The notes under the pieces: model-generated | The model's database searches: none | The model's input: the letters and a program-made list of their open reading frames with translations, nothing else | Told to the model about the DNA's origin: nothing | Assembly: GCF_004965515.1 (NCBI RefSeq) | Contig: NZ_SSHH01000003.1 | Span: forward strand, 499,001-563,000 | From: Alteraurantiacibacter aquimixticola | Lineage (GTDB): Bacteria; Pseudomonadota; Alphaproteobacteria; Sphingomonadales; Sphingomonadaceae | DNA: 64,000 nucleotides | Direction: 5' to 3' | In this document: positions 1 to 64,000 of the stretch, piece by piece | Numbering within the stretch: position 1 is the stretch's first letter | Layout of the letters: each line of letters starts with the position of its first letter | Made by a program: the position numbers and the translations under genes

Positions 1-113
1 GTAATTCAGGCGATTCGACGATCTGGCAGGTGGACCTCACCGGCGAGAACGAACGTCGCCTCAACACGCCGGTGGGGGCTTCAGACCCGGCCTGGGGACC
101 GGTTCTGCCGTAA
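1..113 (+). CDS. tolB: TolB C-terminus (partial)
   Basis: This is the last 36 codons of a gene that enters from the left edge; the frame starts at base 3 and the stop is TAA at 111-113. The encoded end, ...NERRLNTPVGASDPAWGPVLP, is the characteristic last blade and tail of the TolB beta-propeller (SDPAWGP). TolB is the periplasmic partner of Pal in the Tol-Pal envelope system. The pal gene follows 60 nt downstream, which is the usual order and supports the call. Everything upstream lies outside the window. Confidence 0.85.
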   Translation, partial: NSGDSTIWQVDLTGENERRLNTPVGASDPAWGPVLP

Positions 114-172
114 ATGCGTTATAATACCCCAAGGGTCCAAGGGATTTGGTTCTTCAATGAGGAGTCTGAGAA

Positions 173-688
173 ATGAAACTTAATGCCGTCATGATCGCCG
201 CCACCAGTGTCCTGGCATTGGCGGCTTGTTCCAAGAAGCCGCCCGAAGAGCTGCCGCCGGTGCAGGAAACGCAGGCACCGGTTGCCGCCACGCCTACACC
301 CACTCCGCCCGCAGGGCCGGTGGCCGGCTCGCAGGAACATTTCGCCCGCGCAATGGCGGGCCGCGATGTGATCTTCTTCGATACCGACAAATACGATATC
401 GACAGCGAGGATGCCGCCGCGCTGCGCGCACAGGCAGAATACCTGCTGCAATTCACCAATGCCCGCGCCACCGTGGAAGGCCATGCCGACGAACGCGGCA
501 CGCGCGAATACAACCTGGCTCTGGGTGAACGCCGCGCCAATGCGGCCAAGAACTACCTCGTCAGCCTGGGCGTGGCGGAAAACCGCCTGCGCACCGTCAG
601 CTATGGCGAGGAACGTCCGGCCGCGACCGGCTCCAACGAGCAGGCATGGGCGCGCAACCGCCGTGCGGTGACGGTGATGATCCGCTGA
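173..688 (+). CDS. pal: Peptidoglycan-associated lipoprotein Pal
   Basis: The 171-residue product starts with a short hydrophobic signal ending in the lipobox LAAC, so it should be acylated at Cys19 and anchored in the outer membrane. A Pro/Thr-rich linker (about residues 22-45) leads to an OmpA-like domain. That domain contains the peptidoglycan-binding pattern seen in Pal: FFDTDKYDI, then VEGHADERGTREYNLALGERRA. It binds diaminopimelate in peptidoglycan and works with TolB, whose gene ends 60 nt upstream. The length matches the family. The chosen ATG is preceded by GAGGAG-like bases around 160-165. The tandem arrangement makes the call firm. Confidence 0.97.
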   Translation: MKLNAVMIAATSVLALAACSKKPPEELPPVQETQAPVAATPTPTPPAGPVAGSQEHFARAMAGRDVIFFDTDKYDIDSEDAAALRAQAEYLLQFTNARATVEGHADERGTREYNLALGERRANAAKNYLVSLGVAENRLRTVSYGEERPAATGSNEQAWARNRRAVTVMIR

Positions 689-865
689 TCAGTCGGCGAT
701 GAAGGGCAGGTCCACGCTGGCCTGCCAGTGGACGGGCGCGGAAGCTTCGGCATTCGCGCCCGTTCCCGTTTGTGCGGGGGCAGCGAACAGCACGAAGGCT
801 ACCATCGCGAAGATGGAGAATGCGGAAGAGATGGCCAGTTGCTTGCTCACGGCGAATGCGTCCAT
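689..865 (-). CDS. Small single-pass membrane protein, hypothetical
   Basis: A 58-codon reading frame runs opposite to pal, with its stop directly adjoining the pal stop. The product begins MDAFAVSKQLAISSAF and has one hydrophobic stretch (about residues 9-30, ending FVLFAAPAQT) followed by a short polar tail with two Trp/Asp-rich patches. It could be a signal-peptide microprotein or a single-pass inner-membrane peptide. No family is recognised. The convergent end-to-end packing with pal and the clean hydrophobic segment favour a real gene, but length alone gives limited support. Confidence 0.5.
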   Translation of the reverse strand: MDAFAVSKQLAISSAFSIFAMVAFVLFAAPAQTGTGANAEASAPVHWQASVDLPFIAD

Positions 866-1040
866 TGGTTGTCTGTGAAACCACCAAATAGGCGGTCCGA
901 TTTATATTGCAATGCAGCATTGGTAAGGAATTGTAACAGGGTGCCATGCGGCGAAATGCCGCAAATCCACCCCCAAGCCGCCTTCCAACCTTGCGCGGCA
1001 GGCCCTATAGTGGCCGGATGCTCAAAGGCAGGTTAACCTG

Positions 1041-1574
1041 ATGGCGCGCTCCGGACGATCGGTGGACTGGGGCTTCCCGCGCTGGCGTGGCTATGATGCC
1101 AGCCGGGACGCGGTGGAGATGCGCATTTGCGACCGGCACGGCTGTAACGAGCCGGGCGATTGCCCCGCTCCCAAGAGCCCCAACAGCCCCGAACGCTGGT
1201 ATTTCTGCCAGAAGCACGCGGCTGAATACAACAAGGGCTGGGACTATTTCGAAGGCCTCGACAAGGAGGAGGCCGCCCGCCGCGCCAAGTCCGAACAGGC
1301 CGAAAGCGCCGGCTATGCCGAAGCGCAGCACTACGGCTGGAGCGGCAGCGGCGATGGCAGCCGCAGCGCCGATGAAATGCGCGCGCTCGAAGTGCTCGAG
1401 CTCGAAGCGGATGCCTCCTTCGACGACATCAAGAAAGCCTGGCGCGCCAAGGCCAAGGAAGTGCACCCTGACGTTCGTCCTGGCGACGCGGAGGCGGCCA
1501 AGGCCTTCCAGGCCTACCAGCTCGCCTATGAGGTCCTGCGCCAGGCCGAGGAACGGCGCGAGTGGAAGGGCTAG
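1041..1574 (+). CDS. J-domain (DnaJ-like) protein
   Basis: The 177-residue soluble protein has a C-terminal J domain (about residues 112-172). It contains the invariant HPD tripeptide (KEVHPDVRPGD) after a helix starting ALEVLELEADASFDDIKKAW, so it should stimulate the ATPase of an Hsp70/DnaK partner. The N-terminal 80 residues carry conserved-looking Cys/His (ICDRHGC...CPAP...WYFCQKH) that could bind zinc, followed by an acidic helix. It has no G/F region and no DnaJ zinc finger, so it is a specialised co-chaperone. Such stand-alone J proteins are common in sphingomonads. The specific client is unknown. Confidence 0.85.
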   Translation: MARSGRSVDWGFPRWRGYDASRDAVEMRICDRHGCNEPGDCPAPKSPNSPERWYFCQKHAAEYNKGWDYFEGLDKEEAARRAKSEQAESAGYAEAQHYGWSGSGDGSRSADEMRALEVLELEADASFDDIKKAWRAKAKEVHPDVRPGDAEAAKAFQAYQLAYEVLRQAEERREWKG

Positions 1575-1745
1575 CGCTTCCCGGGCCAGCATGGCGAATT
1601 TTCAAGCCATCCTCGCCCTAGGTAGTCATACGGGACTTAATCCCTGAAACCGTTTAGCCATGATGGGCTAAGCCGTCGTCAAGACACGGGGAGCCGAATA
1701 ATTCTGTCGCGAAATCCGCCTCTGACGTCGGACAAGAATCTGCGC

Positions 1746-3341
1746 ATGGCGGTTATGCTGCTGGCGCTCGCCGTTGCCTTTGGCGCGCTGGCATGGGTGG
1801 GCATCGCCCTTACGCGCGATGAAGGGCGGATTGCCGCGGTATGGTTTTCCAATGCGCTGCTGGTGGTTGCCATGCTGCGTCTCGACCGGCGCTGGATGCT
1901 GCCCGGCATGGGCCTTGCCTTTGTTACGAACATCCTGGCCAATCTCGCCTGGCACGACCCGCCGCTGCAGGCGCTGGGGCTGGCCATGGCCAACCAGCTG
2001 GAAGTGCTGCTGGTCCTATGGGCCCTGCACCGCATGCGCTGTGCTCCGCCCGACTTCTGCAATAACCGCCACACCATCACATTCGCCGTGATTGCCCTGC
2101 TGGCAGCGGCGTGTTCGGGGCTTGTCGCCGTACTCATCCTCGCCCCGCAGGGCTTGGACGCCTCGGTATCGCTATGGTGGAGTTGGGCCCGCGCCGATGC
2201 GCTGGGTCTGGCGCTGCTGGTACCGGCGCTCAGCCTGATTATCGACGGCTGGAAGGAGCGGCACCGGCTAACCCGGCGCAAGCTGGCAGAGGCGCTGGGC
2301 ATCATCGCCTTCGGCTCTGCAGTCAGTATCTACACTTTCTGGCAGACCGACTATCCATTCCTCTTCCTCGATGCACCGGTGGTGCTGCTCTATGCCATTC
2401 GCCTGGGGCCCGTCGGCAATGCCATCGCCATCATCAACCTCGCCATCATCGCTTCCGTCGCCACGACGCTGGGCCACGGCCCGATCAACCTGATGAACGG
2501 AGGTCTGGGCGAGAAGCTGATGGTATTGCAGGTCTTCCTTGCCAGCAGTTTCGCCATCGGGCTGCCGATCGCCGCGCTCTTGCGGCGCGAGAGGCAGATG
2601 GTGGCAGACAAGGCGATGTTCCTCGCCAGCATCAGCCACGATATCCGCACGCCGATGAACGGCGTGATCGGCTTTGCCGAATTGCTGCGCCATGGCGAGC
2701 TCAAGCTGGAACAGCAGCAGCTGGTGGACCGCATCTCCGAAAGCGGGGAGACCATGGTCTGCCTGCTCGAAGACCTGCTCGATTATTCCAAGATGGAGGC
2801 GGGCCGCCTCGAACTGGAGGATGGCGAAGTCGACCTGCGCAAGGACCTGACCTTTGCCGCCGGCCTGTTCGAGCCGCTTGCCCGCGCCAAGGGCATCACC
2901 ATCGAAAGCGACCTCGATCCCCACCTTCCCGCGCTGGTCCGCGGCGACAGCGTGCGCCTGCGGCAGGTGCTGATCAACCTTGTCAGCAATGCGGTGAAGT
3001 TCACCGACAAGGGCAGTGTCACGCTCTGCGCCCGCATCCAGCGCGGCGTGATGGCGTCGCAATTGCTGATCGAAGTGCGCGATACCGGCATCGGCATTCC
3101 CGCCTCCGCGATCGAGCGGATCTTCGGCAAGTACGAGCAGGTCGACAAGCAGGCCGTGCGCGGACGCGGCGGGGCGGGGCTGGGCCTCGCCATCTCGCAC
3201 CAGCTGGTTCGGCTAATGGACGGCTCGATCACCGTGCAGTCGGATCCAGGCAGCGGAACCACTTTCCTGGTCACGCTGCCGCTGCGCGAAATCCGCCAGC
3301 CGCAGCTGGACGCCGAGGTCCCGCTATCCGCTGCAGCCTGA
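1746..3341 (+). CDS. MASE1-type membrane sensor histidine kinase
   Basis: The product is 531 residues long. The first roughly 270 residues are a multi-pass hydrophobic region (seven or eight segments) resembling a MASE1 integral-membrane sensor. It is followed by a HisKA dimerisation domain with the phospho-acceptor His298 in ISHDIRTPMNGVIGF, then a HATPase_c domain with N box (NLVSNAVKFT), G1 (DTGIGI) and G2 (GRGGAGLGLAISH) motifs. No receiver domain is fused and no response-regulator gene lies next to it, so its partner is probably elsewhere. The signal is unknown. The ATG at 1746 is the first in frame; a start ten or so codons upstream at a non-ATG codon cannot be excluded. Confidence 0.88.
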   Translation: MAVMLLALAVAFGALAWVGIALTRDEGRIAAVWFSNALLVVAMLRLDRRWMLPGMGLAFVTNILANLAWHDPPLQALGLAMANQLEVLLVLWALHRMRCAPPDFCNNRHTITFAVIALLAAACSGLVAVLILAPQGLDASVSLWWSWARADALGLALLVPALSLIIDGWKERHRLTRRKLAEALGIIAFGSAVSIYTFWQTDYPFLFLDAPVVLLYAIRLGPVGNAIAIINLAIIASVATTLGHGPINLMNGGLGEKLMVLQVFLASSFAIGLPIAALLRRERQMVADKAMFLASISHDIRTPMNGVIGFAELLRHGELKLEQQQLVDRISESGETMVCLLEDLLDYSKMEAGRLELEDGEVDLRKDLTFAAGLFEPLARAKGITIESDLDPHLPALVRGDSVRLRQVLINLVSNAVKFTDKGSVTLCARIQRGVMASQLLIEVRDTGIGIPASAIERIFGKYEQVDKQAVRGRGGAGLGLAISHQLVRLMDGSITVQSDPGSGTTFLVTLPLREIRQPQLDAEVPLSAAA

Positions 3342-3374
3342 AGCCGCTGCCGCTCGAAACGGTCGCCAGTCAGG

Positions 3375-4331
3375 TCAGGGCGTCGTGTCCTGCATGACCA
3401 GCTGGCCCACATATTTGCGGCCATCGTCATGCGAGATGGAGAAGACCAGCGCCGCTTCCTCGCGATTGGGGCCGGCCAGGAAGCCGATCAGCGCGCCGGA
3501 AAATCCGCTGCCATTGTCGACAAGCGTTGTCGCCCCTTGCGAGAATGTCCCTGCATTGGTGAGGTCGGCATCGACCGGCAATGTGGCGACCAGCGCCGGG
3601 CCCGATCCGCTATCTTCGAAAATCCGCAGTGTACCCACGACCGCATCCTCACTGGCATCGACGGTGAGCGTGGTCACTTCGCCCACGGCCTCTCCATCAG
3701 GCGTAGTGCCGGGCGTGCCGCCGTCGATCACGGGCGTTCCGGTATATGCGATATCGGCGTCGATCGTGTCGGTCGTGGAGACTGGATTCAGCACCAGGAC
3801 CACGCGGGTGCTGCGAATATCGCCCGGCTCGGTGCCGACGATGCCGCTGTCTTTGCGTTCATAGGAAGCCGAAAGGACATTGGTGAAGGGGCGTTCCAGC
3901 ACCAGCCGCTCGTCACCGTCCACATAGGTGCGCGAATTGGCAGTCGAGCCGGCAAGGTCCGCCGCATCGAACTCGACCGGTGAGGACAGGTCAGGGAAGG
4001 CGAATTGCGCCGTCTCCGGGTCAACCGCGAAGGACACGCCGGCAGTCGCATTCACGCGTGCCGCATCGCTGAAGACCTCCGCTCCGCCCGTGGGCGTGAA
4101 GTAGGCATAGATATAGGCCCGCGACGTGCCGATCGCGAAATCTTCGGTGAAGTCGAAGTTGACCGAAGTCGGCGTGGGAGTCGGAGTGCCCGTGCTCGTC
4201 GGTGTAGGCGTAGGGGTGGGTGTAGGGGTGGGATCGCTGCTGCCGCCGCAGGAAGCCAGCAGCGCCCCGCAGGCGGCGGCTCCCAGCAGGAAGCGGAAGC
4301 GGCGGCGCAGGGTGGTTCGATGATTGGTCAA
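3375..4331 (-). CDS. Pro/Thr-linker surface lipoprotein, TbpB-barrel-like
   Basis: The 318-residue product has an N-terminal signal with lipobox LLASC (Cys about residue 28), then a low-complexity linker of PT repeats (about residues 33-56) and an acidic globular part. The C-terminus reads FSGALIGFLAGPNREEAALVFSISHDDGRKYVGQL. This resembles the small C-terminal beta-barrel of transferrin-binding-protein-B-like, Slam-dependent surface lipoproteins, where a 'GPNAEE' turn is typical. That match is by eye only. The linker is encoded by imperfect hexamer repeats around 4180-4240 that could vary in copy number. Function unknown. Confidence 0.7.
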   Translation of the reverse strand: MTNHRTTLRRRFRFLLGAAACGALLASCGGSSDPTPTPTPTPTPTSTGTPTPTPTSVNFDFTEDFAIGTSRAYIYAYFTPTGGAEVFSDAARVNATAGVSFAVDPETAQFAFPDLSSPVEFDAADLAGSTANSRTYVDGDERLVLERPFTNVLSASYERKDSGIVGTEPGDIRSTRVVLVLNPVSTTDTIDADIAYTGTPVIDGGTPGTTPDGEAVGEVTTLTVDASEDAVVGTLRIFEDSGSGPALVATLPVDADLTNAGTFSQGATTLVDNGSGFSGALIGFLAGPNREEAALVFSISHDDGRKYVGQLVMQDTTP

Positions 4332-4355
4332 GGCTGTGATCCCGTCAGAATGAAG

Positions 4356-4374
4356 CCCCGCGTCTTTAGCGGGG
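4356..4374 (-). terminator. Possible terminator hairpin
   Basis: The arms CCCCGC and GCGGGG enclose a 7-nt loop, between the start of the lipoprotein gene and the end of the carrier gene. Read leftwards it would follow the SLC13-type gene by about 95 nt. There is no clear U-tract, so it may equally be part of the lipoprotein 5' region. Confidence 0.25.
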
Positions 4375-4467
4375 GGCGGCGAAGATGGGCAAGGGCGTAT
4401 ACCCGGGTTTCCCTTTATTTGACCGCCGCGAATATGGCTGGCGGATGAACACGGCGGAGCATTTGCC

Positions 4468-5913
4468 TCAGAAGGCCAGCGCCACCAGCCAGCACACGCC
4501 CACCACCAGGAAGATGCCGCAGAAATCGAGGATCAGGCCCGCCCCGACCATGCGGCCCAGCTGGATGCGCCCCGTCGCCCAGGCGATGGCATTGGGGCCG
4601 GTGCCCGCCGGCAGCATGAAGCCCCAGCTGGCGGCCATGGCGGCGGGGAGTGCAATCAGCAGCGGGTCCGCTCCCAGCGCGAGGGCGAGGCTGGCGACCA
4701 CCGGCATGATGCCGCTTGCCGTAGCCACATTGCTGGCGAACTCCGTCACCAGCACCACCATTGCCACTACGGCGAGGGCCACGAGTATAAGCGGCACGCT
4801 GGCGAGCGGCAGCAGAGCCTCTCCAAGCCATGCGGCAAGGCCCGTGCGGCCCATCGCGCCGGCCAGTGCCAGCCCGCCGCCGAACATCATGATCACGCCC
4901 CAGGGCGCGCGGTTCGCCTCGTCCCACATCAGCATGCGGCGGCCGGTCCCGTCGGGCAGGATGAACAGCGCCAGGCTGGCAAGGATGGCGATGGTGCCAT
5001 CGACCAGCGATCCCTCGGGCACGAAGGGAAGCAGGAAGGGGCGCAGCATCCAGGCGAGGAAGGTCACCGCGATCACCGGCACCAGCCGCTTTTCCGCGAC
5101 AGTCCACGGCCCGTGCGGATCGATCGCTACGCGCGCCGCGGCGGCATCGAAGGGATGGCTTCCCACCTGCTGCACCTTGCCGATTATGAAGGCGGCGAGC
5201 GGGATGCCCAGCACCGCGATCGGCACGCCGAATGCGGCCCATTGGGCAAAGGAGATTTCGTAACCCGTCGTCTCCTTCAGCAGCGCCACGCCAATGGCAT
5301 TGGTGGGCGATCCGATGATCGTGCCGAGCCCGCCAATGCTGGCGGCAAAGGCGATGCCCATGGGCAGTGCGCCGCTGAGACCCAATTTGTGTCCTACCGC
5401 TTCGCTACTTGAGGACGTGCCTCCCGCAAGCACCGCCAGCGCCATCGGCATCATGATCAGCGTGGTCGAGGTGTTGGAGATGATGTTGGACAGGATCGCC
5501 GCCGAGACCATGAAGGCAAGCAATATGCCCATCGCCCCGCCGCGATCGCCGATGGCGTTGAGGATGAACAGCGCCAGCCTTCGGTGCAGGCCGGTCCGCT
5601 CGATCGCCAGCGCGATGAAGGCACCGCCCAGCAGCAGGAACAGGATCGGCGAATAGTAATCGCCGGCCACCTCGTTCGCGGTCCCCGCTTCGCTGAAGGG
5701 CAGGACGATGAAGGGCAGCAGTGCGGTGGCGGTGAGCGGGATCGCCTCGGTCATCCACCAGGCGGCCATCCACACCACCAGCCCGGCGACATGCCAGGCT
5801 GGCTGTTCCATGCCTGCAGGTGCGGGCAGGATCAGCGTGGCGGCAAAACCCGCCAGTCCCACCCAGAAGCCGATGCGGCTGGCGCGCGTTGATGCCGGTA
5901 TTTCCGGTGACAA
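4468..5913 (-). CDS. SLC13/DASS family anion:Na+ symporter
   Basis: The 481-residue, very hydrophobic protein has about twelve membrane spans. It carries DASS (divalent anion:sodium symporter) signatures: an early ...WWMTEAIPLTATALLPFIVLP stretch, the SNT-like motif NIISNTSTTLIMMPMA, and a second one, LVTEFASNVATASGIMPV, near the C-terminus. These two motifs form the sodium and carboxylate sites in known family members. The family carries C4-dicarboxylates, citrate or sulfate; the substrate cannot be told from sequence alone. It stands alone, divergent from the VOC gene. The start is the ATG of MSPEIPASTRASRIGFW. Confidence 0.9.
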   Translation of the reverse strand: MSPEIPASTRASRIGFWVGLAGFAATLILPAPAGMEQPAWHVAGLVVWMAAWWMTEAIPLTATALLPFIVLPFSEAGTANEVAGDYYSPILFLLLGGAFIALAIERTGLHRRLALFILNAIGDRGGAMGILLAFMVSAAILSNIISNTSTTLIMMPMALAVLAGGTSSSSEAVGHKLGLSGALPMGIAFAASIGGLGTIIGSPTNAIGVALLKETTGYEISFAQWAAFGVPIAVLGIPLAAFIIGKVQQVGSHPFDAAAARVAIDPHGPWTVAEKRLVPVIAVTFLAWMLRPFLLPFVPEGSLVDGTIAILASLALFILPDGTGRRMLMWDEANRAPWGVIMMFGGGLALAGAMGRTGLAAWLGEALLPLASVPLILVALAVVAMVVLVTEFASNVATASGIMPVVASLALALGADPLLIALPAAMAASWGFMLPAGTGPNAIAWATGRIQLGRMVGAGLILDFCGIFLVVGVCWLVALAF

Positions 5914-5976
5914 TTGGCTCTCCCCTCGAATGGCTGTAGCCTACCGTCCGGGACGCGATCGGCAAGGGAGTGTGCA

Positions 5977-6357
5977 ATGAGTTCTGGCAAGGTTCTGGGG
6001 ATTGGCGGCGTGTTCCTGCGCTCGACCGATCCGGCGCGGCTGGCAGCCTGGTATCGCGACCAGCTGGGTTTCAACGCCACCCAGAGCGGCAGCCCCACGC
6101 CTGATGGCGAATGGACCTGGGAGCAGGAGGGCGGCCATACCGTCTTCGCCGCCTTTGCTGCCGACAGCGATTACTGGCAGGCGGAGCGGCAAGTGATGCT
6201 GAATTTCCGCGTCGCGGGGCTCGACGACCTCCTCGACTCGCTGGCGGAAGCCGGCGTCGAGGCGAGTCGGCACGAGGAGATCGAGGGCGTCGGCCGTTTC
6301 GCCCGCATCCATGATTGCGACGGCAACCCGATCGAATTGTGGGAGCCCGCAGGCTAG
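5977..6357 (+). CDS. VOC (glyoxalase/bleomycin-resistance fold) protein
   Basis: The 126-residue product has a single VOC domain: the opening GIGGVFLRSTDPARLAAWYRDQLGF and the closing FARIHDCDGNPIELWEP are classic for this fold. The closing Glu and nearby residues usually bind a divalent metal. I place the start at 5977 because AGGGAG lies at 5965-5970 just before it; an in-frame ATG at 5914 would add 21 residues of non-family sequence overlapping the divergent carrier gene. The family includes glyoxalases, dioxygenases and resistance proteins, so the reaction is not predictable. Confidence 0.88.
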   Translation: MSSGKVLGIGGVFLRSTDPARLAAWYRDQLGFNATQSGSPTPDGEWTWEQEGGHTVFAAFAADSDYWQAERQVMLNFRVAGLDDLLDSLAEAGVEASRHEEIEGVGRFARIHDCDGNPIELWEPAG

Positions 6358-6361
6358 GAGC

Positions 6362-6619
6362 TCAAGCGCCCAGCAACCGGTCGAGCAGCGGTTTGCGCCG
6401 CCCGCGCCGCGGGGCCTGCCCGCTCATTTCGAACAGGTAATTTCCCAATTGTACCGACTGGTTACGGTCGAGTACGAAGCGGTGCTTGTGCACATCTTCG
6501 CGATGATGCGGCGGCGGCTTGGAAACCGTTTCCACCGTCAGAACCATCCGCTGGCCGAGATCCTCGACATGCCAGCCGACCAGTGCGCCGTGCATTGTGT
6601 CACGCCGTTCCGTGCCCAT
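6362..6619 (-). CDS. Conserved hypothetical protein, 85 aa
   Basis: A small basic soluble protein with His- and Pro-rich centre (VSKPPPHHREDVHKHRFVLD) and a C-terminal part (QLGNYLFEMSGQAPRRGRRK). A GGAGG Shine-Dalgarno lies 10 nt upstream of the ATG at 6619. A second in-frame ATG at 6595 would avoid overlap with the preceding small gene but lacks a good ribosome site. No function is recognised. It lies 5 nt from the end of the convergent VOC gene, leaving no room for a terminator between them. Confidence 0.6.
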   Translation of the reverse strand: MGTERRDTMHGALVGWHVEDLGQRMVLTVETVSKPPPHHREDVHKHRFVLDRNQSVQLGNYLFEMSGQAPRRGRRKPLLDRLLGA

Positions 6620-6848
6620 AATTGCTTGTCCTCCCTAGCTCGGCACCAAGAATGCCGCAGCCGGTGGGAGCCATGCAACTCCCCCTCGGTGGATAAGTCC
6701 CGTAATGGGCCAATAGTCGATGGCCGAATTGGCGGTTGATTTCCTCGAATCGCGAAGGGGCGCTTTCGCCCTCGTCCTCCTGCGCGATCGCCGGAGCAGC
6801 GGCAGCGAGCATCATGACGGCGGATACGGTACAGGAAACGCGTTTCAT
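6600..6848 (-). CDS. Small exported protein, hypothetical
   Basis: The 82-residue product has a convincing Sec signal (MKRVSCTVSAVMMLAAAAPAIAQ, cleavage after AIA-Q). It is followed by an acidic segment and a short mature part with two Cys (GSCMAPTGCG) that could form a disulfide. The ATG is preceded by GGGGAGG, a strong ribosome site. Its 3' end overlaps the start of the 85-aa gene by 20 nt, suggesting coupled translation. Function unknown. Confidence 0.5.
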   Translation of the reverse strand: MKRVSCTVSAVMMLAAAAPAIAQEDEGESAPSRFEEINRQFGHRLLAHYGTYPPRGSCMAPTGCGILGAELGRTSNYGHGTA

Positions 6849-6901
6849 CGGACCTCCCCTTCCTTGCCCAAGACTTGCCGAAAGCCCCTGAACCGCAAGT
6901 G

Positions 6902-6936
6902 AAAAGGGCGCGACCCTTGCGGATCACGCCCCCTTT
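6902..6936 (-). terminator. Rho-independent terminator of infC
   Basis: Read leftwards, just after the infC stop, the transcript can fold AAAGGG-G-GCG... against ...CGCGCCCTTT around a short GCAA-type loop, ending in a run of U/C. It lies 24-58 nt past the stop codon, as expected for an intrinsic terminator. Confidence 0.6.
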
Positions 6937-6959
6937 GGTGATTTGATCGGGAACCGCGC

Positions 6960-7502
6960 TTACTTCGGCGCGAGCACCATCAGCATCTGGCGGCCTTCGA
7001 GCCGCGGGAATGCCTCGACCTTGGCGATTTCCGCCACGTCGTCCTGCACCCGCTTGAGCAGGTCCATGCCCAGGTGCTGGTGCGCCATTTCGCGGCCGCG
7101 AAAGCGCAGGGTGACCTTCACCTTGTCGCCATTCTCGATGAACTTGTTCACGTTGCGCATTTTCACATCGTAGTCATGCGTGTCGATGTTCGGGCGCATC
7201 TTCACTTCCTTGATGTCCTGCGTCTTCTGGCTCTTGCGGGCCAGGTTCGCCTTTTTCTGCGCTTCGTAGCGATACTTGCCGACATCGAGGAACTTACACA
7301 CGGGCGGGTCTGCATTGGGCGAGACTTCGACCAGGTTCAGCCCCACATCGGCTGCCTGCTCGATCGCTTCCTGCGTGTAGAGAACGCCGATATTCTCGCC
7401 ATTCTCATCAATGACGCGAACCTTATCGGACTGGATCATATTATCGTATCGTGGGCCGGACTTGACCGGCGGCGTGTTCATGCGCCGTGGTGGACGTGGT
7501 AT
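6960..7502 (-). CDS. infC: Translation initiation factor IF-3 (AUA start)
   Basis: The 180-residue product matches IF-3 end to end. The N-domain has IGVLYTQEAIEQAADVGLNL and DPPVCKFLDVGKYRYE; the C-domain has KEVKMRPNIDTHDYDVK and the closing EGRQMLMVLAPK. It binds the 30S subunit and checks start-codon pairing. I start it at ATA (7502-7500) because AGGAG sits at 7511-7515 with 8-nt spacing, whereas the first ATG (7481) has no ribosome site. Rare starts are known for infC (AUU in E. coli) and underlie its self-regulation. With an ATG start the protein would be 173 residues. Confidence 0.93.
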   Translation of the reverse strand: MPRPPRRMNTPPVKSGPRYDNMIQSDKVRVIDENGENIGVLYTQEAIEQAADVGLNLVEVSPNADPPVCKFLDVGKYRYEAQKKANLARKSQKTQDIKEVKMRPNIDTHDYDVKMRNVNKFIENGDKVKVTLRFRGREMAHQHLGMDLLKRVQDDVAEIAKVEAFPRLEGRQMLMVLAPK

Positions 7503-7515
7503 GGGCGTTGCTCCT
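7500..7515 (-). promoter_or_regulatory. infC ribosome-binding site with rare AUA start
   Basis: On the minus strand AGGAG (7515-7511) is followed by 8 nt and then ATA (7502-7500), in frame with IF-3. The next in-frame ATG is seven codons later. A non-canonical start is the known basis of IF-3 autocontrol in other bacteria, so this is read as both the start and the regulatory element. Confidence 0.7.
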
Positions 7516-7617
7516 GTAGCTGCGTTTGTCTGGCGCCTATGTAGTGAGGAATCGGCGCGGAAGCTAGGGGGTAGGGATTGTTGGTTTTTCGCTTGCCCGG
7601 ATGGGCGGGCGGAAACC

Positions 7618-8340
7618 TCAGGGCCTCCAGATCGGGAACCGCGCCAGCTTCCTCTCGGTCGGCACCATGGCATCGATACGGCGCGCCGGTTGCAGCGCCT
7701 TGAGGATTGCAGGATCCGCGGCGTTCATCCCGCCCGTCAGCGATCCGAAGGCGGGGAGGATCATGCGGCCGCTATCCGCGCCATTCTCGCTCACCACCGC
7801 ACAGGGGCGGCGGATGTGCCTGTGGTGGACTTTCACCTGCAGCCGCGGGTGGAAATGGCCGGAGAGTTCGGGCCGAGACTCGCCCTTCTTCGCCTCATGC
7901 CGCAGCACCATGCCGGCAAGCTCCAGTTCCTCCACGAAAGTGCCGCCGCAAGCTGCTCGGCCTTTCTCGTCCTGAGCCCCGGAATCCTTGGCATCGTGAT
8001 TGCCGGTGATCCACACGAAATCGAGCGCGCGGGTCAGCGCATCGAGCATGCCCGCCGCATGCCCCTCCAGCCGCGCGGGGCCATCGGCATCGTGGAAATT
8101 GTCACCCAGAGTATAGACTCGCCGCGCACCCGTTTCCTTCACCGCCGCCGCCAGCCGTTCCAGCGTCTCGCGGCTGTCATAGGGTGGCAGCAGCTGCCCG
8201 GCTTGCGCAAAGAAGCTCGCCTTTTCGAGATGCAGGTCCGCCACCAGCAGCGCATTCTCACGCGGCCAGAAGAGCGCATTCGAACGCGTCAGGCGGAATT
8301 CCTCACCGCAAAAGGGAAAGGCGAACGAAAGGGGAACCAT
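7618..8340 (-). CDS. pdeM: PdeM-type metallophosphoesterase, ligase-associated
   Basis: The 240-residue product has the calcineurin-like metallophosphoesterase motifs in order: Asp35-x-His37 (ADLHLEK), Asp80 (GDNFHD), Asn114-His-Asp (GNHD) and His162-x-His164 (GHFHP). The opening MVPLSFAFPF and PPYDSRETL match the family described as ligase-associated DNA damage response endonuclease PdeM, a manganese nuclease/phosphodiesterase of the LhrC-like repair cluster. The usual helicase and ligase partners are not adjacent here. It is divergent from hemF, with a palindromic repeat between them. The ATG at 8340 sets the family-typical length. Confidence 0.85.
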   Translation of the reverse strand: MVPLSFAFPFCGEEFRLTRSNALFWPRENALLVADLHLEKASFFAQAGQLLPPYDSRETLERLAAAVKETGARRVYTLGDNFHDADGPARLEGHAAGMLDALTRALDFVWITGNHDAKDSGAQDEKGRAACGGTFVEELELAGMVLRHEAKKGESRPELSGHFHPRLQVKVHHRHIRRPCAVVSENGADSGRMILPAFGSLTGGMNAADPAILKALQPARRIDAMVPTERKLARFPIWRP

Positions 8341-8396
8341 TGGTTCCACTTGCCGTGGCTGGAGCCGTTTGGCAAGGGGGCTGAAGCTTTGATCCT

Positions 8397-8489
8397 CGTC
8401 ATTGCGAGGAGCGTAGCGACGAAGCAATCCAGTACCACACGCGATCTGCCCTGGATTGCCGCGCGACCTCCGGTCGCTCGCAATGACGA
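8397..8489. repeat. Palindromic REP-like intergenic repeat
   Basis: The left arm (8397-8432, CGTCATTGCGAGGAGCGTAG...CAATCCAG) pairs imperfectly with the right arm (8451-8489, CTGGATTGCC...CGCAATGACGA). The unit ends in the CGTCATTGCGA / TCGCAATGACG termini seen in dispersed palindromes of sphingomonad genomes. It fills the gap between pdeM and hemF. Only one copy of this type is in the window. Confidence 0.75.
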
Positions 8490-8502
8490 CATGAGGACGA
8501 GA

Positions 8503-9357
8503 ATGCCCTGGACCGATCAAACCGCCGCCGCCAAGGAATGGTTCGAAAGCTTGCGCGATCGCATCTGCGCCGAGTTCGAGGCGATCGAGCGTGAGGCGGG
8601 ATCGGACGCCGGCTTCGATTACATCCCCTGGGACCGCGAGACCGAGGACGGCACTGAAGGCGGCGGCGGCGTGCGCGGGGTGATGAAGGGCAAGGTGTTC
8701 GAGAAGGTGGGCGTCAACGTCTCCACCGTCTCGGGCGAATTCGCGCCGCAATTCGCCGACTCGATCAATGGAGCGGACGCGGACAATCCGGGCTTTACCG
8801 CCACCGGCATCAGCCTGGTCGCGCACATGGCCAACCCGCATGTGCCCGCCGTGCATATGAATACGCGCTTCCTCACCACGCAGTCGGCCTGGTTCGGCGG
8901 CGGGGCGGATCTCAACCCGCCGATCCCCTATGAGGAGGATACAGAGGCCTTCCATGCCCGCCTGCGCGCAGCCTGTGCGGCGCATAACCCGACCTATTAT
9001 GAGCGTTTCTCCAAGTGGGCGGACGACTACTTCTTCATCCCCCATCGCGGCGTGGCGCGCGGCGTGGGCGGCATTTTCTACGACCACCTCGAATGCGAGG
9101 ATCTCGACCAGTTCGAACGGCACTTCGCCTTCACCCGCGACGTGGGCGAGGCCTTCCTCGACGCCTTCCCGGCGATCGTGCGCAGGCGCATGGGGCAGGA
9201 ATGGACCGAGGAAGAAAAAGCCGCGCAAAAGGAATGGCGCGGCCGCTATGTCGAATTCAACCTCGTCTATGACCGGGGCACGCTGTTCGGCCTCAAGACT
9301 GGCGGCAATATCGATGCGATCCTGATGAGCCTGCCGCCCGAGGTGACATGGAGTTGA
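8503..9357 (+). CDS. hemF: Aerobic coproporphyrinogen III oxidase
   Basis: The 284-residue product is a full-length oxygen-dependent coproporphyrinogen III oxidase, converting coproporphyrinogen III to protoporphyrinogen IX in haem synthesis. Diagnostic stretches are VHMNTRFL, WFGGGADLNPPIPYEEDTEAFH, FIPHRGVARGVGGIF and the closing YVEFNLVYDRGTLFGLKTGG. The start at 8503 is preceded by GAGGA at 8493-8497; ATG at 8491 is also in frame. The open frame continues far upstream through the repeat and antisense to pdeM, but that part has no family similarity. In this aerobic group haem also feeds bacteriochlorophyll where photosynthesis genes exist. Confidence 0.96.
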   Translation: MPWTDQTAAAKEWFESLRDRICAEFEAIEREAGSDAGFDYIPWDRETEDGTEGGGGVRGVMKGKVFEKVGVNVSTVSGEFAPQFADSINGADADNPGFTATGISLVAHMANPHVPAVHMNTRFLTTQSAWFGGGADLNPPIPYEEDTEAFHARLRAACAAHNPTYYERFSKWADDYFFIPHRGVARGVGGIFYDHLECEDLDQFERHFAFTRDVGEAFLDAFPAIVRRRMGQEWTEEEKAAQKEWRGRYVEFNLVYDRGTLFGLKTGGNIDAILMSLPPEVTWS

Positions 9358-9396
9358 GGGGGAGTTGAGGCGGAGCTGAGGGGGAGTGAGGGAGTT
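9352..9396. repeat. Short G-rich tandem repeat
   Basis: Imperfect tandem copies of GGAGTTGAGG/GGGAGTGAGG run from the hemF stop to near the end of the convergent gene. Probably a slipped-strand product with no evident function. Confidence 0.4.
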
Positions 9397-9405
9397 GGCG
9401 GAAGC

Positions 9406-10284
9406 CTACTCCCGCCCTTCCATTTCGCGCCGGATTTCGCGGCCGATGTCCGACATCGCATAGGACAGCGGGCGGTTGCCGGGGCCGCCATAGAGGCTGC
9501 GCAAATAACCCCTGTCGAAGGCGCTCAGCCGGTCCGGGGCGCCCTCTGCGGTGAACAGGCCGAGCACGGTGGGGGCCGAAATCGCCTCGATCGGCGCGCG
9601 CGTGTGGGCGAGGCTGCGCATGGTGGCGTAGTCGGCCAGCGTCACGCCATCGAGCCCGGCCAGCGCCTCGCTGTCGACCAGCACCACCGAAACCATGATC
9701 TCGCGCAGCGTGTGGGTGCCGGTCCGGCCCGACATGGTGCTTTCGAAAACGGGCGGCCCGCGGCCGATGGGTTGCGAACCGTCAAAGGCAGTGGTGGCGA
9801 CTGCGTTCCAGGCGAGGGCGGGGCCTTCCTGTTCGGCCACGCGCTTGCGTTCCCACAAATCGATGCCTTCCACCAGCCGGCTGCTTTCGCGCCGCAGGCT
9901 TGCGAATTCCTCGCGCGGGTCCTCGACCACGGCGACGACGATATTGGCCGTGCAGCCTTCTTCCTCGGAGACCTTCAGCCCCACCGCCTCGGCATTGTAG
10001 TAGATCCGGTCGATCACCAGCCGCGCGCTGTCGGGCGCAAGGCCGTAAACTCCGACGCAAACCTCGCGGCGCATCCGCGCGAGCGGTGCGCCAACCGCGC
10101 CTTCGCGTGGAGTGATCGATCCTGCCTGGCGCCGCACGTCGCGCACGCTAACCGGCTGGTCGCCCTCGATGACAATCACATCCTCGGAATCGAGCTGTTG
10201 CTCTTCTTCCTCCGCCGTCGCGGGCTGGGCTGCCAAGATGGCGAAGCAGCCCAGCAGTGCTGGCAACATGCCGGTCCTGCGCAT
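9406..10284 (-). CDS. Exported hypothetical protein, 292 aa
   Basis: The start at 10284 follows GGAGG with 6-nt spacing and gives a signal peptide (MRRTGMLPALLGCFAILAAQPATA) cut before an acidic stretch EEEEQQLDSEDVIVI. The mature part includes VSVRDVRRQAGSITPRE, CVGVYGL, a VVAVVEDP strand and a final ADYATMRSLAHTR...SAFDRGYLRSLYGG region. That overall pattern is typical of periplasmic proteins of unknown function in this family of bacteria. Two Cys (CVGVYGL, EEGCTAN) could pair. No enzyme motif is evident. It is convergent with hemF. Confidence 0.75.
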   Translation of the reverse strand: MRRTGMLPALLGCFAILAAQPATAEEEEQQLDSEDVIVIEGDQPVSVRDVRRQAGSITPREGAVGAPLARMRREVCVGVYGLAPDSARLVIDRIYYNAEAVGLKVSEEEGCTANIVVAVVEDPREEFASLRRESSRLVEGIDLWERKRVAEQEGPALAWNAVATTAFDGSQPIGRGPPVFESTMSGRTGTHTLREIMVSVVLVDSEALAGLDGVTLADYATMRSLAHTRAPIEAISAPTVLGLFTAEGAPDRLSAFDRGYLRSLYGGPGNRPLSYAMSDIGREIRREMEGRE

Positions 10285-10500
10285 TGTGATCCTCCATGCG
10301 GATGCGCCCAATAGCGGGCGACAACCGATCCGATTGGTGCCCGAATAACATTACCGTTCCCAGAATCCTTGGCCCTATGCGTCACCTCGCTCGACAAACG
10401 ACACGGCGATTGGCGACACGGCGATCGGCGAGTGATGACAAGCGCATTCCGCGCCCCTAAGGTTGCAGCCGTAACCGAATCCGTCATCCCCGGAGTATCC

Positions 10501-12414
10501 ATGCGCATCCTGTTTTCCGCCGCCGCTGCGGCTTCCCTGTTCAGCCTGAGCGCCTGCGAGGCACCGTTCCAGAGCGAAGCCGGCGAACGCATGGTCGCGC
10601 CGATCCTCACCAGCGAGGAGGCTTTCGACGACTTCACTTTCGCCCAGCCGCAGGTGGCGCGGGTGACGCATGTGGCGCTCGATCTCGCGCTCGATTTCGA
10701 AGAGCAGGACGTGTCGGGCACCGCCACGCTCGATATCCTCGCCGCCGATGGCGCGGGGGAGATCGTGCTCGACAGCGACGGGCTGCAGGTGGAAAGCGTC
10801 GCCACCGTTTCGGGCGAAGCGCTGGATTGGCAGATGGGCGAGCATGTCGATGGCAAGGGCGAGCCGCTGACCATCACTTTCGGTGAGGCCGCTCCCGAAC
10901 AGATCGTCGTCACTTACACTTCCGCTCCGGAAGCCGAAGCGCTGCAATGGCTGAGCCCGGAGCAGACCGCGGGCGGGGCGCATCCCTTCCTCTTCAGCCA
11001 GGGGCAGGCGATCCTCAACCGCACCTGGATCCCGACGCAGGATTCGCCCGGCATCCGCCAGAGCTGGGAAGCACGCGTGACTGCCCCCGAAGAGCTCAAC
11101 GTGGTCATGTCCGGCATCATCCAGGGCGAGGCCGAGGAAGCGGGCGAGGGCCGCCACGCCTTCGCCTTCCGCATGGACCATCCGGTCGCGCCCTATTTGA
11201 TCGCGATTGCGGCTGGCGACATCACCTTCCGCGAACTCGGCCCGCGCTCGGGCGTCTGGGCAGAGCCTGCGATGATCGAGGAGGCCGCCGCCGAACTCGT
11301 CGATACCGAAGCGATGATCGATGCGGCCGAGGGGCTCTACGGCGACTATCGCTGGGGCCGTTACGACATGATCGTGCTGCCGCCTGCCTTCCCTTACGGG
11401 GGCATGGAAAACCCGGTGATGACCTTCCTGACGCCGACTTTCATCGCTGGCGACCGCTCCAACACCGGCCTCGTCGCGCATGAGCTGGCGCATAGCTGGT
11501 CGGGCAACCTCGTCACCTATTCCAGCTGGCGCGATGGCTGGCTGAACGAGGGTGTTACCTCCTATATCGAGAGCCGCATTTCGGAAGAGGTCTTCGGCAC
11601 CACCCGTTCCGAACAGGAATATGCGCTGAGCTATGGCGCACTGGTGGACATGGTGGAGGACAAGGGCGCAGACAATCCCGTCACCGCCATGCGCACGCCC
11701 GCCGGCACCAGCCCCTTCGATACCGCCGGAGAGGCGATCTACGACAAGGGCACCGTCTTCCTGCGCACCGTCGAAGGTATCATCGGGCGCGAGCGTTTCG
11801 ATCCCTGGCTGCGGCAGTGGTTCGATGCCCACGCCTTCCAGCCCGCCACGTCCGAAATGTTCATCGCCGACCTGCGCGAGAATCTGATCCAGGGCGACGA
11901 GGAACTGGAAGAGGCGCTGATGCTGGAAGAATGGATCTACGGCACCGGAATTCCCGCCAATGCGGCCAAGCCCGATCCGGCCGCCTTCGCTGCCGTCGAT
12001 GCAGCGGTCGCCGCCTATGCCGCCGACGGCACGCTCGATGCCGAAAGCTGGCACGGCTGGAGCGCGGCGGAACAGATGCGCTTCCTGCGCGAAGTGCCTG
12101 AGCAGCTCGATACGGCAGCGCTGGAGGAACTCAACGAAACGCTCGGCCTGTCGCAGACCGGCAATAACGAGATCCGCTTCCTGTGGCTGCGCCTCGCCCT
12201 GATGAACGATTACGATCCGGCAGTGCCTGAAGCGGAGGAATTCCTCTCCACCGTGGGCCGTAACAAGTTCGTTTCGCCGCTCTACCAGGTGCTCGCCGAT
12301 CGCGGCGACTGGGGCATGGCGATCGCCCGCCCGCTCTACACAAGCGCGCGGCCGACCTACCACGCCTATACGCGCGGCAGCGTTGATGAAGTGCTGGACT
12401 GGGATGAAAGTTGA
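10501..12414 (+). CDS. M1 family zinc metallopeptidase lipoprotein
   Basis: The 637-residue product starts with a lipoprotein signal ending LFSLSAC and then follows the M1 aminopeptidase/LTA4-hydrolase layout: an N-terminal beta domain, the exopeptidase motif GGMENP, and the zinc site HELAH (His327, Glu328, His331) with Glu350 in WLNEG. A helical C-terminal domain ends the protein, as in leukotriene-A4-hydrolase-like members. It should remove N-terminal residues from peptides on the outside of the inner membrane or in the periplasm. Start chosen at 10501, where the signal begins; the frame upstream has no family sequence. It stands alone. Confidence 0.92.
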   Translation: MRILFSAAAAASLFSLSACEAPFQSEAGERMVAPILTSEEAFDDFTFAQPQVARVTHVALDLALDFEEQDVSGTATLDILAADGAGEIVLDSDGLQVESVATVSGEALDWQMGEHVDGKGEPLTITFGEAAPEQIVVTYTSAPEAEALQWLSPEQTAGGAHPFLFSQGQAILNRTWIPTQDSPGIRQSWEARVTAPEELNVVMSGIIQGEAEEAGEGRHAFAFRMDHPVAPYLIAIAAGDITFRELGPRSGVWAEPAMIEEAAAELVDTEAMIDAAEGLYGDYRWGRYDMIVLPPAFPYGGMENPVMTFLTPTFIAGDRSNTGLVAHELAHSWSGNLVTYSSWRDGWLNEGVTSYIESRISEEVFGTTRSEQEYALSYGALVDMVEDKGADNPVTAMRTPAGTSPFDTAGEAIYDKGTVFLRTVEGIIGRERFDPWLRQWFDAHAFQPATSEMFIADLRENLIQGDEELEEALMLEEWIYGTGIPANAAKPDPAAFAAVDAAVAAYAADGTLDAESWHGWSAAEQMRFLREVPEQLDTAALEELNETLGLSQTGNNEIRFLWLRLALMNDYDPAVPEAEEFLSTVGRNKFVSPLYQVLADRGDWGMAIARPLYTSARPTYHAYTRGSVDEVLDWDES

Positions 12415-12417
12415 AGA

Positions 12418-12975
12418 CTAGCTCAGCGCGTCGCGCAGTCCCGGCTTCGCGACGCGCTCAAGCGCTTCGACCGTCTCCAGCGACTTGTTCTCATCGCGCG
12501 GGATGACGCTGAGCGTGCCGTTGGTTTCCAGGATCACCCAATTGGCATCCTCGACCGAGGTGTGCCCTTCGCCGCGCAGTGCGGTCATGATCTCGTCTTC
12601 CGAGATGCGGGTGCGCCGCATGGCTTCGCGTAGATAGCGGCCCTTGTGGGTCAGCATCACCGGCTCGTCCTTCACCAGCTTCTCGAACGGCTTGAAGTGC
12701 TGGGTCAGCCGGGCGAGCGTGTATTGCAACGCCACCAGCACAATAATGCCGGTCAGCGATGCAAGGAGCGAGACGTCTTCGAGCAAGATGCCGCTGGCGG
12801 CCAGGCTGCCGACGATCACGTTCACAATCCAGTCGAAGCTGTTGAGCTGCGCGGTGGTGCGCGCTCCGCTGACGCGAATGATGACCACGATGGCGGCATA
12901 GGCCAGCGCCGCCGACAGCGCGACTTCGGCCAGTTGCGGCCAGCTCGTCTCGAACAGCGAGAACTCGCGCTCCAT
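12418..12975 (-). CDS. DUF421/YetF-type membrane protein
   Basis: The 185-residue product has three N-terminal membrane segments (about residues 14-34, 45-66, 72-90) followed by a soluble domain, RRTRISEDEIMTALRGEGHTSVEDANWVILETNGTLSVI, diagnostic of the YetF/DUF421 family. The family's biochemical role is unsettled. Its ATG overlaps the stop of the upstream DUF1989 gene by one base (TAATG), so it is the last gene of a tightly coupled four-gene operon. It abuts the convergent M1 peptidase gene with 3 nt between stops. Confidence 0.85.
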   Translation of the reverse strand: MEREFSLFETSWPQLAEVALSAALAYAAIVVIIRVSGARTTAQLNSFDWIVNVIVGSLAASGILLEDVSLLASLTGIIVLVALQYTLARLTQHFKPFEKLVKDEPVMLTHKGRYLREAMRRTRISEDEIMTALRGEGHTSVEDANWVILETNGTLSVIPRDENKSLETVEALERVAKPGLRDALS

Positions 12976-13562
12976 TACAGTATCCTCCAGCCGATCGGCT
13001 TGAAGCTGCCACCATTGGAGGCATAGGCGGAGCAGGCGGTGAGGCCGATCACGCAGTCCATCTGCGCTTCCAGCTGCAGCACGTCACCCTTCTTCGATGG
13101 CGGCGGCTCCACGCTGATGCGCCCGCTTGTCCCGTCGAAAGGCACGTTCATGAAGACGTTGAAGGCAGTGGGGATCGCGTCTTCCGTAACGCCATAGGGT
13201 TCCAGCGCTTCCGCCAGGTTTCCGAAGCATCCGCGATGAACGGGCTCGTCAGGATAGAAATGGCGAAAGGTCCCCTCGCTGCACGGCGTCAGCAGGAAAT
13301 CGTGGCAGCCCACATCGTCGCGCGTGATCGTGAGCATCGGGTTGGAGCGGTTGGACCAAAGCGTGTTGCCGGTGGTCAGCTTCAGCGTCTCCTCGTAGTC
13401 GAAGGTCCGCCCGTTGGACACGACCTCGCGCACGTCACCGGCATTGAAGGCGAGCAGGTCGGAAACCTGGCAGCCTTCGACATCGACCACTTCCAGCACC
13501 TGTCCCTTGTCCAGCCGGAAGGCCACGCCGGAGCGCGGCGGTATGACCTGCACATCGCTCAT
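12975..13562 (-). CDS. DUF1989 (urea-carboxylase-associated) protein
   Basis: The 195-residue product belongs to DUF1989. It shows KGQVLEVVDVEGCQVSDLLAFNA, the metal-site region VGCHDFLLTPCSEGTFRHFY (Cys/His/Cys), and FNVFMNVPFDGTSGRI. Characterised relatives are the two subunits of carboxyguanidine deiminase, which act after guanidine carboxylase. This is a third, separate DUF1989 gene in the window, more than 37 kb from the carboxylase operon. It overlaps the upstream YqcI/YcgG gene by 4 nt (ATGA). The pairing suggests it works on a guanidine- or amidine-like product of that enzyme, but this is inference. Confidence 0.85.
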   Translation of the reverse strand: MSDVQVIPPRSGVAFRLDKGQVLEVVDVEGCQVSDLLAFNAGDVREVVSNGRTFDYEETLKLTTGNTLWSNRSNPMLTITRDDVGCHDFLLTPCSEGTFRHFYPDEPVHRGCFGNLAEALEPYGVTEDAIPTAFNVFMNVPFDGTSGRISVEPPPSKKGDVLQLEAQMDCVIGLTACSAYASNGGSFKPIGWRIL

Positions 13563-14236
13563 GCCCGCTTGTCCTCGAAAGGCGGCTTCCAGCCCTTGGG
13601 CACTGCGCGGCCCGAATACTGGCAGGCCTCGCTGCTTTCACCATGGCGCGCAAGCATCGGGTTGATGTCGCCCGCCAGCGCCTCGTCACGCTTCAGGATC
13701 GCTTCGCGCATGCGTTCGTAGCGGCCTTCCTCGCGCAGGCGTTCGAACTGGTCGTGCAGGTTGAACACCATGGTCGGGTGGTGAAAGCGCCGCGCTGGAC
13801 GCGAAGCATTGGGATGCAGGCCGACGACGAAATAAGCCTGGCCTCCGAAGCTGAGCGAGAAATGCGGGTTTTCCGGGTCCGGGCTCACGCTCTCGTCATA
13901 GGGCTGGCCGCGCCAGTGATCCTTGTCGGCGAGCGACTGGATGCGGTCCCACATATGCCGCTCGAACTCGTCTTCGGAAAGGTCGTTGGGGCCGGCAAAG
14001 ACCACCGCCAGCGAGCGCAATCCGCCCGGATCGTCGCGATAGTCCCACGCCCAGTGCAGCAGCGCGTCGTGGATCTTCACATCGTTCCACGCGCTGGTGA
14101 TGTCGCGCGCGGCCATCACGCGCAGGTTTCCGCGGGCGAGGGCGGATTTGGCGCCGACGCAGGGAAAGGCCTTGGCCTCGATCCATTCCTCGAGATCGGA
14201 GCGGAGGGCGGCGTCGTCTGCTTCCTCCATCAGCAT
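13559..14236 (-). CDS. YqcI/YcgG family (GntA-like) haem N-oxygenase
   Basis: The 225-residue product matches the YqcI/YcgG family: an opening LEEWIEAKAFPCVGAKSALARGNLRV, then DLSEDEFERHMWDRIQSL and GGQAYFVVGLHPNASRPARRF. Members such as GntA are haem-dependent enzymes that hydroxylate a guanidine nitrogen in guanitoxin synthesis. The Cys in FPCVGAKSA and the His in VGLHPNASR are family landmarks. The start at 14236 follows AGGAG with 9-nt spacing, and overlaps the upstream gene by 7 nt. The neighbouring DUF1989 gene suggests a guanidine/amidine substrate; the true substrate is unknown. Confidence 0.83.
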   Translation of the reverse strand: MLMEEADDAALRSDLEEWIEAKAFPCVGAKSALARGNLRVMAARDITSAWNDVKIHDALLHWAWDYRDDPGGLRSLAVVFAGPNDLSEDEFERHMWDRIQSLADKDHWRGQPYDESVSPDPENPHFSLSFGGQAYFVVGLHPNASRPARRFHHPTMVFNLHDQFERLREEGRYERMREAILKRDEALAGDINPMLARHGESSEACQYSGRAVPKGWKPPFEDKRA

Positions 14237-14514
14237 GGCACCACTCCTGCCGCCTCGCGCTCCTCGTCGCAGCTGCAGGCTTGCGAGGGTTTCGCCATGA
14301 CGGGGGCGATTGCCGGGGGACGCTTGCGCCCCATGGTCCAGTTGCCCTGGAAGCGCACTTGCGGATTGGGCGCGCACCAGATTTCGCCATTGGCATCAAG
14401 GGTGGTGACCCAGATCAAATGGTGTTCGGGACCGTAATCGATAACGCCAACGGCCTGACCCTTGCCGCGGTCGAGGACGTGGACGGGAAGGCTGGGATTG
14501 AGCTGTGTGAACAT
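14230..14514 (-). CDS. Conserved hypothetical protein, 94 aa
   Basis: A small protein starting MFTQLNPSLPVHVLDRGKGQAVGVIDYGPEH, with a beta-rich core (HLIWVTTLDANGEIWCAPNPQVRF) and a Cys pair near the end (CSCDEE). The start at 14514 follows GCAGGA with 5-nt spacing; an upstream in-frame ATG at 14601 would add a basic, unlikely extension. It is the first gene of the overlapping leftward operon with the YqcI/YcgG, DUF1989 and DUF421 genes and is divergent from rsh. Function not recognised. Confidence 0.7.
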   Translation of the reverse strand: MFTQLNPSLPVHVLDRGKGQAVGVIDYGPEHHLIWVTTLDANGEIWCAPNPQVRFQGNWTMGRKRPPAIAPVMAKPSQACSCDEEREAAGVVPC

Positions 14515-14673
14515 GATGATCCTGCTCGGTTGCTTGCGCTTCTCAAATGCGGGAGGCGGTCCCTTGTTCCGGCGCGGGGGATCGGCTCGTCGCACGTTCA
14601 TGCAGCATCCGGCTCATCACAAAAGGTGAAAATCCTTCCTGTTTTCCGCAGAATCCGGCACTATCTTGAACAT

Positions 14674-16755
14674 ATGCTGCGCCAGTACGAACTTGTTGAA
14701 CGGGTCAAGGAATACGACCCTGACGCCGATGAGGCGCTGCTCAACCGTGCCTATGTCTATACCGTCCAGAAGCATGGCAGCCAGAAGCGCGCCAGCGGCG
14801 ATCCCTATTTCAGCCACCCGGTCGAAGTCGCGGGGTTGATGACGGACCTGAAGCTGGACCAGGAAACCATCATCACCGCGCTGCTCCACGATACGGTGGA
14901 GGATACGCTGGCGACGATCGAGGATATCGAGCTGCTGTTCGGCAAGGACGTCGCCCGCCTTGTCGATGGCGTGACCAAGCTTTCCAAGATCGAGCAGATG
15001 CCCGAGAATGAGCGGGCGGCCGAGAACCTGCGCAAGTTCCTCCTCGCCATGAGCGAGGATCTGCGCGTGCTGCTGGTGAAGCTGGCCGACCGCCTGCACA
15101 ATATGCGCACGCTGCATTTCATCAAGAACCCGGAAAAGCGCCGCCGCATCGCGCGTGAGACGATGGATATCTACGCCCCGCTGGCTGAGCGGGTGGGCAT
15201 GTACGAATATATGCGCGAGATGCAGCTGCTGGCTTTCGAGCAGCTGGAGCCGGAGGCCTATGCCACCATCACCAGCCGGCTGGAGCAGATCCGTTCCACC
15301 GAAGGCGGGCAGGTCGATGCCATCGCGCTCAACATGAAGCAGGCGCTGGCCGAAGCCGGCCTGGAGGTCGAGGTCTGGGGGCGCGAGAAGCACCCCTATT
15401 CGATCTGGAAGAAGATGGCCGAACGTCACGTGTCGTTCGAGCAGGTGACCGACATCATGGCTTTCCGCGTGCTCACCTCCAGCGTGGAGGATTGCTACCG
15501 GGCGCTGGGCGTGCTGCACACTGTCTGGAAGAGCGTGCCGGGCCGCTTCAAGGACTATATCTCCACCCCCAAGACCAATGGCTATCGGTCACTGCACACC
15601 ACGCTGATCCATGCCGGATCGATGCGCGTCGAAGTGCAGATCCGCACGCGCGAGATGCACCGGACCAACGAATTCGGCCTAGCAGCGCACTGGGCCTACA
15701 AGCAGGCCGGCCGGCCCGATGGTGAAGTGGGCTGGCTGCGCGATTTGATCGAGATCGTCGATGCCAGCCACGATGCCGAGGAACTGCTCGAGCATACAAG
15801 GCTCGCGGTCTACCAGAACCGCATCTTCGCCTTCACGCCCAAGGGCGCGCTGTTCCAGCTGCCCAAGGGCGCGACCGCAGTGGACTTCGCCTTTGCCGTG
15901 CATACCGACCTTGGCGCGCAGACGGTGGGCGCGAAGATCAACGGGCGGCACATGCCGCTGCGCACGCAGCTGAACAATGGCGACGTGGTGGAGATCATCA
16001 AGGGCTCCAGCGCCGAACCGCAGCTCTCCTGGCTCGGCTTTGTCGTCACCGGCAAGGCGCGAGCCAGCATTCGCCGCGCGGTGCGGCTGAAGGAGCGTGC
16101 GGAGATCGCCGAGATCGGCGCCAAGCTGTTCGAGGAGATCGTCGAGCGCCTGCCCGCCAAGGTCGGCAAGAAGGCGATCAAGGCCGCACTCGAACGGTTG
16201 GAGCTGGGGGATGAGGAGGACCTGATGTTCGCCATCGGCTCCGCCAAGCTGACCGATCGCATGGTGATGGAAGCGCTGGTCCCCGGCTCTACCCGCGACC
16301 TGCCGGAGGAGATGCCGCAGGGCCGCGCGATCAGCATCAAGGGACTTACGCCGGGCATGGGCTTCACACTTGCCGAATGCTGCCACCCGCTGCCGGGCGA
16401 CCGGATCGTGGGCCTCAGGCGCAAGGGAAAGGGCGTGGAAGTCCATGCGATCGACTGCCTCGAACTCGCGAATGGCGAGGATGCCGACTGGGTGGACCTG
16501 TCATGGGGCGAGCATTCGCACGGCGCGGTCGGGCGGCTCAACATCACGCTCTACAACCGGCCTGGCACGCTGGCGGAAATGGCCGGCACCTTCGCGCGCA
16601 ACAACGCCAATGTGATGAACCTCGAACTCACCCAGCGCGATGATCCCTTCCACACCTATGCGGTGGACCTGGAAGTGCAGGACCTGGCGCATCTGACGCG
16701 GATCGTCAGCTCGCTGCGGGCGAGTGATTCCGTCGCCGAAGCGGAGCGGATTTAG
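14674..16755 (+). CDS. rsh: Bifunctional (p)ppGpp synthetase/hydrolase (RSH)
   Basis: The 693-residue protein is a full-length RelA/SpoT homologue. The HD hydrolase domain has FSHPVEV (His48) and LLHDTVEDT (His72-Asp73). The synthetase domain contains GRFKDYISTPKTNGYRSLHTT. A TGS domain (FAFTPKGALFQLPKGATAVDFAFAVHTDLG), a zinc-finger/helical region with a conserved CCHPLPGD, and a C-terminal ACT domain (RPGTLAEMAGTFARNNANV) follow. It makes and degrades the stringent alarmone; alphaproteobacteria usually have this single long RSH. The catalytic residues of both activities are present, so it should be bifunctional. The open frame extends upstream but family similarity starts here. Confidence 0.95.
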   Translation: MLRQYELVERVKEYDPDADEALLNRAYVYTVQKHGSQKRASGDPYFSHPVEVAGLMTDLKLDQETIITALLHDTVEDTLATIEDIELLFGKDVARLVDGVTKLSKIEQMPENERAAENLRKFLLAMSEDLRVLLVKLADRLHNMRTLHFIKNPEKRRRIARETMDIYAPLAERVGMYEYMREMQLLAFEQLEPEAYATITSRLEQIRSTEGGQVDAIALNMKQALAEAGLEVEVWGREKHPYSIWKKMAERHVSFEQVTDIMAFRVLTSSVEDCYRALGVLHTVWKSVPGRFKDYISTPKTNGYRSLHTTLIHAGSMRVEVQIRTREMHRTNEFGLAAHWAYKQAGRPDGEVGWLRDLIEIVDASHDAEELLEHTRLAVYQNRIFAFTPKGALFQLPKGATAVDFAFAVHTDLGAQTVGAKINGRHMPLRTQLNNGDVVEIIKGSSAEPQLSWLGFVVTGKARASIRRAVRLKERAEIAEIGAKLFEEIVERLPAKVGKKAIKAALERLELGDEEDLMFAIGSAKLTDRMVMEALVPGSTRDLPEEMPQGRAISIKGLTPGMGFTLAECCHPLPGDRIVGLRRKGKGVEVHAIDCLELANGEDADWVDLSWGEHSHGAVGRLNITLYNRPGTLAEMAGTFARNNANVMNLELTQRDDPFHTYAVDLEVQDLAHLTRIVSSLRASDSVAEAERI

Positions 16756-16900
16756 TTGAAGGGCAGGAAGCGCCCCTTGCACTGAGCCCTTGCACTGGGG
16801 GTGAGGGAGGCAGCCGGCAGCAGGGGAGCACAGCGACCGCAAGGCCGGATGGCCGCCCGCAGGTGCCCCGCAGCGCAGCGGAGGGAATAGCACCGAGGAC

Positions 16901-16920
16901 GCACCCGCGGATGCGGGTGC
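16901..16920. terminator. Hairpin between rsh and serine-hydrolase genes
   Basis: A perfect 8-bp stem (GCACCCGC / GCGGGTGC) with a GGAT loop sits 6 nt past the stop of the leftward serine hydrolase gene, in the 171-nt gap to the convergent rsh gene. There is no U-tract, so termination is only likely. The same gap also holds a duplicated CCCTTGCACTG near 16775-16800. Confidence 0.4.
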
Positions 16921-16926
16921 GCAAAG

Positions 16927-18231
16927 CTAACGCAACGCCAAATCCTGCATCACCGCAGCCTGCAGATCATCCGCAATTGGCCAGCTGCTCGCCGGCATAT
17001 ATTGCGTATAGACGCCCACGCGCAGGCCGCTGGCGCGATCGACGAAGCCGACGGTGCCCGCGCTGCCCGCCCAGCCATAGGCGTGGTCCATTCCCGCCCA
17101 GCCGAGCCTGCCCGCCGCGCCGAAGCGGTATCCTTCGACCCAGCTTCCCTGTGTCACCGAAGGATCGGGCAGCAGGTCGCTCGTACCCATGGTCACCGCC
17201 TCCCCGGGCAGCACTTCCACCCCGTCGAGTTGGCCCGAATTGGCGATCATGGCGAGGAAGCGGTCGTAATCATGCGGGGATGAGACGAGGCCCGTCCCGC
17301 CCATCGGGAAATAGCCATCGCCCTGGAACACCGTGTCCATCCCGCCATCGACGACCACCGGCTCTTCGCCCTGCACGTCGTAATTGGTGGTCATGTGCTG
17401 GATCGCGCCATTGGGCACGCGGAAAAAGGTGCTATCCATCTTGCAGGGCTCGAAAATCCGCTCCGTCAGGAACTCCTCGAAATCCTGTTCGGCGACCACT
17501 TCGATCACCCGGCCCATCAGGTCGAGCCCGGTGGAATAGCTCCATCGCGTGCCCGGCTGGTGGGTCAGCGGCATACGCGCCATGATGTCGGCGAATTCGG
17601 CGAGCGTTGCCACCGGCTCGCCGCGCGCGAGGTGGGGGGCGGGGTCCGGCCCGACGAGCCCGGTCACCGCGCCCGCCGCCTTCATCGTATCCGACAACGG
17701 TCCCTGCTGCACCACCGCATAGCCGAGGCCCGAAGTGTGGGTGAGCATGTGGCGGATGGTGATCGGCCGCTCCGCCGGTTCGAGGTTGTCCGACGTGATC
17801 GGGCCGTCATATTCCTTCTGGACCGCCATGTTCTCGAAGGCGGGCAGGATCTCGGCCAGCTCCTGGTCCAGCCGCATCTTGCCCTCCGCAATCAGCAGCA
17901 TGGTCGCCATGCCGACAATGGGCTTGGTCATCGAATAGAGACGGTAGAGGCTGTTCACATTGCTCGGCCGGTCGGGCGTGTCGAACGCATCGAGCCCGCC
18001 ACCCATCAGCAGGGTGTCAGCCCCTTGGCCCAGCATCACCTGCATATTGGCGATCTTTCCGGTGGCGCGATAACGCTCGATCATTGCGGCGACATTGGGC
18101 CAGTCGGCAGCCTGCGTCCCCGCGCCGCCGCTGCTGCAGGAGATCAGCGGCAATGCCGCCAGCGATACGCCTGCCGCGCCTGCGCCGCGCAATATGTCAC
18201 GGCGGCTGATTGCTTTGGAAATCCCGTCCAT
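16927..18231 (-). CDS. Class C beta-lactamase-fold serine hydrolase
   Basis: The 434-residue product starts at 18231 after GGGAGGA. It carries an N-terminal twin-arginine signal (SRRDILRGAGAAG) that ends in a lipobox-like LPLISC, so it is probably exported by Tat and lipid-anchored. The beta-lactamase/DD-peptidase fold is shown by SMTK (LYSMTKPIVGM, nucleophile Ser), a Tyr site in WSYSTGLDLMGRVIEV, and a late HAYGWAGSAGT region. Such proteins are usually esterases or peptidases, not true beta-lactamases. The substrate is unknown. It is followed upstream by the DUF1905 pair on the same strand, 22 nt away. Confidence 0.88.
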   Translation of the reverse strand: MDGISKAISRRDILRGAGAAGVSLAALPLISCSSGGAGTQAADWPNVAAMIERYRATGKIANMQVMLGQGADTLLMGGGLDAFDTPDRPSNVNSLYRLYSMTKPIVGMATMLLIAEGKMRLDQELAEILPAFENMAVQKEYDGPITSDNLEPAERPITIRHMLTHTSGLGYAVVQQGPLSDTMKAAGAVTGLVGPDPAPHLARGEPVATLAEFADIMARMPLTHQPGTRWSYSTGLDLMGRVIEVVAEQDFEEFLTERIFEPCKMDSTFFRVPNGAIQHMTTNYDVQGEEPVVVDGGMDTVFQGDGYFPMGGTGLVSSPHDYDRFLAMIANSGQLDGVEVLPGEAVTMGTSDLLPDPSVTQGSWVEGYRFGAAGRLGWAGMDHAYGWAGSAGTVGFVDRASGLRVGVYTQYMPASSWPIADDLQAAVMQDLALR

Positions 18232-18253
18232 CCTCTGTCCTCCCACCAAGGCG

Positions 18254-18589
18254 TCACAGCAGTTCCAGCTCCACCGCGACCATGTCGCCCGCCGCAAGGT
18301 CCTCCGCCTTTCGCACCGCGAGCTTCAGCGGCAATATGTAGCCATCTTGCGGCTTGCTGGGAAAGACCGAGGTGGTCCACCGTGTCTCGCCGATCGTGGC
18401 GGCGACCTTGACCGAGCCGAAGCCGCGCCGCCTTCCTGCATTTGGCCCGAGCTCCAGCCGCCGCATCGCCTCATGCGCGCGGATCGCTTCGGCCGCCTCC
18501 CCATCAAGCGTGACGAAATGCCAGCTGTAGCCATTCTCCGCGCCCGACCACAGCCAGATCTGCGAGTGATGGGTGATGGGGTCGCTCAC
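18254..18589 (-). CDS. DUF1905 domain protein (first of pair)
   Basis: The 111-residue product is a single DUF1905 domain with the recognisable RRRGFGSVKVAATIGETRWTTSVFP and a closing GYILPLKLAVRKAEDLAAGD. It starts at a GTG that overlaps the stop of the upstream paralogue by 4 nt (GTGA). The family is a small beta-barrel of unknown function. Only about 40-50 percent of positions look shared with its neighbour by eye, so the duplication is old. Confidence 0.85.
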   Translation of the reverse strand: MSDPITHHSQIWLWSGAENGYSWHFVTLDGEAAEAIRAHEAMRRLELGPNAGRRRGFGSVKVAATIGETRWTTSVFPSKPQDGYILPLKLAVRKAEDLAAGDMVAVELELL

Positions 18590-18903
18590 AGCAGGGTGAT
18601 CTCGGCGGAGGTGGTTGTGCCTTCCTCCAGCGCCTCGGCGCGGCGGACCGCGGCCTTGACGGGGAGGAACCAGCCTTCGTCTTGCGGGAAGACGCTGGTC
18701 GTCCAGCTGCTCTCGCCGATCCGTGCCTCGACCTTGACCGATCCGAAGCCGCGCCTCTTGCCGCTGGTGATGCGGGCGTGGAGCTCATGCGCGGAGATAT
18801 CCTGCGCCGCTTCGCCAGTGATCTTCAGGTAAGTCGCCAGCATCCCGGCATCATTGCGCCAGCCCAGCAGTTCGCCGGTGACCGAGACGACCTCGCCCTG
18901 CAT
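18586..18903 (-). CDS. DUF1905 domain protein (second of pair)
   Basis: The 105-residue product contains KRRGFGSVKVEARIGESSWTTSVFP and WFLPVKAAVRRAEALEEG, the same DUF1905 core as the next gene downstream. The ATG at 18903 overlaps the stop of the cyclophilin gene (TGATG), and its own end overlaps the following gene. So cyclophilin, DUF1905, DUF1905 and possibly the serine hydrolase form one leftward transcript. Function unknown. Confidence 0.85.
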   Translation of the reverse strand: MQGEVVSVTGELLGWRNDAGMLATYLKITGEAAQDISAHELHARITSGKRRGFGSVKVEARIGESSWTTSVFPQDEGWFLPVKAAVRRAEALEEGTTTSAEITLL

Positions 18904-19913
18904 CACTCAGCCGGGATCTGACGGATCGGCACCTGCACATTGCAGATATCCACCCCGCCCGCGGGAACCTCGTAAAAGGCGTCATGCCGATTGGCGCGGT
19001 TGGCGACATAGGCGGCGAAGCTGTCGCTGGTGGTGTCGAGATACTCGTACCGCCAGTGCTCGCTTTCTTCGACATCACTGGCAAGGCGCACCCACTCGAT
19101 CGGCGTGTCCTCGGCGCGGTCCTCATAGACGCCCGCATCGCCGGTGCCGCGCGGGAGGGTGGAGAGATGCTCGATCCCCTCGATTACGCGCCCCACCACG
19201 GCGATATTGCGGTCGAGCTGGCGCGGCGCATGGCCGATGACCGCGTAAAGTTCTGAGCCGGTGCCGGTATCAGGCGCAAGGTCGCGGGCGACACCGACAT
19301 GGGCGTAGCAGTGGACGGGCCAGACCGTTTCACCTCCATCGCCAGCGGAAATGGGCCAGCCATCGACCCAGACCTCCAGGTCGGCATAGTAGCCCGTGCG
19401 AGGGAAACCAGCATGTCCGTCGAGCCACGCGATGCGACTATCGACGATGCCTTCAAACGCGTTCTGCAGGTATTCTTCGACAAGCGGCCTGTGCAAGTCA
19501 CTGGCAGTAGAAGGATAGGCCAGCCCTTGGGTGTCGAGCACCCCATCCGGCATCGGCCCCGGGTCCATATCCAGCTCCGGATCGCCGCCGCCCCATTGCG
19601 CCACCCAGTTATCGACCACGCGATAGACGCTGGTGCCGTCCCACCAATGTGCGCGGGCAAGGGTGCGGATGTTTTCCACCCAGGGCTGGCTGAAGGGTTC
19701 GGGCAGCAGCTGGATCACCACGTCGCGCGGGGCGTCGCTGCCATTATCGGCGAGGCGCATGACGAGGATATGGTCGGGATCGATCTCCACCCATTCCTCC
19801 GGCGCGGAGGCTGCGACGATGCTGGCGGGCGTGACCGGCTCCGCCTCTTCCTGCCCCCATGCGGGTACGGCGAAAGCGAGGGGCAGGGCGGCGAGCAGGG
19901 CTGTGCGATTCAT
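18903..19913 (-). CDS. Exported cyclophilin-type peptidyl-prolyl isomerase
   Basis: The 336-residue product has a Sec signal ([21 protein letters not shown]). It has a cyclophilin-like layout: [12 protein letters not shown]...[45 protein letters not shown] replaces the usual FHR substrate motif by [13 protein letters not shown] large insertion (about residues 115-210) is followed by [36 protein letters not shown], the family's closing barrel strand. It should assist periplasmic protein folding, but the altered catalytic Arg region may make it weak. First gene of the small leftward operon. Confidence 0.85.
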
Positions 19914-19950
19914 GGGCGCACTGTGCCACGCCCGCTTGGCAAGACAATCC

Positions 19951-20045
19951 CCGTTCGCCCTGAGCTTGTCGAAGGGCCGCTCTTCCCCTTCAATGTTCCC
20001 GCAAAAAAAAGAAAAGCGGTGCTTCGACAGGCTCAGCACGAACGG
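19951..20045. repeat. Palindromic repeat with GAGCTTGTCGAAG arms
   Basis: The left part (CGTTCGCCCTGAGCTTGTCG, 19952-19971, then AAGGG) and the right part (CTTCGACAGGCTCAGCACGA near 20023-20043) are inverted relatives of a dispersed palindrome common in sphingomonads. They flank a short A-rich spacer (20001-20010). It lies between the cyclophilin start and the end of the zincin gene. Confidence 0.7.
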
Positions 20046-20055
20046 ACTTTTGCTC

Positions 20056-20460
20056 TTAGTCCACCATCGCTTCCAGCGCATGCATGTCATCATCCGACAG
20101 GCCGAAATGATGCCCTGCCTCATGCACGGTGATGTGGGCAACGAGGTGCTCCAGCGTCTCGTCCCCGCGATCGGCCCATTCGTCGAGGATCGGCAGGCGG
20201 AACAGGCGGATGCGGCTGGGGATGGTACCCGAATGTTCGATACTGCGCATGTCGAGCGGGATGCCTTCGTAGACGCCGGTGAGCTCATAGGGATGCGCGA
20301 TCCCGATCTCGGCCAGCAACTCGTCTTCGGGCAGGTCCACCACCATCACCGCGACCTCCGTCAACGGCAGGCGGAACTGGTCGGGCAGGCGGGCAATGGC
20401 GGTGCGCGCCATGGCCTCGATCTCGGCGGCGGAAGGGGCGATCCCGAAGTCACGTGTCAT
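20056..20460 (-). CDS. Small zincin-like metallopeptidase family protein
   Basis: The 134-residue product starts MTRDFGIAPSAAEIEAMARTAIARLPDQFR and holds an HExxH site near the end (HITVHEAGHHFGLSDDDMHALE), giving a minimal zincin domain of the DUF1025 type. Two histidines of HEAGHH plus a third residue would bind zinc, with Glu as the catalytic base. Related proteins are small and cytoplasmic, with unknown substrates. The ATG at 20460 fits the family; the frame upstream overlaps the tRNA promoter region and is not family-like. Confidence 0.85.
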   Translation of the reverse strand: MTRDFGIAPSAAEIEAMARTAIARLPDQFRLPLTEVAVMVVDLPEDELLAEIGIAHPYELTGVYEGIPLDMRSIEHSGTIPSRIRLFRLPILDEWADRGDETLEHLVAHITVHEAGHHFGLSDDDMHALEAMVD

Positions 20461-20544
20461 GCCCGGCCAATAGGCGGCGTAACTGCGCTTGTCATCCGGC
20501 GATGGGGCGGCTAGGAGCGCGCCTTCTGCCAAAGTCAGGCATGC

Positions 20545-20635
20545 GGAGCGGTGGCCGAGTGGTCGAAGGCGCACGCCTGGAAAGTGTGTATACGGTAACC
20601 CCGTATCGAGGGTTCGAATCCCTCCCGCTCCGCCA
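20545..20635 (+). tRNA. tRNA-Ser (GGA anticodon)
   Basis: The acceptor arms GGAGCGG and CCGCTCC pair, CCA is encoded at 20633-20635, and the T arm carries GGTTCGAATCC. The anticodon loop CTGGAAA sits on a CACGC/GTGTG stem, giving anticodon GGA (serine). A long variable arm (TATACGG..CCGTAT-like) is present, as expected for tRNA-Ser. Its 3' end is the left attachment site of the adjacent island. Confidence 0.95.
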
Positions 20636-20910
20636 CATATCTCATTGATATATCTCTGGTTTCTTCAATTCCCATTATTCCCGGGAATTCCGCAGCCTTG
20701 TCCGGGCGAAGCCGTCACTGTTGGGGGATTTTCGCTCCGTCTCCGGCGCAATTCCGGCCAATTTCCCCTGCGTGTCTCCGCGCCGAATAAAATCGGTGCG
20801 GTTTCCCTGCTTATCAGGGGATCTGCAGGGAATTTCGCAAGGCTAGTTGGTATTCGTGAGTGCTGTGCACATCCGAGCGAAGCGCAAACCCTCAGAAACC
20901 CTGGCTTTCG
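20625..20910 (+). repeat. Left direct repeat of genomic island (attL)
   Basis: From the tRNA acceptor (CCGCTCCGCCACATATCTCA...) to about 20910 this segment is repeated at 41920-42143. Shared blocks include CTGGTTTCTTCAATTCCCAT, GCCAATTTCCCCTGCG, GCCGAATAAAATCGGTGCGG and CGCAAACCCTCAGAAACCC. The left copy has about 52 extra nt (around 20681-20732) missing from the right copy. No gene is seen between the tRNA and about 21018. Confidence 0.85.
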
Positions 20911-21018
20911 GGTTGGTGCTCTCTGCCGAATTCCCTACTTTCCATAGAAGGGAATTCGGCCCGCAAAACAGGGAATGGCCGTCTGCTTGCAGGGAAAGGG
21001 TGATGCACCGGTCGACGC

Positions 21019-21330
21019 TCAACTTCGTGCCGGCCAACCCAGCACTTCGCGCTGCTTGTACCAGCAGATCGGTATGTCGATCTGCTTGAGGTTTTCAAGT
21101 GTCAGACTTGGCGGCTGGCGTCCGGTCAAAATGTCGCTCTGAAGAGCGGGATCGAGCAAGGCCAGGCGCAGGATCTTACGATCATATTGCGAGCCTGGCG
21201 AGGCGGCGAGTGATGGCCTTCCGCGCACCCAGTCAAGCATGGCATGCGCGCGCCGGAGTGCGGCGATCAGGGCCGGGTCTTCATGCAGTGGTGCCGTTTT
21301 ACCGGCGGTGATCAGGCGCTTGCCGCCCCG
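21019..21330 (-). pseudogene. C-terminal remnant of a site-specific recombinase
   Basis: About 103 codons read ...EDPALIAALRRAHAMLDWV..., then DRKILRLALLDPALQSDILTGRQPPSLT and a closing ICWYKQREVLGW. This is the C-terminal end of large recombinases found in phages and islands, where '(L)AFLAPDI..AILDGRQP..L....PL.W..QR..LGF' is typical. The catalytic N-terminus is absent: beyond 21330 the frame runs antisense to the aconitase remnant. It is probably the leftover of the enzyme that moved the island or an earlier element. Confidence 0.6.
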
Positions 21331-22585
21331 TATGGGTGAAGGCCAGCCTTGCGCCAGGTTCGCGCGCGATGACCGATTTGCTTGCTCGCGCGGATCTTCT
21401 CCCCTCGCTTGAGGAGATCGGCTTTGCCACTCTCGGCTATGGCTGTACCAGCTGTGTCGGCAATAGCGGGGAGCTGACCACGGCTGCAGAGGATCTGCTG
21501 GCGCGTCACCCTGGCATGACCGGTGCGGCAGTCCTCTCCGGAAACCGCAACTTTGCCAACCGCATTCACGTAAAGGTGAGCGCAAACTACCTCGCGTCAC
21601 CGCCATTGGTCGTGGCGGCGGCGCTGGCGGGCAGTGTGGCGCTCGACCTGTCGAGCGATGTGCTGGGGGTGGACATGCAGGGGCGTGAGGTTCGGCTCGC
21701 TGACATCTGGCCAGCGCCGGGCGACGCGGAAGCTATACTTGCCGCATCAAAAGACTGGCCCGATCCCGCAGCGGGTCTGTTCGTGGATCGGCGCTGGAGC
21801 GAGCTGCCAGCGCACCGTGGCCAGCGCTTTGCCTGGGACGAGAGCTCGCTGACGATCAGGGGCCCCCCTTTGTCGACACGGCTCCCACCCGGTCCGTCCT
21901 GCCACTACGCGATGCTGCTGTGCTGCTGTGGTTGGGAGACAGTATCACGACCGATCACATCTCCCTGATCGGGGAGATTGCGGAAGGGTCGCCTGTTGCC
22001 AGATGGTTGCGGGAGAATGGCTGGGATGGGGAGCGCTTCGGCAGCTATGGCGATTTCCTAGGCAATCACGAGGTGATGCTGCGCGGCACATTCGACAATC
22101 CCCGCCTCACCAAACGTATCGCCAGCAGGGAGGGCAATGCTGCGATTTGCGCCGATGGGAGTGAAGCGAGCGTCTTCGATGCAGCGCGCTCCTACACGGA
22201 TCAGGGCACGCCGGCAGTTATCTGGGCGGGTGAGGGCTATGGCTGCGGTTCGGCGCGCGACTGGGCAGCCAAGGGGACGGCGCTGCTGGGAATTCGGGCG
22301 GTTATCGCGCGCAGTTTCGAGCGTATCCATCGCAGCAACCTGATCGCCATGGGCATATTGCCGATATTGGTGAACCGGGATCCGGTCACGGGCCTTTCAC
22401 CCTTGAGCCGTTTGTCCGTTTTGGGACCGCGTGAACCCAGGATCAACGCAGCCGTGACGATTGAGCTCGCTGAAGCCGGAAGGACGGAGTCGATTGCAGG
22501 GCAACTCGACCTCCGGACCCTGCGCGAGGTCGAGCTGGTTGCGGCCGGTGGGGTAGCCAAACTGATATCTCGATTGCTTTCCTGA
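21330..22585 (+). pseudogene. Aconitase remnant, 5'-truncated and frameshifted
   Basis: The first frame (from about 21330) reads VKASLAPGSR, then GYGCTSCVGNSG, the aconitase Fe-S cysteine region. The second frame (to 22585) reads LGDSITTDHISLIGEIAEGSP, GSYGDFLGNHEVM and GYGCGSARDWAAKGTALLGI, the swivel domain. They join if one base is added or removed in the C run near 21863-21870 (GGGGCCCCCC). The N-terminal half of the enzyme is missing, the sequence starting right against the recombinase remnant. It would not make an active dehydratase. Confidence 0.85.
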
Positions 22586-22972
22586 CTTGTCGGGACCGCT
22601 GTTGTCTGGTGAGGCTATCGTACCTCCAGCCCATCGAGACGCGGCTGGACCGTTACGAGAGCGGAATCAGTGCCGACAAGGTTTGGCCGGTGATGCCGAT
22701 GCCTGGCGGTCGCCCCGGTGAAATGGCAGCTGCGCCGATTGGAGAAATTACCCGTAGACTGGCGTACCCGCCATAGCGCGTTGCTGAGATTGGGACGTTC
22801 GCACTTGGCCTCGGACGAGCAGGAAGCCCCGTTCCGAAACGGGGGGCGATGGGACAACTGGGCCGGCCAGCTGCGATCGCACGATTCCTTTGGGCACATC
22901 TCCCGTCAGCGACCACAAGCGCAAAAACACGCTGCTGCGGAGGACCCAGTTCATCTTTGGCAATCGCGAAGT
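22586..22972. other. No gene recognised, probable degraded sequence
   Basis: This 387-nt gap between the aconitase remnant and the AraC gene has no convincing gene. One forward frame (about 22621-22773) gives a protein-like stretch, YLQPIETRLDRYESGISADK, then a stop, but I cannot match it to a family. It may be the tail of another decayed gene. Confidence 0.3.
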
Positions 22973-23974
22973 CTAGATTGTACCGTGTTTCACCTTGCCG
23001 TCCAGCCGCCATTGTCCGGGCGTGACAAGATATCGGCGCTTGAAGGAGCGTGAAAAATGCGCTGCGTCCTCAAAACCGTTGGCGAACGCAATTTGTGCGA
23101 TCGACTGGTCCACTCGCTGCGGGTTGCGCAAGTCTTTCGCCGCACTTTCCAGTCGTCGACTCCGAATATGGGCCGAGATCGCCTCCCCGACATGTTCCTG
23201 CATGATCTGGTCCAGTCGGCGGCGGCTGATGCGCTGTTCGCGCGCTACATTTTCAGCAGTCAGCTCTGGCAGGGCCAGGTTGAGCTCAATGAAATCCAGC
23301 GCCCGGCATATCCGCCAAGGGATGTCGAGTCCGGCACCTGCGGACGGCGAGGCGAGGCCGAGCATCTGCACGATCCCGGCGAGTGCGGCAAGGCGCTGTG
23401 CCTCGTCCAATTTCAACGCATCCCGGCCGAGCCGCAGCAGCAGTTCAGCCAGCAGACCGGCGCCTGGTTCCGAAGAGGGTAGCGTCCGGGCAAACAACCG
23501 CTCCAGTTGCGGGTGCCGGCCCAACACCTGCACCCGGGGCAGGCGCAGGAAATAGATGCGACAGCCTTGCTCCGTTAACATGCGGAACACGCATGCTTCG
23601 TCCAGCAGGCAGATGTCGCCGGGCTCGACAGTCGCATTTCTGGCCGACTGGCGGATATTGGTCGATCCCTCGACCTGGACCATCACGGAGATGAAGGCGC
23701 TGCGCGATGAAGGAAGCTGGGTCGGGCGGAAATCGACTTCGGCAGGGACGGATTCCACTTCGTATAGGTCGGCTGTACCGAGCTTGACCCGCCTGATCGA
23801 CCCGCCAGCCGGCAGCGCTGTTCGCAGCCGGACCGTAATTCCGGGCCACGCTTCCCTCGCAGCGACGTCCCACATCAACCGTCGCTGGTCCTGCTTCACT
23901 TGGCGCAGATCTATAACTGCGCCGACTTGGGGTGGCAGCCCGGCTTCCACCTGTGGCAAGCCATATCTCCACAT
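22973..23974 (-). CDS. AraC family transcriptional regulator
   Basis: The 333-residue protein has an N-terminal sensing region (about residues 40-190) resembling the AraC-binding-like domain (YEVESVPAEVDFRPTQLPSSR, then VEPGDICLLDEACVFRM). A C-terminal pair of AraC helix-turn-helix motifs follows (about residues 225-325: LPELTAENVAREQRISRRRLDQIMQE and SIAQIAFANGFEDAAHFSRSFKRRY). It is divergent from the TonB-dependent receptor gene, 184 nt apart. This arrangement usually means the regulator controls the receptor in response to the imported ligand. Confidence 0.9.
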   Translation of the reverse strand: MWRYGLPQVEAGLPPQVGAVIDLRQVKQDQRRLMWDVAAREAWPGITVRLRTALPAGGSIRRVKLGTADLYEVESVPAEVDFRPTQLPSSRSAFISVMVQVEGSTNIRQSARNATVEPGDICLLDEACVFRMLTEQGCRIYFLRLPRVQVLGRHPQLERLFARTLPSSEPGAGLLAELLLRLGRDALKLDEAQRLAALAGIVQMLGLASPSAGAGLDIPWRICRALDFIELNLALPELTAENVAREQRISRRRLDQIMQEHVGEAISAHIRSRRLESAAKDLRNPQRVDQSIAQIAFANGFEDAAHFSRSFKRRYLVTPGQWRLDGKVKHGTI

Positions 23975-24158
23975 CAGTCAACGCCTCCCAATGCATAGAA
24001 AGGTAAGTATGTCTGCGGGAAGGGGCAAGATGAGGCCCAGTCTTGCAGGCAGTTTTGCACTGCCGAAGAAAAAGAGAATGCCGCCTGGGCGCTGTAGCAA
24101 GCCAAAAATCGCTTGCCGTCAGCGGTGATGAGCGGCCGATTTATTGGGAGAAGAATTC

Positions 24159-26678
24159 ATGTCTCGCACATACTCACTGGTGCGTCGTGCCGGATTGCTG
24201 ACGCGCATCTCCGCCCCGGCTCTGGCCGCAGGGTTTGCACTGGCAGCCAACCCGGCGCTGGCGCAGAGCGATGATGTCGACCCCGACGTCATCATCGTCA
24301 CCGCGCAGCTACGCGAACAGAATGTCCAAGACGTGCCGCTGTCGATCACAGCTGTCAGTGGAGACCTGCTCGAAGCGCGCAGTCAGACGACGCTTACGGA
24401 CATCACCGCACAGATGCCGAACTTGCTGCTGCAGAAGAACCCGGCAGGCCAGGGCAATTCCGTGCGCGTCTTTATTCGCGGCGTCGGCCAGTCGGACCAA
24501 AGCCCGTCGGTCGAACCGGGCGTGGGCACCTATATCGATGACATCTACTACGGCACGGTCCTGGGCAGTGCGTTCGACCTGACCGACATTGAACGCATCG
24601 AGGTGTTGCGTGGACCGCAGGGCACGCTTTCCGGCATGAATACGCTGGGCGGCGCAATCAAGATATACTCCCGCAAGCCGGAAGGCTCGGGCGGCTATGT
24701 CGAGGCCAGCTTGGGCAATCTCGGCCGCATCGATGTAAAGGCAAGCGCGGACTTCACCGTCGTGCCCGACGCTGTTTACGCGCGTTTTACCGGAGTCACC
24801 CGCAACCGTGACGGGCACGTCACCCGCTATGATTACGGTTGCCTCAACCCGGACGATTTCGATGTGATTTCCGGCGCGCTGCCAAGCATCGCATCCGGCG
24901 GCGATTGCGAGCTGGGCGAAATGGGCAACCAGCAGATGTATGCCGTGCGCGGATCGCTGCGGATCGCGCCGGAAGGCAGTCCGCTCGAGATCAATGTCAT
25001 GGGCGATTACACCAAGGATACGTCGGAAACCCAGGCCTCTGTGCTGATCGCCAGCGGCGAGTCGGTCACGGTTGGGCGTGCCGCCGGTTATGTCGACCGT
25101 TCCGGCCTCTCGATCCCCTATCAGGGCGTGGCCTATGACGACCGCTTCGTCACCTACGGACCATATCGCCGCGCCGATGCGGTGCTGAACGATCCGTATG
25201 CCAGCTATGCCAACTTCTACGATCCCGGGGTGATGTATTCGGCGATCGGTGCACCTCCGGGGCCGCCCTCCGGCTATATCGCGGGTGAGCCGCTTGGGCC
25301 GTTCATCGCACCTTCGGCCGCCGGCGCGGAAGCATGGGGTGTGTCCGCGACGATCGACCTGGAACTGAGCGACAATCTCGCGCTGAAGTCGATTACCGGT
25401 TATCGCCACATGTTCAGCGAGACGGGTTCGGACAACGACCATTCGCCCGTGGTCTTCATCATGGATGATTCCGATTACACGCATGAGCAGTTCAGTCAGG
25501 AATTGCGGCTGAATGCCGTCCTGCTGGAAGACAAGCTCGATCTTGTGGTGGGCGGCTTCTACTATGATGCATCTACGCGCTACAATGCTCGCATCCACAC
25601 GCCGTTTTCGGGCTTCTGCCCGGCAGACACGCCGTGCTTCTCCTTCATCAATGACGATACGGCGGACCTGCAAAGTTATGCCGGCTTCGCGAATGTCGCC
25701 TTTGCCGTTACCGACCGGCTGACGCTGGAGGGCGGCATTCGGGTCACGCACGAGAAGAAGGAATATCTTTATAATCGCCTCAACCCGGACGGGAATGGCG
25801 ATTACCTGCCGCTCAGCAATCCGGGCAATCCGCTGACCGGCTTTGTCGGCGTGTATGAGGAAACCATCACGGATTATCGTGCCGTGGCGTCCTACAACAT
25901 CACTGACGATGCGATGGTCTATGCCCAGTTCTCGACTGGGTTCAAAGGCGGCGGCGTAGCGCCGCGACCCTATGTCTATCAACAAATCCGGCCATTCGGC
26001 GCAGAAAAACTCAAGGCTTACGAAGTCGGCTTCAAGACCGATCTGCTCGACCGGGCCCTGCGCCTGAACGGCAGCATCTTCCACATGGAATATGAAGGCT
26101 ATCAGGGCACGCCGACCACCTGCCTCGGCCTGGACGATCAGCCATTGCCGGTAACGGGCGGCGGTATTCCGGGCCTCTGCGGTCAGTACCTGAATATTGG
26201 TGACGCTAAGGTGCGCGGGTTCGAGCTTGAGACCACGATAAGGCCGGCCGCCGGCCTGCAGATCGACGGCGCAATGAGCCTCACCGATTTCGAGTTCACC
26301 TCGATCAACTATCCCACAACCGCGATCATAGTTGGCGCCAACCGCCCCGGTATCGGGGAGTTCAAATGGAGCGCGGGCATCCAGTACGAAGCCTTGCTCG
26401 GCGACAATATCGGTTCGCTGACACCGCGCATCGATGTCAATTACACACCGGGATATTGTGGCAATTTCGATTGCGATCCCAATGTCGACGTTGACAGCTA
26501 TACCTTGGTGAACGCCCGCCTGACCTATCGCTCGCCCGATGAGGATTGGTCGATCTCGCTGGAGGCGATGAACCTGTTCGATAAGTTCTATTTCCTCAAC
26601 AAGTTCGCCACCTTCTACGTCAATGGCCAGCCAGGCCGTCCACGCGAAGTTGCAGTGACGGTTCGCCGGCGTTTCTGA
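24159..26678 (+). CDS. TonB-dependent receptor (island)
   Basis: The 839-residue product has a signal peptide (ending NPALAQ), a TonB box-like DPDVIIVTAQ, and a plug domain with DVPLSITAVSGDLLEARS, RVFIRGVGQSDQS, YIDDIYYG and IERIEVLRGPQGTLSGMNTLGGAI. A 22-strand barrel ends in VTVRRRF with a terminal Phe. Start at 24159 follows GGGAGAAG. The IERIEVLRGPQGTL pattern is of the sphingomonad receptor group that takes up a wide range of ligands, not only siderophores. The AraC regulator divergent from it is probably its controller. Ligand unknown. Confidence 0.92.
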   Translation: MSRTYSLVRRAGLLTRISAPALAAGFALAANPALAQSDDVDPDVIIVTAQLREQNVQDVPLSITAVSGDLLEARSQTTLTDITAQMPNLLLQKNPAGQGNSVRVFIRGVGQSDQSPSVEPGVGTYIDDIYYGTVLGSAFDLTDIERIEVLRGPQGTLSGMNTLGGAIKIYSRKPEGSGGYVEASLGNLGRIDVKASADFTVVPDAVYARFTGVTRNRDGHVTRYDYGCLNPDDFDVISGALPSIASGGDCELGEMGNQQMYAVRGSLRIAPEGSPLEINVMGDYTKDTSETQASVLIASGESVTVGRAAGYVDRSGLSIPYQGVAYDDRFVTYGPYRRADAVLNDPYASYANFYDPGVMYSAIGAPPGPPSGYIAGEPLGPFIAPSAAGAEAWGVSATIDLELSDNLALKSITGYRHMFSETGSDNDHSPVVFIMDDSDYTHEQFSQELRLNAVLLEDKLDLVVGGFYYDASTRYNARIHTPFSGFCPADTPCFSFINDDTADLQSYAGFANVAFAVTDRLTLEGGIRVTHEKKEYLYNRLNPDGNGDYLPLSNPGNPLTGFVGVYEETITDYRAVASYNITDDAMVYAQFSTGFKGGGVAPRPYVYQQIRPFGAEKLKAYEVGFKTDLLDRALRLNGSIFHMEYEGYQGTPTTCLGLDDQPLPVTGGGIPGLCGQYLNIGDAKVRGFELETTIRPAAGLQIDGAMSLTDFEFTSINYPTTAIIVGANRPGIGEFKWSAGIQYEALLGDNIGSLTPRIDVNYTPGYCGNFDCDPNVDVDSYTLVNARLTYRSPDEDWSISLEAMNLFDKFYFLNKFATFYVNGQPGRPREVAVTVRRRF

Positions 26679-27253
26679 CTTGTAATGGCCGGCGCGACCA
26701 AGGTTGCTCCGGCCATTGCTTGCACATAGCCGATAGCGCCAAAGGTCGGGATTTCCCGGCGCATATTGGGCGGCAATGGTCCTAGCCATGTCACGGGTCA
26801 GGTCGAGTGTGACCACCTCGCTGTGAACACAGGTGCTACGGTCACAGCTGACATCGCGGTCGATCGTGCGCAGGTCGGCGAGCGCGAAGGCGCGGCGTTC
26901 ACCATCGCTGATAGACGTCTCGGCCATTCCGGAGACGAGTTGTCTCCGGAATGGCTGCACCGCCACCTCGCCTTCCCAGTAAGTGTGATACAGCCCCGAA
27001 AATCGCGGAATTGCAGGACTTTTGACCATCCTATTGCCCAGCATCTCGAGGGCTCTCGCTGACCCCTACATCATGTGCGTCGCTGCGCCTGAGCCTGTGA
27101 GGAATAGACATTAGGAAACTTGACCGCATCGGGAGTCGAAAACCCGAAAAAGCCGGCCGACCTCGCGAAATCAGGAAATTGGAGTGGTGTGTTCCTGCTC
27201 GAAGCCTTCTGAACAGGCCGCATCATCTGCACACCGCCCCCCGCTAAAAGCGG
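26679..27253. other. 575-nt gap with a perfect 14-bp hairpin
   Basis: Between the receptor stop and the stop of the leftward ABC gene there is no convincing gene. A perfect inverted repeat lies at 26923-26955: GCCATTCCGGAGAC, 5-nt loop, GTCTCCGGAATGGC. There is no U-tract. A leftward frame across 26700-27044 gives protein-like text (SISDGERRAFALADLRTIDR) but matches nothing I know. Confidence 0.5.
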
Positions 27254-29023
27254 TCACATTGCAGCAAATTCCGTCCGGGCGCTTCTGCTCGCTTGACTTG
27301 CGGAAACCGATGTCACTTCGACAACCTTGCCGTTACGGACTTCTAACAGCCGCGTGCATCGCGTTGTGCTCTGTGGCCGATGGGCAACCATGATGAGTGT
27401 GAGATCGGGATAGTCGCGTGCCATCGCATCGAATATCCGGTCTTCGAGCGACAGGTCGATAGCGTTGGTTGCCTCATCGAGAACCAGAATCGACGGCTCC
27501 ATGTAAAGTGCCCGGGCGAGCGCAATCCTTTGTCCCTGCCCGACCGACAATTTGACCCCCGCTTCACCGATATGGGAGTTCAGGCCCATGGGTAGCGACG
27601 ATGCAAGATCGTCGAGCCCCGCACTCGAGGCGGCGACTGTCAGGCGCCGGAGACAGCGCTCGCCCGGTTCCTCGCCGAAGCAGATATTATCCGCCAATGA
27701 GCCATCGAGCAGAAAACTCGCCTCGCAAACATAGCCGATCGCGCCCTGCCAGCTCGCCAGACGTTCGGCCCCAAGCGCAAGGCCATCGACCGTGATCTCT
27801 CCCGCGACCGGCAATTGCAGCCCGATAAGCAGATCGACAAATGTGCTCTTGCCGGACCCCGAGGCTCCGTAAATCCCGATCCATTCGCCGCGCCTGATGG
27901 TGATGTCGACATTGTCGAGCACAGGCTTTCCATCGTCATAGGCAAAGGACAGGGCCTTGCAGCGCAACTCGTGTGAAATGCCACGCGGTTCGATATCGCG
28001 ATCGATGACCCTGTGCCCCCGATCGACCTCCGCCAGACGCATGACATCCCGGGCCAGCTCGCGATTGCCCGTTGCCTGCACGGCTCCGCTCCAGATCGCC
28101 TGGACAAGTGGCAGAAGCCGCTGAAGAACCAATGCGGCAGCGACCAGGGCGGGAAGCGTGGCAAGGAGGTCGCCTCCCAGCCAGACCAGCGCGATGGCGA
28201 TCGTGACCAGCGCGATGATCGCTCCGGACTGGAAGAGCGTGCGCGGCGTCTGTGCAAGGACGAGGTTGTGCGCCTCCGCTTTGCGAAAACGTCCGTCGGC
28301 CTCAACCACGCGCTTCTCGAAATGGGCAAAACGCCTCGACAGCAGAATCTCGCGCTTGCCATCGAGACTTTCGCGAAGAAACCGGGTTCGCTGGCTCCAC
28401 CCGACCGACATTTCAGCAGCATAAAACCGGACCTTGGGAACCGAGCCGAGACTAAATCCGGCATAGATGAGCACAAGGCCGGCCGTCACAAAGGCCGTCG
28501 CCAGCGGCGCAATCAGGAGCAGCAATGTAGCAAGGCAAACCGCAATGATGGCCGATGTCATCGCGGTCAGAACCGGGCGCACAAAACCGCGCAACACCGC
28601 CTGCACCTTGTCGACCGCTGCCAGCACCTCGCTGCTGTTGCGGGCACCGAATTCGGCGATGCTTTCATGCATGACCCGGCGGTAAACGCTTTGCACGAGA
28701 CCGCCGCCAAGCCGCCTGCAAAAGGTCTCCGTGCGCCAGATCAGGGTCATTCGCGTTGCGCCGGAGACACAGGCTAGAATGGCAACCGCACCCGCATAAA
28801 GTGCCGCCCTCTCATTGCCGGCAGGCATCCAGGACGGCGCGGTATCGGAGGCCATGCCCGATGTTTCGACCTGCGCAACAAGCGAGGTCAGGAACGGGAT
28901 CAAGCTCGCAATCATCGCGAATTCGCTTCCGCCGGCTATCACCGCAAGACCGAGCACGACCAGCGCCTCGCGCTGTTGCGATTTGGACAGGCCTGCACAT
29001 AATTGCGTAAACTCACCGATCAT
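27254..29023 (-). CDS. Fused ABC transporter, permease plus ATPase
   Basis: The 589-residue half-transporter has about five or six N-terminal membrane helices (residues 15-300) and an ABC domain with Walker A GASGSGKST, signature LSVGQGQR and Walker B ILVLDEATNAID. It has no N-terminal C39 peptidase domain, so it is not a standard bacteriocin exporter. The layout matches type IV-like lipid/glycan flippases and peptide exporters. The start at 29023 follows GGGAGGG. It ends a leftward block (autotransporter, glycosyltransferase, ABC), suggesting export of a sugar-lipid or peptide used with the surface protein. Confidence 0.9.
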   Translation of the reverse strand: MIGEFTQLCAGLSKSQQREALVVLGLAVIAGGSEFAMIASLIPFLTSLVAQVETSGMASDTAPSWMPAGNERAALYAGAVAILACVSGATRMTLIWRTETFCRRLGGGLVQSVYRRVMHESIAEFGARNSSEVLAAVDKVQAVLRGFVRPVLTAMTSAIIAVCLATLLLLIAPLATAFVTAGLVLIYAGFSLGSVPKVRFYAAEMSVGWSQRTRFLRESLDGKREILLSRRFAHFEKRVVEADGRFRKAEAHNLVLAQTPRTLFQSGAIIALVTIAIALVWLGGDLLATLPALVAAALVLQRLLPLVQAIWSGAVQATGNRELARDVMRLAEVDRGHRVIDRDIEPRGISHELRCKALSFAYDDGKPVLDNVDITIRRGEWIGIYGASGSGKSTFVDLLIGLQLPVAGEITVDGLALGAERLASWQGAIGYVCEASFLLDGSLADNICFGEEPGERCLRRLTVAASSAGLDDLASSLPMGLNSHIGEAGVKLSVGQGQRIALARALYMEPSILVLDEATNAIDLSLEDRIFDAMARDYPDLTLIMVAHRPQSTTRCTRLLEVRNGKVVEVTSVSASQASRSARTEFAAM

Positions 29024-29111
29024 CGCGTCCCTCCCGGTCCATCCAACGTCCAATGCGCCGATTGCTGTTCATCGAACCGGGTGGCTCTTGCGATCGGCAA
29101 GACGAAGGCAG

Positions 29112-29783
29112 TCATCGTCCGACCAGGCGAGAGAGCCTCGCGAGCAAGCGTCGTGGCGACCCGTAGAACCAGTCTCCCGCAGCCCGGTGCATCTCGAGGC
29201 TCCCGCCCGTTTTCAGTGTGTCGTTGAACGGCCCCGCCTGCCTCAGGGCGCATCTGCGATAGAGCGCGGTGAATAGCGGCCAGTGACACCCCGGGACGTC
29301 GCGCTCGCGCATATCGGGCATTCCCGAATGGTCATCGGAGATTTCCCGGCCACGAAGATCGGTGTCTATCGCATGCCCCGCGGCAAATGGCCGATCCGGC
29401 CTGGCCTGCAGCGCTCCGGCCAGCAGCGAGAGCGAGTATGGTGCGGCGACATCGTCTGAATCGAGGAAATAGATGAATTCCCCATGCGCGCGCATCAAAC
29501 CGGCATTGCGCGCCGCACCAGCTCCGCGATGCGACTGGCGAACCAGGTCCACCCACAGATCGCTTCGTTTGCTTGCCCAATCGAGCACCACGCTTGCGGT
29601 TGCATCACTAGAGCCTTCGTCCACCACGATGATTTGCAAGGGGCGATAATCCTGCGCTGCCAGTGAATCGAGCGCATCGGCAACCAGCATTTCACGGTTG
29701 AATGCGGGCATGACGACAGAGACGAGCCCCGGGCGGCCGGGACCGGCAAGGAAGCTCTCCGAGATTCGCTTGCCGGTCGCCAT
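29112..29783 (-). CDS. GT2 family glycosyltransferase
   Basis: The 223-residue product has the GT-A fold opening PGLVSVVMPAFNREMLVADALDSLAAQDY, the nucleotide-binding acidic region VVDEGSSDATASVVLDWA and the DxD-type motif FLDSDD. It lies 21 nt after the autotransporter stop, with AAGG before the ATG at 29783 (a GTG at 29801 is an alternative). The gene may glycosylate the autotransporter or build a cell-surface glycan; the tight linkage favours a shared role. The C-terminus (GDWFYGSPRRLLARLSRLVGR) is basic and may contact membrane or ribosome. Confidence 0.88.
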   Translation of the reverse strand: MATGKRISESFLAGPGRPGLVSVVMPAFNREMLVADALDSLAAQDYRPLQIIVVDEGSSDATASVVLDWASKRSDLWVDLVRQSHRGAGAARNAGLMRAHGEFIYFLDSDDVAAPYSLSLLAGALQARPDRPFAAGHAIDTDLRGREISDDHSGMPDMRERDVPGCHWPLFTALYRRCALRQAGPFNDTLKTGGSLEMHRAAGDWFYGSPRRLLARLSRLVGR

Positions 29784-29803
29784 GCGCGAAGCCTTGCGCA
29801 CGA

Positions 29804-32800
29804 TCAGAAACGCACCCTGATGCCCGCCTTTCCGCCGAAACTGGTGAGTTCTGCGGAAACATCCGTTTCGACCTGGACAAAGCCCGAGACAGGACCCTCG
29901 CCGCCCATGGACAGGCCAGCCTGTATGCGGGCGAAGGTGTCGAGCGGATCGTTGGCGAATTCCGCGCCGCCATTGGCGAAGGCGAAGCGGGTTATGCCAT
30001 CGCCTTCAAACTCGCGGACAGCGCTGGCGTCGACGAAGTATCCAATGGTCGAACCGGCATCGAGGCTCACCTCTCCGCCGAGACGGAGCCCCACCGATCC
30101 GCGCAGGCCATCGAAGCCTTCGAAGCTGAAGCCCAGTCCTGCGAGATCGGAAGCGCCGAGATCGCCGATGTCGTCGAGGCTGGTCTCCTGATATTCGACA
30201 CTGACCCGGGGTTCGACAAAGGATGCCTCGTCCCCGAAGCGATAGCCAAGCTCGATCAGCCCGCCAAAGGCCGATCCGTCCAGCTCGCCGCCGAACGCGC
30301 CGAGCCCGCCGCTGACCGTGTCGCCCAGGCTTCCGTCGATCTCGTCATATTTGACCAGCGTTTCGGCAAAGAAGCCGCCATCGGCAAAAGCAATGGATGC
30401 ACCGATATTGAGCACATCGAAGTCGGCGCGCGCACCGCCATCGGCCAGGCGCAGGCCAGAGCTGAGATAGCCGCCGGTTACGCCGAGCGTGACGTTTTCA
30501 CCTGCGCGATGCTCAACGCCTGCCTGGAGCCCGAGGAAATCCTGCGAATAGTCGAGCACGGCATTGCCGAGCGCCAGCCCCGTGGGATCGCTGAAATTCT
30601 CGTCGCGCTCGCTCTTCGCACCATAAACCACGGCCCAGAACGGATAGCTCTCGTCCTCCGCAAACCGCACGCTTGCCCGATGGTCGGACCACGCATCGGC
30701 GCTGCGATACCAGAGCGCCTGCGCGCCTTCGCCGAGCTTGTTCGCTTCGAACACTTTCGGATCGAGCGCTAGGCCGATCAGGAAGTCATTATTCGCTGCG
30801 TCAAACACCACGTCGAGAGCAAGGAAGCCGGGAACACGGTCGATAGTGAAAGCCTCCGCCTCGCTGCCCGCGCCTGCGTCCACCAGCAGCAATTGCCGGT
30901 CGAAACCGATATCGAGATTAAGCGGATTGATCGCGATCAGCGTGCTGCCGCTGGCCGCGCCGCCAATGGTGAAGAAATCCGCCACGGCATTCGCGAAATC
31001 CACATCCACCGCCAATGTGCCGCCATTGCCGACATAATCGCCCGACGTCACCAGCGAGCCGCCGGTCACACCATTGGCAAGGTTGATAAGCCCCGCATTG
31101 GAGAACTGTTCGAGCCCCAGGAACTCGGCATTGGTCGCGATATCGATGGTCTGCGAATTGACCAGCGTATCGAGGCCATCGCCGAAATTGCTGGCTCCGG
31201 CCGCCGCGAAAACCCCGGCATTGTCCAAGCTGTCGTCGGCCCCGGCAAGGCTGATCGCGCCAACGAGCGTGCCATCATTGCGCAGGGCAATCGGGCCGGT
31301 TGCAGCATTGCTGGCGAAGACCGCGAAGGTTCCGCCGGTCAGCGTTCCGCCATTGAGCAGCGTGACGCCGCCTCCATCGGTTGCAACATCGATCCCGAAG
31401 GCATCGCCATGGGTCGTGCCCGACAGATCGAACGCGATCTCGCCCGCGCCGGAAGTGCGCGCGGCAATGCCCGCCACTGTGCCGGTGATGCCGCCGCTGG
31501 AGATGATGCCGATATTGCCGCCGCCTGCATCGGCCTGAATGCCATTGCCCGCTGCACCGGAGACCAGGTCGATAGCGCTGACCAGAATGTCCCCGCCATC
31601 CGAGGCAAGGTCGAGCCCGTCGCCTGCCAGACCCTCGACCAGATCGAGATTGTCGATGACGATATCGCCGCCTGCAGAGCGGGCATAAATACCGTCAGTC
31701 GCGCCCGAGATCGTTCCGGAAGAGCCACGCACGGTGATTGCCCCGCCGGTCGAACCTGCGTCAATTGCTGCGCCCACTGTGCCGGTGACCACGGCGGTCG
31801 GGGCCAGCGTGATTTCCGTGTTGCCGGTGGTTGCGCGGGTTTCGATACCCGTCGCGCCGGTCACCTCGTTCACGAACAGCGCGAGATCGGCTGCGCTCTG
31901 CTGATCGGCCAGAATGCCGGTCGGGACACCGCTTACTGCGCCCGCAGAGCTGTCGATCAGCAGTTCGGACCCGTCCGGGCCGTTCACGGCGTTGATGCCC
32001 TCGCTCGTGCCGCCCGTCACATCGCCCGTGGTGATCGAAAGCTGGCCCGTGCCAGTGTTCCGCGCATCAATACCGGCAAGGCCGCCAGAGACCGCGCCTG
32101 CAGTGGTATTGATGACGAGGTCGGTGCCGCCGGTTCCGACCGTTGCTTCGATTGCATTGCCGCCAAGCCCGGTTACGTCGCCCGTTTCGATCCGCAGCGC
32201 CCCGCTGCCGAATTGCCGGGCGTTGATACCCTCGGTGCCGCCGCTCACCGACCCCGCACTGGTGTCGATGGAGAAGCTCGTGCCAAAGGCGGAGGCATTG
32301 ATGCCTGCACTTTCGATGCCGGTCACGTCAGCGGTGATGATGGACGACGTGCCGGACCCCAGGCTGATGAAGTCTATCCCGTCGTCGCTGCCGGTTACCT
32401 GGCCTGCGGTGCTGTCGAGCACGACATTGTCGGAATAGTTGATGACAAGAATGCCGTTGTCCCGGTTGCTCGTGACGTCGGCAGTCGTGATCGACATGGT
32501 GCCGCTGCCGCGACTGAACGCGAAGATGCCCTGAAGGTCGGCAGCAATGGTTCCCCCGCTGGTATCGATGGTCAGCCCGGTGGTGCTCTCATTGGCGCGT
32601 GCGTAGACGCCGCTGCCATTCGCAGTCGTGATGTCGCCGGTGATGACGGATGTCGATCCGTTGCCCTGGTTGAAGGCGTAAACGCCATTGTTGCCGGCCG
32701 TGATCGCTCCGGCGCTCGTATCCACAACCAGGTCGGTGCCTTCACCGATGGCGTAGACGCCATCGTCGTTCGTCGAAGACACGTCACCCGTGGTGATTGC

Positions 32801-35800
32801 CAGCGTCCCGCTGCCGAGATTGCGCGCATCGACACCGCGTACGACGCCGGTGACAGTGCCTGCGGTGCTGTCGATGAACAGATCGGTCCCGTTGAGCTGG
32901 ATCGCAGCGATGGCATCGAACCGGAGGCCGTTCACATCGCCGGTGACGATCGACATCGCGCTGGTGCCGAAATTGTCGGCGCGGATACCGATATCGCCCG
33001 TTACAGTGCCTGCGCGCGTATCGAGCGCAAGATCAGTTCCGAAGTTCTGAGCGAAAATGCCATCGGTAAGGGTTCCGCCCGAAATATCCGTGGCGGCGAC
33101 GTCCGCCGTCACAATGTTCAGTGCTCCGCTGCCAAGATTGAAAGCGGTAATGCCAGCGAAACTGCCGTTCACGCTGCCCGCAGAGCTATCAATCGAAAGA
33201 TCGCTCGCACCCGGGTTGTTCTGGACGAAAATACCTCGCTCAGTCTCGCCGGTCACATCGCCCGTGGTGATCGTCGTAGCGCCAGTGCCAATACTCGTGG
33301 CGAAGATACCAGTACCAAGGCCGCTCACAGACCCCGCGCTGGAATCGATGGTGAGACCGTCGCCGCCCGTTCGAGCGTCGATACCGTGTCCGGAATCGCC
33401 CACCACGTCTGCCGTGATGATGGCGGTCGGTCCGGTGCCATTATTGCGCGCATAGATGCCAGCCTCGCCGCCGAACACGCTGCCCGCGCTGGAATCGATG
33501 GTGAGACCGTTGCCGGACGTTTCGGCATCGATGCCATTTCCATATATGCTGGTGACATCGGCCGTGGTGATGGTGGTCGATCCGGTGCCTGAATTTTCTG
33601 CATAGATGCCGCTAAGATCGCTCGTGACAGCACCCGAACTGGTATCGACGATCAGATCGCCTGCAGTTTCGCTGTTGCTGGCAAAGACGCCGTATCCGCC
33701 TTCGCCATAATCACTAGCCGCCGTAACATCGCCGGTGACAATGCTCATATTGCCGGCGCCCCGATTCACGGCACGAATGCCGTTCCCATACAAGGCCGTG
33801 ACCGCGCCGGCACTGCTGTCGATCGACAGGTCGGTTCCGCTTGAGGAATTGGTCGCGGAAATGCCGTTAAAATTTTCGCCCGTTACATCTGCCGCAGTGA
33901 CCGAAAGCGAGCCCGTGCCGTAATTGCGCGCGTCAATTCCGTCATCGTGGCCGATGACGGCGCCTGCGCTGCTATCCACGGTCAGATCGGTCCCGCTATT
34001 GGTGGCGAAGGTGCCGTCATAGCCGGAGCCGGTCACATTGTAGGTCGTGACGGACAATGCGCCCGTACCGAAATTGCGCGCCTCGATCCCGTCGGATCCG
34101 CCGGTCACGCTGCCCGCGCTGCTGTCGATGGTGAGGTCGGTGCCATCGTCATTGATGACCCTGATGCCATCGCGCGTGGTGCCCGTAACATCGCCGGTGG
34201 TGACCGAGACGGCCCCGGTGCCATCCTGACGCGCTTCGATGCCGTCGGCAGCGCCGGTGACAATGCCCGCGCTGGTATCGATCAGCAGATCGGTGCCCTC
34301 ATTGCGCACATTGACCGCGTCGAAACGGTCACCGGTCACATCGCCGGTCGTTACCGAGAGCGTGCCGGTGCCATAATTGCGCGCGTCGATGCCATCGCGA
34401 TCGCCGAATACGGCGCCCGCGCTGCTGTCGATGGTGAGGTCGGTGCCGTCATTGGTTGCGAAAATACCGTCATAGCCATTGCCGGAAACATTGGCCGTCG
34501 TGATCGACAATGCGCCAGTGCCATCATTCCTGGCATCGATGCCGTCCGATCCGCCGGTCACACTGCCCGCGCTGCTGTCGATGGTCAGATCGGTGCCGTC
34601 CCCGGTAATCCGGGCGCGGATCCCGTCCTGACTGATTCCCGTCACGTCAGCCGTGGTTATGGACAAACTGCCCGATCCCGCCTGAGACGCATTGATGCCA
34701 TTATTGTCGGCTGTGACAGTGCCCGAACTGGTATCGATAATCAGATCGCCTGCAGTCGTGCCGCTATTGGCAAAAATGCCGTTCCCGCCTTCACCATAGT
34801 AGCTGCCTGCCGTGATATCGCCGGTGACGATCCGCGTGGTCCCGCTCCCAAAATTGCCCGCAACGATGCCGTTTCCACCGCCGTTGACCGCGCCCGCAGT
34901 GGTATCGATGGAAAGGTTGCCGCCCTCGGCATGGCTGTTTTGAGCCAGGATCCCTTCGCGATAGCCGGCCACATTGCCGGTGGTGATGGCAAGATCGCCC
35001 GTGCCAAGATTTCTCGCGGTGATGCCGTTCCCACCGCCGCCGGACACACTGCCTGCGGTCGTATTGATGGTCATATCGGCGCCGTAGATTCCGGCCTCGC
35101 CATCGTCGGACGCACTGATGCCGTCATTGCTGACGCCGACAACATCACCCGTGGTGATCGAGACACTGCCGAACGACTGACTGGCGACCAAAATCCCGAA
35201 GTCGTCTCCGGTGACTGTGCCCGCGCTCGAGTCAACCTCGATATCGCCCGCGTCTTCGTATGTTGTAATGTTGATGCCGTTGCGGCTCTGCCCGATCACA
35301 TCGGCGGTGGTGACCCGAACAATGCCGGAACCGTCCTGTGCAACGGTAATGCCGTCCACGGCACCGGTAACGGGGCCTGCAGTGGTGTCGATAATGACAT
35401 CGGTGGCGTCCGAGCCGGTGCGGGCGTCAATACCGTTGCCGCCGGAGCCGGTAACTGCAGCCGTAGTAATCGAAACCTGGCCCGTGCCGCCGTGTCGCAC
35501 ATGAATGCCGCGGTCCGCGCCGGTTACCGTGCCTGCCGAGCTGTCGATCACGATGTCGGTTCCGGTTGCGTATCCGCCGAAGAATCCAAGGGCACTAATG
35601 CCATCAAGAGTTTGTGAGGTTACATCGCCAGTCGTGATCGAGACTGCGCCACTGCCCGCTTGATTGACAAGGACGCCGTATCTCACGCCGTTTACGTCAC
35701 CTCCCACCGTGTCGATTGTGGCATCGGTTCCGTTGTTTAGAGTGAATACACCGGCATAACTGACTGTAGATGTGGCATCGCCCGTTGTGATCGAGACGCT

Positions 35801-37624
35801 GCCGGCCCCGTCATTTCTAACGCTTACCGCGCTACTTCCGGAAGTGATAGCTCCTGCCGTCGTGTCAACCACCACATCGCCGTCTCCGGCCTGTCTGACG
35901 CGAACGCCGTAGCCTTGCGTCGTATTCACATCGCCGGTTACGACAGTCACCGCACCGCTGATATCGACCTCTGCTCTGATGCCGTTTTCGGCGGCAGTGA
36001 CCGTGCCGCCCGTCGTGTTGATAGCCAGGACGGAGCCGCTGCCGGTCACCTCGATACCGTTTTCCGCGGCAGCATTGACATCGCCCGTGGTAATCGAGAT
36101 CGCGCCATTGCCCGCGTTACTTGCAATAATGCCATGGGTGCCGCCGCTGACCGTGCCCGCAGTAGAATCGATGGTCAGATTGCCGCCATCGGCATCGCGG
36201 TTTTCGGCCAGAATTCCTTCGCCCCCGCCGGTCACATCGCCAGTAGTGATGACAAGGTCGCCCGTATGGGAATTCCTCGCGACGATGCCGTTCCCGCCGC
36301 CGGACACGCTGCCTGCGGTCGTATTGATGGTCATATCGGCGCCGCCATAGGCACCGCTCTCTCCGTCGTCGGTCGCGAGGATGCCATCGAAGTCGACGCC
36401 CACGACATCGCCCGTGGTGATCGAGAGATTGCTGGTCGAACTATTGCCGGCAATAATCCCGAAATTCGCTCCGGTGACGGTGCCCGCGCTCGAATCGATC
36501 TCTATATCGCCGGCACCGTAGGCTGCTCCAAAGGCGATGCCGGAGCCGCTCTGCCCGGTGACATCTGCGGTGGTGATCCGCGCAGTTCCGGTACCGGAAT
36601 GTACAGCGTTGATGCCATCCTCAGAACCGGTAACGGGGCCGGCAGTGGTGTCGATAACGAGATCTGTGGAACTCGATGCGGCGGCGACATTTATAGCGTT
36701 GCCGCCGGAGCCGGTAACAGCAGCCGTCGTGATCGTTGTTGCGCCGGTCCCGTTATTGCGCGCATTAATTCCGTAATCCTGGCCGCTAACGGTGCCTGCG
36801 CTGCTATCGATGGTAAGATTGCCGCCTTCATTGACGGCGTTAATCCCGTCATTGCCGGTGGTGCTGACATCGGCCGTGAGAATGAAGAGGTCGCTCTCGC
36901 CATTATTCTCAGCGGTGATGCCATTGTTGAGGTCGCCTCCAGTGACCGTTCCGGCGCGACTGTCAATGAAGATGCCTCCTTCCGAGTAGTTGCCCGCATA
37001 GATACCGTCGCGAAGGCGGCCGGTTACATCGCCGCCAGTGGTGATGCTGATATTGCCTTCGATACGGTAGACATCGATTCCGCGCGCACCGGAAATCGTG
37101 CTGGTGCCGCCTGCCTGATCGATAACCACCGAATTTGCATACTCAATATCGAGGCCATCGAATTCGGTGCCACCAATGGCGAGGGTCACCACATCAACCT
37201 CGAAGCCGTCCTGCAAGGTCACGACCACATCCTCGCCCGGCGCGTCGATCCGCTGCTGCACTGTCGCAGGAGCGCCATTATCCTCACACACGAACTCGCC
37301 GGGCGTAACTTCGACGCAGGCATCTTGCGCAAAAGCGGGTGAAGCGCCCGCCAGCAGGGCAATCGGCGCGACTGACCACCGCAACAGACGGCGGGCCAGC
37401 CTCAGGGGCAAAGTGGCAGCCCCACCGCCTGCAGCGGTGCCCAGCCTGGTCGGGTCGCTGACCAGGCCGAGTTCGGGGGAGAAGCTCGCAACCTCTCCCC
37501 TTGTCTTGGTTATCCGGCCGCCGCGAAGCATCTCGGACCTGCACCAGCGCAGGAAATTCTCCGCGCCGCGGGCCGGTTCATCGAATACATGCGCCTTGTT
37601 CGGTGCCTGGTTGAGCTTTTCCAT
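29804..37624 (-). CDS. Giant repeat-rich autotransporter, 2606 aa
   Basis: The start at 37624 (MEKLNQAPNKAHV) gives an N-terminal extension of about 80 residues before a signal-type hydrophobic run (LLRWSVAPIALLAGASPAFAQ). The passenger then contains about 33 visible copies of a repeat built on (D/N)(S/T)xAGxVxG...GIxARNxGTGxxSITTxDVTG, each roughly 35-60 residues. Repetitive Gly/Asp/Thr strands like this usually fold as a long beta-helix. The C-terminal about 280 residues are a translocator barrel ending AGIRVRF. It should be displayed on the cell surface as a long fibre. Nearby glycosyltransferase and dioxygenase genes may modify it. Confidence 0.92.
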   Translation of the reverse strand: MEKLNQAPNKAHVFDEPARGAENFLRWCRSEMLRGGRITKTRGEVASFSPELGLVSDPTRLGTAAGGGAATLPLRLARRLLRWSVAPIALLAGASPAFAQDACVEVTPGEFVCEDNGAPATVQQRIDAPGEDVVVTLQDGFEVDVVTLAIGGTEFDGLDIEYANSVVIDQAGGTSTISGARGIDVYRIEGNISITTGGDVTGRLRDGIYAGNYSEGGIFIDSRAGTVTGGDLNNGITAENNGESDLFILTADVSTTGNDGINAVNEGGNLTIDSSAGTVSGQDYGINARNNGTGATTITTAAVTGSGGNAINVAAASSSTDLVIDTTAGPVTGSEDGINAVHSGTGTARITTADVTGQSGSGIAFGAAYGAGDIEIDSSAGTVTGANFGIIAGNSSTSNLSITTGDVVGVDFDGILATDDGESGAYGGADMTINTTAGSVSGGGNGIVARNSHTGDLVITTGDVTGGGEGILAENRDADGGNLTIDSTAGTVSGGTHGIIASNAGNGAISITTGDVNAAAENGIEVTGSGSVLAINTTGGTVTAAENGIRAEVDISGAVTVVTGDVNTTQGYGVRVRQAGDGDVVVDTTAGAITSGSSAVSVRNDGAGSVSITTGDATSTVSYAGVFTLNNGTDATIDTVGGDVNGVRYGVLVNQAGSGAVSITTGDVTSQTLDGISALGFFGGYATGTDIVIDSSAGTVTGADRGIHVRHGGTGQVSITTAAVTGSGGNGIDARTGSDATDVIIDTTAGPVTGAVDGITVAQDGSGIVRVTTADVIGQSRNGINITTYEDAGDIEVDSSAGTVTGDDFGILVASQSFGSVSITTGDVVGVSNDGISASDDGEAGIYGADMTINTTAGSVSGGGGNGITARNLGTGDLAITTGNVAGYREGILAQNSHAEGGNLSIDTTAGAVNGGGNGIVAGNFGSGTTRIVTGDITAGSYYGEGGNGIFANSGTTAGDLIIDTSSGTVTADNNGINASQAGSGSLSITTADVTGISQDGIRARITGDGTDLTIDSSAGSVTGGSDGIDARNDGTGALSITTANVSGNGYDGIFATNDGTDLTIDSSAGAVFGDRDGIDARNYGTGTLSVTTGDVTGDRFDAVNVRNEGTDLLIDTSAGIVTGAADGIEARQDGTGAVSVTTGDVTGTTRDGIRVINDDGTDLTIDSSAGSVTGGSDGIEARNFGTGALSVTTYNVTGSGYDGTFATNSGTDLTVDSSAGAVIGHDDGIDARNYGTGSLSVTAADVTGENFNGISATNSSSGTDLSIDSSAGAVTALYGNGIRAVNRGAGNMSIVTGDVTAASDYGEGGYGVFASNSETAGDLIVDTSSGAVTSDLSGIYAENSGTGSTTITTADVTSIYGNGIDAETSGNGLTIDSSAGSVFGGEAGIYARNNGTGPTAIITADVVGDSGHGIDARTGGDGLTIDSSAGSVSGLGTGIFATSIGTGATTITTGDVTGETERGIFVQNNPGASDLSIDSSAGSVNGSFAGITAFNLGSGALNIVTADVAATDISGGTLTDGIFAQNFGTDLALDTRAGTVTGDIGIRADNFGTSAMSIVTGDVNGLRFDAIAAIQLNGTDLFIDSTAGTVTGVVRGVDARNLGSGTLAITTGDVSSTNDDGVYAIGEGTDLVVDTSAGAITAGNNGVYAFNQGNGSTSVITGDITTANGSGVYARANESTTGLTIDTSGGTIAADLQGIFAFSRGSGTMSITTADVTSNRDNGILVINYSDNVVLDSTAGQVTGSDDGIDFISLGSGTSSIITADVTGIESAGINASAFGTSFSIDTSAGSVSGGTEGINARQFGSGALRIETGDVTGLGGNAIEATVGTGGTDLVINTTAGAVSGGLAGIDARNTGTGQLSITTGDVTGGTSEGINAVNGPDGSELLIDSSAGAVSGVPTGILADQQSAADLALFVNEVTGATGIETRATTGNTEITLAPTAVVTGTVGAAIDAGSTGGAITVRGSSGTISGATDGIYARSAGGDIVIDNLDLVEGLAGDGLDLASDGGDILVSAIDLVSGAAGNGIQADAGGGNIGIISSGGITGTVAGIAARTSGAGEIAFDLSGTTHGDAFGIDVATDGGGVTLLNGGTLTGGTFAVFASNAATGPIALRNDGTLVGAISLAGADDSLDNAGVFAAAGASNFGDGLDTLVNSQTIDIATNAEFLGLEQFSNAGLINLANGVTGGSLVTSGDYVGNGGTLAVDVDFANAVADFFTIGGAASGSTLIAINPLNLDIGFDRQLLLVDAGAGSEAEAFTIDRVPGFLALDVVFDAANNDFLIGLALDPKVFEANKLGEGAQALWYRSADAWSDHRASVRFAEDESYPFWAVVYGAKSERDENFSDPTGLALGNAVLDYSQDFLGLQAGVEHRAGENVTLGVTGGYLSSGLRLADGGARADFDVLNIGASIAFADGGFFAETLVKYDEIDGSLGDTVSGGLGAFGGELDGSAFGGLIELGYRFGDEASFVEPRVSVEYQETSLDDIGDLGASDLAGLGFSFEGFDGLRGSVGLRLGGEVSLDAGSTIGYFVDASAVREFEGDGITRFAFANGGAEFANDPLDTFARIQAGLSMGGEGPVSGFVQVETDVSAELTSFGGKAGIRVRF
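31900..37000 (-). repeat. Coding tandem repeats of the autotransporter passenger
   Basis: Within the autotransporter gene, degenerate units of about 110-180 nt encode the DSSAGxVxG / GTGxxSITTxDV pattern. Almost all of them fit the frame, so copy number could change by recombination without breaking the protein. Counting the (D/N)(S/T)xAG-type core I see about 33 copies. Confidence 0.85.
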
Positions 37625-37755
37625 TGTTAACCCCCAAAACTTTGGCCCCGTCGAAAGGGCATGATTGTGTATTTCTGGAACGGCGGTCCGGCGCCCGGCG
37701 CAGCCGGAGGGCCGCGAAGCCGGTGCGATAGTCCGCTGCGGACTGGCTATCGTGC

Positions 37756-38910
37756 CTAAGGCTGACCGAAGGTGATGAGCGTTGCGGCGTCCGGCGATGT
37801 CGGGGAGACCGTCATCGGGCAGCGAAAGCCCTCGACCAGCTCGACATCGTAGAGCTCGCCAATGTCGCCATCGATGCGGAACCAGTCGACGCAGGTGCCG
37901 GTCTCGGTGTCGATCACCTGCACGCCGCACCATGCCTCGCTGTCGCTCGCCTTCAGCTTCTCGTCGAGCGCGAGGCCTTCAAAGCGCCGGTAGCGCGGAC
38001 GCGACAGGCCGACGAAGGCGAATTTGCCATGGAATGCCAGCCCGCGCAGGAAGCCCGGGCAAAATGCGACCGGTACGAACTTGCCAGTCTTGGCCTTGCC
38101 CGACGGCAGTTCAACGTGGCCAAACTCGCCGGTTCCCGCATTGAGGACCCACAGCTTGCCGCCATGCCAGCGCGGAGAATGGGGCATCGACAGTCCTTCA
38201 CAGACGATCGCATTGCGCTCCACGTCGATCACCACGCCACCATCGACCCTGCGATCGCGCCAGCCGTCGATCGTGTCGGAGCGGGAAACGGCGGTGACGA
38301 AGGCCGGCCTGCCGTCCTTCATCGCCAGCCCGTTCAGATGACAGCGATCCTCATCGACCAGTTCGCTGATGAAATCGGGTTTCCAGATCGCCTCGAACGA
38401 ATGGCGTGCCGAGGGCCTGGCGAGGCAGTTGAAACGCGTGTTGACGAATACGGCCTCACCGCTCGCGTCAACGCCAACGTCGTGTGCGTCGAGCTGGCCG
38501 GTGACGAAGTTGACGCGCGGCATGAAGCAGGCATCGTAGGTCTGGTTGATGCGCTGGTCGGGCTCGAGGACATTGGCGAACCGCATGACCTGCGCGCCGG
38601 CTGAAAGCACCAGGCCGCCATTCCCGTCAGCACGCAAACCCATCGGCTTGGGCATGGCCGACTGGTGCAGTTGCGCCGCCCCGGCGGCATTGCTGCCCAG
38701 CATGTAGAGCAAGCCCGACTGGTATGAGGTGAAGGCGAGCGACGCGTTCATCTCCACCAGCCGGCGGATAAGCCCGCCCGATAGCGAGTATTCGGCGCGC
38801 GGCGTGGTGACCGATGCCTGGCTGGCGGCTACTTTCTGCTGTTGCTGGTCGGCAGCCTTCGAGCTTGCCGGCTTGTTTTCCGCAACAGCGCTATCGCGTG
38901 TAGTGTTCAT
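37756..38910 (-). CDS. TIGR03032/DUF4915 family protein
   Basis: The 384-residue product starts at 38910 after AGGAGGGG. After a polar N-terminus (about residues 1-40) it follows the TIGR03032 pattern: ASLAFTSYQSGLLYMLG, AHDVGVDASGEAVFVNTRFNCLA, DRCHLNGLAMKDGRPAFVTAVSRSD, and LSMPHSPRWHGGKLWVLNAGTGEFGHV. The family is a predicted beta-propeller, often next to glycosyltransferases and exopolysaccharide or giant-adhesin genes, with no known activity. The gene lies 131 nt upstream of the autotransporter start on the same strand, so it may be co-transcribed. Confidence 0.85.
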   Translation of the reverse strand: MNTTRDSAVAENKPASSKAADQQQQKVAASQASVTTPRAEYSLSGGLIRRLVEMNASLAFTSYQSGLLYMLGSNAAGAAQLHQSAMPKPMGLRADGNGGLVLSAGAQVMRFANVLEPDQRINQTYDACFMPRVNFVTGQLDAHDVGVDASGEAVFVNTRFNCLARPSARHSFEAIWKPDFISELVDEDRCHLNGLAMKDGRPAFVTAVSRSDTIDGWRDRRVDGGVVIDVERNAIVCEGLSMPHSPRWHGGKLWVLNAGTGEFGHVELPSGKAKTGKFVPVAFCPGFLRGLAFHGKFAFVGLSRPRYRRFEGLALDEKLKASDSEAWCGVQVIDTETGTCVDWFRIDGDIGELYDVELVEGFRCPMTVSPTSPDAATLITFGQP

Positions 38911-39108
38911 GTTTGCCCCTCCTTGCGAAGGCGTCACATCCGCCTTCCCTTGTCGAGGGACTGATTCTCACGTCACCGTGTGAGCTATCGTTGGAACCAC
39001 CGTTGAAATTGTCGCGATTTACCGTTGGAATTGCGTGCTTTCAGAATTTGCGGAGAAATTTCCGGACGCTCCGGGCAGTTTTCTCTCGGCGTTTTCCGAT
39101 ATTCGGCG

Positions 39109-39786
39109 TCACGCCCGCGCCCACATCCGCAGCAAATTGGCGATCGTCTTGTCGAGTTTCAGCAATTCCGCCGAGCCTGCGGGCAAAGCTGCATGCAAGG
39201 CGCTACGCGTGGTTTGAAGGTCGAAGAGCAATTCGCGCTGCGCCAGATCTGCGATCATGCTCTCGATCCAGCCAATGCAGACGATCCGCTCGCCGCGCGT
39301 GACCGGGCGAACCTCGTGGATAGTGGAAGAGGGATAGAGAACGAGGTGCCCGGCCTCGGCCTTCAGCGACTGCGTGCCTCCCGTCCCGTGGACCACCAGT
39401 TCCCCGCCCTCGTAATCCTGCGGCGAGGTAAGAAAGAGGGTGAAAGACAGGTCAGTCAGCATGCGTGCATCGTCCTGGCCCATGATCGCATTGTCGACAT
39501 GCGGCCCATATCCCCCGCCATCACGCGTCTTGCTAATCATCAGGTGAGAAAAGCGACGCGGCCGCGCGGCGGCACGCAGCGTGGCGTTTTCGACGATATG
39601 GGGCAGGATCACCTGACGCACGGCGAGCCCCGCATCGTCTTTCATGATGGCCTGCTCATTGCGTTTGACAGCCTGCGCCGCCTTGCCTGCTGACGCCCGG
39701 CCATCGACCCAGGAAAGCCGGGCAATCTTTTCCTGCAATTGCCGCACTTCGTCGGGATCCGGGATAGCTGCAATAGAGAGGATCAT
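39109..39786 (-). CDS. PKHD-type Fe(II)/2-oxoglutarate dioxygenase
   Basis: The 225-residue product matches the PiuC/PKHD-type hydroxylases. It has the metal site YGPHVDNAIM (His-x-Asp), then LFLTSPQDYEGGELVVHG, and the distal His with the 2-oxoglutarate Arg in YPSSTIHEVRPVTRGERIV. It should hydroxylate a substrate using 2-oxoglutarate and O2. Family members are often next to iron-siderophore receptors, and one is in this island, but here the gene sits between the BTAD-hydrolase fusion and the TIGR03032 gene, so hydroxylation of the giant surface protein is another option. Confidence 0.9.
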   Translation of the reverse strand: MILSIAAIPDPDEVRQLQEKIARLSWVDGRASAGKAAQAVKRNEQAIMKDDAGLAVRQVILPHIVENATLRAAARPRRFSHLMISKTRDGGGYGPHVDNAIMGQDDARMLTDLSFTLFLTSPQDYEGGELVVHGTGGTQSLKAEAGHLVLYPSSTIHEVRPVTRGERIVCIGWIESMIADLAQRELLFDLQTTRSALHAALPAGSAELLKLDKTIANLLRMWARA

Positions 39787-39796
39787 TCGTGCCTTC

Positions 39797-41386
39797 CTAG
39801 TCCTCGCGAAGCAGGAAGTCTTTGACGAGCCTCACGAACTCCTTTGCTTCGGGATGGCGACCCAACAACAAGTGATTCCTGCTGTCAATTCCGGCGAACT
39901 CTGCATTCGGGATTTGGGAAGCGAGATTGAGGCCCGTGGCATAGGGTATGCGTTGATCGCCACGGCTGTGAACCACCAGCGTCGGGCATTGCACGTCACG
40001 CAGCCGGTGCCGAACGTCGATCGACGAGAAGGCTTCGAGAAACCGGACGGCGTTTTTGGGCGATGTCGTGCGGCGCTGGAAATCGTCGAACCAGGCCAGC
40101 TCTTCGGAATTGGCATCCGGCATGAAGGTGCAGGTGAATATCTGGCGATAGGCTGGGTTGTCCTTGCCCCAGCCGGCTTCGGTCAGCACCATCACGGCTT
40201 CGCGTTCCCGCTGTTCCTGCGGATCGGCCGTGTGGCGCCACCCTGCGTCGTATCCGCCGAACAGCACAAGCTTGGAAACACGCTCCGGATGGCGGGCGGC
40301 GTATTCAATGCACACTGCCGCTCCCTGACTGATTCCCAGTAACGGAAAGCGGTCGAAGCCGGCAGCATCCGCAACGAGTTCAAGGTCGGTCACGAAGCTC
40401 TCAAAATCGATGCTGTTGGTGCTCCACTCGGAAAGCCCGCAGCCACGTTCATCATAGCGGACAAGCTCGAAATCCTCGGCCAGGTCGCGAAAGATCGGGC
40501 TCCAGATCGGCGCTTCCCAATCGAGCTCGAGATGCGACAGCCAGTTGGCGGCCTTGAGCAAGGGCGGCTTTGAACGGTCACCGATCCGCGCCCAGGCAAT
40601 CGCCGTACGATCATCTGCTAGGGTGAACTGGATCTGTTGCCGGAGCGGTTCGCGACCGCTTTCCTTGTTCCCGCCTTGCGTCGATTGCGGCGGGCCGACG
40701 CTCGCCTCCAACACCGGAATCGGGACACCGGCATCGCGATATTTCCTGACGAGCCTCGATGCCAATGCACTGGCATCATCATGGCGCCCGAGATCGCGCA
40801 AGGAAAAGAAGGCCATTTGCCCGGCCGCGGGATCGAATGGGGCAAGTTCGAGCCATTTCTCGCTCCAGCGCACCCGCTCAAGCGCCGGAACATCGGGAAA
40901 GCGGGCAAGTCTGCGAGCAAGCGCAATGCGCAGCCGGATCAGCTCATTGCGCTGTTGCCCGAGCCAGATCATATATTCCGGCTGCCCTGGCAGTTCGCTG
41001 TCTTCCAGCAAATTTCCCTGCGTTTTGTTCCATAGCGTCACCACCTCTTCGAAGTCCCGCGCGCGCGCCTGCAGGGCATTGCCCAGCGCGAGGAAATCGA
41101 CCTCGACATCATCTTGCTTCAATTCGACATGCGACCGGTCCGCCTCCAGTCGCTCGCACCCATCACCATTCACGATGGGGCGCAGCTTGCTGAGCGACCA
41201 GCGCAGCGAGGCCCGGGGATCGTCGGGAATTTCCCAGAGGAACTCACAGAGCGATTCGCGGGAGCGCGCTCCCGGACTAAGCGCGAGATAGCCCAGCAGC
41301 GCACGGGTCTTTTTCGACGATGGCAGCGTCAGTTCACGGTCATCGATCCGAACTCTGGTTTGCCCGATGAGATCGATTGTCAGCAC
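39797..41386 (-). CDS. BTAD-like regulator fused to alpha/beta hydrolase
   Basis: The 529-residue protein has two parts. The N-terminal about 220 residues resemble a SARP/BTAD transcriptional activator: a winged-helix (LTLPSSKKTRALLGYLALSPGARSRESLCEFLW) followed by a TPR-like bacterial activation domain. The C-terminal about 270 residues are an alpha/beta hydrolase with nucleophile Ser in GISQGAAV, acid in RGDQRIPYATG and His in SRNHLLLG. Such fusions may use the hydrolase domain as a ligand sensor. It is first in the leftward block and ends 10 nt before the dioxygenase gene, so it may control that operon. Confidence 0.85.
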   Translation of the reverse strand: MLTIDLIGQTRVRIDDRELTLPSSKKTRALLGYLALSPGARSRESLCEFLWEIPDDPRASLRWSLSKLRPIVNGDGCERLEADRSHVELKQDDVEVDFLALGNALQARARDFEEVVTLWNKTQGNLLEDSELPGQPEYMIWLGQQRNELIRLRIALARRLARFPDVPALERVRWSEKWLELAPFDPAAGQMAFFSLRDLGRHDDASALASRLVRKYRDAGVPIPVLEASVGPPQSTQGGNKESGREPLRQQIQFTLADDRTAIAWARIGDRSKPPLLKAANWLSHLELDWEAPIWSPIFRDLAEDFELVRYDERGCGLSEWSTNSIDFESFVTDLELVADAAGFDRFPLLGISQGAAVCIEYAARHPERVSKLVLFGGYDAGWRHTADPQEQREREAVMVLTEAGWGKDNPAYRQIFTCTFMPDANSEELAWFDDFQRRTTSPKNAVRFLEAFSSIDVRHRLRDVQCPTLVVHSRGDQRIPYATGLNLASQIPNAEFAGIDSRNHLLLGRHPEAKEFVRLVKDFLLRED

Positions 41387-41601
41387 TTCCGGACCACTCC
41401 TGACTCAGCCATCTGGACTCCAGCACTGACGGTCCGGTGCCGACACCGCAGACCTACTATAGACTATGCAGATCCACCACCCTGCTCGATCGATTTCAAC
41501 AGTGTGCGCGAGTCTCGCCGGGGTAGCTACCTTTGCCCGATGTTCCGACTGTGGTTCATGCCCTCGAATTGGGTATTCTCGACTACCTTCAATAGCGGTT
41601 A

Positions 41602-41883
41602 ATGGCAGGCTCGCTCCGCACGGTTGTCCATGCGCTGCAGGATGAATTTGACGAACGGGACAACGCCTTGGCCAAAAAGGTACAAGCAACCAGCACGGTT
41701 GAAAATCTGACCGGACAACAGACCCAAATACTGCGCTCCATAGTGGAAGGTAAGTTGAACCGGGAGACGGCGTGGCCACGCCAGACCAATTTGGCCTTAA
41801 CTTCGCCGGTGATATCGGCAAGCCGCACTAGCCGGATGGTAAGCCGTTATGGTCTGAAGTGTGCCAGTCAGGACGTAGGCTAG
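41602..41883 (+). pseudogene. Possible LuxR-type HTH remnant
   Basis: A 93-codon frame includes LTGQQTQILRSIVEGKLNRETAW, which resembles the start of a LuxR/FixJ helix-turn-helix. The sequence then loses the family pattern (PRQTNLALTSP...), suggesting a frameshift or decay. It lies at the island's right end between the BTAD fusion and the right repeat; the 215 nt before it (41387-41601) hold no gene I recognise. Confidence 0.35.
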
Positions 41884-41919
41884 GCCAGGCCAGCCAGAGA
41901 CGAGTTGGCGCATGACTGA

Positions 41920-42143
41920 CCGCTCCGCCACATATCTCATTGATATATATCTGGTTTCTTCAATTCCCATTATTCGCTCCGTCTCCGGCGCAAATCAGGC
42001 CAATTTCCCCTGCGCGTCTCCACGCCGAATAAAATCGGTGCGGTTTCCCTGCTTATCAGGGAATCTACTGGGAATTTCGGAACGCTAGCCGGTTTTCGTG
42101 GGTCTTCAGTGCCATCGAGCGAAACGCAAACCCTCAGAAACCC
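41920..42143 (+). repeat. Right direct repeat of genomic island (attR)
   Basis: CCGCTCCGCCACATATCTCA at 41920 repeats the tRNA-Ser 3' end and its flank, then continues with the same blocks as the left copy to CGCAAACCCTCAGAAACCC near 42143. Here it lacks the tRNA body and about 52 nt present on the left. At its end the sequence runs directly into a LanM-like coding remnant. Confidence 0.85.
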
Positions 42144-42773
42144 GGCTTTTCGCATGGAACAGCAGGAATTGCCGATGCATTGGTCAGGCTCTACCAGGCG
42201 ACACAAGACGAGGTGTTCTTGGAGACGGCGGAAGCGGGGTTCCGCCACGAACAGCATTGGTTCGACCCGGTTGCGAAGAACTGGCCGGATTTGCGTGAGT
42301 CACTCGCGGATTCCGCCACACTGCGTGCGAGGGACTACTCAGTTTATTGGTGCCACGGTGCACCCGGCATTCTGCTTGCGCGGCTGAATGCGCATGCCGC
42401 AACGGGCAATGGGGATTACCTAAGGCAGGCGCGCGCGGCGCTGTCTACTTTATGCGCCCATTTTTATGCTCCAGCCACCGACGTCGATTTGGAATCGCTT
42501 TGCCTCTACCATGGATTGGTTGGAAACGCAGACATCGCGCTGACCGCCCAGCGAGCCTCGATGTCGACGGATTGCGAGCTGGATCAGATCTTTAACGCCG
42601 CCAGACATGCTATCTCGGGTCTGGTCGGGAAATTAGTCGCTACAGGTCGGACTGCGAACGTTCTGGATCGGGTGGGACTGATGACCGGAGTGGCGGGACT
42701 CGGCTGGTTTTGCTTGCGCCTTATCGACAGCAATACCCCCTCGGTTCTCAATTGCTTGTCAAATGACAGGTAG
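42144..42773 (+). pseudogene. LanM C-terminal (LanC-like) domain remnant
   Basis: An open frame (no ATG at its beginning) reads GFSHGTAGIADALVRLYQAT, then HWFDPVAKNWPDLRES, WCHGAPGILLARLNAH, SLCLYHGLVGNADIAL and GLMTGVAGLGWFCLRL...TPSVLN. These are the cyclase-domain landmarks of class II lanthipeptide synthetases (LanM). The dehydratase and the first part of the cyclase are missing. The first zinc Cys (WCHG) is kept, but the CHG motif is YHG, so one of the three zinc ligands is lost. No precursor peptide gene was recognised nearby. It is read as a remnant. Confidence 0.75.
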
Positions 42774-42873
42774 AAATTGTTGGGGGCCTCTCCAGGTTTC
42801 CGTTGGACTGAAAGCACCAGGCGAACTGCTGTTAGCCGGACCACCGCGCGATCGTCGAGGTCTGGGGCTCCCG

Positions 42874-43191
42874 TCAGTCCATCACGGCAATACGTAGCTT
42901 GAGGCCGTCCATCTCGCCGGTGAGGGGCACTTGGCATGACAGGCGCGAACTTTCCTCGCGGTGGTCCGATCCGTCGAGCAGGTCGTCCTCGTCATCGGAC
43001 ATGGCGGGCAGCCCGGCAAGGAACTTGGGTTCGATCACGACGTGGCAGGTCGCACAGGAACAGCAGCCTCCACACAGCGCCTGCAATTCGGGAAAGCCGT
43101 TGGCGCGGATCGCTTCCATCAGGGATCCGGTGGGCTCGACCTCGATGCTGCGCGCTTCGCCTTGCTGGTTTTCGATATGCAATGTGATCAT
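42874..43191 (-). CDS. 2Fe-2S ferredoxin, adrenodoxin type
   Basis: The 105-residue product has the adrenodoxin-type cluster motif C-x5-C-x2-C (Cys40, Cys46, Cys49 in CGGCCSCATCHVVIE) and a fourth Cys86 in RLSCQVPL; an extra Cys43/44 sits in the loop. It carries one electron to an oxygenase. It is the third gene downstream of a sterol-desaturase-type hydroxylase gene (gaps 71 and 92 nt), which needs an electron donor, so it is a good candidate redox partner. Confidence 0.92.
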   Translation of the reverse strand: MITLHIENQQGEARSIEVEPTGSLMEAIRANGFPELQALCGGCCSCATCHVVIEPKFLAGLPAMSDDEDDLLDGSDHREESSRLSCQVPLTGEMDGLKLRIAVMD

Positions 43192-43283
43192 TCTCTTGTC
43201 TCCGGCCGCGGCGATGCTTGTCGCCCGGCATTGTTGCGTGTGGATGGTGGGGTTGTTCGTGCTCGGCGGTCACGACCGGTTAG

Positions 43284-44012
43284 CTATGCTTCGGTCGGGA
43301 TGTCCGGTTCGCCATCAAGCTCTTCCGGCGGATCATTCAGCGCCCGGCGGAAGGTCCTCCTGATCAGCCAGGGTTCGAGGAACCGGCCGACGAGGAACAG
43401 AAAGGCGAACAGGCCGGCGAAGACGAGCGCTGGCGTGGACGAGAACTTGTCCTTTTTTTCCGCTTCCTCCTCTTCCTCGCGCTGCTTCTTTTCCTCCAGC
43501 GTTTCCGGAGCGGGAGCGCCCAGCCATTCGTCGATGACATTCAACGGCTTCGGCTCTTCCTCTTCTTCCTCCGCCTTTTCCGCTTCGGCTTCTGCCTTCT
43601 CGGCCTCGGTCGGGCGTTCGAGATCGGACAGGATGATGCTGCCCTGCGCGAAAGCCAGGAACAGCAGCGGGGCAAGGAAGCAGAACAGCAAAGCGGGGCT
43701 GGTGAGATTGTATTTGAGCCGCGATTGGCCGTCCTCCTCGACCACCTGCAGCGTGCCGCGAGGGAAAGTTGCCAGCTTGTCCTGCGCTGCGGGATTGTCC
43801 TTCACATAGGTCAGCGTGTCGCCGTCGATCTCGTAGCTCGTGCCGCTTTCTTCCAGCAGCGCGTCCAGCTTGGCGAAGGCGCTGTCCGCTGTGCGCGGGG
43901 GGGCCAGTTCCACGAAACCCTTCGCGCGCCAGATCCAGTCGATGAAGGGCAGTTTCAGCACTCGGCGGGTCTCCGGCAATATCGGGCAGGCGCGCGCCTG
44001 CTCTCCCTGCAC
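43284..44012 (-). CDS. Two-TM membrane protein with charged coil, hypothetical
   Basis: The 242-residue product has a soluble N-terminal part, a membrane segment (ALLFCFLAPLLFLAFAQGSI), a Glu/Lys-rich stretch (PTEAEKAEAEAEKAEEEEEE...EEKKQREEEEEAEKKD) that may form a coiled coil, and a second membrane segment (ALVFAGLFAFLFLVGRFLEPW). A GTG at 43961 with GGAGA upstream would give a more typical start (LKLPFIDW...). Function unknown. It sits between the hydroxylase and ferredoxin genes on the same strand. Confidence 0.75.
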   Translation of the reverse strand: MQGEQARACPILPETRRVLKLPFIDWIWRAKGFVELAPPRTADSAFAKLDALLEESGTSYEIDGDTLTYVKDNPAAQDKLATFPRGTLQVVEEDGQSRLKYNLTSPALLFCFLAPLLFLAFAQGSIILSDLERPTEAEKAEAEAEKAEEEEEEPKPLNVIDEWLGAPAPETLEEKKQREEEEEAEKKDKFSSTPALVFAGLFAFLFLVGRFLEPWLIRRTFRRALNDPPEELDGEPDIPTEA

Positions 44013-44083
44013 CGCGGCGCAGGGGAGGGTTTCAGGAACATTGGAAGGCTTCGGCCGATCAGCGGGCCGGCCGAAGCGTCAGG

Positions 44084-45085
44084 CTATTCGGCGGGAACGC
44101 TGGCGGGACGCTGGAAGCGGCGCTGGACCCATTCCTTGCTGGTCTTGAACCCTTCGGTGAAGGGGTAGACCATCGTCTCCCTGATCTGCATGCGGCGGCC
44201 GCCTTCCATGCCGAGCTTCTCGGCCTCGCCATCGATGCAGGTGCCGAAGAGGCGGTCGAAGATGATCCAGGTCGCCCCGTAATTGCTGCGGCTGGCTTCG
44301 AAATCCTGCGAATGGTGGACGCTGTGATGCTCGGTGGTGTTGAACAGGAAGCGCCACCAGCGCGGCGTGTTGAAGCGCACATTGATGTGCTGGTAGGTGC
44401 CGATCGCCAGGCCGAACGTGCCGGCGAGCAGGACGGCTCGGGGCAGGAAGTCGAAGAAGCCGCCAATGCCCAGCCCGATCAGGAACAGCTCCACCGGGTT
44501 GCCGACGGCGCCTTTGTTGATGTTCAGCTGGGTGATGTAGTGGTGCGGCGCATGGGTGAGCCATAGCGGGTACCAATTGTGCATCCCGCGATGCATCCAG
44601 TACTGGCCGAAATCGAAGATGAGCGAGATCAGCAGCGCCTGCACCAGCAGCGGCAGCCCGGTGAACCAGCTGAGCTTGTCCCAGTCATAGGCGCCCTGGA
44701 TCGCCTCGATGATGACACCGTCGCCGATATAGGCATCGACCATGCGCAGTACCGTATAGCCCAGGCCGACATAGAACAGGTCGGTGCACAGCTCCTTCCA
44801 GGTGAGCTGCCAGCTATCGTGGCGCGGGTTCACCAGCTCGATCCCGATCAGGAACACCCTGAAGGAGACGCCGATGATGATGGCGGTCGTCGCGGTGGCG
44901 AGGGAATTGGGCGCGTAATACCAGAAGGCGACAAGCGCGAAGAGGAAGAAGGGCTGGAAATAGGTGAAGACGAAGCGCTTCAGCGGACCGCCTTCGACCT
45001 TGGGAATATTGTCCCACCCCACGGTTACAGGCGAATCGGCGCCTATGATCCTGTTTCCTACGCGTACACCGGCCATATCCGTCAC
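44084..45085 (-). CDS. Sterol-desaturase-type di-iron membrane hydroxylase (A)
   Basis: The 333-residue product is an integral-membrane hydroxylase of the fatty-acid hydroxylase superfamily, with several helices. The histidine boxes that bind two irons are visible: QYWMHRGMHNWYPLWLTHAPHHYITQLN and EHHSVHHSQDFEASRSNYG. It should use O2 and electrons to hydroxylate or desaturate a lipid-like or other small substrate. The start GTG at 45085 overlaps the stop of a 31-codon ORF (GTGA); ATG at 45076 is an alternative. A dyad-containing promoter lies 180 nt upstream. A paralogue (B) lies at 59053-60006. Confidence 0.9.
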   Translation of the reverse strand: MTDMAGVRVGNRIIGADSPVTVGWDNIPKVEGGPLKRFVFTYFQPFFLFALVAFWYYAPNSLATATTAIIIGVSFRVFLIGIELVNPRHDSWQLTWKELCTDLFYVGLGYTVLRMVDAYIGDGVIIEAIQGAYDWDKLSWFTGLPLLVQALLISLIFDFGQYWMHRGMHNWYPLWLTHAPHHYITQLNINKGAVGNPVELFLIGLGIGGFFDFLPRAVLLAGTFGLAIGTYQHINVRFNTPRWWRFLFNTTEHHSVHHSQDFEASRSNYGATWIIFDRLFGTCIDGEAEKLGMEGGRRMQIRETMVYPFTEGFKTSKEWVQRRFQRPASVPAE

Positions 45086-45177
45086 CCCGCTGTCGAGCTT
45101 GTGGAGGTCCGCGGCACATCGGGCAGGATCGCGGGCTGGCTGGTGCCTAACCCCTTGTGGTCCTGCGTGTACTTCAC
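45082..45177 (-). CDS. Possible 31-aa leader ORF before hydroxylase A
   Basis: A GTG at 45177 follows AGGGGAG (7-nt spacing) and opens a 31-codon frame (VKYTQDHKGLGTSQPAIL...) whose TGA overlaps the GTG start of the hydroxylase. It could couple translation or be a real small protein. There is no family match. A similar ORF is not seen in front of hydroxylase B. Confidence 0.35.
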   Translation of the reverse strand: MKYTQDHKGLGTSQPAILPDVPRTSTSSTAG

Positions 45178-45267
45178 GAGCGGACTCCCCTGGCCGGGCC
45201 TGAAATCGGCCCGGTTGGTTGCAGAATCTCTCCCGGTGAACGTGCTATCTTTTCGCTATGGGAATGG

Positions 45268-45303
45268 AGGCTATCGATATTAAGAAATGCGTCAAGAGTA
45301 ATA
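45268..45303 (-). promoter_or_regulatory. Dyad operator over promoter of hydroxylase A
   Basis: Read leftwards: TATTAC (45303-45298), TC, a -35-like TTGACG (45295-45290), 16 nt, and a -10-like TAGCCT (45273-45268). The right dyad arm, TATTAA on the plus strand (45278-45283), falls inside the spacer. Arms and 14-nt spacing match sites at 52714, 55535 and 58931. The core is nearly identical to the site before hydroxylase B. Confidence 0.75.
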
Positions 45304-45338
45304 ACGCAACAAATTTGACATTTCTGCCAACCGGTCGC

Positions 45339-47105
45339 TCAGCCACGCGCAATATAGGCGCGCCAGCCGCCCAGTGCGGTGATATCTTCCGCGCCTTCCG
45401 TCGCGCGCGGTTCGGAGACGAAGCCCTTGACGCTGCTGCCGTCCTCCAGCGTCACCGTACCAATGGCGAGCGGGGCGGGCACTTCGGCCACGAAGCTGCC
45501 GAACGCGGCGACGTCCAGCTCATAGACTTCGACCGCGATCGCCGCGCCATCCTCGCTGTGCACCAGCGCCGGCTTGGGCGGCGTGCTGTCGGCCATTGCG
45601 TAGAGGCGATAGGTCGGGGCGGTCTGGAAAGCGCCGACGAACTTCGCATCGCGCGAGGTCAGCTGCCAGTGGAGCGGCATGTCCTTGAGATGGGCGCCGA
45701 CAACGGCAAGTTTTACGGTTTCCATTCTTCCCTCCAGGTCGAGCGGGGGCGGCGGAGCAAGCTCCGCTGCTGTGAGAAAGGTTTCGGCTGCAGCCATCAG
45801 GCCATTGTCGCTGCCGGCAGGCCCGATCAGTGTGATGCCGAAGCCGGTGCCGTTGCTGCGAACACCTGCCGGGACCGCGATGGCCGCCATGTCGAGCAGG
45901 TTCACGAAATTGGTATAGAGGCCAAGATTGCTGTTCAGCGCTACCGGCGCAGCAAGCAGCTCAGCTACGCGATAGGTCGTCCCGGTGGTCGGGAAGGCCA
46001 GCATGTCGACCGATTGCCACATGGCTTCCGCCTGCCGCTGCAATTCGGCGAGGCGGTAGATGCCGTTGAACAGCTCCACTGCTGAAATCTCGGCGCCGGG
46101 GGCGACTACCGTTCGGACGGTGTCGTCAATCGCGCCGGGGTTGTTCGCCAGCAGTTCGGCCAGTGCTGCGGTGCGCTCTGCCACCCATGGGCCGCTATAG
46201 AGCAGGCTCGCCGCCTCGTTGAGGAAGGCGATGTCGAGTTCGACCAGCTCGCTTTCCTTGCCCAGTGCTCCGAGCGCGCGATCGTAGAGATATTCGGACT
46301 GATGATCGCCGAACCAGCCGCGCTGGTCGGGGCGCGGGACGCCAATGCGGGCAGGCTTTAGGGGACGTTCTGGAAGCGCCCTTGAATAGGGATCGGCGGA
46401 ATCGAAGCTGGCGATAACCTCGTCCACCAGCTGCGCATCGCCAACACTATCAGCAAAGACGGTGATGCAGTCGAGCGTGCGGCAGGCGGGCACCAGGCCA
46501 TTGGTACTCCACCGCCCCTTGCTCGGCTTCAGTCCGACGAGGTGGTGGAAGGCTGCAGGCACACGGCCCGAACCAGCGGTATCGGTGCCGAGCGCGAAAG
46601 GAACGAGGCCCGCCGCCACCGCCACAGCCGATCCCGAACTGGAACCGCCGCTGACATAGGCGAGATTATAGGCATTGCGCGGGATTCCGTATGGGCTGCG
46701 CGTGCCGACAAGCCCGGTCGCGAACTGGTCGAGATTGGTCTTGCCGACGCAGATCGCCCCCGCCTCCAGCAGCTTGCCCGTCACCGTGGCGGAGACGGCG
46801 GGCGTATAGGAGAATGCCGGACACGCCGCCGTCGTGTTGAAACCGGCAACGTCGATATTGTCCTTCACCGCAAAGGGCACGCCGGCGAGCGGCAGTTTCT
46901 CCCCTGCCGCGATACGCGCATCGACGGTGCGGGCGGCGGCAAGGATGCTTTCGGGAGAAGCGCGGCTGATCCAGATTTGCGGCTGGATCTCGTCATAGGC
47001 GGCAAGGCGCGCGAGAGTGTCTTCCGCAACGGAGACTGCGCTAAAGGTGCCCTCGTTTACCGAGGCAGCAATGGCGGCGGCGCTCTGGCGGTCGAGTACC
47101 GTCAT
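45339..47105 (-). CDS. atzF: Allophanate hydrolase
   Basis: The 588-residue product starts at 47105, overlapping the carboxylase stop by 4 nt (ATGA). The N-terminal 420 residues are an amidase-signature domain: GVPFAVKDNID (catalytic Lys), YVSGGSSSGSAVAVAAGL and GTDTAGSGRVPAAFH (Ser-cisSer). The C-terminal domain (PPPPLDLEGRMETVKLAVVGAHLKDMPLHW...) is the small AtzF/DUR1,2 extension. It splits allophanate into ammonia and CO2, the last step after carboxylation and deimination of guanidine (or of urea). It is the last gene of the leftward operon. Confidence 0.92.
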   Translation of the reverse strand: MTVLDRQSAAAIAASVNEGTFSAVSVAEDTLARLAAYDEIQPQIWISRASPESILAAARTVDARIAAGEKLPLAGVPFAVKDNIDVAGFNTTAACPAFSYTPAVSATVTGKLLEAGAICVGKTNLDQFATGLVGTRSPYGIPRNAYNLAYVSGGSSSGSAVAVAAGLVPFALGTDTAGSGRVPAAFHHLVGLKPSKGRWSTNGLVPACRTLDCITVFADSVGDAQLVDEVIASFDSADPYSRALPERPLKPARIGVPRPDQRGWFGDHQSEYLYDRALGALGKESELVELDIAFLNEAASLLYSGPWVAERTAALAELLANNPGAIDDTVRTVVAPGAEISAVELFNGIYRLAELQRQAEAMWQSVDMLAFPTTGTTYRVAELLAAPVALNSNLGLYTNFVNLLDMAAIAVPAGVRSNGTGFGITLIGPAGSDNGLMAAAETFLTAAELAPPPPLDLEGRMETVKLAVVGAHLKDMPLHWQLTSRDAKFVGAFQTAPTYRLYAMADSTPPKPALVHSEDGAAIAVEVYELDVAAFGSFVAEVPAPLAIGTVTLEDGSSVKGFVSEPRATEGAEDITALGGWRAYIARG

Positions 47106-50100
47106 GATGCGCGCCGCGTCAGGGCCATCAGGGGCGCGCCGGGCTCGATCGCCTGGCGTTCCTGCATATAGAGGGCGGTGATCGTTCCGGCATCGGGGCT
47201 TTCCAACGGACACTCCATCTTCATCGCTTCAATCACGGCGACCACGTCACCTGCCTCGACCTCGTCGCCTTCGGAGACGAGCAGTTTCCAGACATTGCCG
47301 CCGAACGGGGCTTCGACCACCTCGGCACCGTCGGGCACTTCGATGGCAGGCGCGGCCAGCGCTCCCGCTCCGGGGTCTTCGGTCAGTTCGGAAATGCGAT
47401 CGAACTCCCCGCTACGCTCCCATTCGGCGCGTTCGGCATCGAAGGCAGACTGGCGGGTCTGCTGGAATGCCTCGATCGATTGCGCATTCTCGGCGAGGAA
47501 CGCGCGATAGTCGGCAAGACGGAATTCGGAATGCTCGACCTCGATCGAGCGGCGTCCGGCGGGGAAGTCCCTGCGCCATTCCTCCAGCTCTTCGGCGCTC
47601 ACTTCGAAGAAGCGGATCTGGTCGAAGAAGCGGAGCAGCCACGGCTTGCCTTCCTTGAAGGCATCGGTCTGGCGATAGGTGTTCCACACCTGGATCGTGC
47701 GGCCGAACAGCTGGTAGCCGCCCGGTCCCTCCATCCCGTAGATGCACATATAGGCCCCGCCGATGCCCACCACATTGGGCGGAGTCCAGGTGCGCGCAGG
47801 GTTGTATTTGGTGGTCACGAGGCGGTGGCGCGGGTCCACCGGCGTCGCCACGGGCGCGCCCAGATAGACGTCGCCCAAACCCATCACCAGGTAGCTGGCG
47901 TCGAACACCATATCCTGCACCGCATCGGCATCGGGCAATCCGTTGATGCGGCGGATGAACTCGATATTGTCCGGGCACCACGGCGCATCCTTGCGCACGG
48001 CTGCCATGTATTTCTCGATTGTTGCCGTGGTCGCCGGATCGCGCCAGCTCAAGGGCAGGTGGACGATGCGTGAGGGGATGGTGAAGTCCTCAAGGTCGCC
48101 CAGCTCATCCTCAGCCTCGATCAGTGCGGCGAGCGCATGCTGCTGGTCGAGCACGCGATCATCGAAATGGAGCTGCAGCGAGCGGATGCCGGGGACGATA
48201 TCGACGACGCCGGGCAGGGCCTTCGCCTCCAGCACCGTCATCAGCGCATGCACGCGGATGCGCAGTTCGATGTCGAGCACGATGGGACCGTATTCGACGA
48301 GGATGTTGCGGTCGCCCTGCTGCCGGTAAAAGGTGCGTGGCCGATGCCCCTCCTCCGGAATTTCGGCCAGGATCGGGCTCAGTTCGGAGATATCGCGGGT
48401 GACACTCGCGGCGGCAAGGCCGGCCGGTGACGGGGCGAGGGCGGCGGCGCGGCTGGCAGCCTGCGCTTCCTCGATCCCCACAGGCACGAAGCGCAGGCGG
48501 TTGCCGGGGGCGAGCTGGCCGATCTTCCAGCGGTCGGCGGCGATCACCACGAAGGGACAGACGAAACCGCCCAGCGAAGGTCCGTCGGGACCAAGGATGA
48601 TCGGCATGTCGCCGGTGAAATCGACTGCGCCGATGGCATAGGGATTGTCGTGAATGTTGGACGGGTGGAGCCCCGCCTCCCCACCATCCTTGCGCGCCCA
48701 TTCGGGCTTGGGGCCAACAAGGCGAACGCCGGTGCGGTTGCTGTTGTAATGCACCTGCCATTCGGCATCGAGGATGGAGGTGATGTCCCCGTCGGTGAAG
48801 AAATCGGGTGCGCCATGCGGGCCGTACATCACGCGCAGGGTCCAGCGATTGCCGAAATCGGGGGCCTGTCCGGCGGGGACGCTGGCGGTGTCCAGCGCTC
48901 CATCCGCAAGGTGCAGCGTATCGCCCGCAAGCAGCCGGCGTGCGGCATGGCCGCCGAACTGGCCGAGTTCAAAGGTGCTGCGGCTGGCGAGATAGGGCGG
49001 GATGTCGAGCCCGCCGGCGAACAGGATATAGCCGCGCATACCGCCGCCGGCCACGCGGCCGAGCGCCAGCGTCTGCCCAGCAGCGACATCGAAGGGAACG
49101 TCACGATCGACAGGTTCGCCGTCCAATCGCGCACCGAAGTCGGCACCCGCGAGACACAGCCGCGCAGGCGCATTGAAGTGGAGCGTCGGCCCGGTGAAAG
49201 TGACTTCTAGCCCCGCTGTGCCTTCCGGATTGCCTAGCCGCAGATTGCCCGTGCGGAAGGAGCGGTCATCCATCGGGCCCGATGGCGGCACGCCCACTGA
49301 CCACAGCCCCTCACGCCCCGGCCAGTCCTGCACTGTGGTGGCGGTGCCCCCTGAAACTACGCGGACACTGCGCGGCGTGTAATCGACATCGTCGAGCAGC
49401 CGTGTGGTGACCTGCCCGGACAGGAAGCGCTCCTCGCGCAGGACGTCGCGCAGCCAACGCAGGTTCGTTTCCATGCCGTCGATGCGGCTTTCTTCCAGCG
49501 CGGCCTGCATCGCCTTGATTGACGCCTCGCGCGTTTCAGCATGGGTGATCAGCTTGGCGATCATCGGATCGTACCATGCGCTCACCGTGGACCCGGCCTC
49601 GCACCATGTCTCCGAGCGGATATTGTCAGGGAAAGTCAGCGCGGTCAGCGTGCCTGTGGTAGGCCGATAGTCCAGCGCCGGGTCCTCGGCATAAAGGCGT
49701 ACCTGCACCGAATGGCCGCGCGGTTGGGGCGGTGTGCGGTCCATGAAGGCATAATCGCCCGCCGCACCGCGCACCATCCATTCGACCAGGTCGATGCCCA
49801 TCACTTCCTCGGTGACGCCATGTTCGACCTGCAGGCGCGTGTTCATCTCGAGGAAGAAGAATTCCTGCCGCTCGGCATCGAAGAGGAATTCCACCGTCCC
49901 GGCGGAGCGGTAGTGGGCCGCTTCGGCGAGCCGCACGGCAGCGGCGTGAAGGTCGCGGCGAACAGCGGAGAACAGGCAAGGGGCGGGGGCTTCCTCCACC
50001 ACCTTCTGGTTGCGGCGCTGGAGCGAGCAATCGCGCTCTCCCAGCGGCATGACGCGGCCATCGCCATCGCCGAAGATCTGCACTTCGATGTGGCGCGCGC

Positions 50101-50713
50101 GGGCGATATAGCGTTCGAGGAAGACGCCGGCATCGCCGAAACTACTCGCCCCTTGCCGGACCACGCTGGCGAAGCCATCGCGCAAAGCAGACTCATCCTC
50201 GCAGATGCGCATGCCGATGCCACCGCCGCCAGCGGTTGCCTTCAGGATCACCGGATAACCGATTTCATTGGCAGCGCGCGCGGCCTCGTCCTCATCGGTC
50301 AGCAGGCCGGTGCCGGGCGCCAGCGGCACGCCCTGCTCGGCGGCAAGTGCGCGGGCGGAGTGCTTCAGGCCGAAGGTGCGGATATGCTCCGGACGCGGGC
50401 CAATGAAGGTGATCCCCGTCGCTTCGCACGCCTCGGCAAATTCGGCATTCTCGGCAAGGAAGCCATAGCCAGGATGGATATAACCCGCGCCCGTTTCCTT
50501 CGCCGCGGCGATGATGGCGGGAATGTCCAGATAGCTCTCGGCCGCAGGTGCCGGGCCGATACAAACCGCCGCATCCGCCTGCGACACATGGAGCGAATCT
50601 GCATCAGCCTCGGAATAGACAGCGACCGAACGCAGCCCCATGCTGCGCAGTGTCCGGATAATCCTGGTGGCAATCGCCCCGCGGTTGGCGATCAGTACCG
50701 TGCCCTCGCTCAT
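47102..50713 (-). CDS. Urea/guanidine carboxylase, biotin-dependent
   Basis: The 1203-residue protein has the urea-carboxylase layout: a biotin carboxylase domain (residues 1-450) with GGGGIGMRICED and EMNTRLQVEHGVTEEV, a KipA/KipI-type carboxyltransferase region (about 460-1090: TTVQDWPGREGLWSVG, GPGGYQLFGRTIQVW), and a C-terminal biotinyl domain with Lys1165 in EAMKMECP. Bacterial members next to two DUF1989 genes and an allophanate hydrolase have been shown to prefer guanidine, forming carboxyguanidine. Both such neighbours are present here, so guanidine is the likely substrate. The CT residue that separates guanidine from urea use was not checked. Confidence 0.93.
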   Translation of the reverse strand: MSEGTVLIANRGAIATRIIRTLRSMGLRSVAVYSEADADSLHVSQADAAVCIGPAPAAESYLDIPAIIAAAKETGAGYIHPGYGFLAENAEFAEACEATGITFIGPRPEHIRTFGLKHSARALAAEQGVPLAPGTGLLTDEDEAARAANEIGYPVILKATAGGGGIGMRICEDESALRDGFASVVRQGASSFGDAGVFLERYIARARHIEVQIFGDGDGRVMPLGERDCSLQRRNQKVVEEAPAPCLFSAVRRDLHAAAVRLAEAAHYRSAGTVEFLFDAERQEFFFLEMNTRLQVEHGVTEEVMGIDLVEWMVRGAAGDYAFMDRTPPQPRGHSVQVRLYAEDPALDYRPTTGTLTALTFPDNIRSETWCEAGSTVSAWYDPMIAKLITHAETREASIKAMQAALEESRIDGMETNLRWLRDVLREERFLSGQVTTRLLDDVDYTPRSVRVVSGGTATTVQDWPGREGLWSVGVPPSGPMDDRSFRTGNLRLGNPEGTAGLEVTFTGPTLHFNAPARLCLAGADFGARLDGEPVDRDVPFDVAAGQTLALGRVAGGGMRGYILFAGGLDIPPYLASRSTFELGQFGGHAARRLLAGDTLHLADGALDTASVPAGQAPDFGNRWTLRVMYGPHGAPDFFTDGDITSILDAEWQVHYNSNRTGVRLVGPKPEWARKDGGEAGLHPSNIHDNPYAIGAVDFTGDMPIILGPDGPSLGGFVCPFVVIAADRWKIGQLAPGNRLRFVPVGIEEAQAASRAAALAPSPAGLAAASVTRDISELSPILAEIPEEGHRPRTFYRQQGDRNILVEYGPIVLDIELRIRVHALMTVLEAKALPGVVDIVPGIRSLQLHFDDRVLDQQHALAALIEAEDELGDLEDFTIPSRIVHLPLSWRDPATTATIEKYMAAVRKDAPWCPDNIEFIRRINGLPDADAVQDMVFDASYLVMGLGDVYLGAPVATPVDPRHRLVTTKYNPARTWTPPNVVGIGGAYMCIYGMEGPGGYQLFGRTIQVWNTYRQTDAFKEGKPWLLRFFDQIRFFEVSAEELEEWRRDFPAGRRSIEVEHSEFRLADYRAFLAENAQSIEAFQQTRQSAFDAERAEWERSGEFDRISELTEDPGAGALAAPAIEVPDGAEVVEAPFGGNVWKLLVSEGDEVEAGDVVAVIEAMKMECPLESPDAGTITALYMQERQAIEPGAPLMALTRRAS

Positions 50714-51345
50714 GCAGAAACGATCATCCGCACGGGGGTGGGGTTGAAGGCGTTGCAGGGATTGTTGATCTGCGGGCAGTTGGAGACGACCACGATCACG
50801 TCCATCTCGGCCCGCAAATCGACCGTGAGGCCGGGAGCGGAAATGCCGTCAACGATGCCGAGCGATCCGTCCTCCTCGACCGGCACGTTCATGAAGAAGT
50901 TGATGTTGGAGACCATGTCGCGCTTGCCGCGCCCTTCGAGGAGGTTCGCCTCAAGAAAGTTCTCGACACAGGCATGCTGCGCCTTGGTGTGGTGGCCGTA
51001 GCGCAGCGTATTGGATTCGCAGGAACAGGCCCCGCCGATCGTGTCGTGATAGGCGACGGAGGTGCCGGTGATGGTCATCAACGGACGTCCTTCGTTGGAC
51101 CGCAATACGCTGCCTTCGCGCAGGAAGAGGTTGCCCTGAGCCGAAACCGTGTCCTGCGCGCTGTAGCGCTCGGCATCGTCGGCATCGGAATAGAGCAGGA
51201 AGTCGACCGCCTGATTGCCCTCGATATCGATGATGCGCAGCGTCTCGCCGGCGGCGATGTGGTGCAGCCATGGCGCGCGGGCAGGGACGATTTCATCATG
51301 CAAGACGGCACCGGGAAGGCCCCCGAATGCGGGATCAGCGGTCAT
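50710..51345 (-). CDS. DUF1989 carboxyguanidine-deiminase-type subunit (211 aa)
   Basis: The 211-residue product shows DUF1989 landmarks: GETLRIIDIEGNQAVDFLLY, the metal-site region YHDTIGGACSCESNTLRYG, NINFFMNVPVEEDGSLG and the closing NPCNAFNPTPVRMI. It pairs with the next upstream DUF1989 gene. In characterised systems the two subunits form a zinc enzyme that removes ammonia from carboxyguanidine to give allophanate. The start at 51345 is set by the family N-terminus; it overlaps the carboxylase start by 4 nt (ATGA). The pair was earlier called urea-carboxylase-associated proteins 1 and 2. Confidence 0.9.
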   Translation of the reverse strand: MTADPAFGGLPGAVLHDEIVPARAPWLHHIAAGETLRIIDIEGNQAVDFLLYSDADDAERYSAQDTVSAQGNLFLREGSVLRSNEGRPLMTITGTSVAYHDTIGGACSCESNTLRYGHHTKAQHACVENFLEANLLEGRGKRDMVSNINFFMNVPVEEDGSLGIVDGISAPGLTVDLRAEMDVIVVVSNCPQINNPCNAFNPTPVRMIVSA

Positions 51346-51365
51346 ATTTCGTGCAGCCTTCCTTG

Positions 51366-52190
51366 CTAGCGGCGGAAATAGTCTTCGACATTCTCGAAGG
51401 CGCGCAGGCCCTCCGGTGTCGCGGTCCTGATCGGGTCGTTCTCGCCCGTTACCGGGCCACGCCAGGCGGAGATGCGCAGCGGCGACACCGTCCATTCGTC
51501 GCGCGGGTCGAGGACGTGTGGGCAGTTGGCGAGGACCACGATCACGTCCATCTCGGCGCGCAGCACCAGCTTGCGACCACCTTCGAAGGGGCCGACCAGC
51601 GGCGTGATCGTCCCGTCCGCCTCGATCTTCGTGCCCTTGAACAGGTTGATGCAGGGATGGACATCGCGCCGGTGGAGCCCGTGCTTGGCGGAACCGAGCA
51701 GCAGGCGGTCGCGGCCATTGGGGAAGGCGCCGCTATTGCGCCCCTCGCCATATTTCGCCTCGTTCGTGGCGGCGTTGGAGGTGCCGCAAAAGGCATCGTG
51801 TGTCGTCGCATCGTCTTCGAGGATGCTCATCATCACGCGGCCCATATCGGACAGCAGCAGCTTTCCGGCATTGAGATAGGCGTTCCACTGCACCTTCACC
51901 GTGTCTGCAACGTTGAGCCGCTCGCTCGGCATTTCTGCATTGTAGATGAGGAGCGATGCGCACGCGTCGCCCTCAATATCAATCAGGCGCAGGCGCGATC
52001 CGCGCGCCAGCTTGCGGGTGGCATAGCCGCCGGGCGCAACTGTTTCCTCCCACAGCAAATCCCCTGCCGCCACGCCTTCGGGAAGGTCGGGCGCCACCGG
52101 CGGCAGCACCGGCATGGCTTCGACCACGGTTCCGGCCATCGCACGTGCGTGGTCGCGGGCAGCAAGGGGATTTGCCAGTTCCTGGGTCAT
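51366..52190 (-). CDS. DUF1989 carboxyguanidine-deiminase-type subunit (274 aa)
   Basis: The longer of the two DUF1989 proteins. Landmarks: GSRLRLIDIEGDACASLLIYN, THDAFCGTSNAATNEAKYG, HPCINLFKGTKIEADGTIT and LRAEMDVIVVLANCPHVLDP. It has an N-terminal extension (about 45 residues) lacking in its partner. Expected role: partner subunit of the carboxyguanidine deiminase. The ATG overlaps the end of the regulator gene by 4 nt, so regulator, both subunits, carboxylase and allophanate hydrolase read as one overlapping unit. Confidence 0.9.
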   Translation of the reverse strand: MTQELANPLAARDHARAMAGTVVEAMPVLPPVAPDLPEGVAAGDLLWEETVAPGGYATRKLARGSRLRLIDIEGDACASLLIYNAEMPSERLNVADTVKVQWNAYLNAGKLLLSDMGRVMMSILEDDATTHDAFCGTSNAATNEAKYGEGRNSGAFPNGRDRLLLGSAKHGLHRRDVHPCINLFKGTKIEADGTITPLVGPFEGGRKLVLRAEMDVIVVLANCPHVLDPRDEWTVSPLRISAWRGPVTGENDPIRTATPEGLRAFENVEDYFRR

Positions 52191-52696
52191 GCAGCGGCAG
52201 GCTTCTCGGACTTGGCCTTTTTCGAGGCGGGATGGTCGTCGGCCTCGCTCTCACCCTGCTCATGCAGCGGCGGCAGGAGGGCGGTGGTGGTCACCAGCTG
52301 GAGCTGGTGGACGCCGCGGATGGAACGCAGCGCATCGCACAGCGCTTCCAGCCGCACGGCCGGCCCCTGCACCAGCAGCACTTCGAGCGACTGGTCGTCC
52401 TCCAGGAAGACATGCTGCGAGGAGATCACCTCTTTCAGGTAATCGGATTGCGTCTGCGCAAGCTGTTGCCGCACGCTGCCGCGATCGCCGCGATAGACCA
52501 GCGTGATGGTGCCCGCGAGCATCTCCTCGGGACGCGTCAGCGCCTCATGCTCGGCCAGGGCATGGCGGATCAGTTCCGCGATCAGCTGCGAGCGGGACGG
52601 CAGGCCGCGTTCTTCCACCATCACGTCGAGCTGGCGGAACAGGTCTGCCGGAAGGCTCATACTGAGGCGGGCCAGGCTGGTAGGTTCGGATGCCAT
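52187..52696 (-). CDS. NikR-like ribbon-helix-helix regulator
   Basis: The 169-residue product has an N-terminal CopG/RHH DNA-binding motif (SLARLSMSLPADLFRQLDVMV, then SRSQLIAELIRHAL). A C-terminal ACT-like NikR domain follows (GTITLVYRGDRG...SSQHVFLEDDQSLEVLLVQG). Compared with E. coli NikR, only one of the nickel histidines is kept (SQHV); the second His is Phe, the Cys is Ser and His76 is lost. So it is unlikely to sense nickel this way. The tail is a 20-residue charged extension. Location in the guanidine operon suggests a guanidine-, urea- or nitrogen-linked signal. A dyad lies directly upstream. Confidence 0.88.
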   Translation of the reverse strand: MASEPTSLARLSMSLPADLFRQLDVMVEERGLPSRSQLIAELIRHALAEHEALTRPEEMLAGTITLVYRGDRGSVRQQLAQTQSDYLKEVISSQHVFLEDDQSLEVLLVQGPAVRLEALCDALRSIRGVHQLQLVTTTALLPPLHEQGESEADDHPASKKAKSEKPAAA

Positions 52697-52708
52697 AGGG
52701 AGTTCCTC

Positions 52709-53527
52709 TCAATTATTATCTATTATGTCAATCGTAATACTAAGACTTTCTTCGCGGTCGGCTTCCTCATGGGGTGCAGGCGCGGTATCGGCGGCGGGCG
52801 CACCCTTCCGGGTGAGCGGAAGGTCGTAGACGACGGTCGCACCATAGCGTTGCGGGGCGTGCGGGTCATGCCGCCACTTATCGAGCGTGAGCACCCGGTT
52901 GCCGAGGGCGAAAGCCTCCCCGATATCGTGAGTGACCATCATCACGGTCAGCGAATAGTCGCTCCACAGCCGGGTGATCAGCTTGTGCATGTCGTTGCGG
53001 ATACCGGGGTCGAGCGCGCCGAAGGGTTCGTCCAGCAGCAGGATGCGGGGCCGCTTGATCAGCGCCTGCGCGATGGCGAGGCGTTGCTGCATGCCGCCGG
53101 ACATCTGCGCCGGATAGAGGTGCAGGCTGTCACCCAGGCCGACTGCCTGCAGCATCTCCTCCGCTTCCGCGATGGCGGCGCGACGGCTTGCGCCGAACAG
53201 CCTGCCGATGAAGCGCGATCGCTCGCATTCGAGGCCGAACACCGTGTTGTCGAGCACGGTCAGGTGCGGGAATACCGAATAGCGCTGGAACACCACGCCG
53301 CGATTGCTGTCGCATTCGGGTTTGAGGGGAACACCGTCGAGCGTGATGCTCCCGCGCGTGGGGGCATCCTGACCGAGCACCAGCCGCAACAGGCTGCTCT
53401 TGCCCGCACCCGACGGCCCGATCACCGAAACGAAGGCGCCTTCCGCAATATCGAGGTTGATGCGTTCGAGAACGACCTTGTCGCCATATTCGACCCAGAC
53501 GTCGCGAAGGCTGAGGAAGGCGCTCAT
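52709..53527 (-). CDS. ABC transporter ATPase (guanidine operon)
   Basis: The 272-residue ATPase has Walker A GPSGAGKSS, signature MSGGMQQRLAIAQAL and Walker B ILLLDEPFGALD, as in nitrate/taurine-type importers. Its stop is 12 nt before the regulator start; the last dozen codons contain a copy of the dyad. It overlaps the permease end by 4 nt. It powers uptake with the permease and the lipoprotein-type binding protein. In related clusters this transporter is next to carboxylase genes and is assumed to import guanidine or a derivative; specificity was not shown here. Confidence 0.9.
   Translation of the reverse strand: MSAFLSLRDVWVEYGDKVVLERINLDIAEGAFVSVIGPSGAGKSSLLRLVLGQDAPTRGSITLDGVPLKPECDSNRGVVFQRYSVFPHLTVLDNTVFGLECERSRFIGRLFGASRRAAIAEAEEMLQAVGLGDSLHLYPAQMSGGMQQRLAIAQALIKRPRILLLDEPFGALDPGIRNDMHKLITRLWSDYSLTVMMVTHDIGEAFALGNRVLTLDKWRHDPHAPQRYGATVVYDLPLTRKGAPAADTAPAPHEEADREESLSITIDIIDNN
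52714..52739. promoter_or_regulatory. Dyad operator between ATPase and regulator genes
   Basis: TATTAT (52714-52719), 14 nt, GTAATA (52734-52739). It lies in the last codons of the ATPase gene, 18-43 nt upstream of the regulator ATG. On the leftward strand it also shows TATTAC-GA-TTGACA, but no -10 is seen at the N16 position. This would fit autoregulation. Confidence 0.6.
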
Positions 53528-54339
53528 CGCTCAGCCCCGTGCGCCCAGCTGGACATGCGACGGCTGCACCAGACCAGCAGCAAGTCTGCGACGGCGGCGA
53601 GGATGGCGATCCATGCGACATAGGGCAGGATCACATCCATCGCGAGGTAACGGCGGACGAGGAAGATGCGATAGCCGAGCCCGATATCGGCGGCGATCGC
53701 CTCAGCCGAGATCAGGAACACCCATGCCGGGCCGAGCGACAGGCGCACGGCCTGGATCAGGCGCGGCATGGCTTGGGGCAGGACCACGCGCAGCATCAGC
53801 TGCCATGTGCTGGCGCCGAGCGTCTGCGCCTTGATGATCTGTTCGCGCGGCAGTTCGCCCACATGCCCGGCAACGTCGCGGATCATGAAGGGCGCGATGC
53901 CGACCACGATCAGCGCCACCTTGGCGGTTTCGCCAAGCCCGAAGGCGATGAAGAGGATGGGCAGCAGGGCAATGGGCGGGATCACCGCAACGCCCGTTAC
54001 CAGCATGCCGAATGTCGCGCGGACCGGGGGCAGAAGGCCGAGCACAAGGCCGACCAGAAGTGCGCTAGCGGTGGAGATAGCTATGCCCAGGCCAAGCCGC
54101 TGCAGGCTGGCCAGCGTGTCCGCCCAGAAGAGGTAGCGGCCCGACAGCTGGTCCCGCTCGAACACCAGCCCCCGCATCGCATCGATCATGGCGCCGGGAA
54201 GCGGCAGGATCTTGTCCGCGGGATTGATGGCGTTCCGCTCGGCCGCGAGGATCAGGTAGAGAACGAGAAGCAGCAGGATCGGGACGATGCCCATAAGAAG
54301 GGCATTGGTCCGCCCGATCCTGCGATTGACCCAACGCAT
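53524..54339 (-). CDS. ABC transporter permease (guanidine operon)
   Basis: The 271-residue product has six to seven membrane helices and the BPD_transp_1 pattern near the cytoplasmic loop (LPREQIIKAQTLGASTWQLMLRVVLPQAMPRLI). That EAA-type loop contacts the ATPase. It overlaps the ATPase start by 4 nt (ATGA) and follows the binding-protein gene by 46 nt. It is the membrane part of the transporter. The family is the nitrate/sulfonate/taurine type. No unusual residues are evident. Confidence 0.9.
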   Translation of the reverse strand: MRWVNRRIGRTNALLMGIVPILLLLVLYLILAAERNAINPADKILPLPGAMIDAMRGLVFERDQLSGRYLFWADTLASLQRLGLGIAISTASALLVGLVLGLLPPVRATFGMLVTGVAVIPPIALLPILFIAFGLGETAKVALIVVGIAPFMIRDVAGHVGELPREQIIKAQTLGASTWQLMLRVVLPQAMPRLIQAVRLSLGPAWVFLISAEAIAADIGLGYRIFLVRRYLAMDVILPYVAWIAILAAVADLLLVWCSRRMSSWAHGAER

Positions 54340-54385
54340 CAGTTTGCAAACCCTGTCTTGGCTTCAGTCCTTTGCTTCACCACGC

Positions 54386-55471
54386 TCACAGCGCGTCGTC
54401 GGCGGCCATCTGCATGAAGCTTTCATCGAAGCGCAGCGTGATGCGATCCGCGTCCCCCAGCGTTCGCCCGCCGGGGAAGGCCATGCCGATGGCATCGGCG
54501 GAGCTGGCGCCCTGGCCGAACAGCCCCTGCGCGAAGCTGAAGTCACGCACGCGCGTCATGGTCTCGACTAGCGAGGCGTCGGTCGCGGCGGCGACCGCCT
54601 GCTCCGGCTCGACATAGAGATAGGTGGTGGCGAGCTGCGCCTCGAACATTTCGGGCGTGGTGCCGGCCAGCTGCGCCATCGCCGCGCGGGCAGCAGCGCC
54701 CTCTTCGTCCTGCCGCTGCATCAGCTGGATGGTCTCGTACCAAATGCCCACCAGCGCCTTTCCGAGGTTCGGATTGGCTTCGAGCGTGGCGGTGTCGACT
54801 ACCAGTAGGTCGAGGATCTCGCCGGGAATGTCGGCGGAGCTGAACACCTGGCTTGCGCCTGCTTCCTGCTTCATCGTCAGCAGTTGGGGGTTCCATGCGA
54901 CGGCGGCGGTGACATCGGGCGAAGTGAAGGCGGCGGCAATATCGGCATCGGCCGTGTTGATGGTGCGCACATCCGTCATCGCAAGGCCTGCCGATTCCAG
55001 CGCACGCGCGAGCAGGTAATGCGATACGGACAGCTCGACGAGATTGACCTGCTGTCCGGAGATATCGGCAAGATTGCTGGTGCCCTTCAGCAGTACGCCG
55101 TCATTGCCGTTCGAATAGTCGCCGATGATGAGGGCGGTGGTGTCCTTGCCCCCGGCAGCGGGAATGGTGAGCGCATCCATGTTGGCGACGGTCACGCCGT
55201 CAAGCTGGCCGGCGGTGAACTGGTTGACCGATTCGACATAGTCGTTGACCTGCACGATATCGATCTCGATCCCGTAGCGATCGGCCCACTTCTTCACGAT
55301 GCCCGCCTGTTCGGCATAGGGCCACGGCATCCAGCCGGCATAGATCGACCAGCCGATGGTGAATTCCGTCTTGGGTGCTGCGGCTTCTTCAGGCGCCTGC
55401 GAGCATGACGCTACGAGCAGCGCGCAAGCCATCATAGCCACTGCGCCTGCCTTGCGGATCCCGTTCAACAT
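54386..55471 (-). CDS. ABC transporter substrate-binding lipoprotein
   Basis: The start at 55471 follows AGGAG. The 361-residue product has a lipoprotein signal ending LLVASC and then an NMT1/THI5-like periplasmic-binding fold: GWSIYAGWMPWPYAEQAGIVKKWADRYGIEI, GQLDGVTVANMDALTIPAAGGKD, and TSPDVTAAVAWNPQLLTM. It binds the solute and delivers it to the permease. Being lipidated, it stays on the inner membrane. The ligand is unknown; guanidine or a small guanidino compound is the obvious candidate from the operon. It is the first gene of the operon, about 60 nt past a dyad site. Confidence 0.9.
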   Translation of the reverse strand: MLNGIRKAGAVAMMACALLVASCSQAPEEAAAPKTEFTIGWSIYAGWMPWPYAEQAGIVKKWADRYGIEIDIVQVNDYVESVNQFTAGQLDGVTVANMDALTIPAAGGKDTTALIIGDYSNGNDGVLLKGTSNLADISGQQVNLVELSVSHYLLARALESAGLAMTDVRTINTADADIAAAFTSPDVTAAVAWNPQLLTMKQEAGASQVFSSADIPGEILDLLVVDTATLEANPNLGKALVGIWYETIQLMQRQDEEGAAARAAMAQLAGTTPEMFEAQLATTYLYVEPEQAVAAATDASLVETMTRVRDFSFAQGLFGQGASSADAIGMAFPGGRTLGDADRITLRFDESFMQMAADDAL

Positions 55472-55534
55472 ATATGGCAACTCCTTTCGCACTTGCAGCA
55501 TTGCGGCAAAAGGGACCGCTGTCCATCACTTATT

Positions 55535-55570
55535 TATTACCGTTGCCATTTTTTGTAATATCCATATGGT
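55535..55570 (+). promoter_or_regulatory. Dyad operator and promoter between divergent operons
   Basis: TATTAC (55535-55540), 14 nt, GTAATA (55555-55560): perfect arms. Read rightwards it contains TTGCCA (55543-55548), 16 nt, TATGGT (55565-55570), the same geometry as the other promoters of the set. It lies between the divergent transporter operon and the MBL operon, so it could control both. Confidence 0.75.
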
Positions 55571-55684
55571 GCGGCCCCGGAGCAGAGGGCGCTACAGCCG
55601 TCCGAGCCCGGAAGGTCGCCTGGGAGGGGATGCTTGGAAGGCAACCATTCGCCGCCGAACCGGCGGTCCTGCCCGGAGCATCAG

Positions 55685-56776
55685 ATGCCGCAGACTTCCC
55701 CGTCACGACCAGTCCCGACACCTACGCCCACATCCACGATCAACCCGACCTTTTCGGGCAATGGCAATCTTGCCAGCGGGTATAATCCTCCGGGCGTCAA
55801 GAACACCGATTCCGCCGTCCCACTGCATCCGTCCGCGCCGGTCGTGCACGATTATTCCTGCGACGGGCCAGCGGCGGGAAGGCTGGGCTTTCGCTGGACC
55901 TATGGCTCCAATGTCGCGGCCAGGAACCGCGATCCGCGCGTGCAGGTGGTGCAGTATAACGAGGACACTTTCGTCCTGCGCCAGAATGTCTGCGTGCATT
56001 GGGAAGCGCCGTTCACCTATTTGCTGTTCGGCAATGACGGCGCGCTGCTGATCGACAGTGGAGCGACGGCGAATGCCAGCTACTATCCGCTGCGTGACAC
56101 CGTTGACGCCATCATTACCCGCTGGGGCCAGATGCGGCGAAGGGACAAGGTGCCGCTCACCGTTGCGATGACATCAGGCGAGGACATCGCGCAGAGCCAG
56201 GGCATCGTGCAATTTGCGGGTCGGCCCGACACTACCATCGTGCCGACGCCTCTCGAGGTGATGAAGCGCCACTATGGTCTCTCGGTCACTTGGCCCTTGG
56301 GAACCTCCCGGATCGATCTGGGTGATCGTGTGATAGAAGTCATCCCCACGCCGGGCGCACATCGCGACGGGGTGAGCTTCTACGATCCCTATTGCGATTT
56401 CCTCTTCACCGGGGACCTGCTGTTTCCCGGCCGGATCAATATCAGCAATGATCGCGACTATGTCGCCTCGCTGGAACGTCTCAAGGCCTTCGCCGCGCGT
56501 GAGCCGGTGAAATGGGTGCTGGGCGGGCATATCGACATGATGTTCGTGCCGGGAAAGCACTACCCCCGCTTCGCCACCTACAAGCCCTATGAGCGGATCC
56601 TGCAGATGGAGCCCGAGCTGATCGACGAGGCGCTGCAATATGCGCACGAGGTCGCAGGCAAGGACATGATGCTGATCCGCCCGGACTTCGTCCTGTTCAA
56701 CGGGGTCAGTCCCGACCAGCGGACACGGGTGTGGCCGGAAGGCGTGCCCAACATCGATGCGCCGCACCCGTTTTGA
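55685..56776 (+). CDS. MBL-fold protein lacking HxHxDH
   Basis: The 363-residue product shares the fold and order of the next gene's product, for example YNEDTFVLRQNVCVHWEAPFTYLLFGNDGALLIDSG, PGAHRDGVSFYDPYCDFLFTGD and WVLGGHIDM. But where the paralogue has SHLHADH, this protein has MTSGEDIAQ (residues 162-170). Most zinc ligands are lost, so it may be catalytically altered or a structural partner. A His after PGA and Asp in FTGD remain. It has a Pro/Thr-rich N-terminus and no signal. Start at 55685 after GGAG. Confidence 0.85.
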   Translation: MPQTSPSRPVPTPTPTSTINPTFSGNGNLASGYNPPGVKNTDSAVPLHPSAPVVHDYSCDGPAAGRLGFRWTYGSNVAARNRDPRVQVVQYNEDTFVLRQNVCVHWEAPFTYLLFGNDGALLIDSGATANASYYPLRDTVDAIITRWGQMRRRDKVPLTVAMTSGEDIAQSQGIVQFAGRPDTTIVPTPLEVMKRHYGLSVTWPLGTSRIDLGDRVIEVIPTPGAHRDGVSFYDPYCDFLFTGDLLFPGRINISNDRDYVASLERLKAFAAREPVKWVLGGHIDMMFVPGKHYPRFATYKPYERILQMEPELIDEALQYAHEVAGKDMMLIRPDFVLFNGVSPDQRTRVWPEGVPNIDAPHPF

Positions 56777-56793
56777 TGGTCGGGAGAACGAAC

Positions 56794-57801
56794 ATGGATC
56801 GTCGCACATTCCTTTCATACAATGCCGCCGCTCTTACCGTTCCGGCAGTGCTGACCACCTACAGCAACGCTGCGCTCGCCGCCGCGCCGCGCCCGGAACC
56901 CATCGATTTCAAGAGCAATCTGCCCGCTGCCGGGAGCTTTCCCGATCGCTGGATCTGCGGTTCTGAATCGCTGATGGATAACACCGACCCGCCGGTACAC
57001 GTCCACTGGTACAACGCGCACACCGCCATCCTGAGGCAGAACAAGGCCTATAGCTACGAGGCGCCCTTCGCGCCGCTCTATTTCGGCAATGACCGCGTGC
57101 TGCTGCTGGATGAAGGCTTCACCCAGCTGCGCAATGACTGGGACCTGCGCGGCGTGGTGGACGAGTGCATCGCCGACTGGTGCGCGCGCAACGGGCGCGA
57201 TCCCGCCAGCCTGGAGCTGCTGGTCGCGTTCAGCCATTTGCACGCGGACCATTATGCCGCGGTCAACCAGTTCGCCGACCGGCCGAACACGCGCTATATG
57301 GGCCTCACCCATGAGGAGATGGTCGGCTTCTGGGGCATGACCAACTACCCGGAAGAGCAGGTGACGCTGGACCTTGGCGGGCGCGACATATTGATCTGGG
57401 GCTCACCCGGACACGTCGTCTCCGAATTCGCCTATTACGACAGCTACACGCAAATCCTCTACACCGGCGACATGTTCTATCGCGGCCGGTGCTACATCAC
57501 CTTCTGGGAGCCGTGGTTCGACAGCATGACGCGGCTGATGGAATTTGTGGACACCCACCCGGTGACCCATGTGATGGGCTGCCACGTCGAGATCAGCAAG
57601 GATGGCGAGGACTATCCCTACGGCCTGACCTGGCAGCCCGATGAGGCACCGGTCGAGATGACGGTCGCGCAGCTGCGCGAAGCCTATGAGCACGCCAAGA
57701 CGATCACCGAGCCGGGCATATATTTCACCGGCACGGTGTTCCTGTGCAACCAGACGCGCAGCTTCACCACGATCGACAGCAACCCCTATCGCTACAGCTG
57801 A
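56794..57801 (+). CDS. Tat-exported metallo-beta-lactamase-fold hydrolase
   Basis: The 335-residue product has a twin-arginine signal (DRRTFLSYNAAALTVPAVLT...ALAA) and the zinc motif SHLHADH (His148, His150, Asp152, His153). Later ligands are in PGHVVSEFAYYDSYTQILYTGD and MGCHVEISKDG. It should hydrolyse an ester, amide or lactone-like bond in the periplasm, exported folded with its metal. Start at 56794, after GGGAG. It follows its degenerate paralogue by 17 nt and precedes the lipoprotein gene by 39 nt, so all three form a rightward operon under a dyad promoter. Substrate unknown. Confidence 0.92.
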   Translation: MDRRTFLSYNAAALTVPAVLTTYSNAALAAAPRPEPIDFKSNLPAAGSFPDRWICGSESLMDNTDPPVHVHWYNAHTAILRQNKAYSYEAPFAPLYFGNDRVLLLDEGFTQLRNDWDLRGVVDECIADWCARNGRDPASLELLVAFSHLHADHYAAVNQFADRPNTRYMGLTHEEMVGFWGMTNYPEEQVTLDLGGRDILIWGSPGHVVSEFAYYDSYTQILYTGDMFYRGRCYITFWEPWFDSMTRLMEFVDTHPVTHVMGCHVEISKDGEDYPYGLTWQPDEAPVEMTVAQLREAYEHAKTITEPGIYFTGTVFLCNQTRSFTTIDSNPYRYS

Positions 57802-57840
57802 CCGCATCAGCGCGTCCCCCAGTTCCAAGGAGCCAGACCC

Positions 57841-58764
57841 ATGAACCGTTCGATCCTGCTGCTGCCCTTCCTCGCCGCTGCCTGCGCTCCCTCAGCGGAG
57901 GAGCCCGTCAGCACCGAATTCGCCGAGAATATTATCGAAGTGCCCGGCTTTGCCGATTTCCTCCAGGTCGATGGCGACACGGTGTGGACCACCAATGACG
58001 GGCGGGTGGAGCAGTGGTCGACCACCGAATTGCTCGCCTCGGTCGAAATCCCGCGTCCCTGCGGCACGATGGCGATGGCAGCCGGGTCGCTGTGGGTGGG
58101 CAATTGCGAGGGCGGCGAGCTTTACCGCATCGATCCGGAGACGGCAGAGGTGCTCGCAATGATCCCGGCCGGTATCGGCCCCAGCGGCGAGCAGAATGTG
58201 GTTGCCGGGGCCGGGGCGGTCTGGGCGCCGAACCAGGCCGACGGCACGATTTCTCGCATCGATCCGGAGAGCGACAGCATCGTCGCCTCGATCGAAGTGG
58301 CCACCGGCACGACTTTCCTCGCCTTCGGCTTCGACGCGCTATGGGCGGTGAGCAGCGAAGGCGGGACGCTGCAGCGGATCGATCCGGAGACCAATGCCGT
58401 AACCGACACGATCGTGCTGGGCGACACGCCGGGCTTCCTCGTCGCAGGCGAGGGTGCGGTCTGGGTGCAGGAACAGGGTGACGGTACGGTCGCCCGTATC
58501 GATCCGGCAACGCGCGAAGTGGCCGGCCGCACAGCGGTGGGCGAGAACCTCAAATGGGGCGATATCGACACCGGAGACGGAAAGGTGTGGCTGCGCACGA
58601 CCGACGACCAGACCTTCGTCGTGATCGATGCTCAGACTGCCGAAATCCTCGCGCGCGTCGGGCGTCCGGAGGGAAGCGGCGCGCTGCGCTACACGCCCGA
58701 GGGCATCTGGACGAGCGCGCATGACGTGCACACGCTCACCTGGTGGTCCGAAGGGAGCGAGTAG
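57841..58764 (+). CDS. YncE-like beta-propeller lipoprotein
   Basis: The 307-residue product has a lipobox signal (LLLPFLAAACAPS) and repeated blades with the pattern ...W(V/A)xxxxGGxLxRIDPETxxVxxxI, e.g. GELYRIDPETAEVLAMIPAG and GTISRIDPESDSIVASIEVATG. Each blade of about 40 residues recurs at least six times, as in YncE-like or virginiamycin-B-lyase-like propellers. It is probably a lipid-anchored periplasmic or surface protein that binds a ligand. It is the last gene of the MBL operon. Its function in that operon is unknown. Confidence 0.85.
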   Translation: MNRSILLLPFLAAACAPSAEEPVSTEFAENIIEVPGFADFLQVDGDTVWTTNDGRVEQWSTTELLASVEIPRPCGTMAMAAGSLWVGNCEGGELYRIDPETAEVLAMIPAGIGPSGEQNVVAGAGAVWAPNQADGTISRIDPESDSIVASIEVATGTTFLAFGFDALWAVSSEGGTLQRIDPETNAVTDTIVLGDTPGFLVAGEGAVWVQEQGDGTVARIDPATREVAGRTAVGENLKWGDIDTGDGKVWLRTTDDQTFVVIDAQTAEILARVGRPEGSGALRYTPEGIWTSAHDVHTLTWWSEGSE

Positions 58765-58930
58765 CGGGCAGAACCGATTCGTGCCGGAGGCTCGACACCT
58801 GTTGCATCTTGATTACACGAACGCGTCGCGCGGTCGTCAGGCGAGGGCGGAGAGGAGCCGCCCGCATGCCGAAAAGCGGCAGGATTCCGCAGTTGCGAAG
58901 GGATTTGCCGAGACCGCCGACAGGCCTAAT

Positions 58931-58966
58931 TAATACTCTTGACGCATTCCGTAATATCGGTAGCGT
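58931..58966 (+). promoter_or_regulatory. Dyad operator over promoter of hydroxylase B
   Basis: TAATAC (58931-58936, one mismatch), 14 nt, GTAATA (58951-58956). The -35-like TTGACG (58939-58944), 16 nt and TAGCGT (58961-58966) follow the same layout as the other sites. It lies 87-122 nt before the hydroxylase ATG. The rest of the 288-nt gap holds no gene I see. Confidence 0.75.
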
Positions 58967-59052
58967 GTGTCATGCCGTCGTAAAGAACGGTCTAACTCGG
59001 GACGAGGATCTGCAGAATTGAGCCGCCACCCGGCTCGATATGGAGATTGTCT

Positions 59053-60006
59053 ATGGATCGAGCATCAGGTAGCCAGACACCCCCAGCGGATGCGCGCGCT
59101 CCTGTCGATGGTCCGGCTGCCAGCGGCGGCTCTCTCAAGCGATCTCTCGTCAACTTCATTCCCGTCGCCACCTTAGTCGCAGTCGTCCTTGGCTGGATGC
59201 TGGCGCCGCGTTCGATCACCGAAAGCCCCTGGTCCATCCTCATCGCAGGGGTCGTCACCAGCTTCTTCCTGCTCGGCCTCGAACAGCTGTTTGAACGGCA
59301 CGAAGGCTGGCGCCTCAACAAGATCGAGTTCGCCACCGACCTCTTCTACATGGTGCTGATGTACACCGTGATCGGCTGGGCGGTGGAAGTCCTCGCCGAC
59401 GGGCCGCTCGCCTCGCTCAAGGAGATGCTTGGCATCACCACGCCCTGGGTCACCGCCTTGCCCTTCGTGTTGCAGGTGGCGCTCGTCATCTTCCTGATCG
59501 AATTCGGCCAGTACTGGATGCATCGCGCGATGCATAACTGGTACCCGCTGTGGCTGACCCACGCGCCGCACCACCACATCACCCAGCTCAACGCGCTGAA
59601 GGGTTTCGTCGGCAATCCGATCGAGCTGTTCCTGATCAGCCTCAGCGTAGTGGCGCTGTTCGATTTCGACATCGTCGCGCTGTTCTGCGCACTCAACGTC
59701 CTCGGCGTGATATCGGGTTACGCCCATGCGAATATCCGCTCGGACCCGCCGCTGGTCTATTCCTTTGTCTTCACCACGATCCGCCACCACAGCCTGCACC
59801 ACACGGCGCTGAGCTATGAAGATACGCGGTGCAATTATGCCAATTCGCTGATCCTGATCGACCGCATCTTCGGCACCTATCGCGAAGGGGAATCCGCGAT
59901 CGTGGGCCAGGATGAACGCAAGCGGCTGTCGATCTACGAACAGTTCATGTTTCCGTTTCAACCACTGATAGACAAGTACAAGAGCAGGCGGAGTACGTCG
60001 GCGTAA
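59053..60006 (+). CDS. Sterol-desaturase-type di-iron membrane hydroxylase (B)
   Basis: The 317-residue product has the same histidine boxes as hydroxylase A: QYWMHRAMHNWYPLWLTHAPHHHITQLN and RHHSLHHTALSYEDTRCNY, with several membrane helices before them. The ATG at 59053 follows GGAG. It should oxidise a substrate with two irons and O2. A and B are similar along their whole length by eye, so they are paralogues held about 14 kb apart, both behind the same operator type. Substrate unknown; roles in lipid hydroxylation are possible instead of guanidine chemistry. Confidence 0.9.
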   Translation: MDRASGSQTPPADARAPVDGPAASGGSLKRSLVNFIPVATLVAVVLGWMLAPRSITESPWSILIAGVVTSFFLLGLEQLFERHEGWRLNKIEFATDLFYMVLMYTVIGWAVEVLADGPLASLKEMLGITTPWVTALPFVLQVALVIFLIEFGQYWMHRAMHNWYPLWLTHAPHHHITQLNALKGFVGNPIELFLISLSVVALFDFDIVALFCALNVLGVISGYAHANIRSDPPLVYSFVFTTIRHHSLHHTALSYEDTRCNYANSLILIDRIFGTYREGESAIVGQDERKRLSIYEQFMFPFQPLIDKYKSRRSTSA

Positions 60007-60191
60007 GCCGACAAATTGGATAAATAACGAAATATCGGGATCGCAATATCAGGCGAAATATCATCGTCGAACTGCGCAAGTAGCGAACTGAAATCCGAAT
60101 AACGGAAACCGGTCACTACCAAAGGTCCTCAAGAAGAAATTACCAGGCTGCGACATGCGAGTCGCGGCCCGGGGAGGCTCAACCAAAAAGC

Positions 60192-62630
60192 ATGCGGGGT
60201 ACGAATATCATGAGAAATAGCGCCAAACTGAAGCTGCGCCTGCTGTCGGCGACAATCATCTCGAGCACCATGCTCGCCATGCCGGCGATGGCCCAGAGCG
60301 AAGAGAGCGAGGAGGGCGCGAGCGGCAACACCATTCTCGTCACCGCCACGCGCCGCGCGACGACGATCATGGATACGCCGATCAACATCACCGCCGTCAG
60401 CGCCGAGGAGCTCCAGCGCCAGCGGATCGACGACATTCGCGACATTGCCGATTTCACACCGGGCGTGACCATTTCCGACACGGGTGGTGGCACCACGGGC
60501 GATATCGTGCTGCGCGGCCTTAACGCCACCGACGTCGACGATTTCGGCTCCAACTTCGATGACGCGCTGGGCATCTATCTCGGCGAGGTTCCGCTCTATT
60601 ACGACTTCAAGCTAATCGACATCGAACGCGTCGAGACGCTGCTTGGCCCGCAAGGCACGCTTTATGGCCTTGGTACGCTGGCCGGTGCGATCCGCTACAT
60701 TCCCAACCGGCCCGATCCGACCGCCATCGAGGGATCGTTCCATGCGCGTGGTTACGCCAAGTCGGAAAGCGATGATTTCGGCTACCAGGTCGATGGTGTG
60801 ATCAACCTGCCGATCGTGCGCGATCACATCGCCTTCCGCAGCGCCACGGGCTATTACTTCGATCCCGGCTATATTGATTACCCGCTGCTTGTGCAGGAGC
60901 CCGGCATATCGAACCCGCAGCCGGACGGGCCTGACAGCATCACCCAGGCCGGCTACGACGCGAACCTTTTCGAGGCAGAGGATCTCAATTTCGAGCGCAC
61001 CTTCACCTCGCGCAACCAGTTGCTGTTCCAGACCGACGACAACCTGCAGCTGCTGCTGACCTATGCGTATCAGCAGACCAAGACCGATGGCGCATCGTCG
61101 AACAGCGCCGGCGTGCTGGGAACGGGCGTCTACGAAAACGCCAGCCGCTTTGAGGAGCCGGTGGATCGCCACGCGCATCTCGCCAGCGCCCAGATCAATG
61201 CGAATATCGCCGACATCGTCGATGTCGTGGCCACTGGTGCCTACACCGAAACCAAGTTTGACGCGCTTGGCGACGTGACCGACCTGCTGCTCGATCTCGA
61301 CTATGGCTACGAGCTGTATCCCGGCTTTGCGGGCTTCTTCCAGTCGGACCAGAAGCGCAAACAGAAGAATGCCGAAATCCGCTTCGTTTCAAGCCATGGG
61401 GGTCCGCTCAGCTGGGTTCTCGGCGGCTTCTACAACGAGAATAAGTTCAACAGCGACTATGCCGAGCGCCTGCCGAACCACCCCTGGGGAGATCCGGCGA
61501 CCAATCCGGAATTCCTGGAATATGTCAGCTATGTCGAATCCGAGGTGAAGGAGAAGGCGGTCTTCGGTGAAGCGACCTTCCAGATCATCCCGCAATGGCA
61601 GGTAACCGCTGGCGCCCGCTATTTCGACTACACCTCGACAATTGCCGGTGCGGCGGCGCTGCCGTTCCTGGGCGATCCGCTCGATCCGCGCGAACTGGAC
61701 GTCAATGGCGGCGATGACGGCCAAGATGGCTGGGTGTGGAAGTTCAACACCTCCTTCGACATCACGCCAGACATCATGATCTACGGCACCTACAGCAAGG
61801 GCTACCGCCTTGGCGGCCCGAACCGTGTCGCGCCGTGTCCGCCCGATATCCCGGTAGACCCGACCGAGTATACAGGAGACCAGATCATCTGCGCCCTGCC
61901 CAACGAAGAACAGTATGGGCCGGATACGACCAAGAACCTTGAACTGGGTATCCGCGCGCAGCTGTTCGACGATATCCTGTCGCTCAACTTCAACGTGTTC
62001 CAGATCAAGTGGGACGGTATCCAGGTCAATTCTGCCACGACCTATGGCGTTACCGGCATTACGGTGAACGGCGGCACTGGCGAGTCCGAGGGCTTCGAGA
62101 CATCCTTCGTGATCAGGCCGGTCCCTCAACTGACGATCCGGGGAACCTATTCCTATCTGGATGCCAAGCTGACGCAGGACGTCCCCGGCCTCATCTCGGT
62201 CAACGACCCTGCGGGAACATATCCCAGCGCTCCGATATCGATCGATGCACTTGATGGCGATCGCCTACCGGGTTCGGCCAAGAATTCGGGTAGCCTCGGG
62301 GTGACCTATGTCACGCCCATGGCGGACGGTGAACTGATCGCCAACTGGACGGCCGTCTATCGCGGCAATGTCGTATCGCGCCTGGGCTATGAACGCGCTT
62401 TCGGCGATCTTATCCCGAGCTTCACGACCCATCGCGCTTCGGTGGCCTATGAGTGGGACAATTACACGATCAGCTTGTGGGCGAACAACATCTTCAACAA
62501 CGATGCGATTGTTTCCGTGACCAATGACCGGTCGCGCACGGGCCTGAATGATGGTGTTGTCCTGCGCTATTACCGCCAGGTTCCGCTCAACCCGCGTACC
62601 GTGGGTGTGGAGGGCCGCGTCTCCTTCTGA
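60192..62630 (+). CDS. TonB-dependent receptor next to guanidine regulon
   Basis: The 812-residue product has a signal peptide (LLSATIISSTMLAMPAMAQ), a TonB box-like NTILVTATRR, and a plug with DTPINITAVSAEELQRQRIDDIRDIADFTPGV and IERVETLLGPQGTLYGLGTLAGAI. A barrel with PNRVAPCPPDIPVDPTEYT-type loops ends in EGRVSF. Start is ATG at 60192 or 60210; ribosome-site support is weak for both. It lies 185 nt after hydroxylase B with no dyad of its own. It may be co-transcribed and import the regulon's substrate through the outer membrane. A terminator follows. Confidence 0.9.
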   Translation: MRGTNIMRNSAKLKLRLLSATIISSTMLAMPAMAQSEESEEGASGNTILVTATRRATTIMDTPINITAVSAEELQRQRIDDIRDIADFTPGVTISDTGGGTTGDIVLRGLNATDVDDFGSNFDDALGIYLGEVPLYYDFKLIDIERVETLLGPQGTLYGLGTLAGAIRYIPNRPDPTAIEGSFHARGYAKSESDDFGYQVDGVINLPIVRDHIAFRSATGYYFDPGYIDYPLLVQEPGISNPQPDGPDSITQAGYDANLFEAEDLNFERTFTSRNQLLFQTDDNLQLLLTYAYQQTKTDGASSNSAGVLGTGVYENASRFEEPVDRHAHLASAQINANIADIVDVVATGAYTETKFDALGDVTDLLLDLDYGYELYPGFAGFFQSDQKRKQKNAEIRFVSSHGGPLSWVLGGFYNENKFNSDYAERLPNHPWGDPATNPEFLEYVSYVESEVKEKAVFGEATFQIIPQWQVTAGARYFDYTSTIAGAAALPFLGDPLDPRELDVNGGDDGQDGWVWKFNTSFDITPDIMIYGTYSKGYRLGGPNRVAPCPPDIPVDPTEYTGDQIICALPNEEQYGPDTTKNLELGIRAQLFDDILSLNFNVFQIKWDGIQVNSATTYGVTGITVNGGTGESEGFETSFVIRPVPQLTIRGTYSYLDAKLTQDVPGLISVNDPAGTYPSAPISIDALDGDRLPGSAKNSGSLGVTYVTPMADGELIANWTAVYRGNVVSRLGYERAFGDLIPSFTTHRASVAYEWDNYTISLWANNIFNNDAIVSVTNDRSRTGLNDGVVLRYYRQVPLNPRTVGVEGRVSF

Positions 62631-62655
62631 CCCGCCGGAGATAGCGAGCAAAGCG

Positions 62656-62693
62656 AAGGGGCGCTGGCCGGAAACGGTCGGCGCCCCTTTTCT
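62656..62693. terminator. Bidirectional terminator
   Basis: AAGGGGCGC and GGCGCCCCTT arms enclose a GAAA-type loop, followed by a T-run (TTTTC) on the plus strand and preceded by A-rich bases on the minus strand. It lies between the convergent receptor and sulfotransferase genes. Confidence 0.75.
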
Positions 62694-62711
62694 CTGCGCT
62701 TGGTAAGCAAC

Positions 62712-64000
62712 TCAGCCGGTCGGAATACCCTGCTCTTCGAACCAGTCGCAGATCGGCGCCAACGTCTTTTCATGCGCGCGCCACCGTCCGACAGCATCGG
62801 CATTGAGCGGACGGCGAACCTGCGCCGCGCTGGGCGTTGCAACTGCCGCCTTGCTCTCATGGAAATTCAGGCAGGCTTCGTCCCAATCCAGCCCGCAATG
62901 ATCGAGCAGCCGCCGGGTCTGGCTTTCCTGGTCCGCGACGAGTTCCTCATAGGAGAGTTGCAGTACGCGGCCGGGGAAAAGCCTGTCCCACAGCGCCATC
63001 AGCCGCGCGAAGCGCGCATAATAGCGCGCCGTATCCATCAGGTCATAGGAATAGGCGTAATAGGCCGACTGGCTGGCGAACAGGTTCTTGTAATTGCTCC
63101 ACACAGTGTCCAGCGGATTGCGGCGCAGGCACACGATCCGGGCATTGGGCAGGGCGCGGGCGATATGGCCGATATAGAGGAAATTGGCCGGAAGCTTGTC
63201 GATGAACCTGCTTCCCTCGCTTGGGCGATGGGGCGCGGCTTGCGCCATATAGGCCTCCCCGATCCGCTGCGGTTCGATATCGCCGCTGGCCTGCACGGTT
63301 TCGGCATCGATGACCTTGCGCGACGGCGTGCCAGCCAGCCGCTTGACCGCCACCGGCATCGCCTGCAGCTCTCCGGCGGAAGCGACGTGGTGGTGCGACG
63401 AGAGGATACGGTCGACCAGCGTAGTGCCGGTGCGCGGCATGCCGGTCACGAAAATCGGCGAGCCATCGGGATTGCCTTCCCCCGCGAACAGCTTTCCGTC
63501 CCGCCCGGCGAACAGCGCCTCGATCGCATCGAAGATCGCCGCATCATCGGCAAAGTCATATTGCAGGGCGCGCTTGTGTTGCGCATTAGCGGTGGAGAGG
63601 TGTTCGAACGCCTCGGCATCGCCCAGATCCTCCAACTCCTTCGCCAGCGCATAGCGGATACGCAACGCATCGTCGGGATCGCTCGCCTCGGTCAGGACCT
63701 GCCTCAGCCGCGGCACGTGATTGGCCGCCGCCGTCTGGCGCGAGAGTATCGCCAGCGCATAATGCGCCCGCGCATTGCCTGGGTCCGTGGAGAGGATGGC
63801 TTCGTAGTTCTCGCGCGCAGCCTCTACCTGACCGGTGAAGCTTGCTGCTGCTGCCAAATTGTAGCGGAAATCGAGATTGTCCGGTTCGATCGCGACCGCG
63901 CTTGTGAAGGGCGCGATCGCGCCTTCATGGTCGCCGATCCGGGTTAGCACACAGCCGATCGTATCGAGCGTGCGCGCATCGCTGGGGTCGAGCACCAGCG
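62712..64000 (-). CDS. TPR-sulfotransferase (partial)
   Basis: The gene enters from the right edge; at least 427 codons are inside, and the first visible codons (DPSDARTLDTIGCVLTRIGDHEGAIAPF) are clearly internal TPR helices. After two or three TPR repeats comes the sulfotransferase domain with the PAPS site GMPRTGTTLVDRILSSH and the 3'-phosphate site region CLRRNPLDTVWSNYKNLF. It ends CDWFEEQGIPTG. It should transfer sulfate from PAPS to a glycan or small molecule. The N-terminus is outside. Confidence 0.9.
   Translation of the reverse strand, partial: LVLDPSDARTLDTIGCVLTRIGDHEGAIAPFTSAVAIEPDNLDFRYNLAAAASFTGQVEAARENYEAILSTDPGNARAHYALAILSRQTAAANHVPRLRQVLTEASDPDDALRIRYALAKELEDLGDAEAFEHLSTANAQHKRALQYDFADDAAIFDAIEALFAGRDGKLFAGEGNPDGSPIFVTGMPRTGTTLVDRILSSHHHVASAGELQAMPVAVKRLAGTPSRKVIDAETVQASGDIEPQRIGEAYMAQAAPHRPSEGSRFIDKLPANFLYIGHIARALPNARIVCLRRNPLDTVWSNYKNLFASQSAYYAYSYDLMDTARYYARFARLMALWDRLFPGRVLQLSYEELVADQESQTRRLLDHCGLDWDEACLNFHESKAAVATPSAAQVRRPLNADAVGRWRAHEKTLAPICDWFEEQGIPTG

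Follow-up and report, generated by a model that had tools for sequence, protein, structure and literature searches.

A NikR-type regulator encoded within a guanidine carboxylase gene cluster of Alteraurantiacibacter aquimixticola is predicted to control that cluster through four operators, and nickel is probably not what it senses, because three of the four nickel ligands of NikR are absent from it. Our best explanation, to which we assign a probability of roughly 0.7, is that this protein is a repressor that binds the four operators at promoters, and that guanidine or a close derivative releases it from the DNA, turning on uptake and degradation. Comparison among related loci identifies the predicted operators, their targets, the pairing of regulator with operator and the missing ligands. 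What is new is the regulator with its nickel ligands lost, the presence of its subfamily in six families, and its regulon: the guanidine carboxylase pathway, a transporter, two membrane hydroxylases, a ferredoxin, two MBL-fold proteins and a TonB receptor.

The guanidine carboxylase cluster

Coordinates are positions within the window, the whole 64,000-nt stretch of A. aquimixticola DNA that was analysed. Its relevant features are as follows.

42874-43191, minus: 2Fe-2S ferredoxin, a possible redox partner of HydA
43284-44012, minus: DUFx, without a Pfam match; follows HydA in relatives too
44084-45085, minus: HydA, membrane-type FA_hydroxylase protein
45268-45273 (-10, TAGCCT) and 45290-45295 (-35, TTGACG), minus: HydA promoter
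45278-45303, minus: predicted operator 1, reading TATTAC-N14-TTAATA on that strand and covering the HydA -35
45339-47213, minus: allophanate hydrolase (TIGR02713); true start probably further downstream
47102-50713, minus: predicted guanidine carboxylase (annotated urea carboxylase)
50710-51495, minus: UAAP2, carboxyguanidine deiminase subunit type (TIGR03424); true start probably further downstream
51366-52190, minus: UAAP1, carboxyguanidine deiminase subunit type (TIGR03425)
52187-52696, minus: NikR-like regulator, RHH_1 plus NikR_C
52709-53527, minus: ABC transporter ATPase
52714-52739, minus: predicted operator 2, centred 30 bp ahead of the start of the NikR-like gene
53524-54339, minus: ABC transporter permease
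54386-55501, minus: SBP, ABC substrate-binding protein of the urea/guanidine-carboxylase-associated type (TIGR03427); start probably the second ATG
55535-55560, no strand assigned: predicted operator 3, in the gap from which SBP (minus) and MBL1 (plus) diverge
55543-55548 (TTGCCA) and 55565-55570 (TATGGT), plus: MBL1 promoter, at operator 3
55634-56776, plus: MBL1, metallo-beta-lactamase superfamily match; no HxHxDH motif
56731-57801, plus: MBL2, metallo-beta-lactamase superfamily, with HLHADH; Tat-like leader (by eye)
57841-58764, plus: beta-propeller-type protein; lipoprotein-like leader (by eye)
58931-58956, plus: predicted operator 4, covering the HydB -35
58939-58944 (TTGACG) and 58961-58966 (-10, TAGCGT), plus: HydB promoter
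59047-60006, plus: HydB, a paralogue of HydA (40% identical)
60192-62630, plus: TonB-dependent receptor, after HydB; has its own site in some relatives

UAAP1/UAAP2, the allophanate hydrolase and an ABC importer, as expected of a guanidine carboxylase pathway, are all present in the cluster. Comparison also indicates that the carboxylase is of the guanidine type: the published rule is an Asp at both K. lactis 1330 and 1584 (PMC11410670), and D698 of the window's protein aligns to the former, while D948, in the stretch GLGDVYLG, was placed at the latter by manual alignment. Every readable carboxylase (78 of 78 and 27 of 27) has the Asp at 1330. HydA and HydB match PF04116, and the boxes HRxMH, HxxHH and HHSxHH are invariant in all eight sequences aligned; a sequence search for solved-structure relatives of the MBL proteins gave none at E 0.001.

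Four near-perfect dyads at promoters

An earlier note on this DNA had placed four copies of the dyad TATTAC-N14-GTAATA at 45278, 52714, 55535 and 58931, and they are indeed there, with one, one, zero and one mismatches, respectively. We searched for the dyad in the window, in the whole 3.43 Mb genome and in related loci. At up to two mismatches the window holds four, whereas 100 shuffles gave 0.04 on average and never as many as four; at up to three mismatches it holds five, with no excess over chance (8 of 100 shuffles). The excess is thus confined to few mismatches, which means that the signal consists of near-perfect sites. These four are the only places in the genome with at most one mismatch. 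Eight more have two, and at that level (up to two mismatches) a reversed control pattern is commoner than the dyad (36 places versus 12). A chance origin of the dyads is ruled out by the shuffles, by other spacings and by scrambled arms.

The layout previously described, TATTAC-N2-(-35)-N16-(-10), holds at three sites (45278, 58931 and 55535). The same 15-mer, AATGCGTCAAGAGTA, is present at both 45278 and 58931 as had been claimed, except that the copies are identical rather than differing by one change; over 45 bases read in gene direction, these two sites agree at 32. Operator 2 has TTGACA (52726-52731) at the offset of the other sites' -35, with no -10 element evident there, and it overlaps coding sequence, namely the 3'-terminal part of the ATPase gene.

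Conservation upstream of the same genes

The earlier note had held that absence of the dyad upstream of orthologous genes would refute a shared regulon; when that comparison was run, the dyad proved to be kept. We used 80 named loci, the highest-ranking among 269 confirmed matches, all of which carry the regulator by selection. In their 1.58 Mb we counted 149 exact dyads with the N14 spacing and none with any of 13 other spacings. Of 244 sites, 242 are found ahead of a regulon gene at a distance of no more than about 400 bp. A site precedes the SBP gene in all 80 loci, HydB matches in 47 of 49 cases and MBL1 matches in 41 of 43. Sites are less frequent ahead of TonB-receptor matches (25/73) and of HydA, where one lies directly upstream in just 16 of 40, a result that we count against our best explanation. 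TTGAC recurs at the same offset within 12 of those 16 HydA sites, and at the operator 2 offset in 58 of 79 sites of the regulator gene; none of 100 SBP-direction sites has it at that offset, which leaves the SBP promoter without an assigned position (in these counts one site may be scored for two divergent genes).

The regulator and the dyads go together

The host genome encodes a single NikR_C protein, and within the order the exact dyad is found in 20 of 21 genomes that have the regulator and in 16 of 225 that do not (Fisher p = 1.2e-18); the 21st regulator-bearing genome has a TGTTAC variant instead. In other families we compared residue 12 of the predicted DNA-reading strand with the half-site at 38 loci, made up of 36 loci from 37 of 42 matches (E below 1e-50; 5 matches left out) plus two loci of genome G054. 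Ser-12 goes with TATTAC in 32 of 32 (25 exact), Thr-12 with TATGAC in 4 of 4 and Gly-12 with TGTTAC in 2 of 2. The same tracking is seen inside one family, f188, although the covariation as a whole rests on few independent switches. One locus counted as Ser-12, L229, has a second regulator copy with Gly-12, for which we looked for a TGTTAC site and found none. Finally, genome G238 retains most of the gene set without the regulator and without any dyad at up to one mismatch per arm, though its locus does contain a single place that differs from the dyad at two positions of one arm. Co-occurrence, covariation at residue 12 and this joint absence back the link that the earlier note drew between the dyads and the NikR-like protein, and support the assignment of all four predicted operators to it.

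A NikR relative without most of the nickel ligands

Both regulator domains, PF01402 and PF08753, score above cut-off. At the nickel-ligand positions, which in P. horikoshii NikR we take to be H78, H89, H91 and C97, the regulator has S84, H95, F97 and S103. Among 101 matches, position 84 is never His, position 97 is Phe or Val, and position 103 is Ser in every one. Conserved residues of the regulator include Y68, E89, H95, E99 and D101. (Alignment A1 takes in 24 matches less L015, L016, which has an internal stop, and L028, which is 28% identical; the window stands for L005.) The regulator scores 99.9 bits against an NCBIfam NikR equivalog model with a cut-off of 105, and it also falls under the other four shown. 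These models, which name nickel-responsive NikR, nevertheless accept at least one relative without two nickel ligands: L142, a distant relative, passes three of them.

Two histidines (H95 and H97) survive in most relatives from families f240, f77 and f188, so metal binding is possible there. L028, a second NikR-type protein of genome G178, is short of ligands too, although it clusters among canonical NikRs and we found no guanidine genes in its vicinity; loss of the nickel ligands is therefore not unique to the guanidine-linked group.

Proposed mechanism and alternatives

In our proposal, the NikR-like protein represses transcription as a ribbon-helix-helix factor bound to the four dyads. The -35 (TTGAC, or TTGCC towards MBL1) sits between the half-sites, so that a repressor occupying them would keep RNA polymerase off the HydA, HydB and MBL1 promoters. 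The SBP transporter operon would likewise be under its control, and operator 2 would govern the regulator-UAAP1-UAAP2-guanidine carboxylase-allophanate hydrolase genes, autoregulation included. The protein has a common origin with the nickel sensor NikR; its NikR_C domain, which is ACT-like in NikR, may now bind guanidine or a close derivative, and ligand binding would free the DNA and switch on the uptake and degradation genes. That it represses, what it senses and which way it responds are what we infer here. A further reading, which we hold only tentatively, is that in this NikR subfamily the nickel site has become a guanidinium pocket, making it the first protein transcription factor known to sense guanidine, in place of riboswitches, and that the sphingomonad recruits (two membrane hydroxylases, ferredoxin, MBL-fold proteins and TonB receptor) form an import and N-dealkylation route from alkylguanidines to guanidine.

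The most serious competitor, less probable in our judgement yet by no means far-fetched, keeps the circuit and changes the inducer to another nitrogen compound or pathway product, such as an alkylguanidine, carboxyguanidine, allophanate or a creatinine-like compound. Seven of the 38 other-family loci have creatininase and/or GlnT neighbours and no carboxylase, which leaves room for a ligand other than guanidine itself, and the two hydroxylases and TonB receptor of the sphingomonad regulon look as if meant for a larger substrate. Against this, the other 31 loci adjoin UAAP/carboxylase genes, making that pathway the commonest neighbour, and four relatives carry a Guanidine-II riboswitch as well (4 of 14 scanned, all in other families, two of the matches barely above threshold).

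The other alternatives change the regulator's role. An activator, or a ligand-free constitutive repressor, is unlikely: in most HydA, HydB, MBL1 and TonB promoters the -35 lies within the operator, which fits repression, and permanent shut-off of conserved catabolic genes is itself improbable. It is quite unlikely that a nickel sensor responds to abundant nickel by closing the carboxylase route, which does not need the metal, in favour of nickel enzymes (guanidinase, urease). The NikR_C domain would suit such a switch, and PMC545781 predicts NikR control of a nickel-independent hydrogenase in Desulfovibrio; yet the ligand changes run through all 101 matches, four canonical NikRs of f77, a family that also has relatives of our regulator, keep H/H/H/C, and UAAP or carboxylase matches occur at 0 of 14 canonical-type NikR loci in the stretch fetched. 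That a different protein binds the dyads, with the NikR-like gene a bystander, is highly improbable given that half-site shifts track residue 12, even within f188, that dyads and regulator are both missing from G238, and that the operator geometry is of the NikR type. 

On the preferred reading, the regulator is a concrete candidate for a protein that responds to guanidine, with predicted operators at the 80 named loci (best 80 of 269) and the 38 other-family loci; a metal sensor has apparently switched ligand and kept its DNA code. The regulon also suggests guanidine-linked candidate roles for the two hydroxylases, the two MBL-fold proteins and the TonB receptor.

Comparison with known systems

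NikR, the nik operon repressor of E. coli, P. horikoshii and H. pylori, shares with our regulator the RHH plus NikR_C architecture, the half-site spacing and the R-x-[STG]-x-[ST] reading strand; ours differs in the three missing ligands, in scoring below the NCBIfam cut-offs and in a regulon for guanidine catabolism. The operators given for enterobacteria (GTATGA-N16-TCATAC; PMC7055735) and delta-proteobacteria (GTGTTAC-N13/14-GTAACAC; PMC545781) have the same geometry as the hexamers plus N14 found here, and GTATGAC-N14-GTCATAC and GTGTTAC-N14-GTAACAC variants are present at relatives of our regulator. The differences are the TATTAC half-site, the presence of four sites in this one locus and the location at catabolic gene promoters. 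The earlier description of this set as new therefore stands for the regulon, as far as we searched, and not for the operator form: we found no report tying NikR to guanidine catabolism or the urea carboxylase pathway in the open-access literature searched, partly by title and abstract. A 2009 supplementary NikR tree, by its legend, marks organisms not using nickel (PMC2667541). At the 14 canonical NikR loci, GTATGA-N16-TCATAC is present with at most one mismatch in three, with two mismatches in one more and in none of the other ten.

Riboswitch control of the window's operon was rejected on two Rfam scans: at gathering score the window has no guanidine riboswitch, and a scan of 41000-63000 up to E 5 gave three chance-level matches, none relevant. 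The riboswitch-controlled guanidine carboxylase operons of Vreelandella, Raoultella and Klebsiella (PMC12508155, PMC12186494) share with the window the ABC importer, carboxylase, deiminase subunits and allophanate hydrolase, whereas the window has a protein regulator. Vreelandella has additional oxygenase genes, mgdH/mgdL, in place of which the window has the FA_hydroxylase-type enzymes, MBL proteins and TonB receptor.

Four dyads within one guanidine locus

The earlier note had placed copies of the dyad TATTAC-N14-GTAATA at 45278, 52714, 55535 and 58931, and all four are found there. With up to two mismatches allowed, the window holds 4 dyads versus 0.04 on average over 100 shuffles, and at three mismatches its count of 5 is not unusual relative to the shuffles. 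Across the whole 3.43 Mb genome, only those four places, all within 13.7 kb, match with at most one mismatch. There are eight two-mismatch places elsewhere, but the reversed control pattern is commoner at that level (36 places), so two-mismatch sites alone carry no meaning. The promoter layout attributed to three of the sites, TATTAC-N2-TTG...-N16-(-10), is borne out for three; at 52714 (operator 2), which overlaps the 3' end of the ATPase gene, TTGACA occurs at the same offset as the other sites' -35, with no evident -10. The 15-base core of 45278 and 58931, described as one change apart, is in fact identical.

Genes of the locus
Minus strand: ABC transporter (substrate-binding protein SBP, permease, ATPase)
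Minus strand: NikR-like regulator (52187-52696), UAAP1, UAAP2, carboxylase, allophanate hydrolase
Minus strand, after allophanate hydrolase: HydA (membrane FA_hydroxylase-type protein), unknown protein (43284-44012), 2Fe-2S ferredoxin
Plus strand: MBL1 (55634-56776) and MBL2 (metallo-beta-lactamase-superfamily matches), propeller protein, HydB (same type as HydA), TonB receptor

By alignment, the window carboxylase has Asp at the equivalents of K. lactis 1330 and 1584, which in PMC11410670 identify guanidine carboxylases, position 1330 separating them from urea carboxylases. Asp at 1330 is present in 78/78 carboxylases readable in 80 named loci of relatives and in 27/27 readable in loci of other families.

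Conservation of the dyads in relatives

These 80 loci, the best 80 of 269 and selected for holding the regulator, cover 1.58 Mb and come largely from Novosphingobium, Sphingobium, Erythrobacter and relatives. They contain 149 exact dyads at spacing 14 and 0 at any other spacing in the range 8-21; when up to one mismatch is allowed there are 244 at spacing 14 versus no more than 8 at any other. Four control arm pairs, scrambled or reversed, produced no exact match and no more than 3 near ones. The earlier note had proposed looking for the dyad upstream of orthologous genes, and there it is conserved: before SBP in 80/80 cases, HydB in 47/49 and MBL1 in 41/43. Sites also precede the regulator (77/101), HydA (16/40), TonB (25/73) and propeller (8/57) genes, and none lies upstream of permease (0/80), ATPase (0/80), UAAP1 (0/80), UAAP2 (0/79), carboxylase (0/79), allophanate hydrolase (0/75), MBL2 (0/46), unknown protein (0/30) or ferredoxin (0/9). 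Only 2 of the 244 sites have no assignable regulon gene. At operator offset 8, TTGAC is found at 46/50 HydB, 12/16 HydA, 23/25 TonB and 58/79 regulator sites, TTG at 41/41 MBL1 sites, and TTGAC in the SBP direction at 0/100. G972, from the genus of the window organism, likewise has all four sites.

The SBP leader (window ~55490-55535, minus strand) and its relatives also conserve ATGGACAA and GG..ATGCTGCA.TGCGAAAGG beyond the operator. MBL1 and its orthologues match the superfamily without HxHxDH, the orthologues listed having a TSGEDIAQ-like stretch in its place; one of the "two MBL genes" of the earlier note is therefore, from its sequence, probably not an ordinary metallo-hydrolase.

Pairing of regulator and dyads

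The window genome has a single NikR_C match, and the regulator is present in 21/246 genomes of the order. Exact dyads occur in 20 of these 21 versus 16/225 others (Fisher p 1.2e-18); the 21st, G054, has TGTTAC-N14-GTAACA at both its regulator genes. Among 38 loci of other families, the half-site is predicted by residue 12 of the DNA-reading strand, with few independent switches: Ser12 accompanies TATTAC (32/32 at no more than one mismatch, 25 exact), Thr12 TATGAC (4/4) and Gly12 TGTTAC (2/2, both from one genome). Family f188 contains both Thr12 and Ser12 types, and cross-matches are confined to two loci of f70, each having a one-mismatch TGTTAC site. From this comparative evidence, we predict that the NikR-like regulator binds the dyad sites.

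A further line of comparative evidence for this pairing comes from UAAP2, which is matched at E 1e-50 in 22/246 genomes: the 21 with the regulator, plus G238. The latter retains matches to MBL1, MBL2, TonB, SBP, permease, ATPase, UAAP1, UAAP2, carboxylase, allophanate hydrolase, HydA and the unknown protein. Neither a regulator match nor a dyad with up to one mismatch per arm turned up in the 34.5 kb searched; a single place, within the MBL2 gene, has two mismatches in one arm. A LysR-type gene (L249, 5163-6101) stands beside the guanidine transporter SBP of G238, a possible change of regulator. A locus of G145 (L034) has two regulator copies within 4 kb (7850-8299 and 11257-11745), with further dyads around the second.

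Breadth of the guanidine association

The regulator is seen in six families, including the window's own (f1, f8, f70, f77, f188, f240). UAAP or carboxylase genes are present in 31/38 regulator loci of the other five, and the remaining 7/38 have creatininase and/or type III glutamine synthetase genes. Genes of these two kinds are found beside the regulator in L153, L154, L205-L211, L219, L222 and L223; these loci, from other families, mostly have guanidine carboxylase genes too. A Guanidine-II riboswitch was matched in 4/14 relatives scanned (L154, L205, L213, L215; L205 and L213 barely above threshold), all among the 10 scanned from other families, so both controls coexist there; none was found in the window or in the G238 and G972 stretches scanned. 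On one contig labelled Candidatus Poribacteria (L125), the regulator is 85% identical to the sphingomonad one, so that bin is probably contaminated.

Relation to canonical NikR

Aligned to P. horikoshii NikR, the window regulator has S84, H95, F97 and S103 at the nickel-ligand positions. Across the 101 regulator hits from these 80 loci, position 84 lacks His throughout, 95 is invariably His, 97 is Phe in 86 and Val in 15, and 103 is invariably Ser. Regulators of f240, f77 and f188 have variable-H-H-T, except for Pro (L211) and Asn (L213) at 97, and those of f70 variable-H-F-S, except for N-F-A in L228 and L234; four canonical NikRs of f77 keep H-H-H-C. A tree of 25 rows splits the regulator group from canonical NikRs with 99/98 support, with a program warning of long branches. 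G178 has another NikR-type protein (L028 / L050) that also lacks nickel ligands; its 20 kb locus is free of guanidine genes and it falls inside the canonical group, so losing the ligands is not enough to mark a protein as a member of the subfamily.

Known NikR operators are GTATGA-N16-TCATAC (PMC7055735) and GTGTTAC-N13/14-GTAACAC (PMC545781), and the window operators share their geometry. Judged by domains (RHH_1 and NikR_C) and operator, the window regulator is a member of the NikR family; judged by its ligands, it is not a nickel-type NikR. None of the fetched stretches of 14 canonical-type NikR loci has a UAAP or carboxylase match. GTATGA-N16-TCATAC is exact at two of them (L164 and L239), has one mismatch at L163 and two at L157, and is absent from the other ten, which lend no support but would not conflict either if the targets of those NikRs are located elsewhere. 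No literature link of NikR to guanidine, urea carboxylase or allophanate appeared among the matches listed.

Proposed mechanism

The most economical model would have the regulator act as a repressor that occludes the -35 and is released by guanidine or a derivative. It would control its own expression via operator 2, which may serve as a roadblock or as the operator of an internal promoter. The extra sphingomonad genes suggest a wider substrate: taking the methylguanidine dioxygenase/lyase pair of Vreelandella (PMC12508155) as a parallel, we conjecture that the membrane hydroxylases might oxidise alkylguanidines, releasing guanidine.

Elsewhere in the window, a 2709-codon open frame (29804-37933, minus strand) adjoins further long frames (24309-38937).
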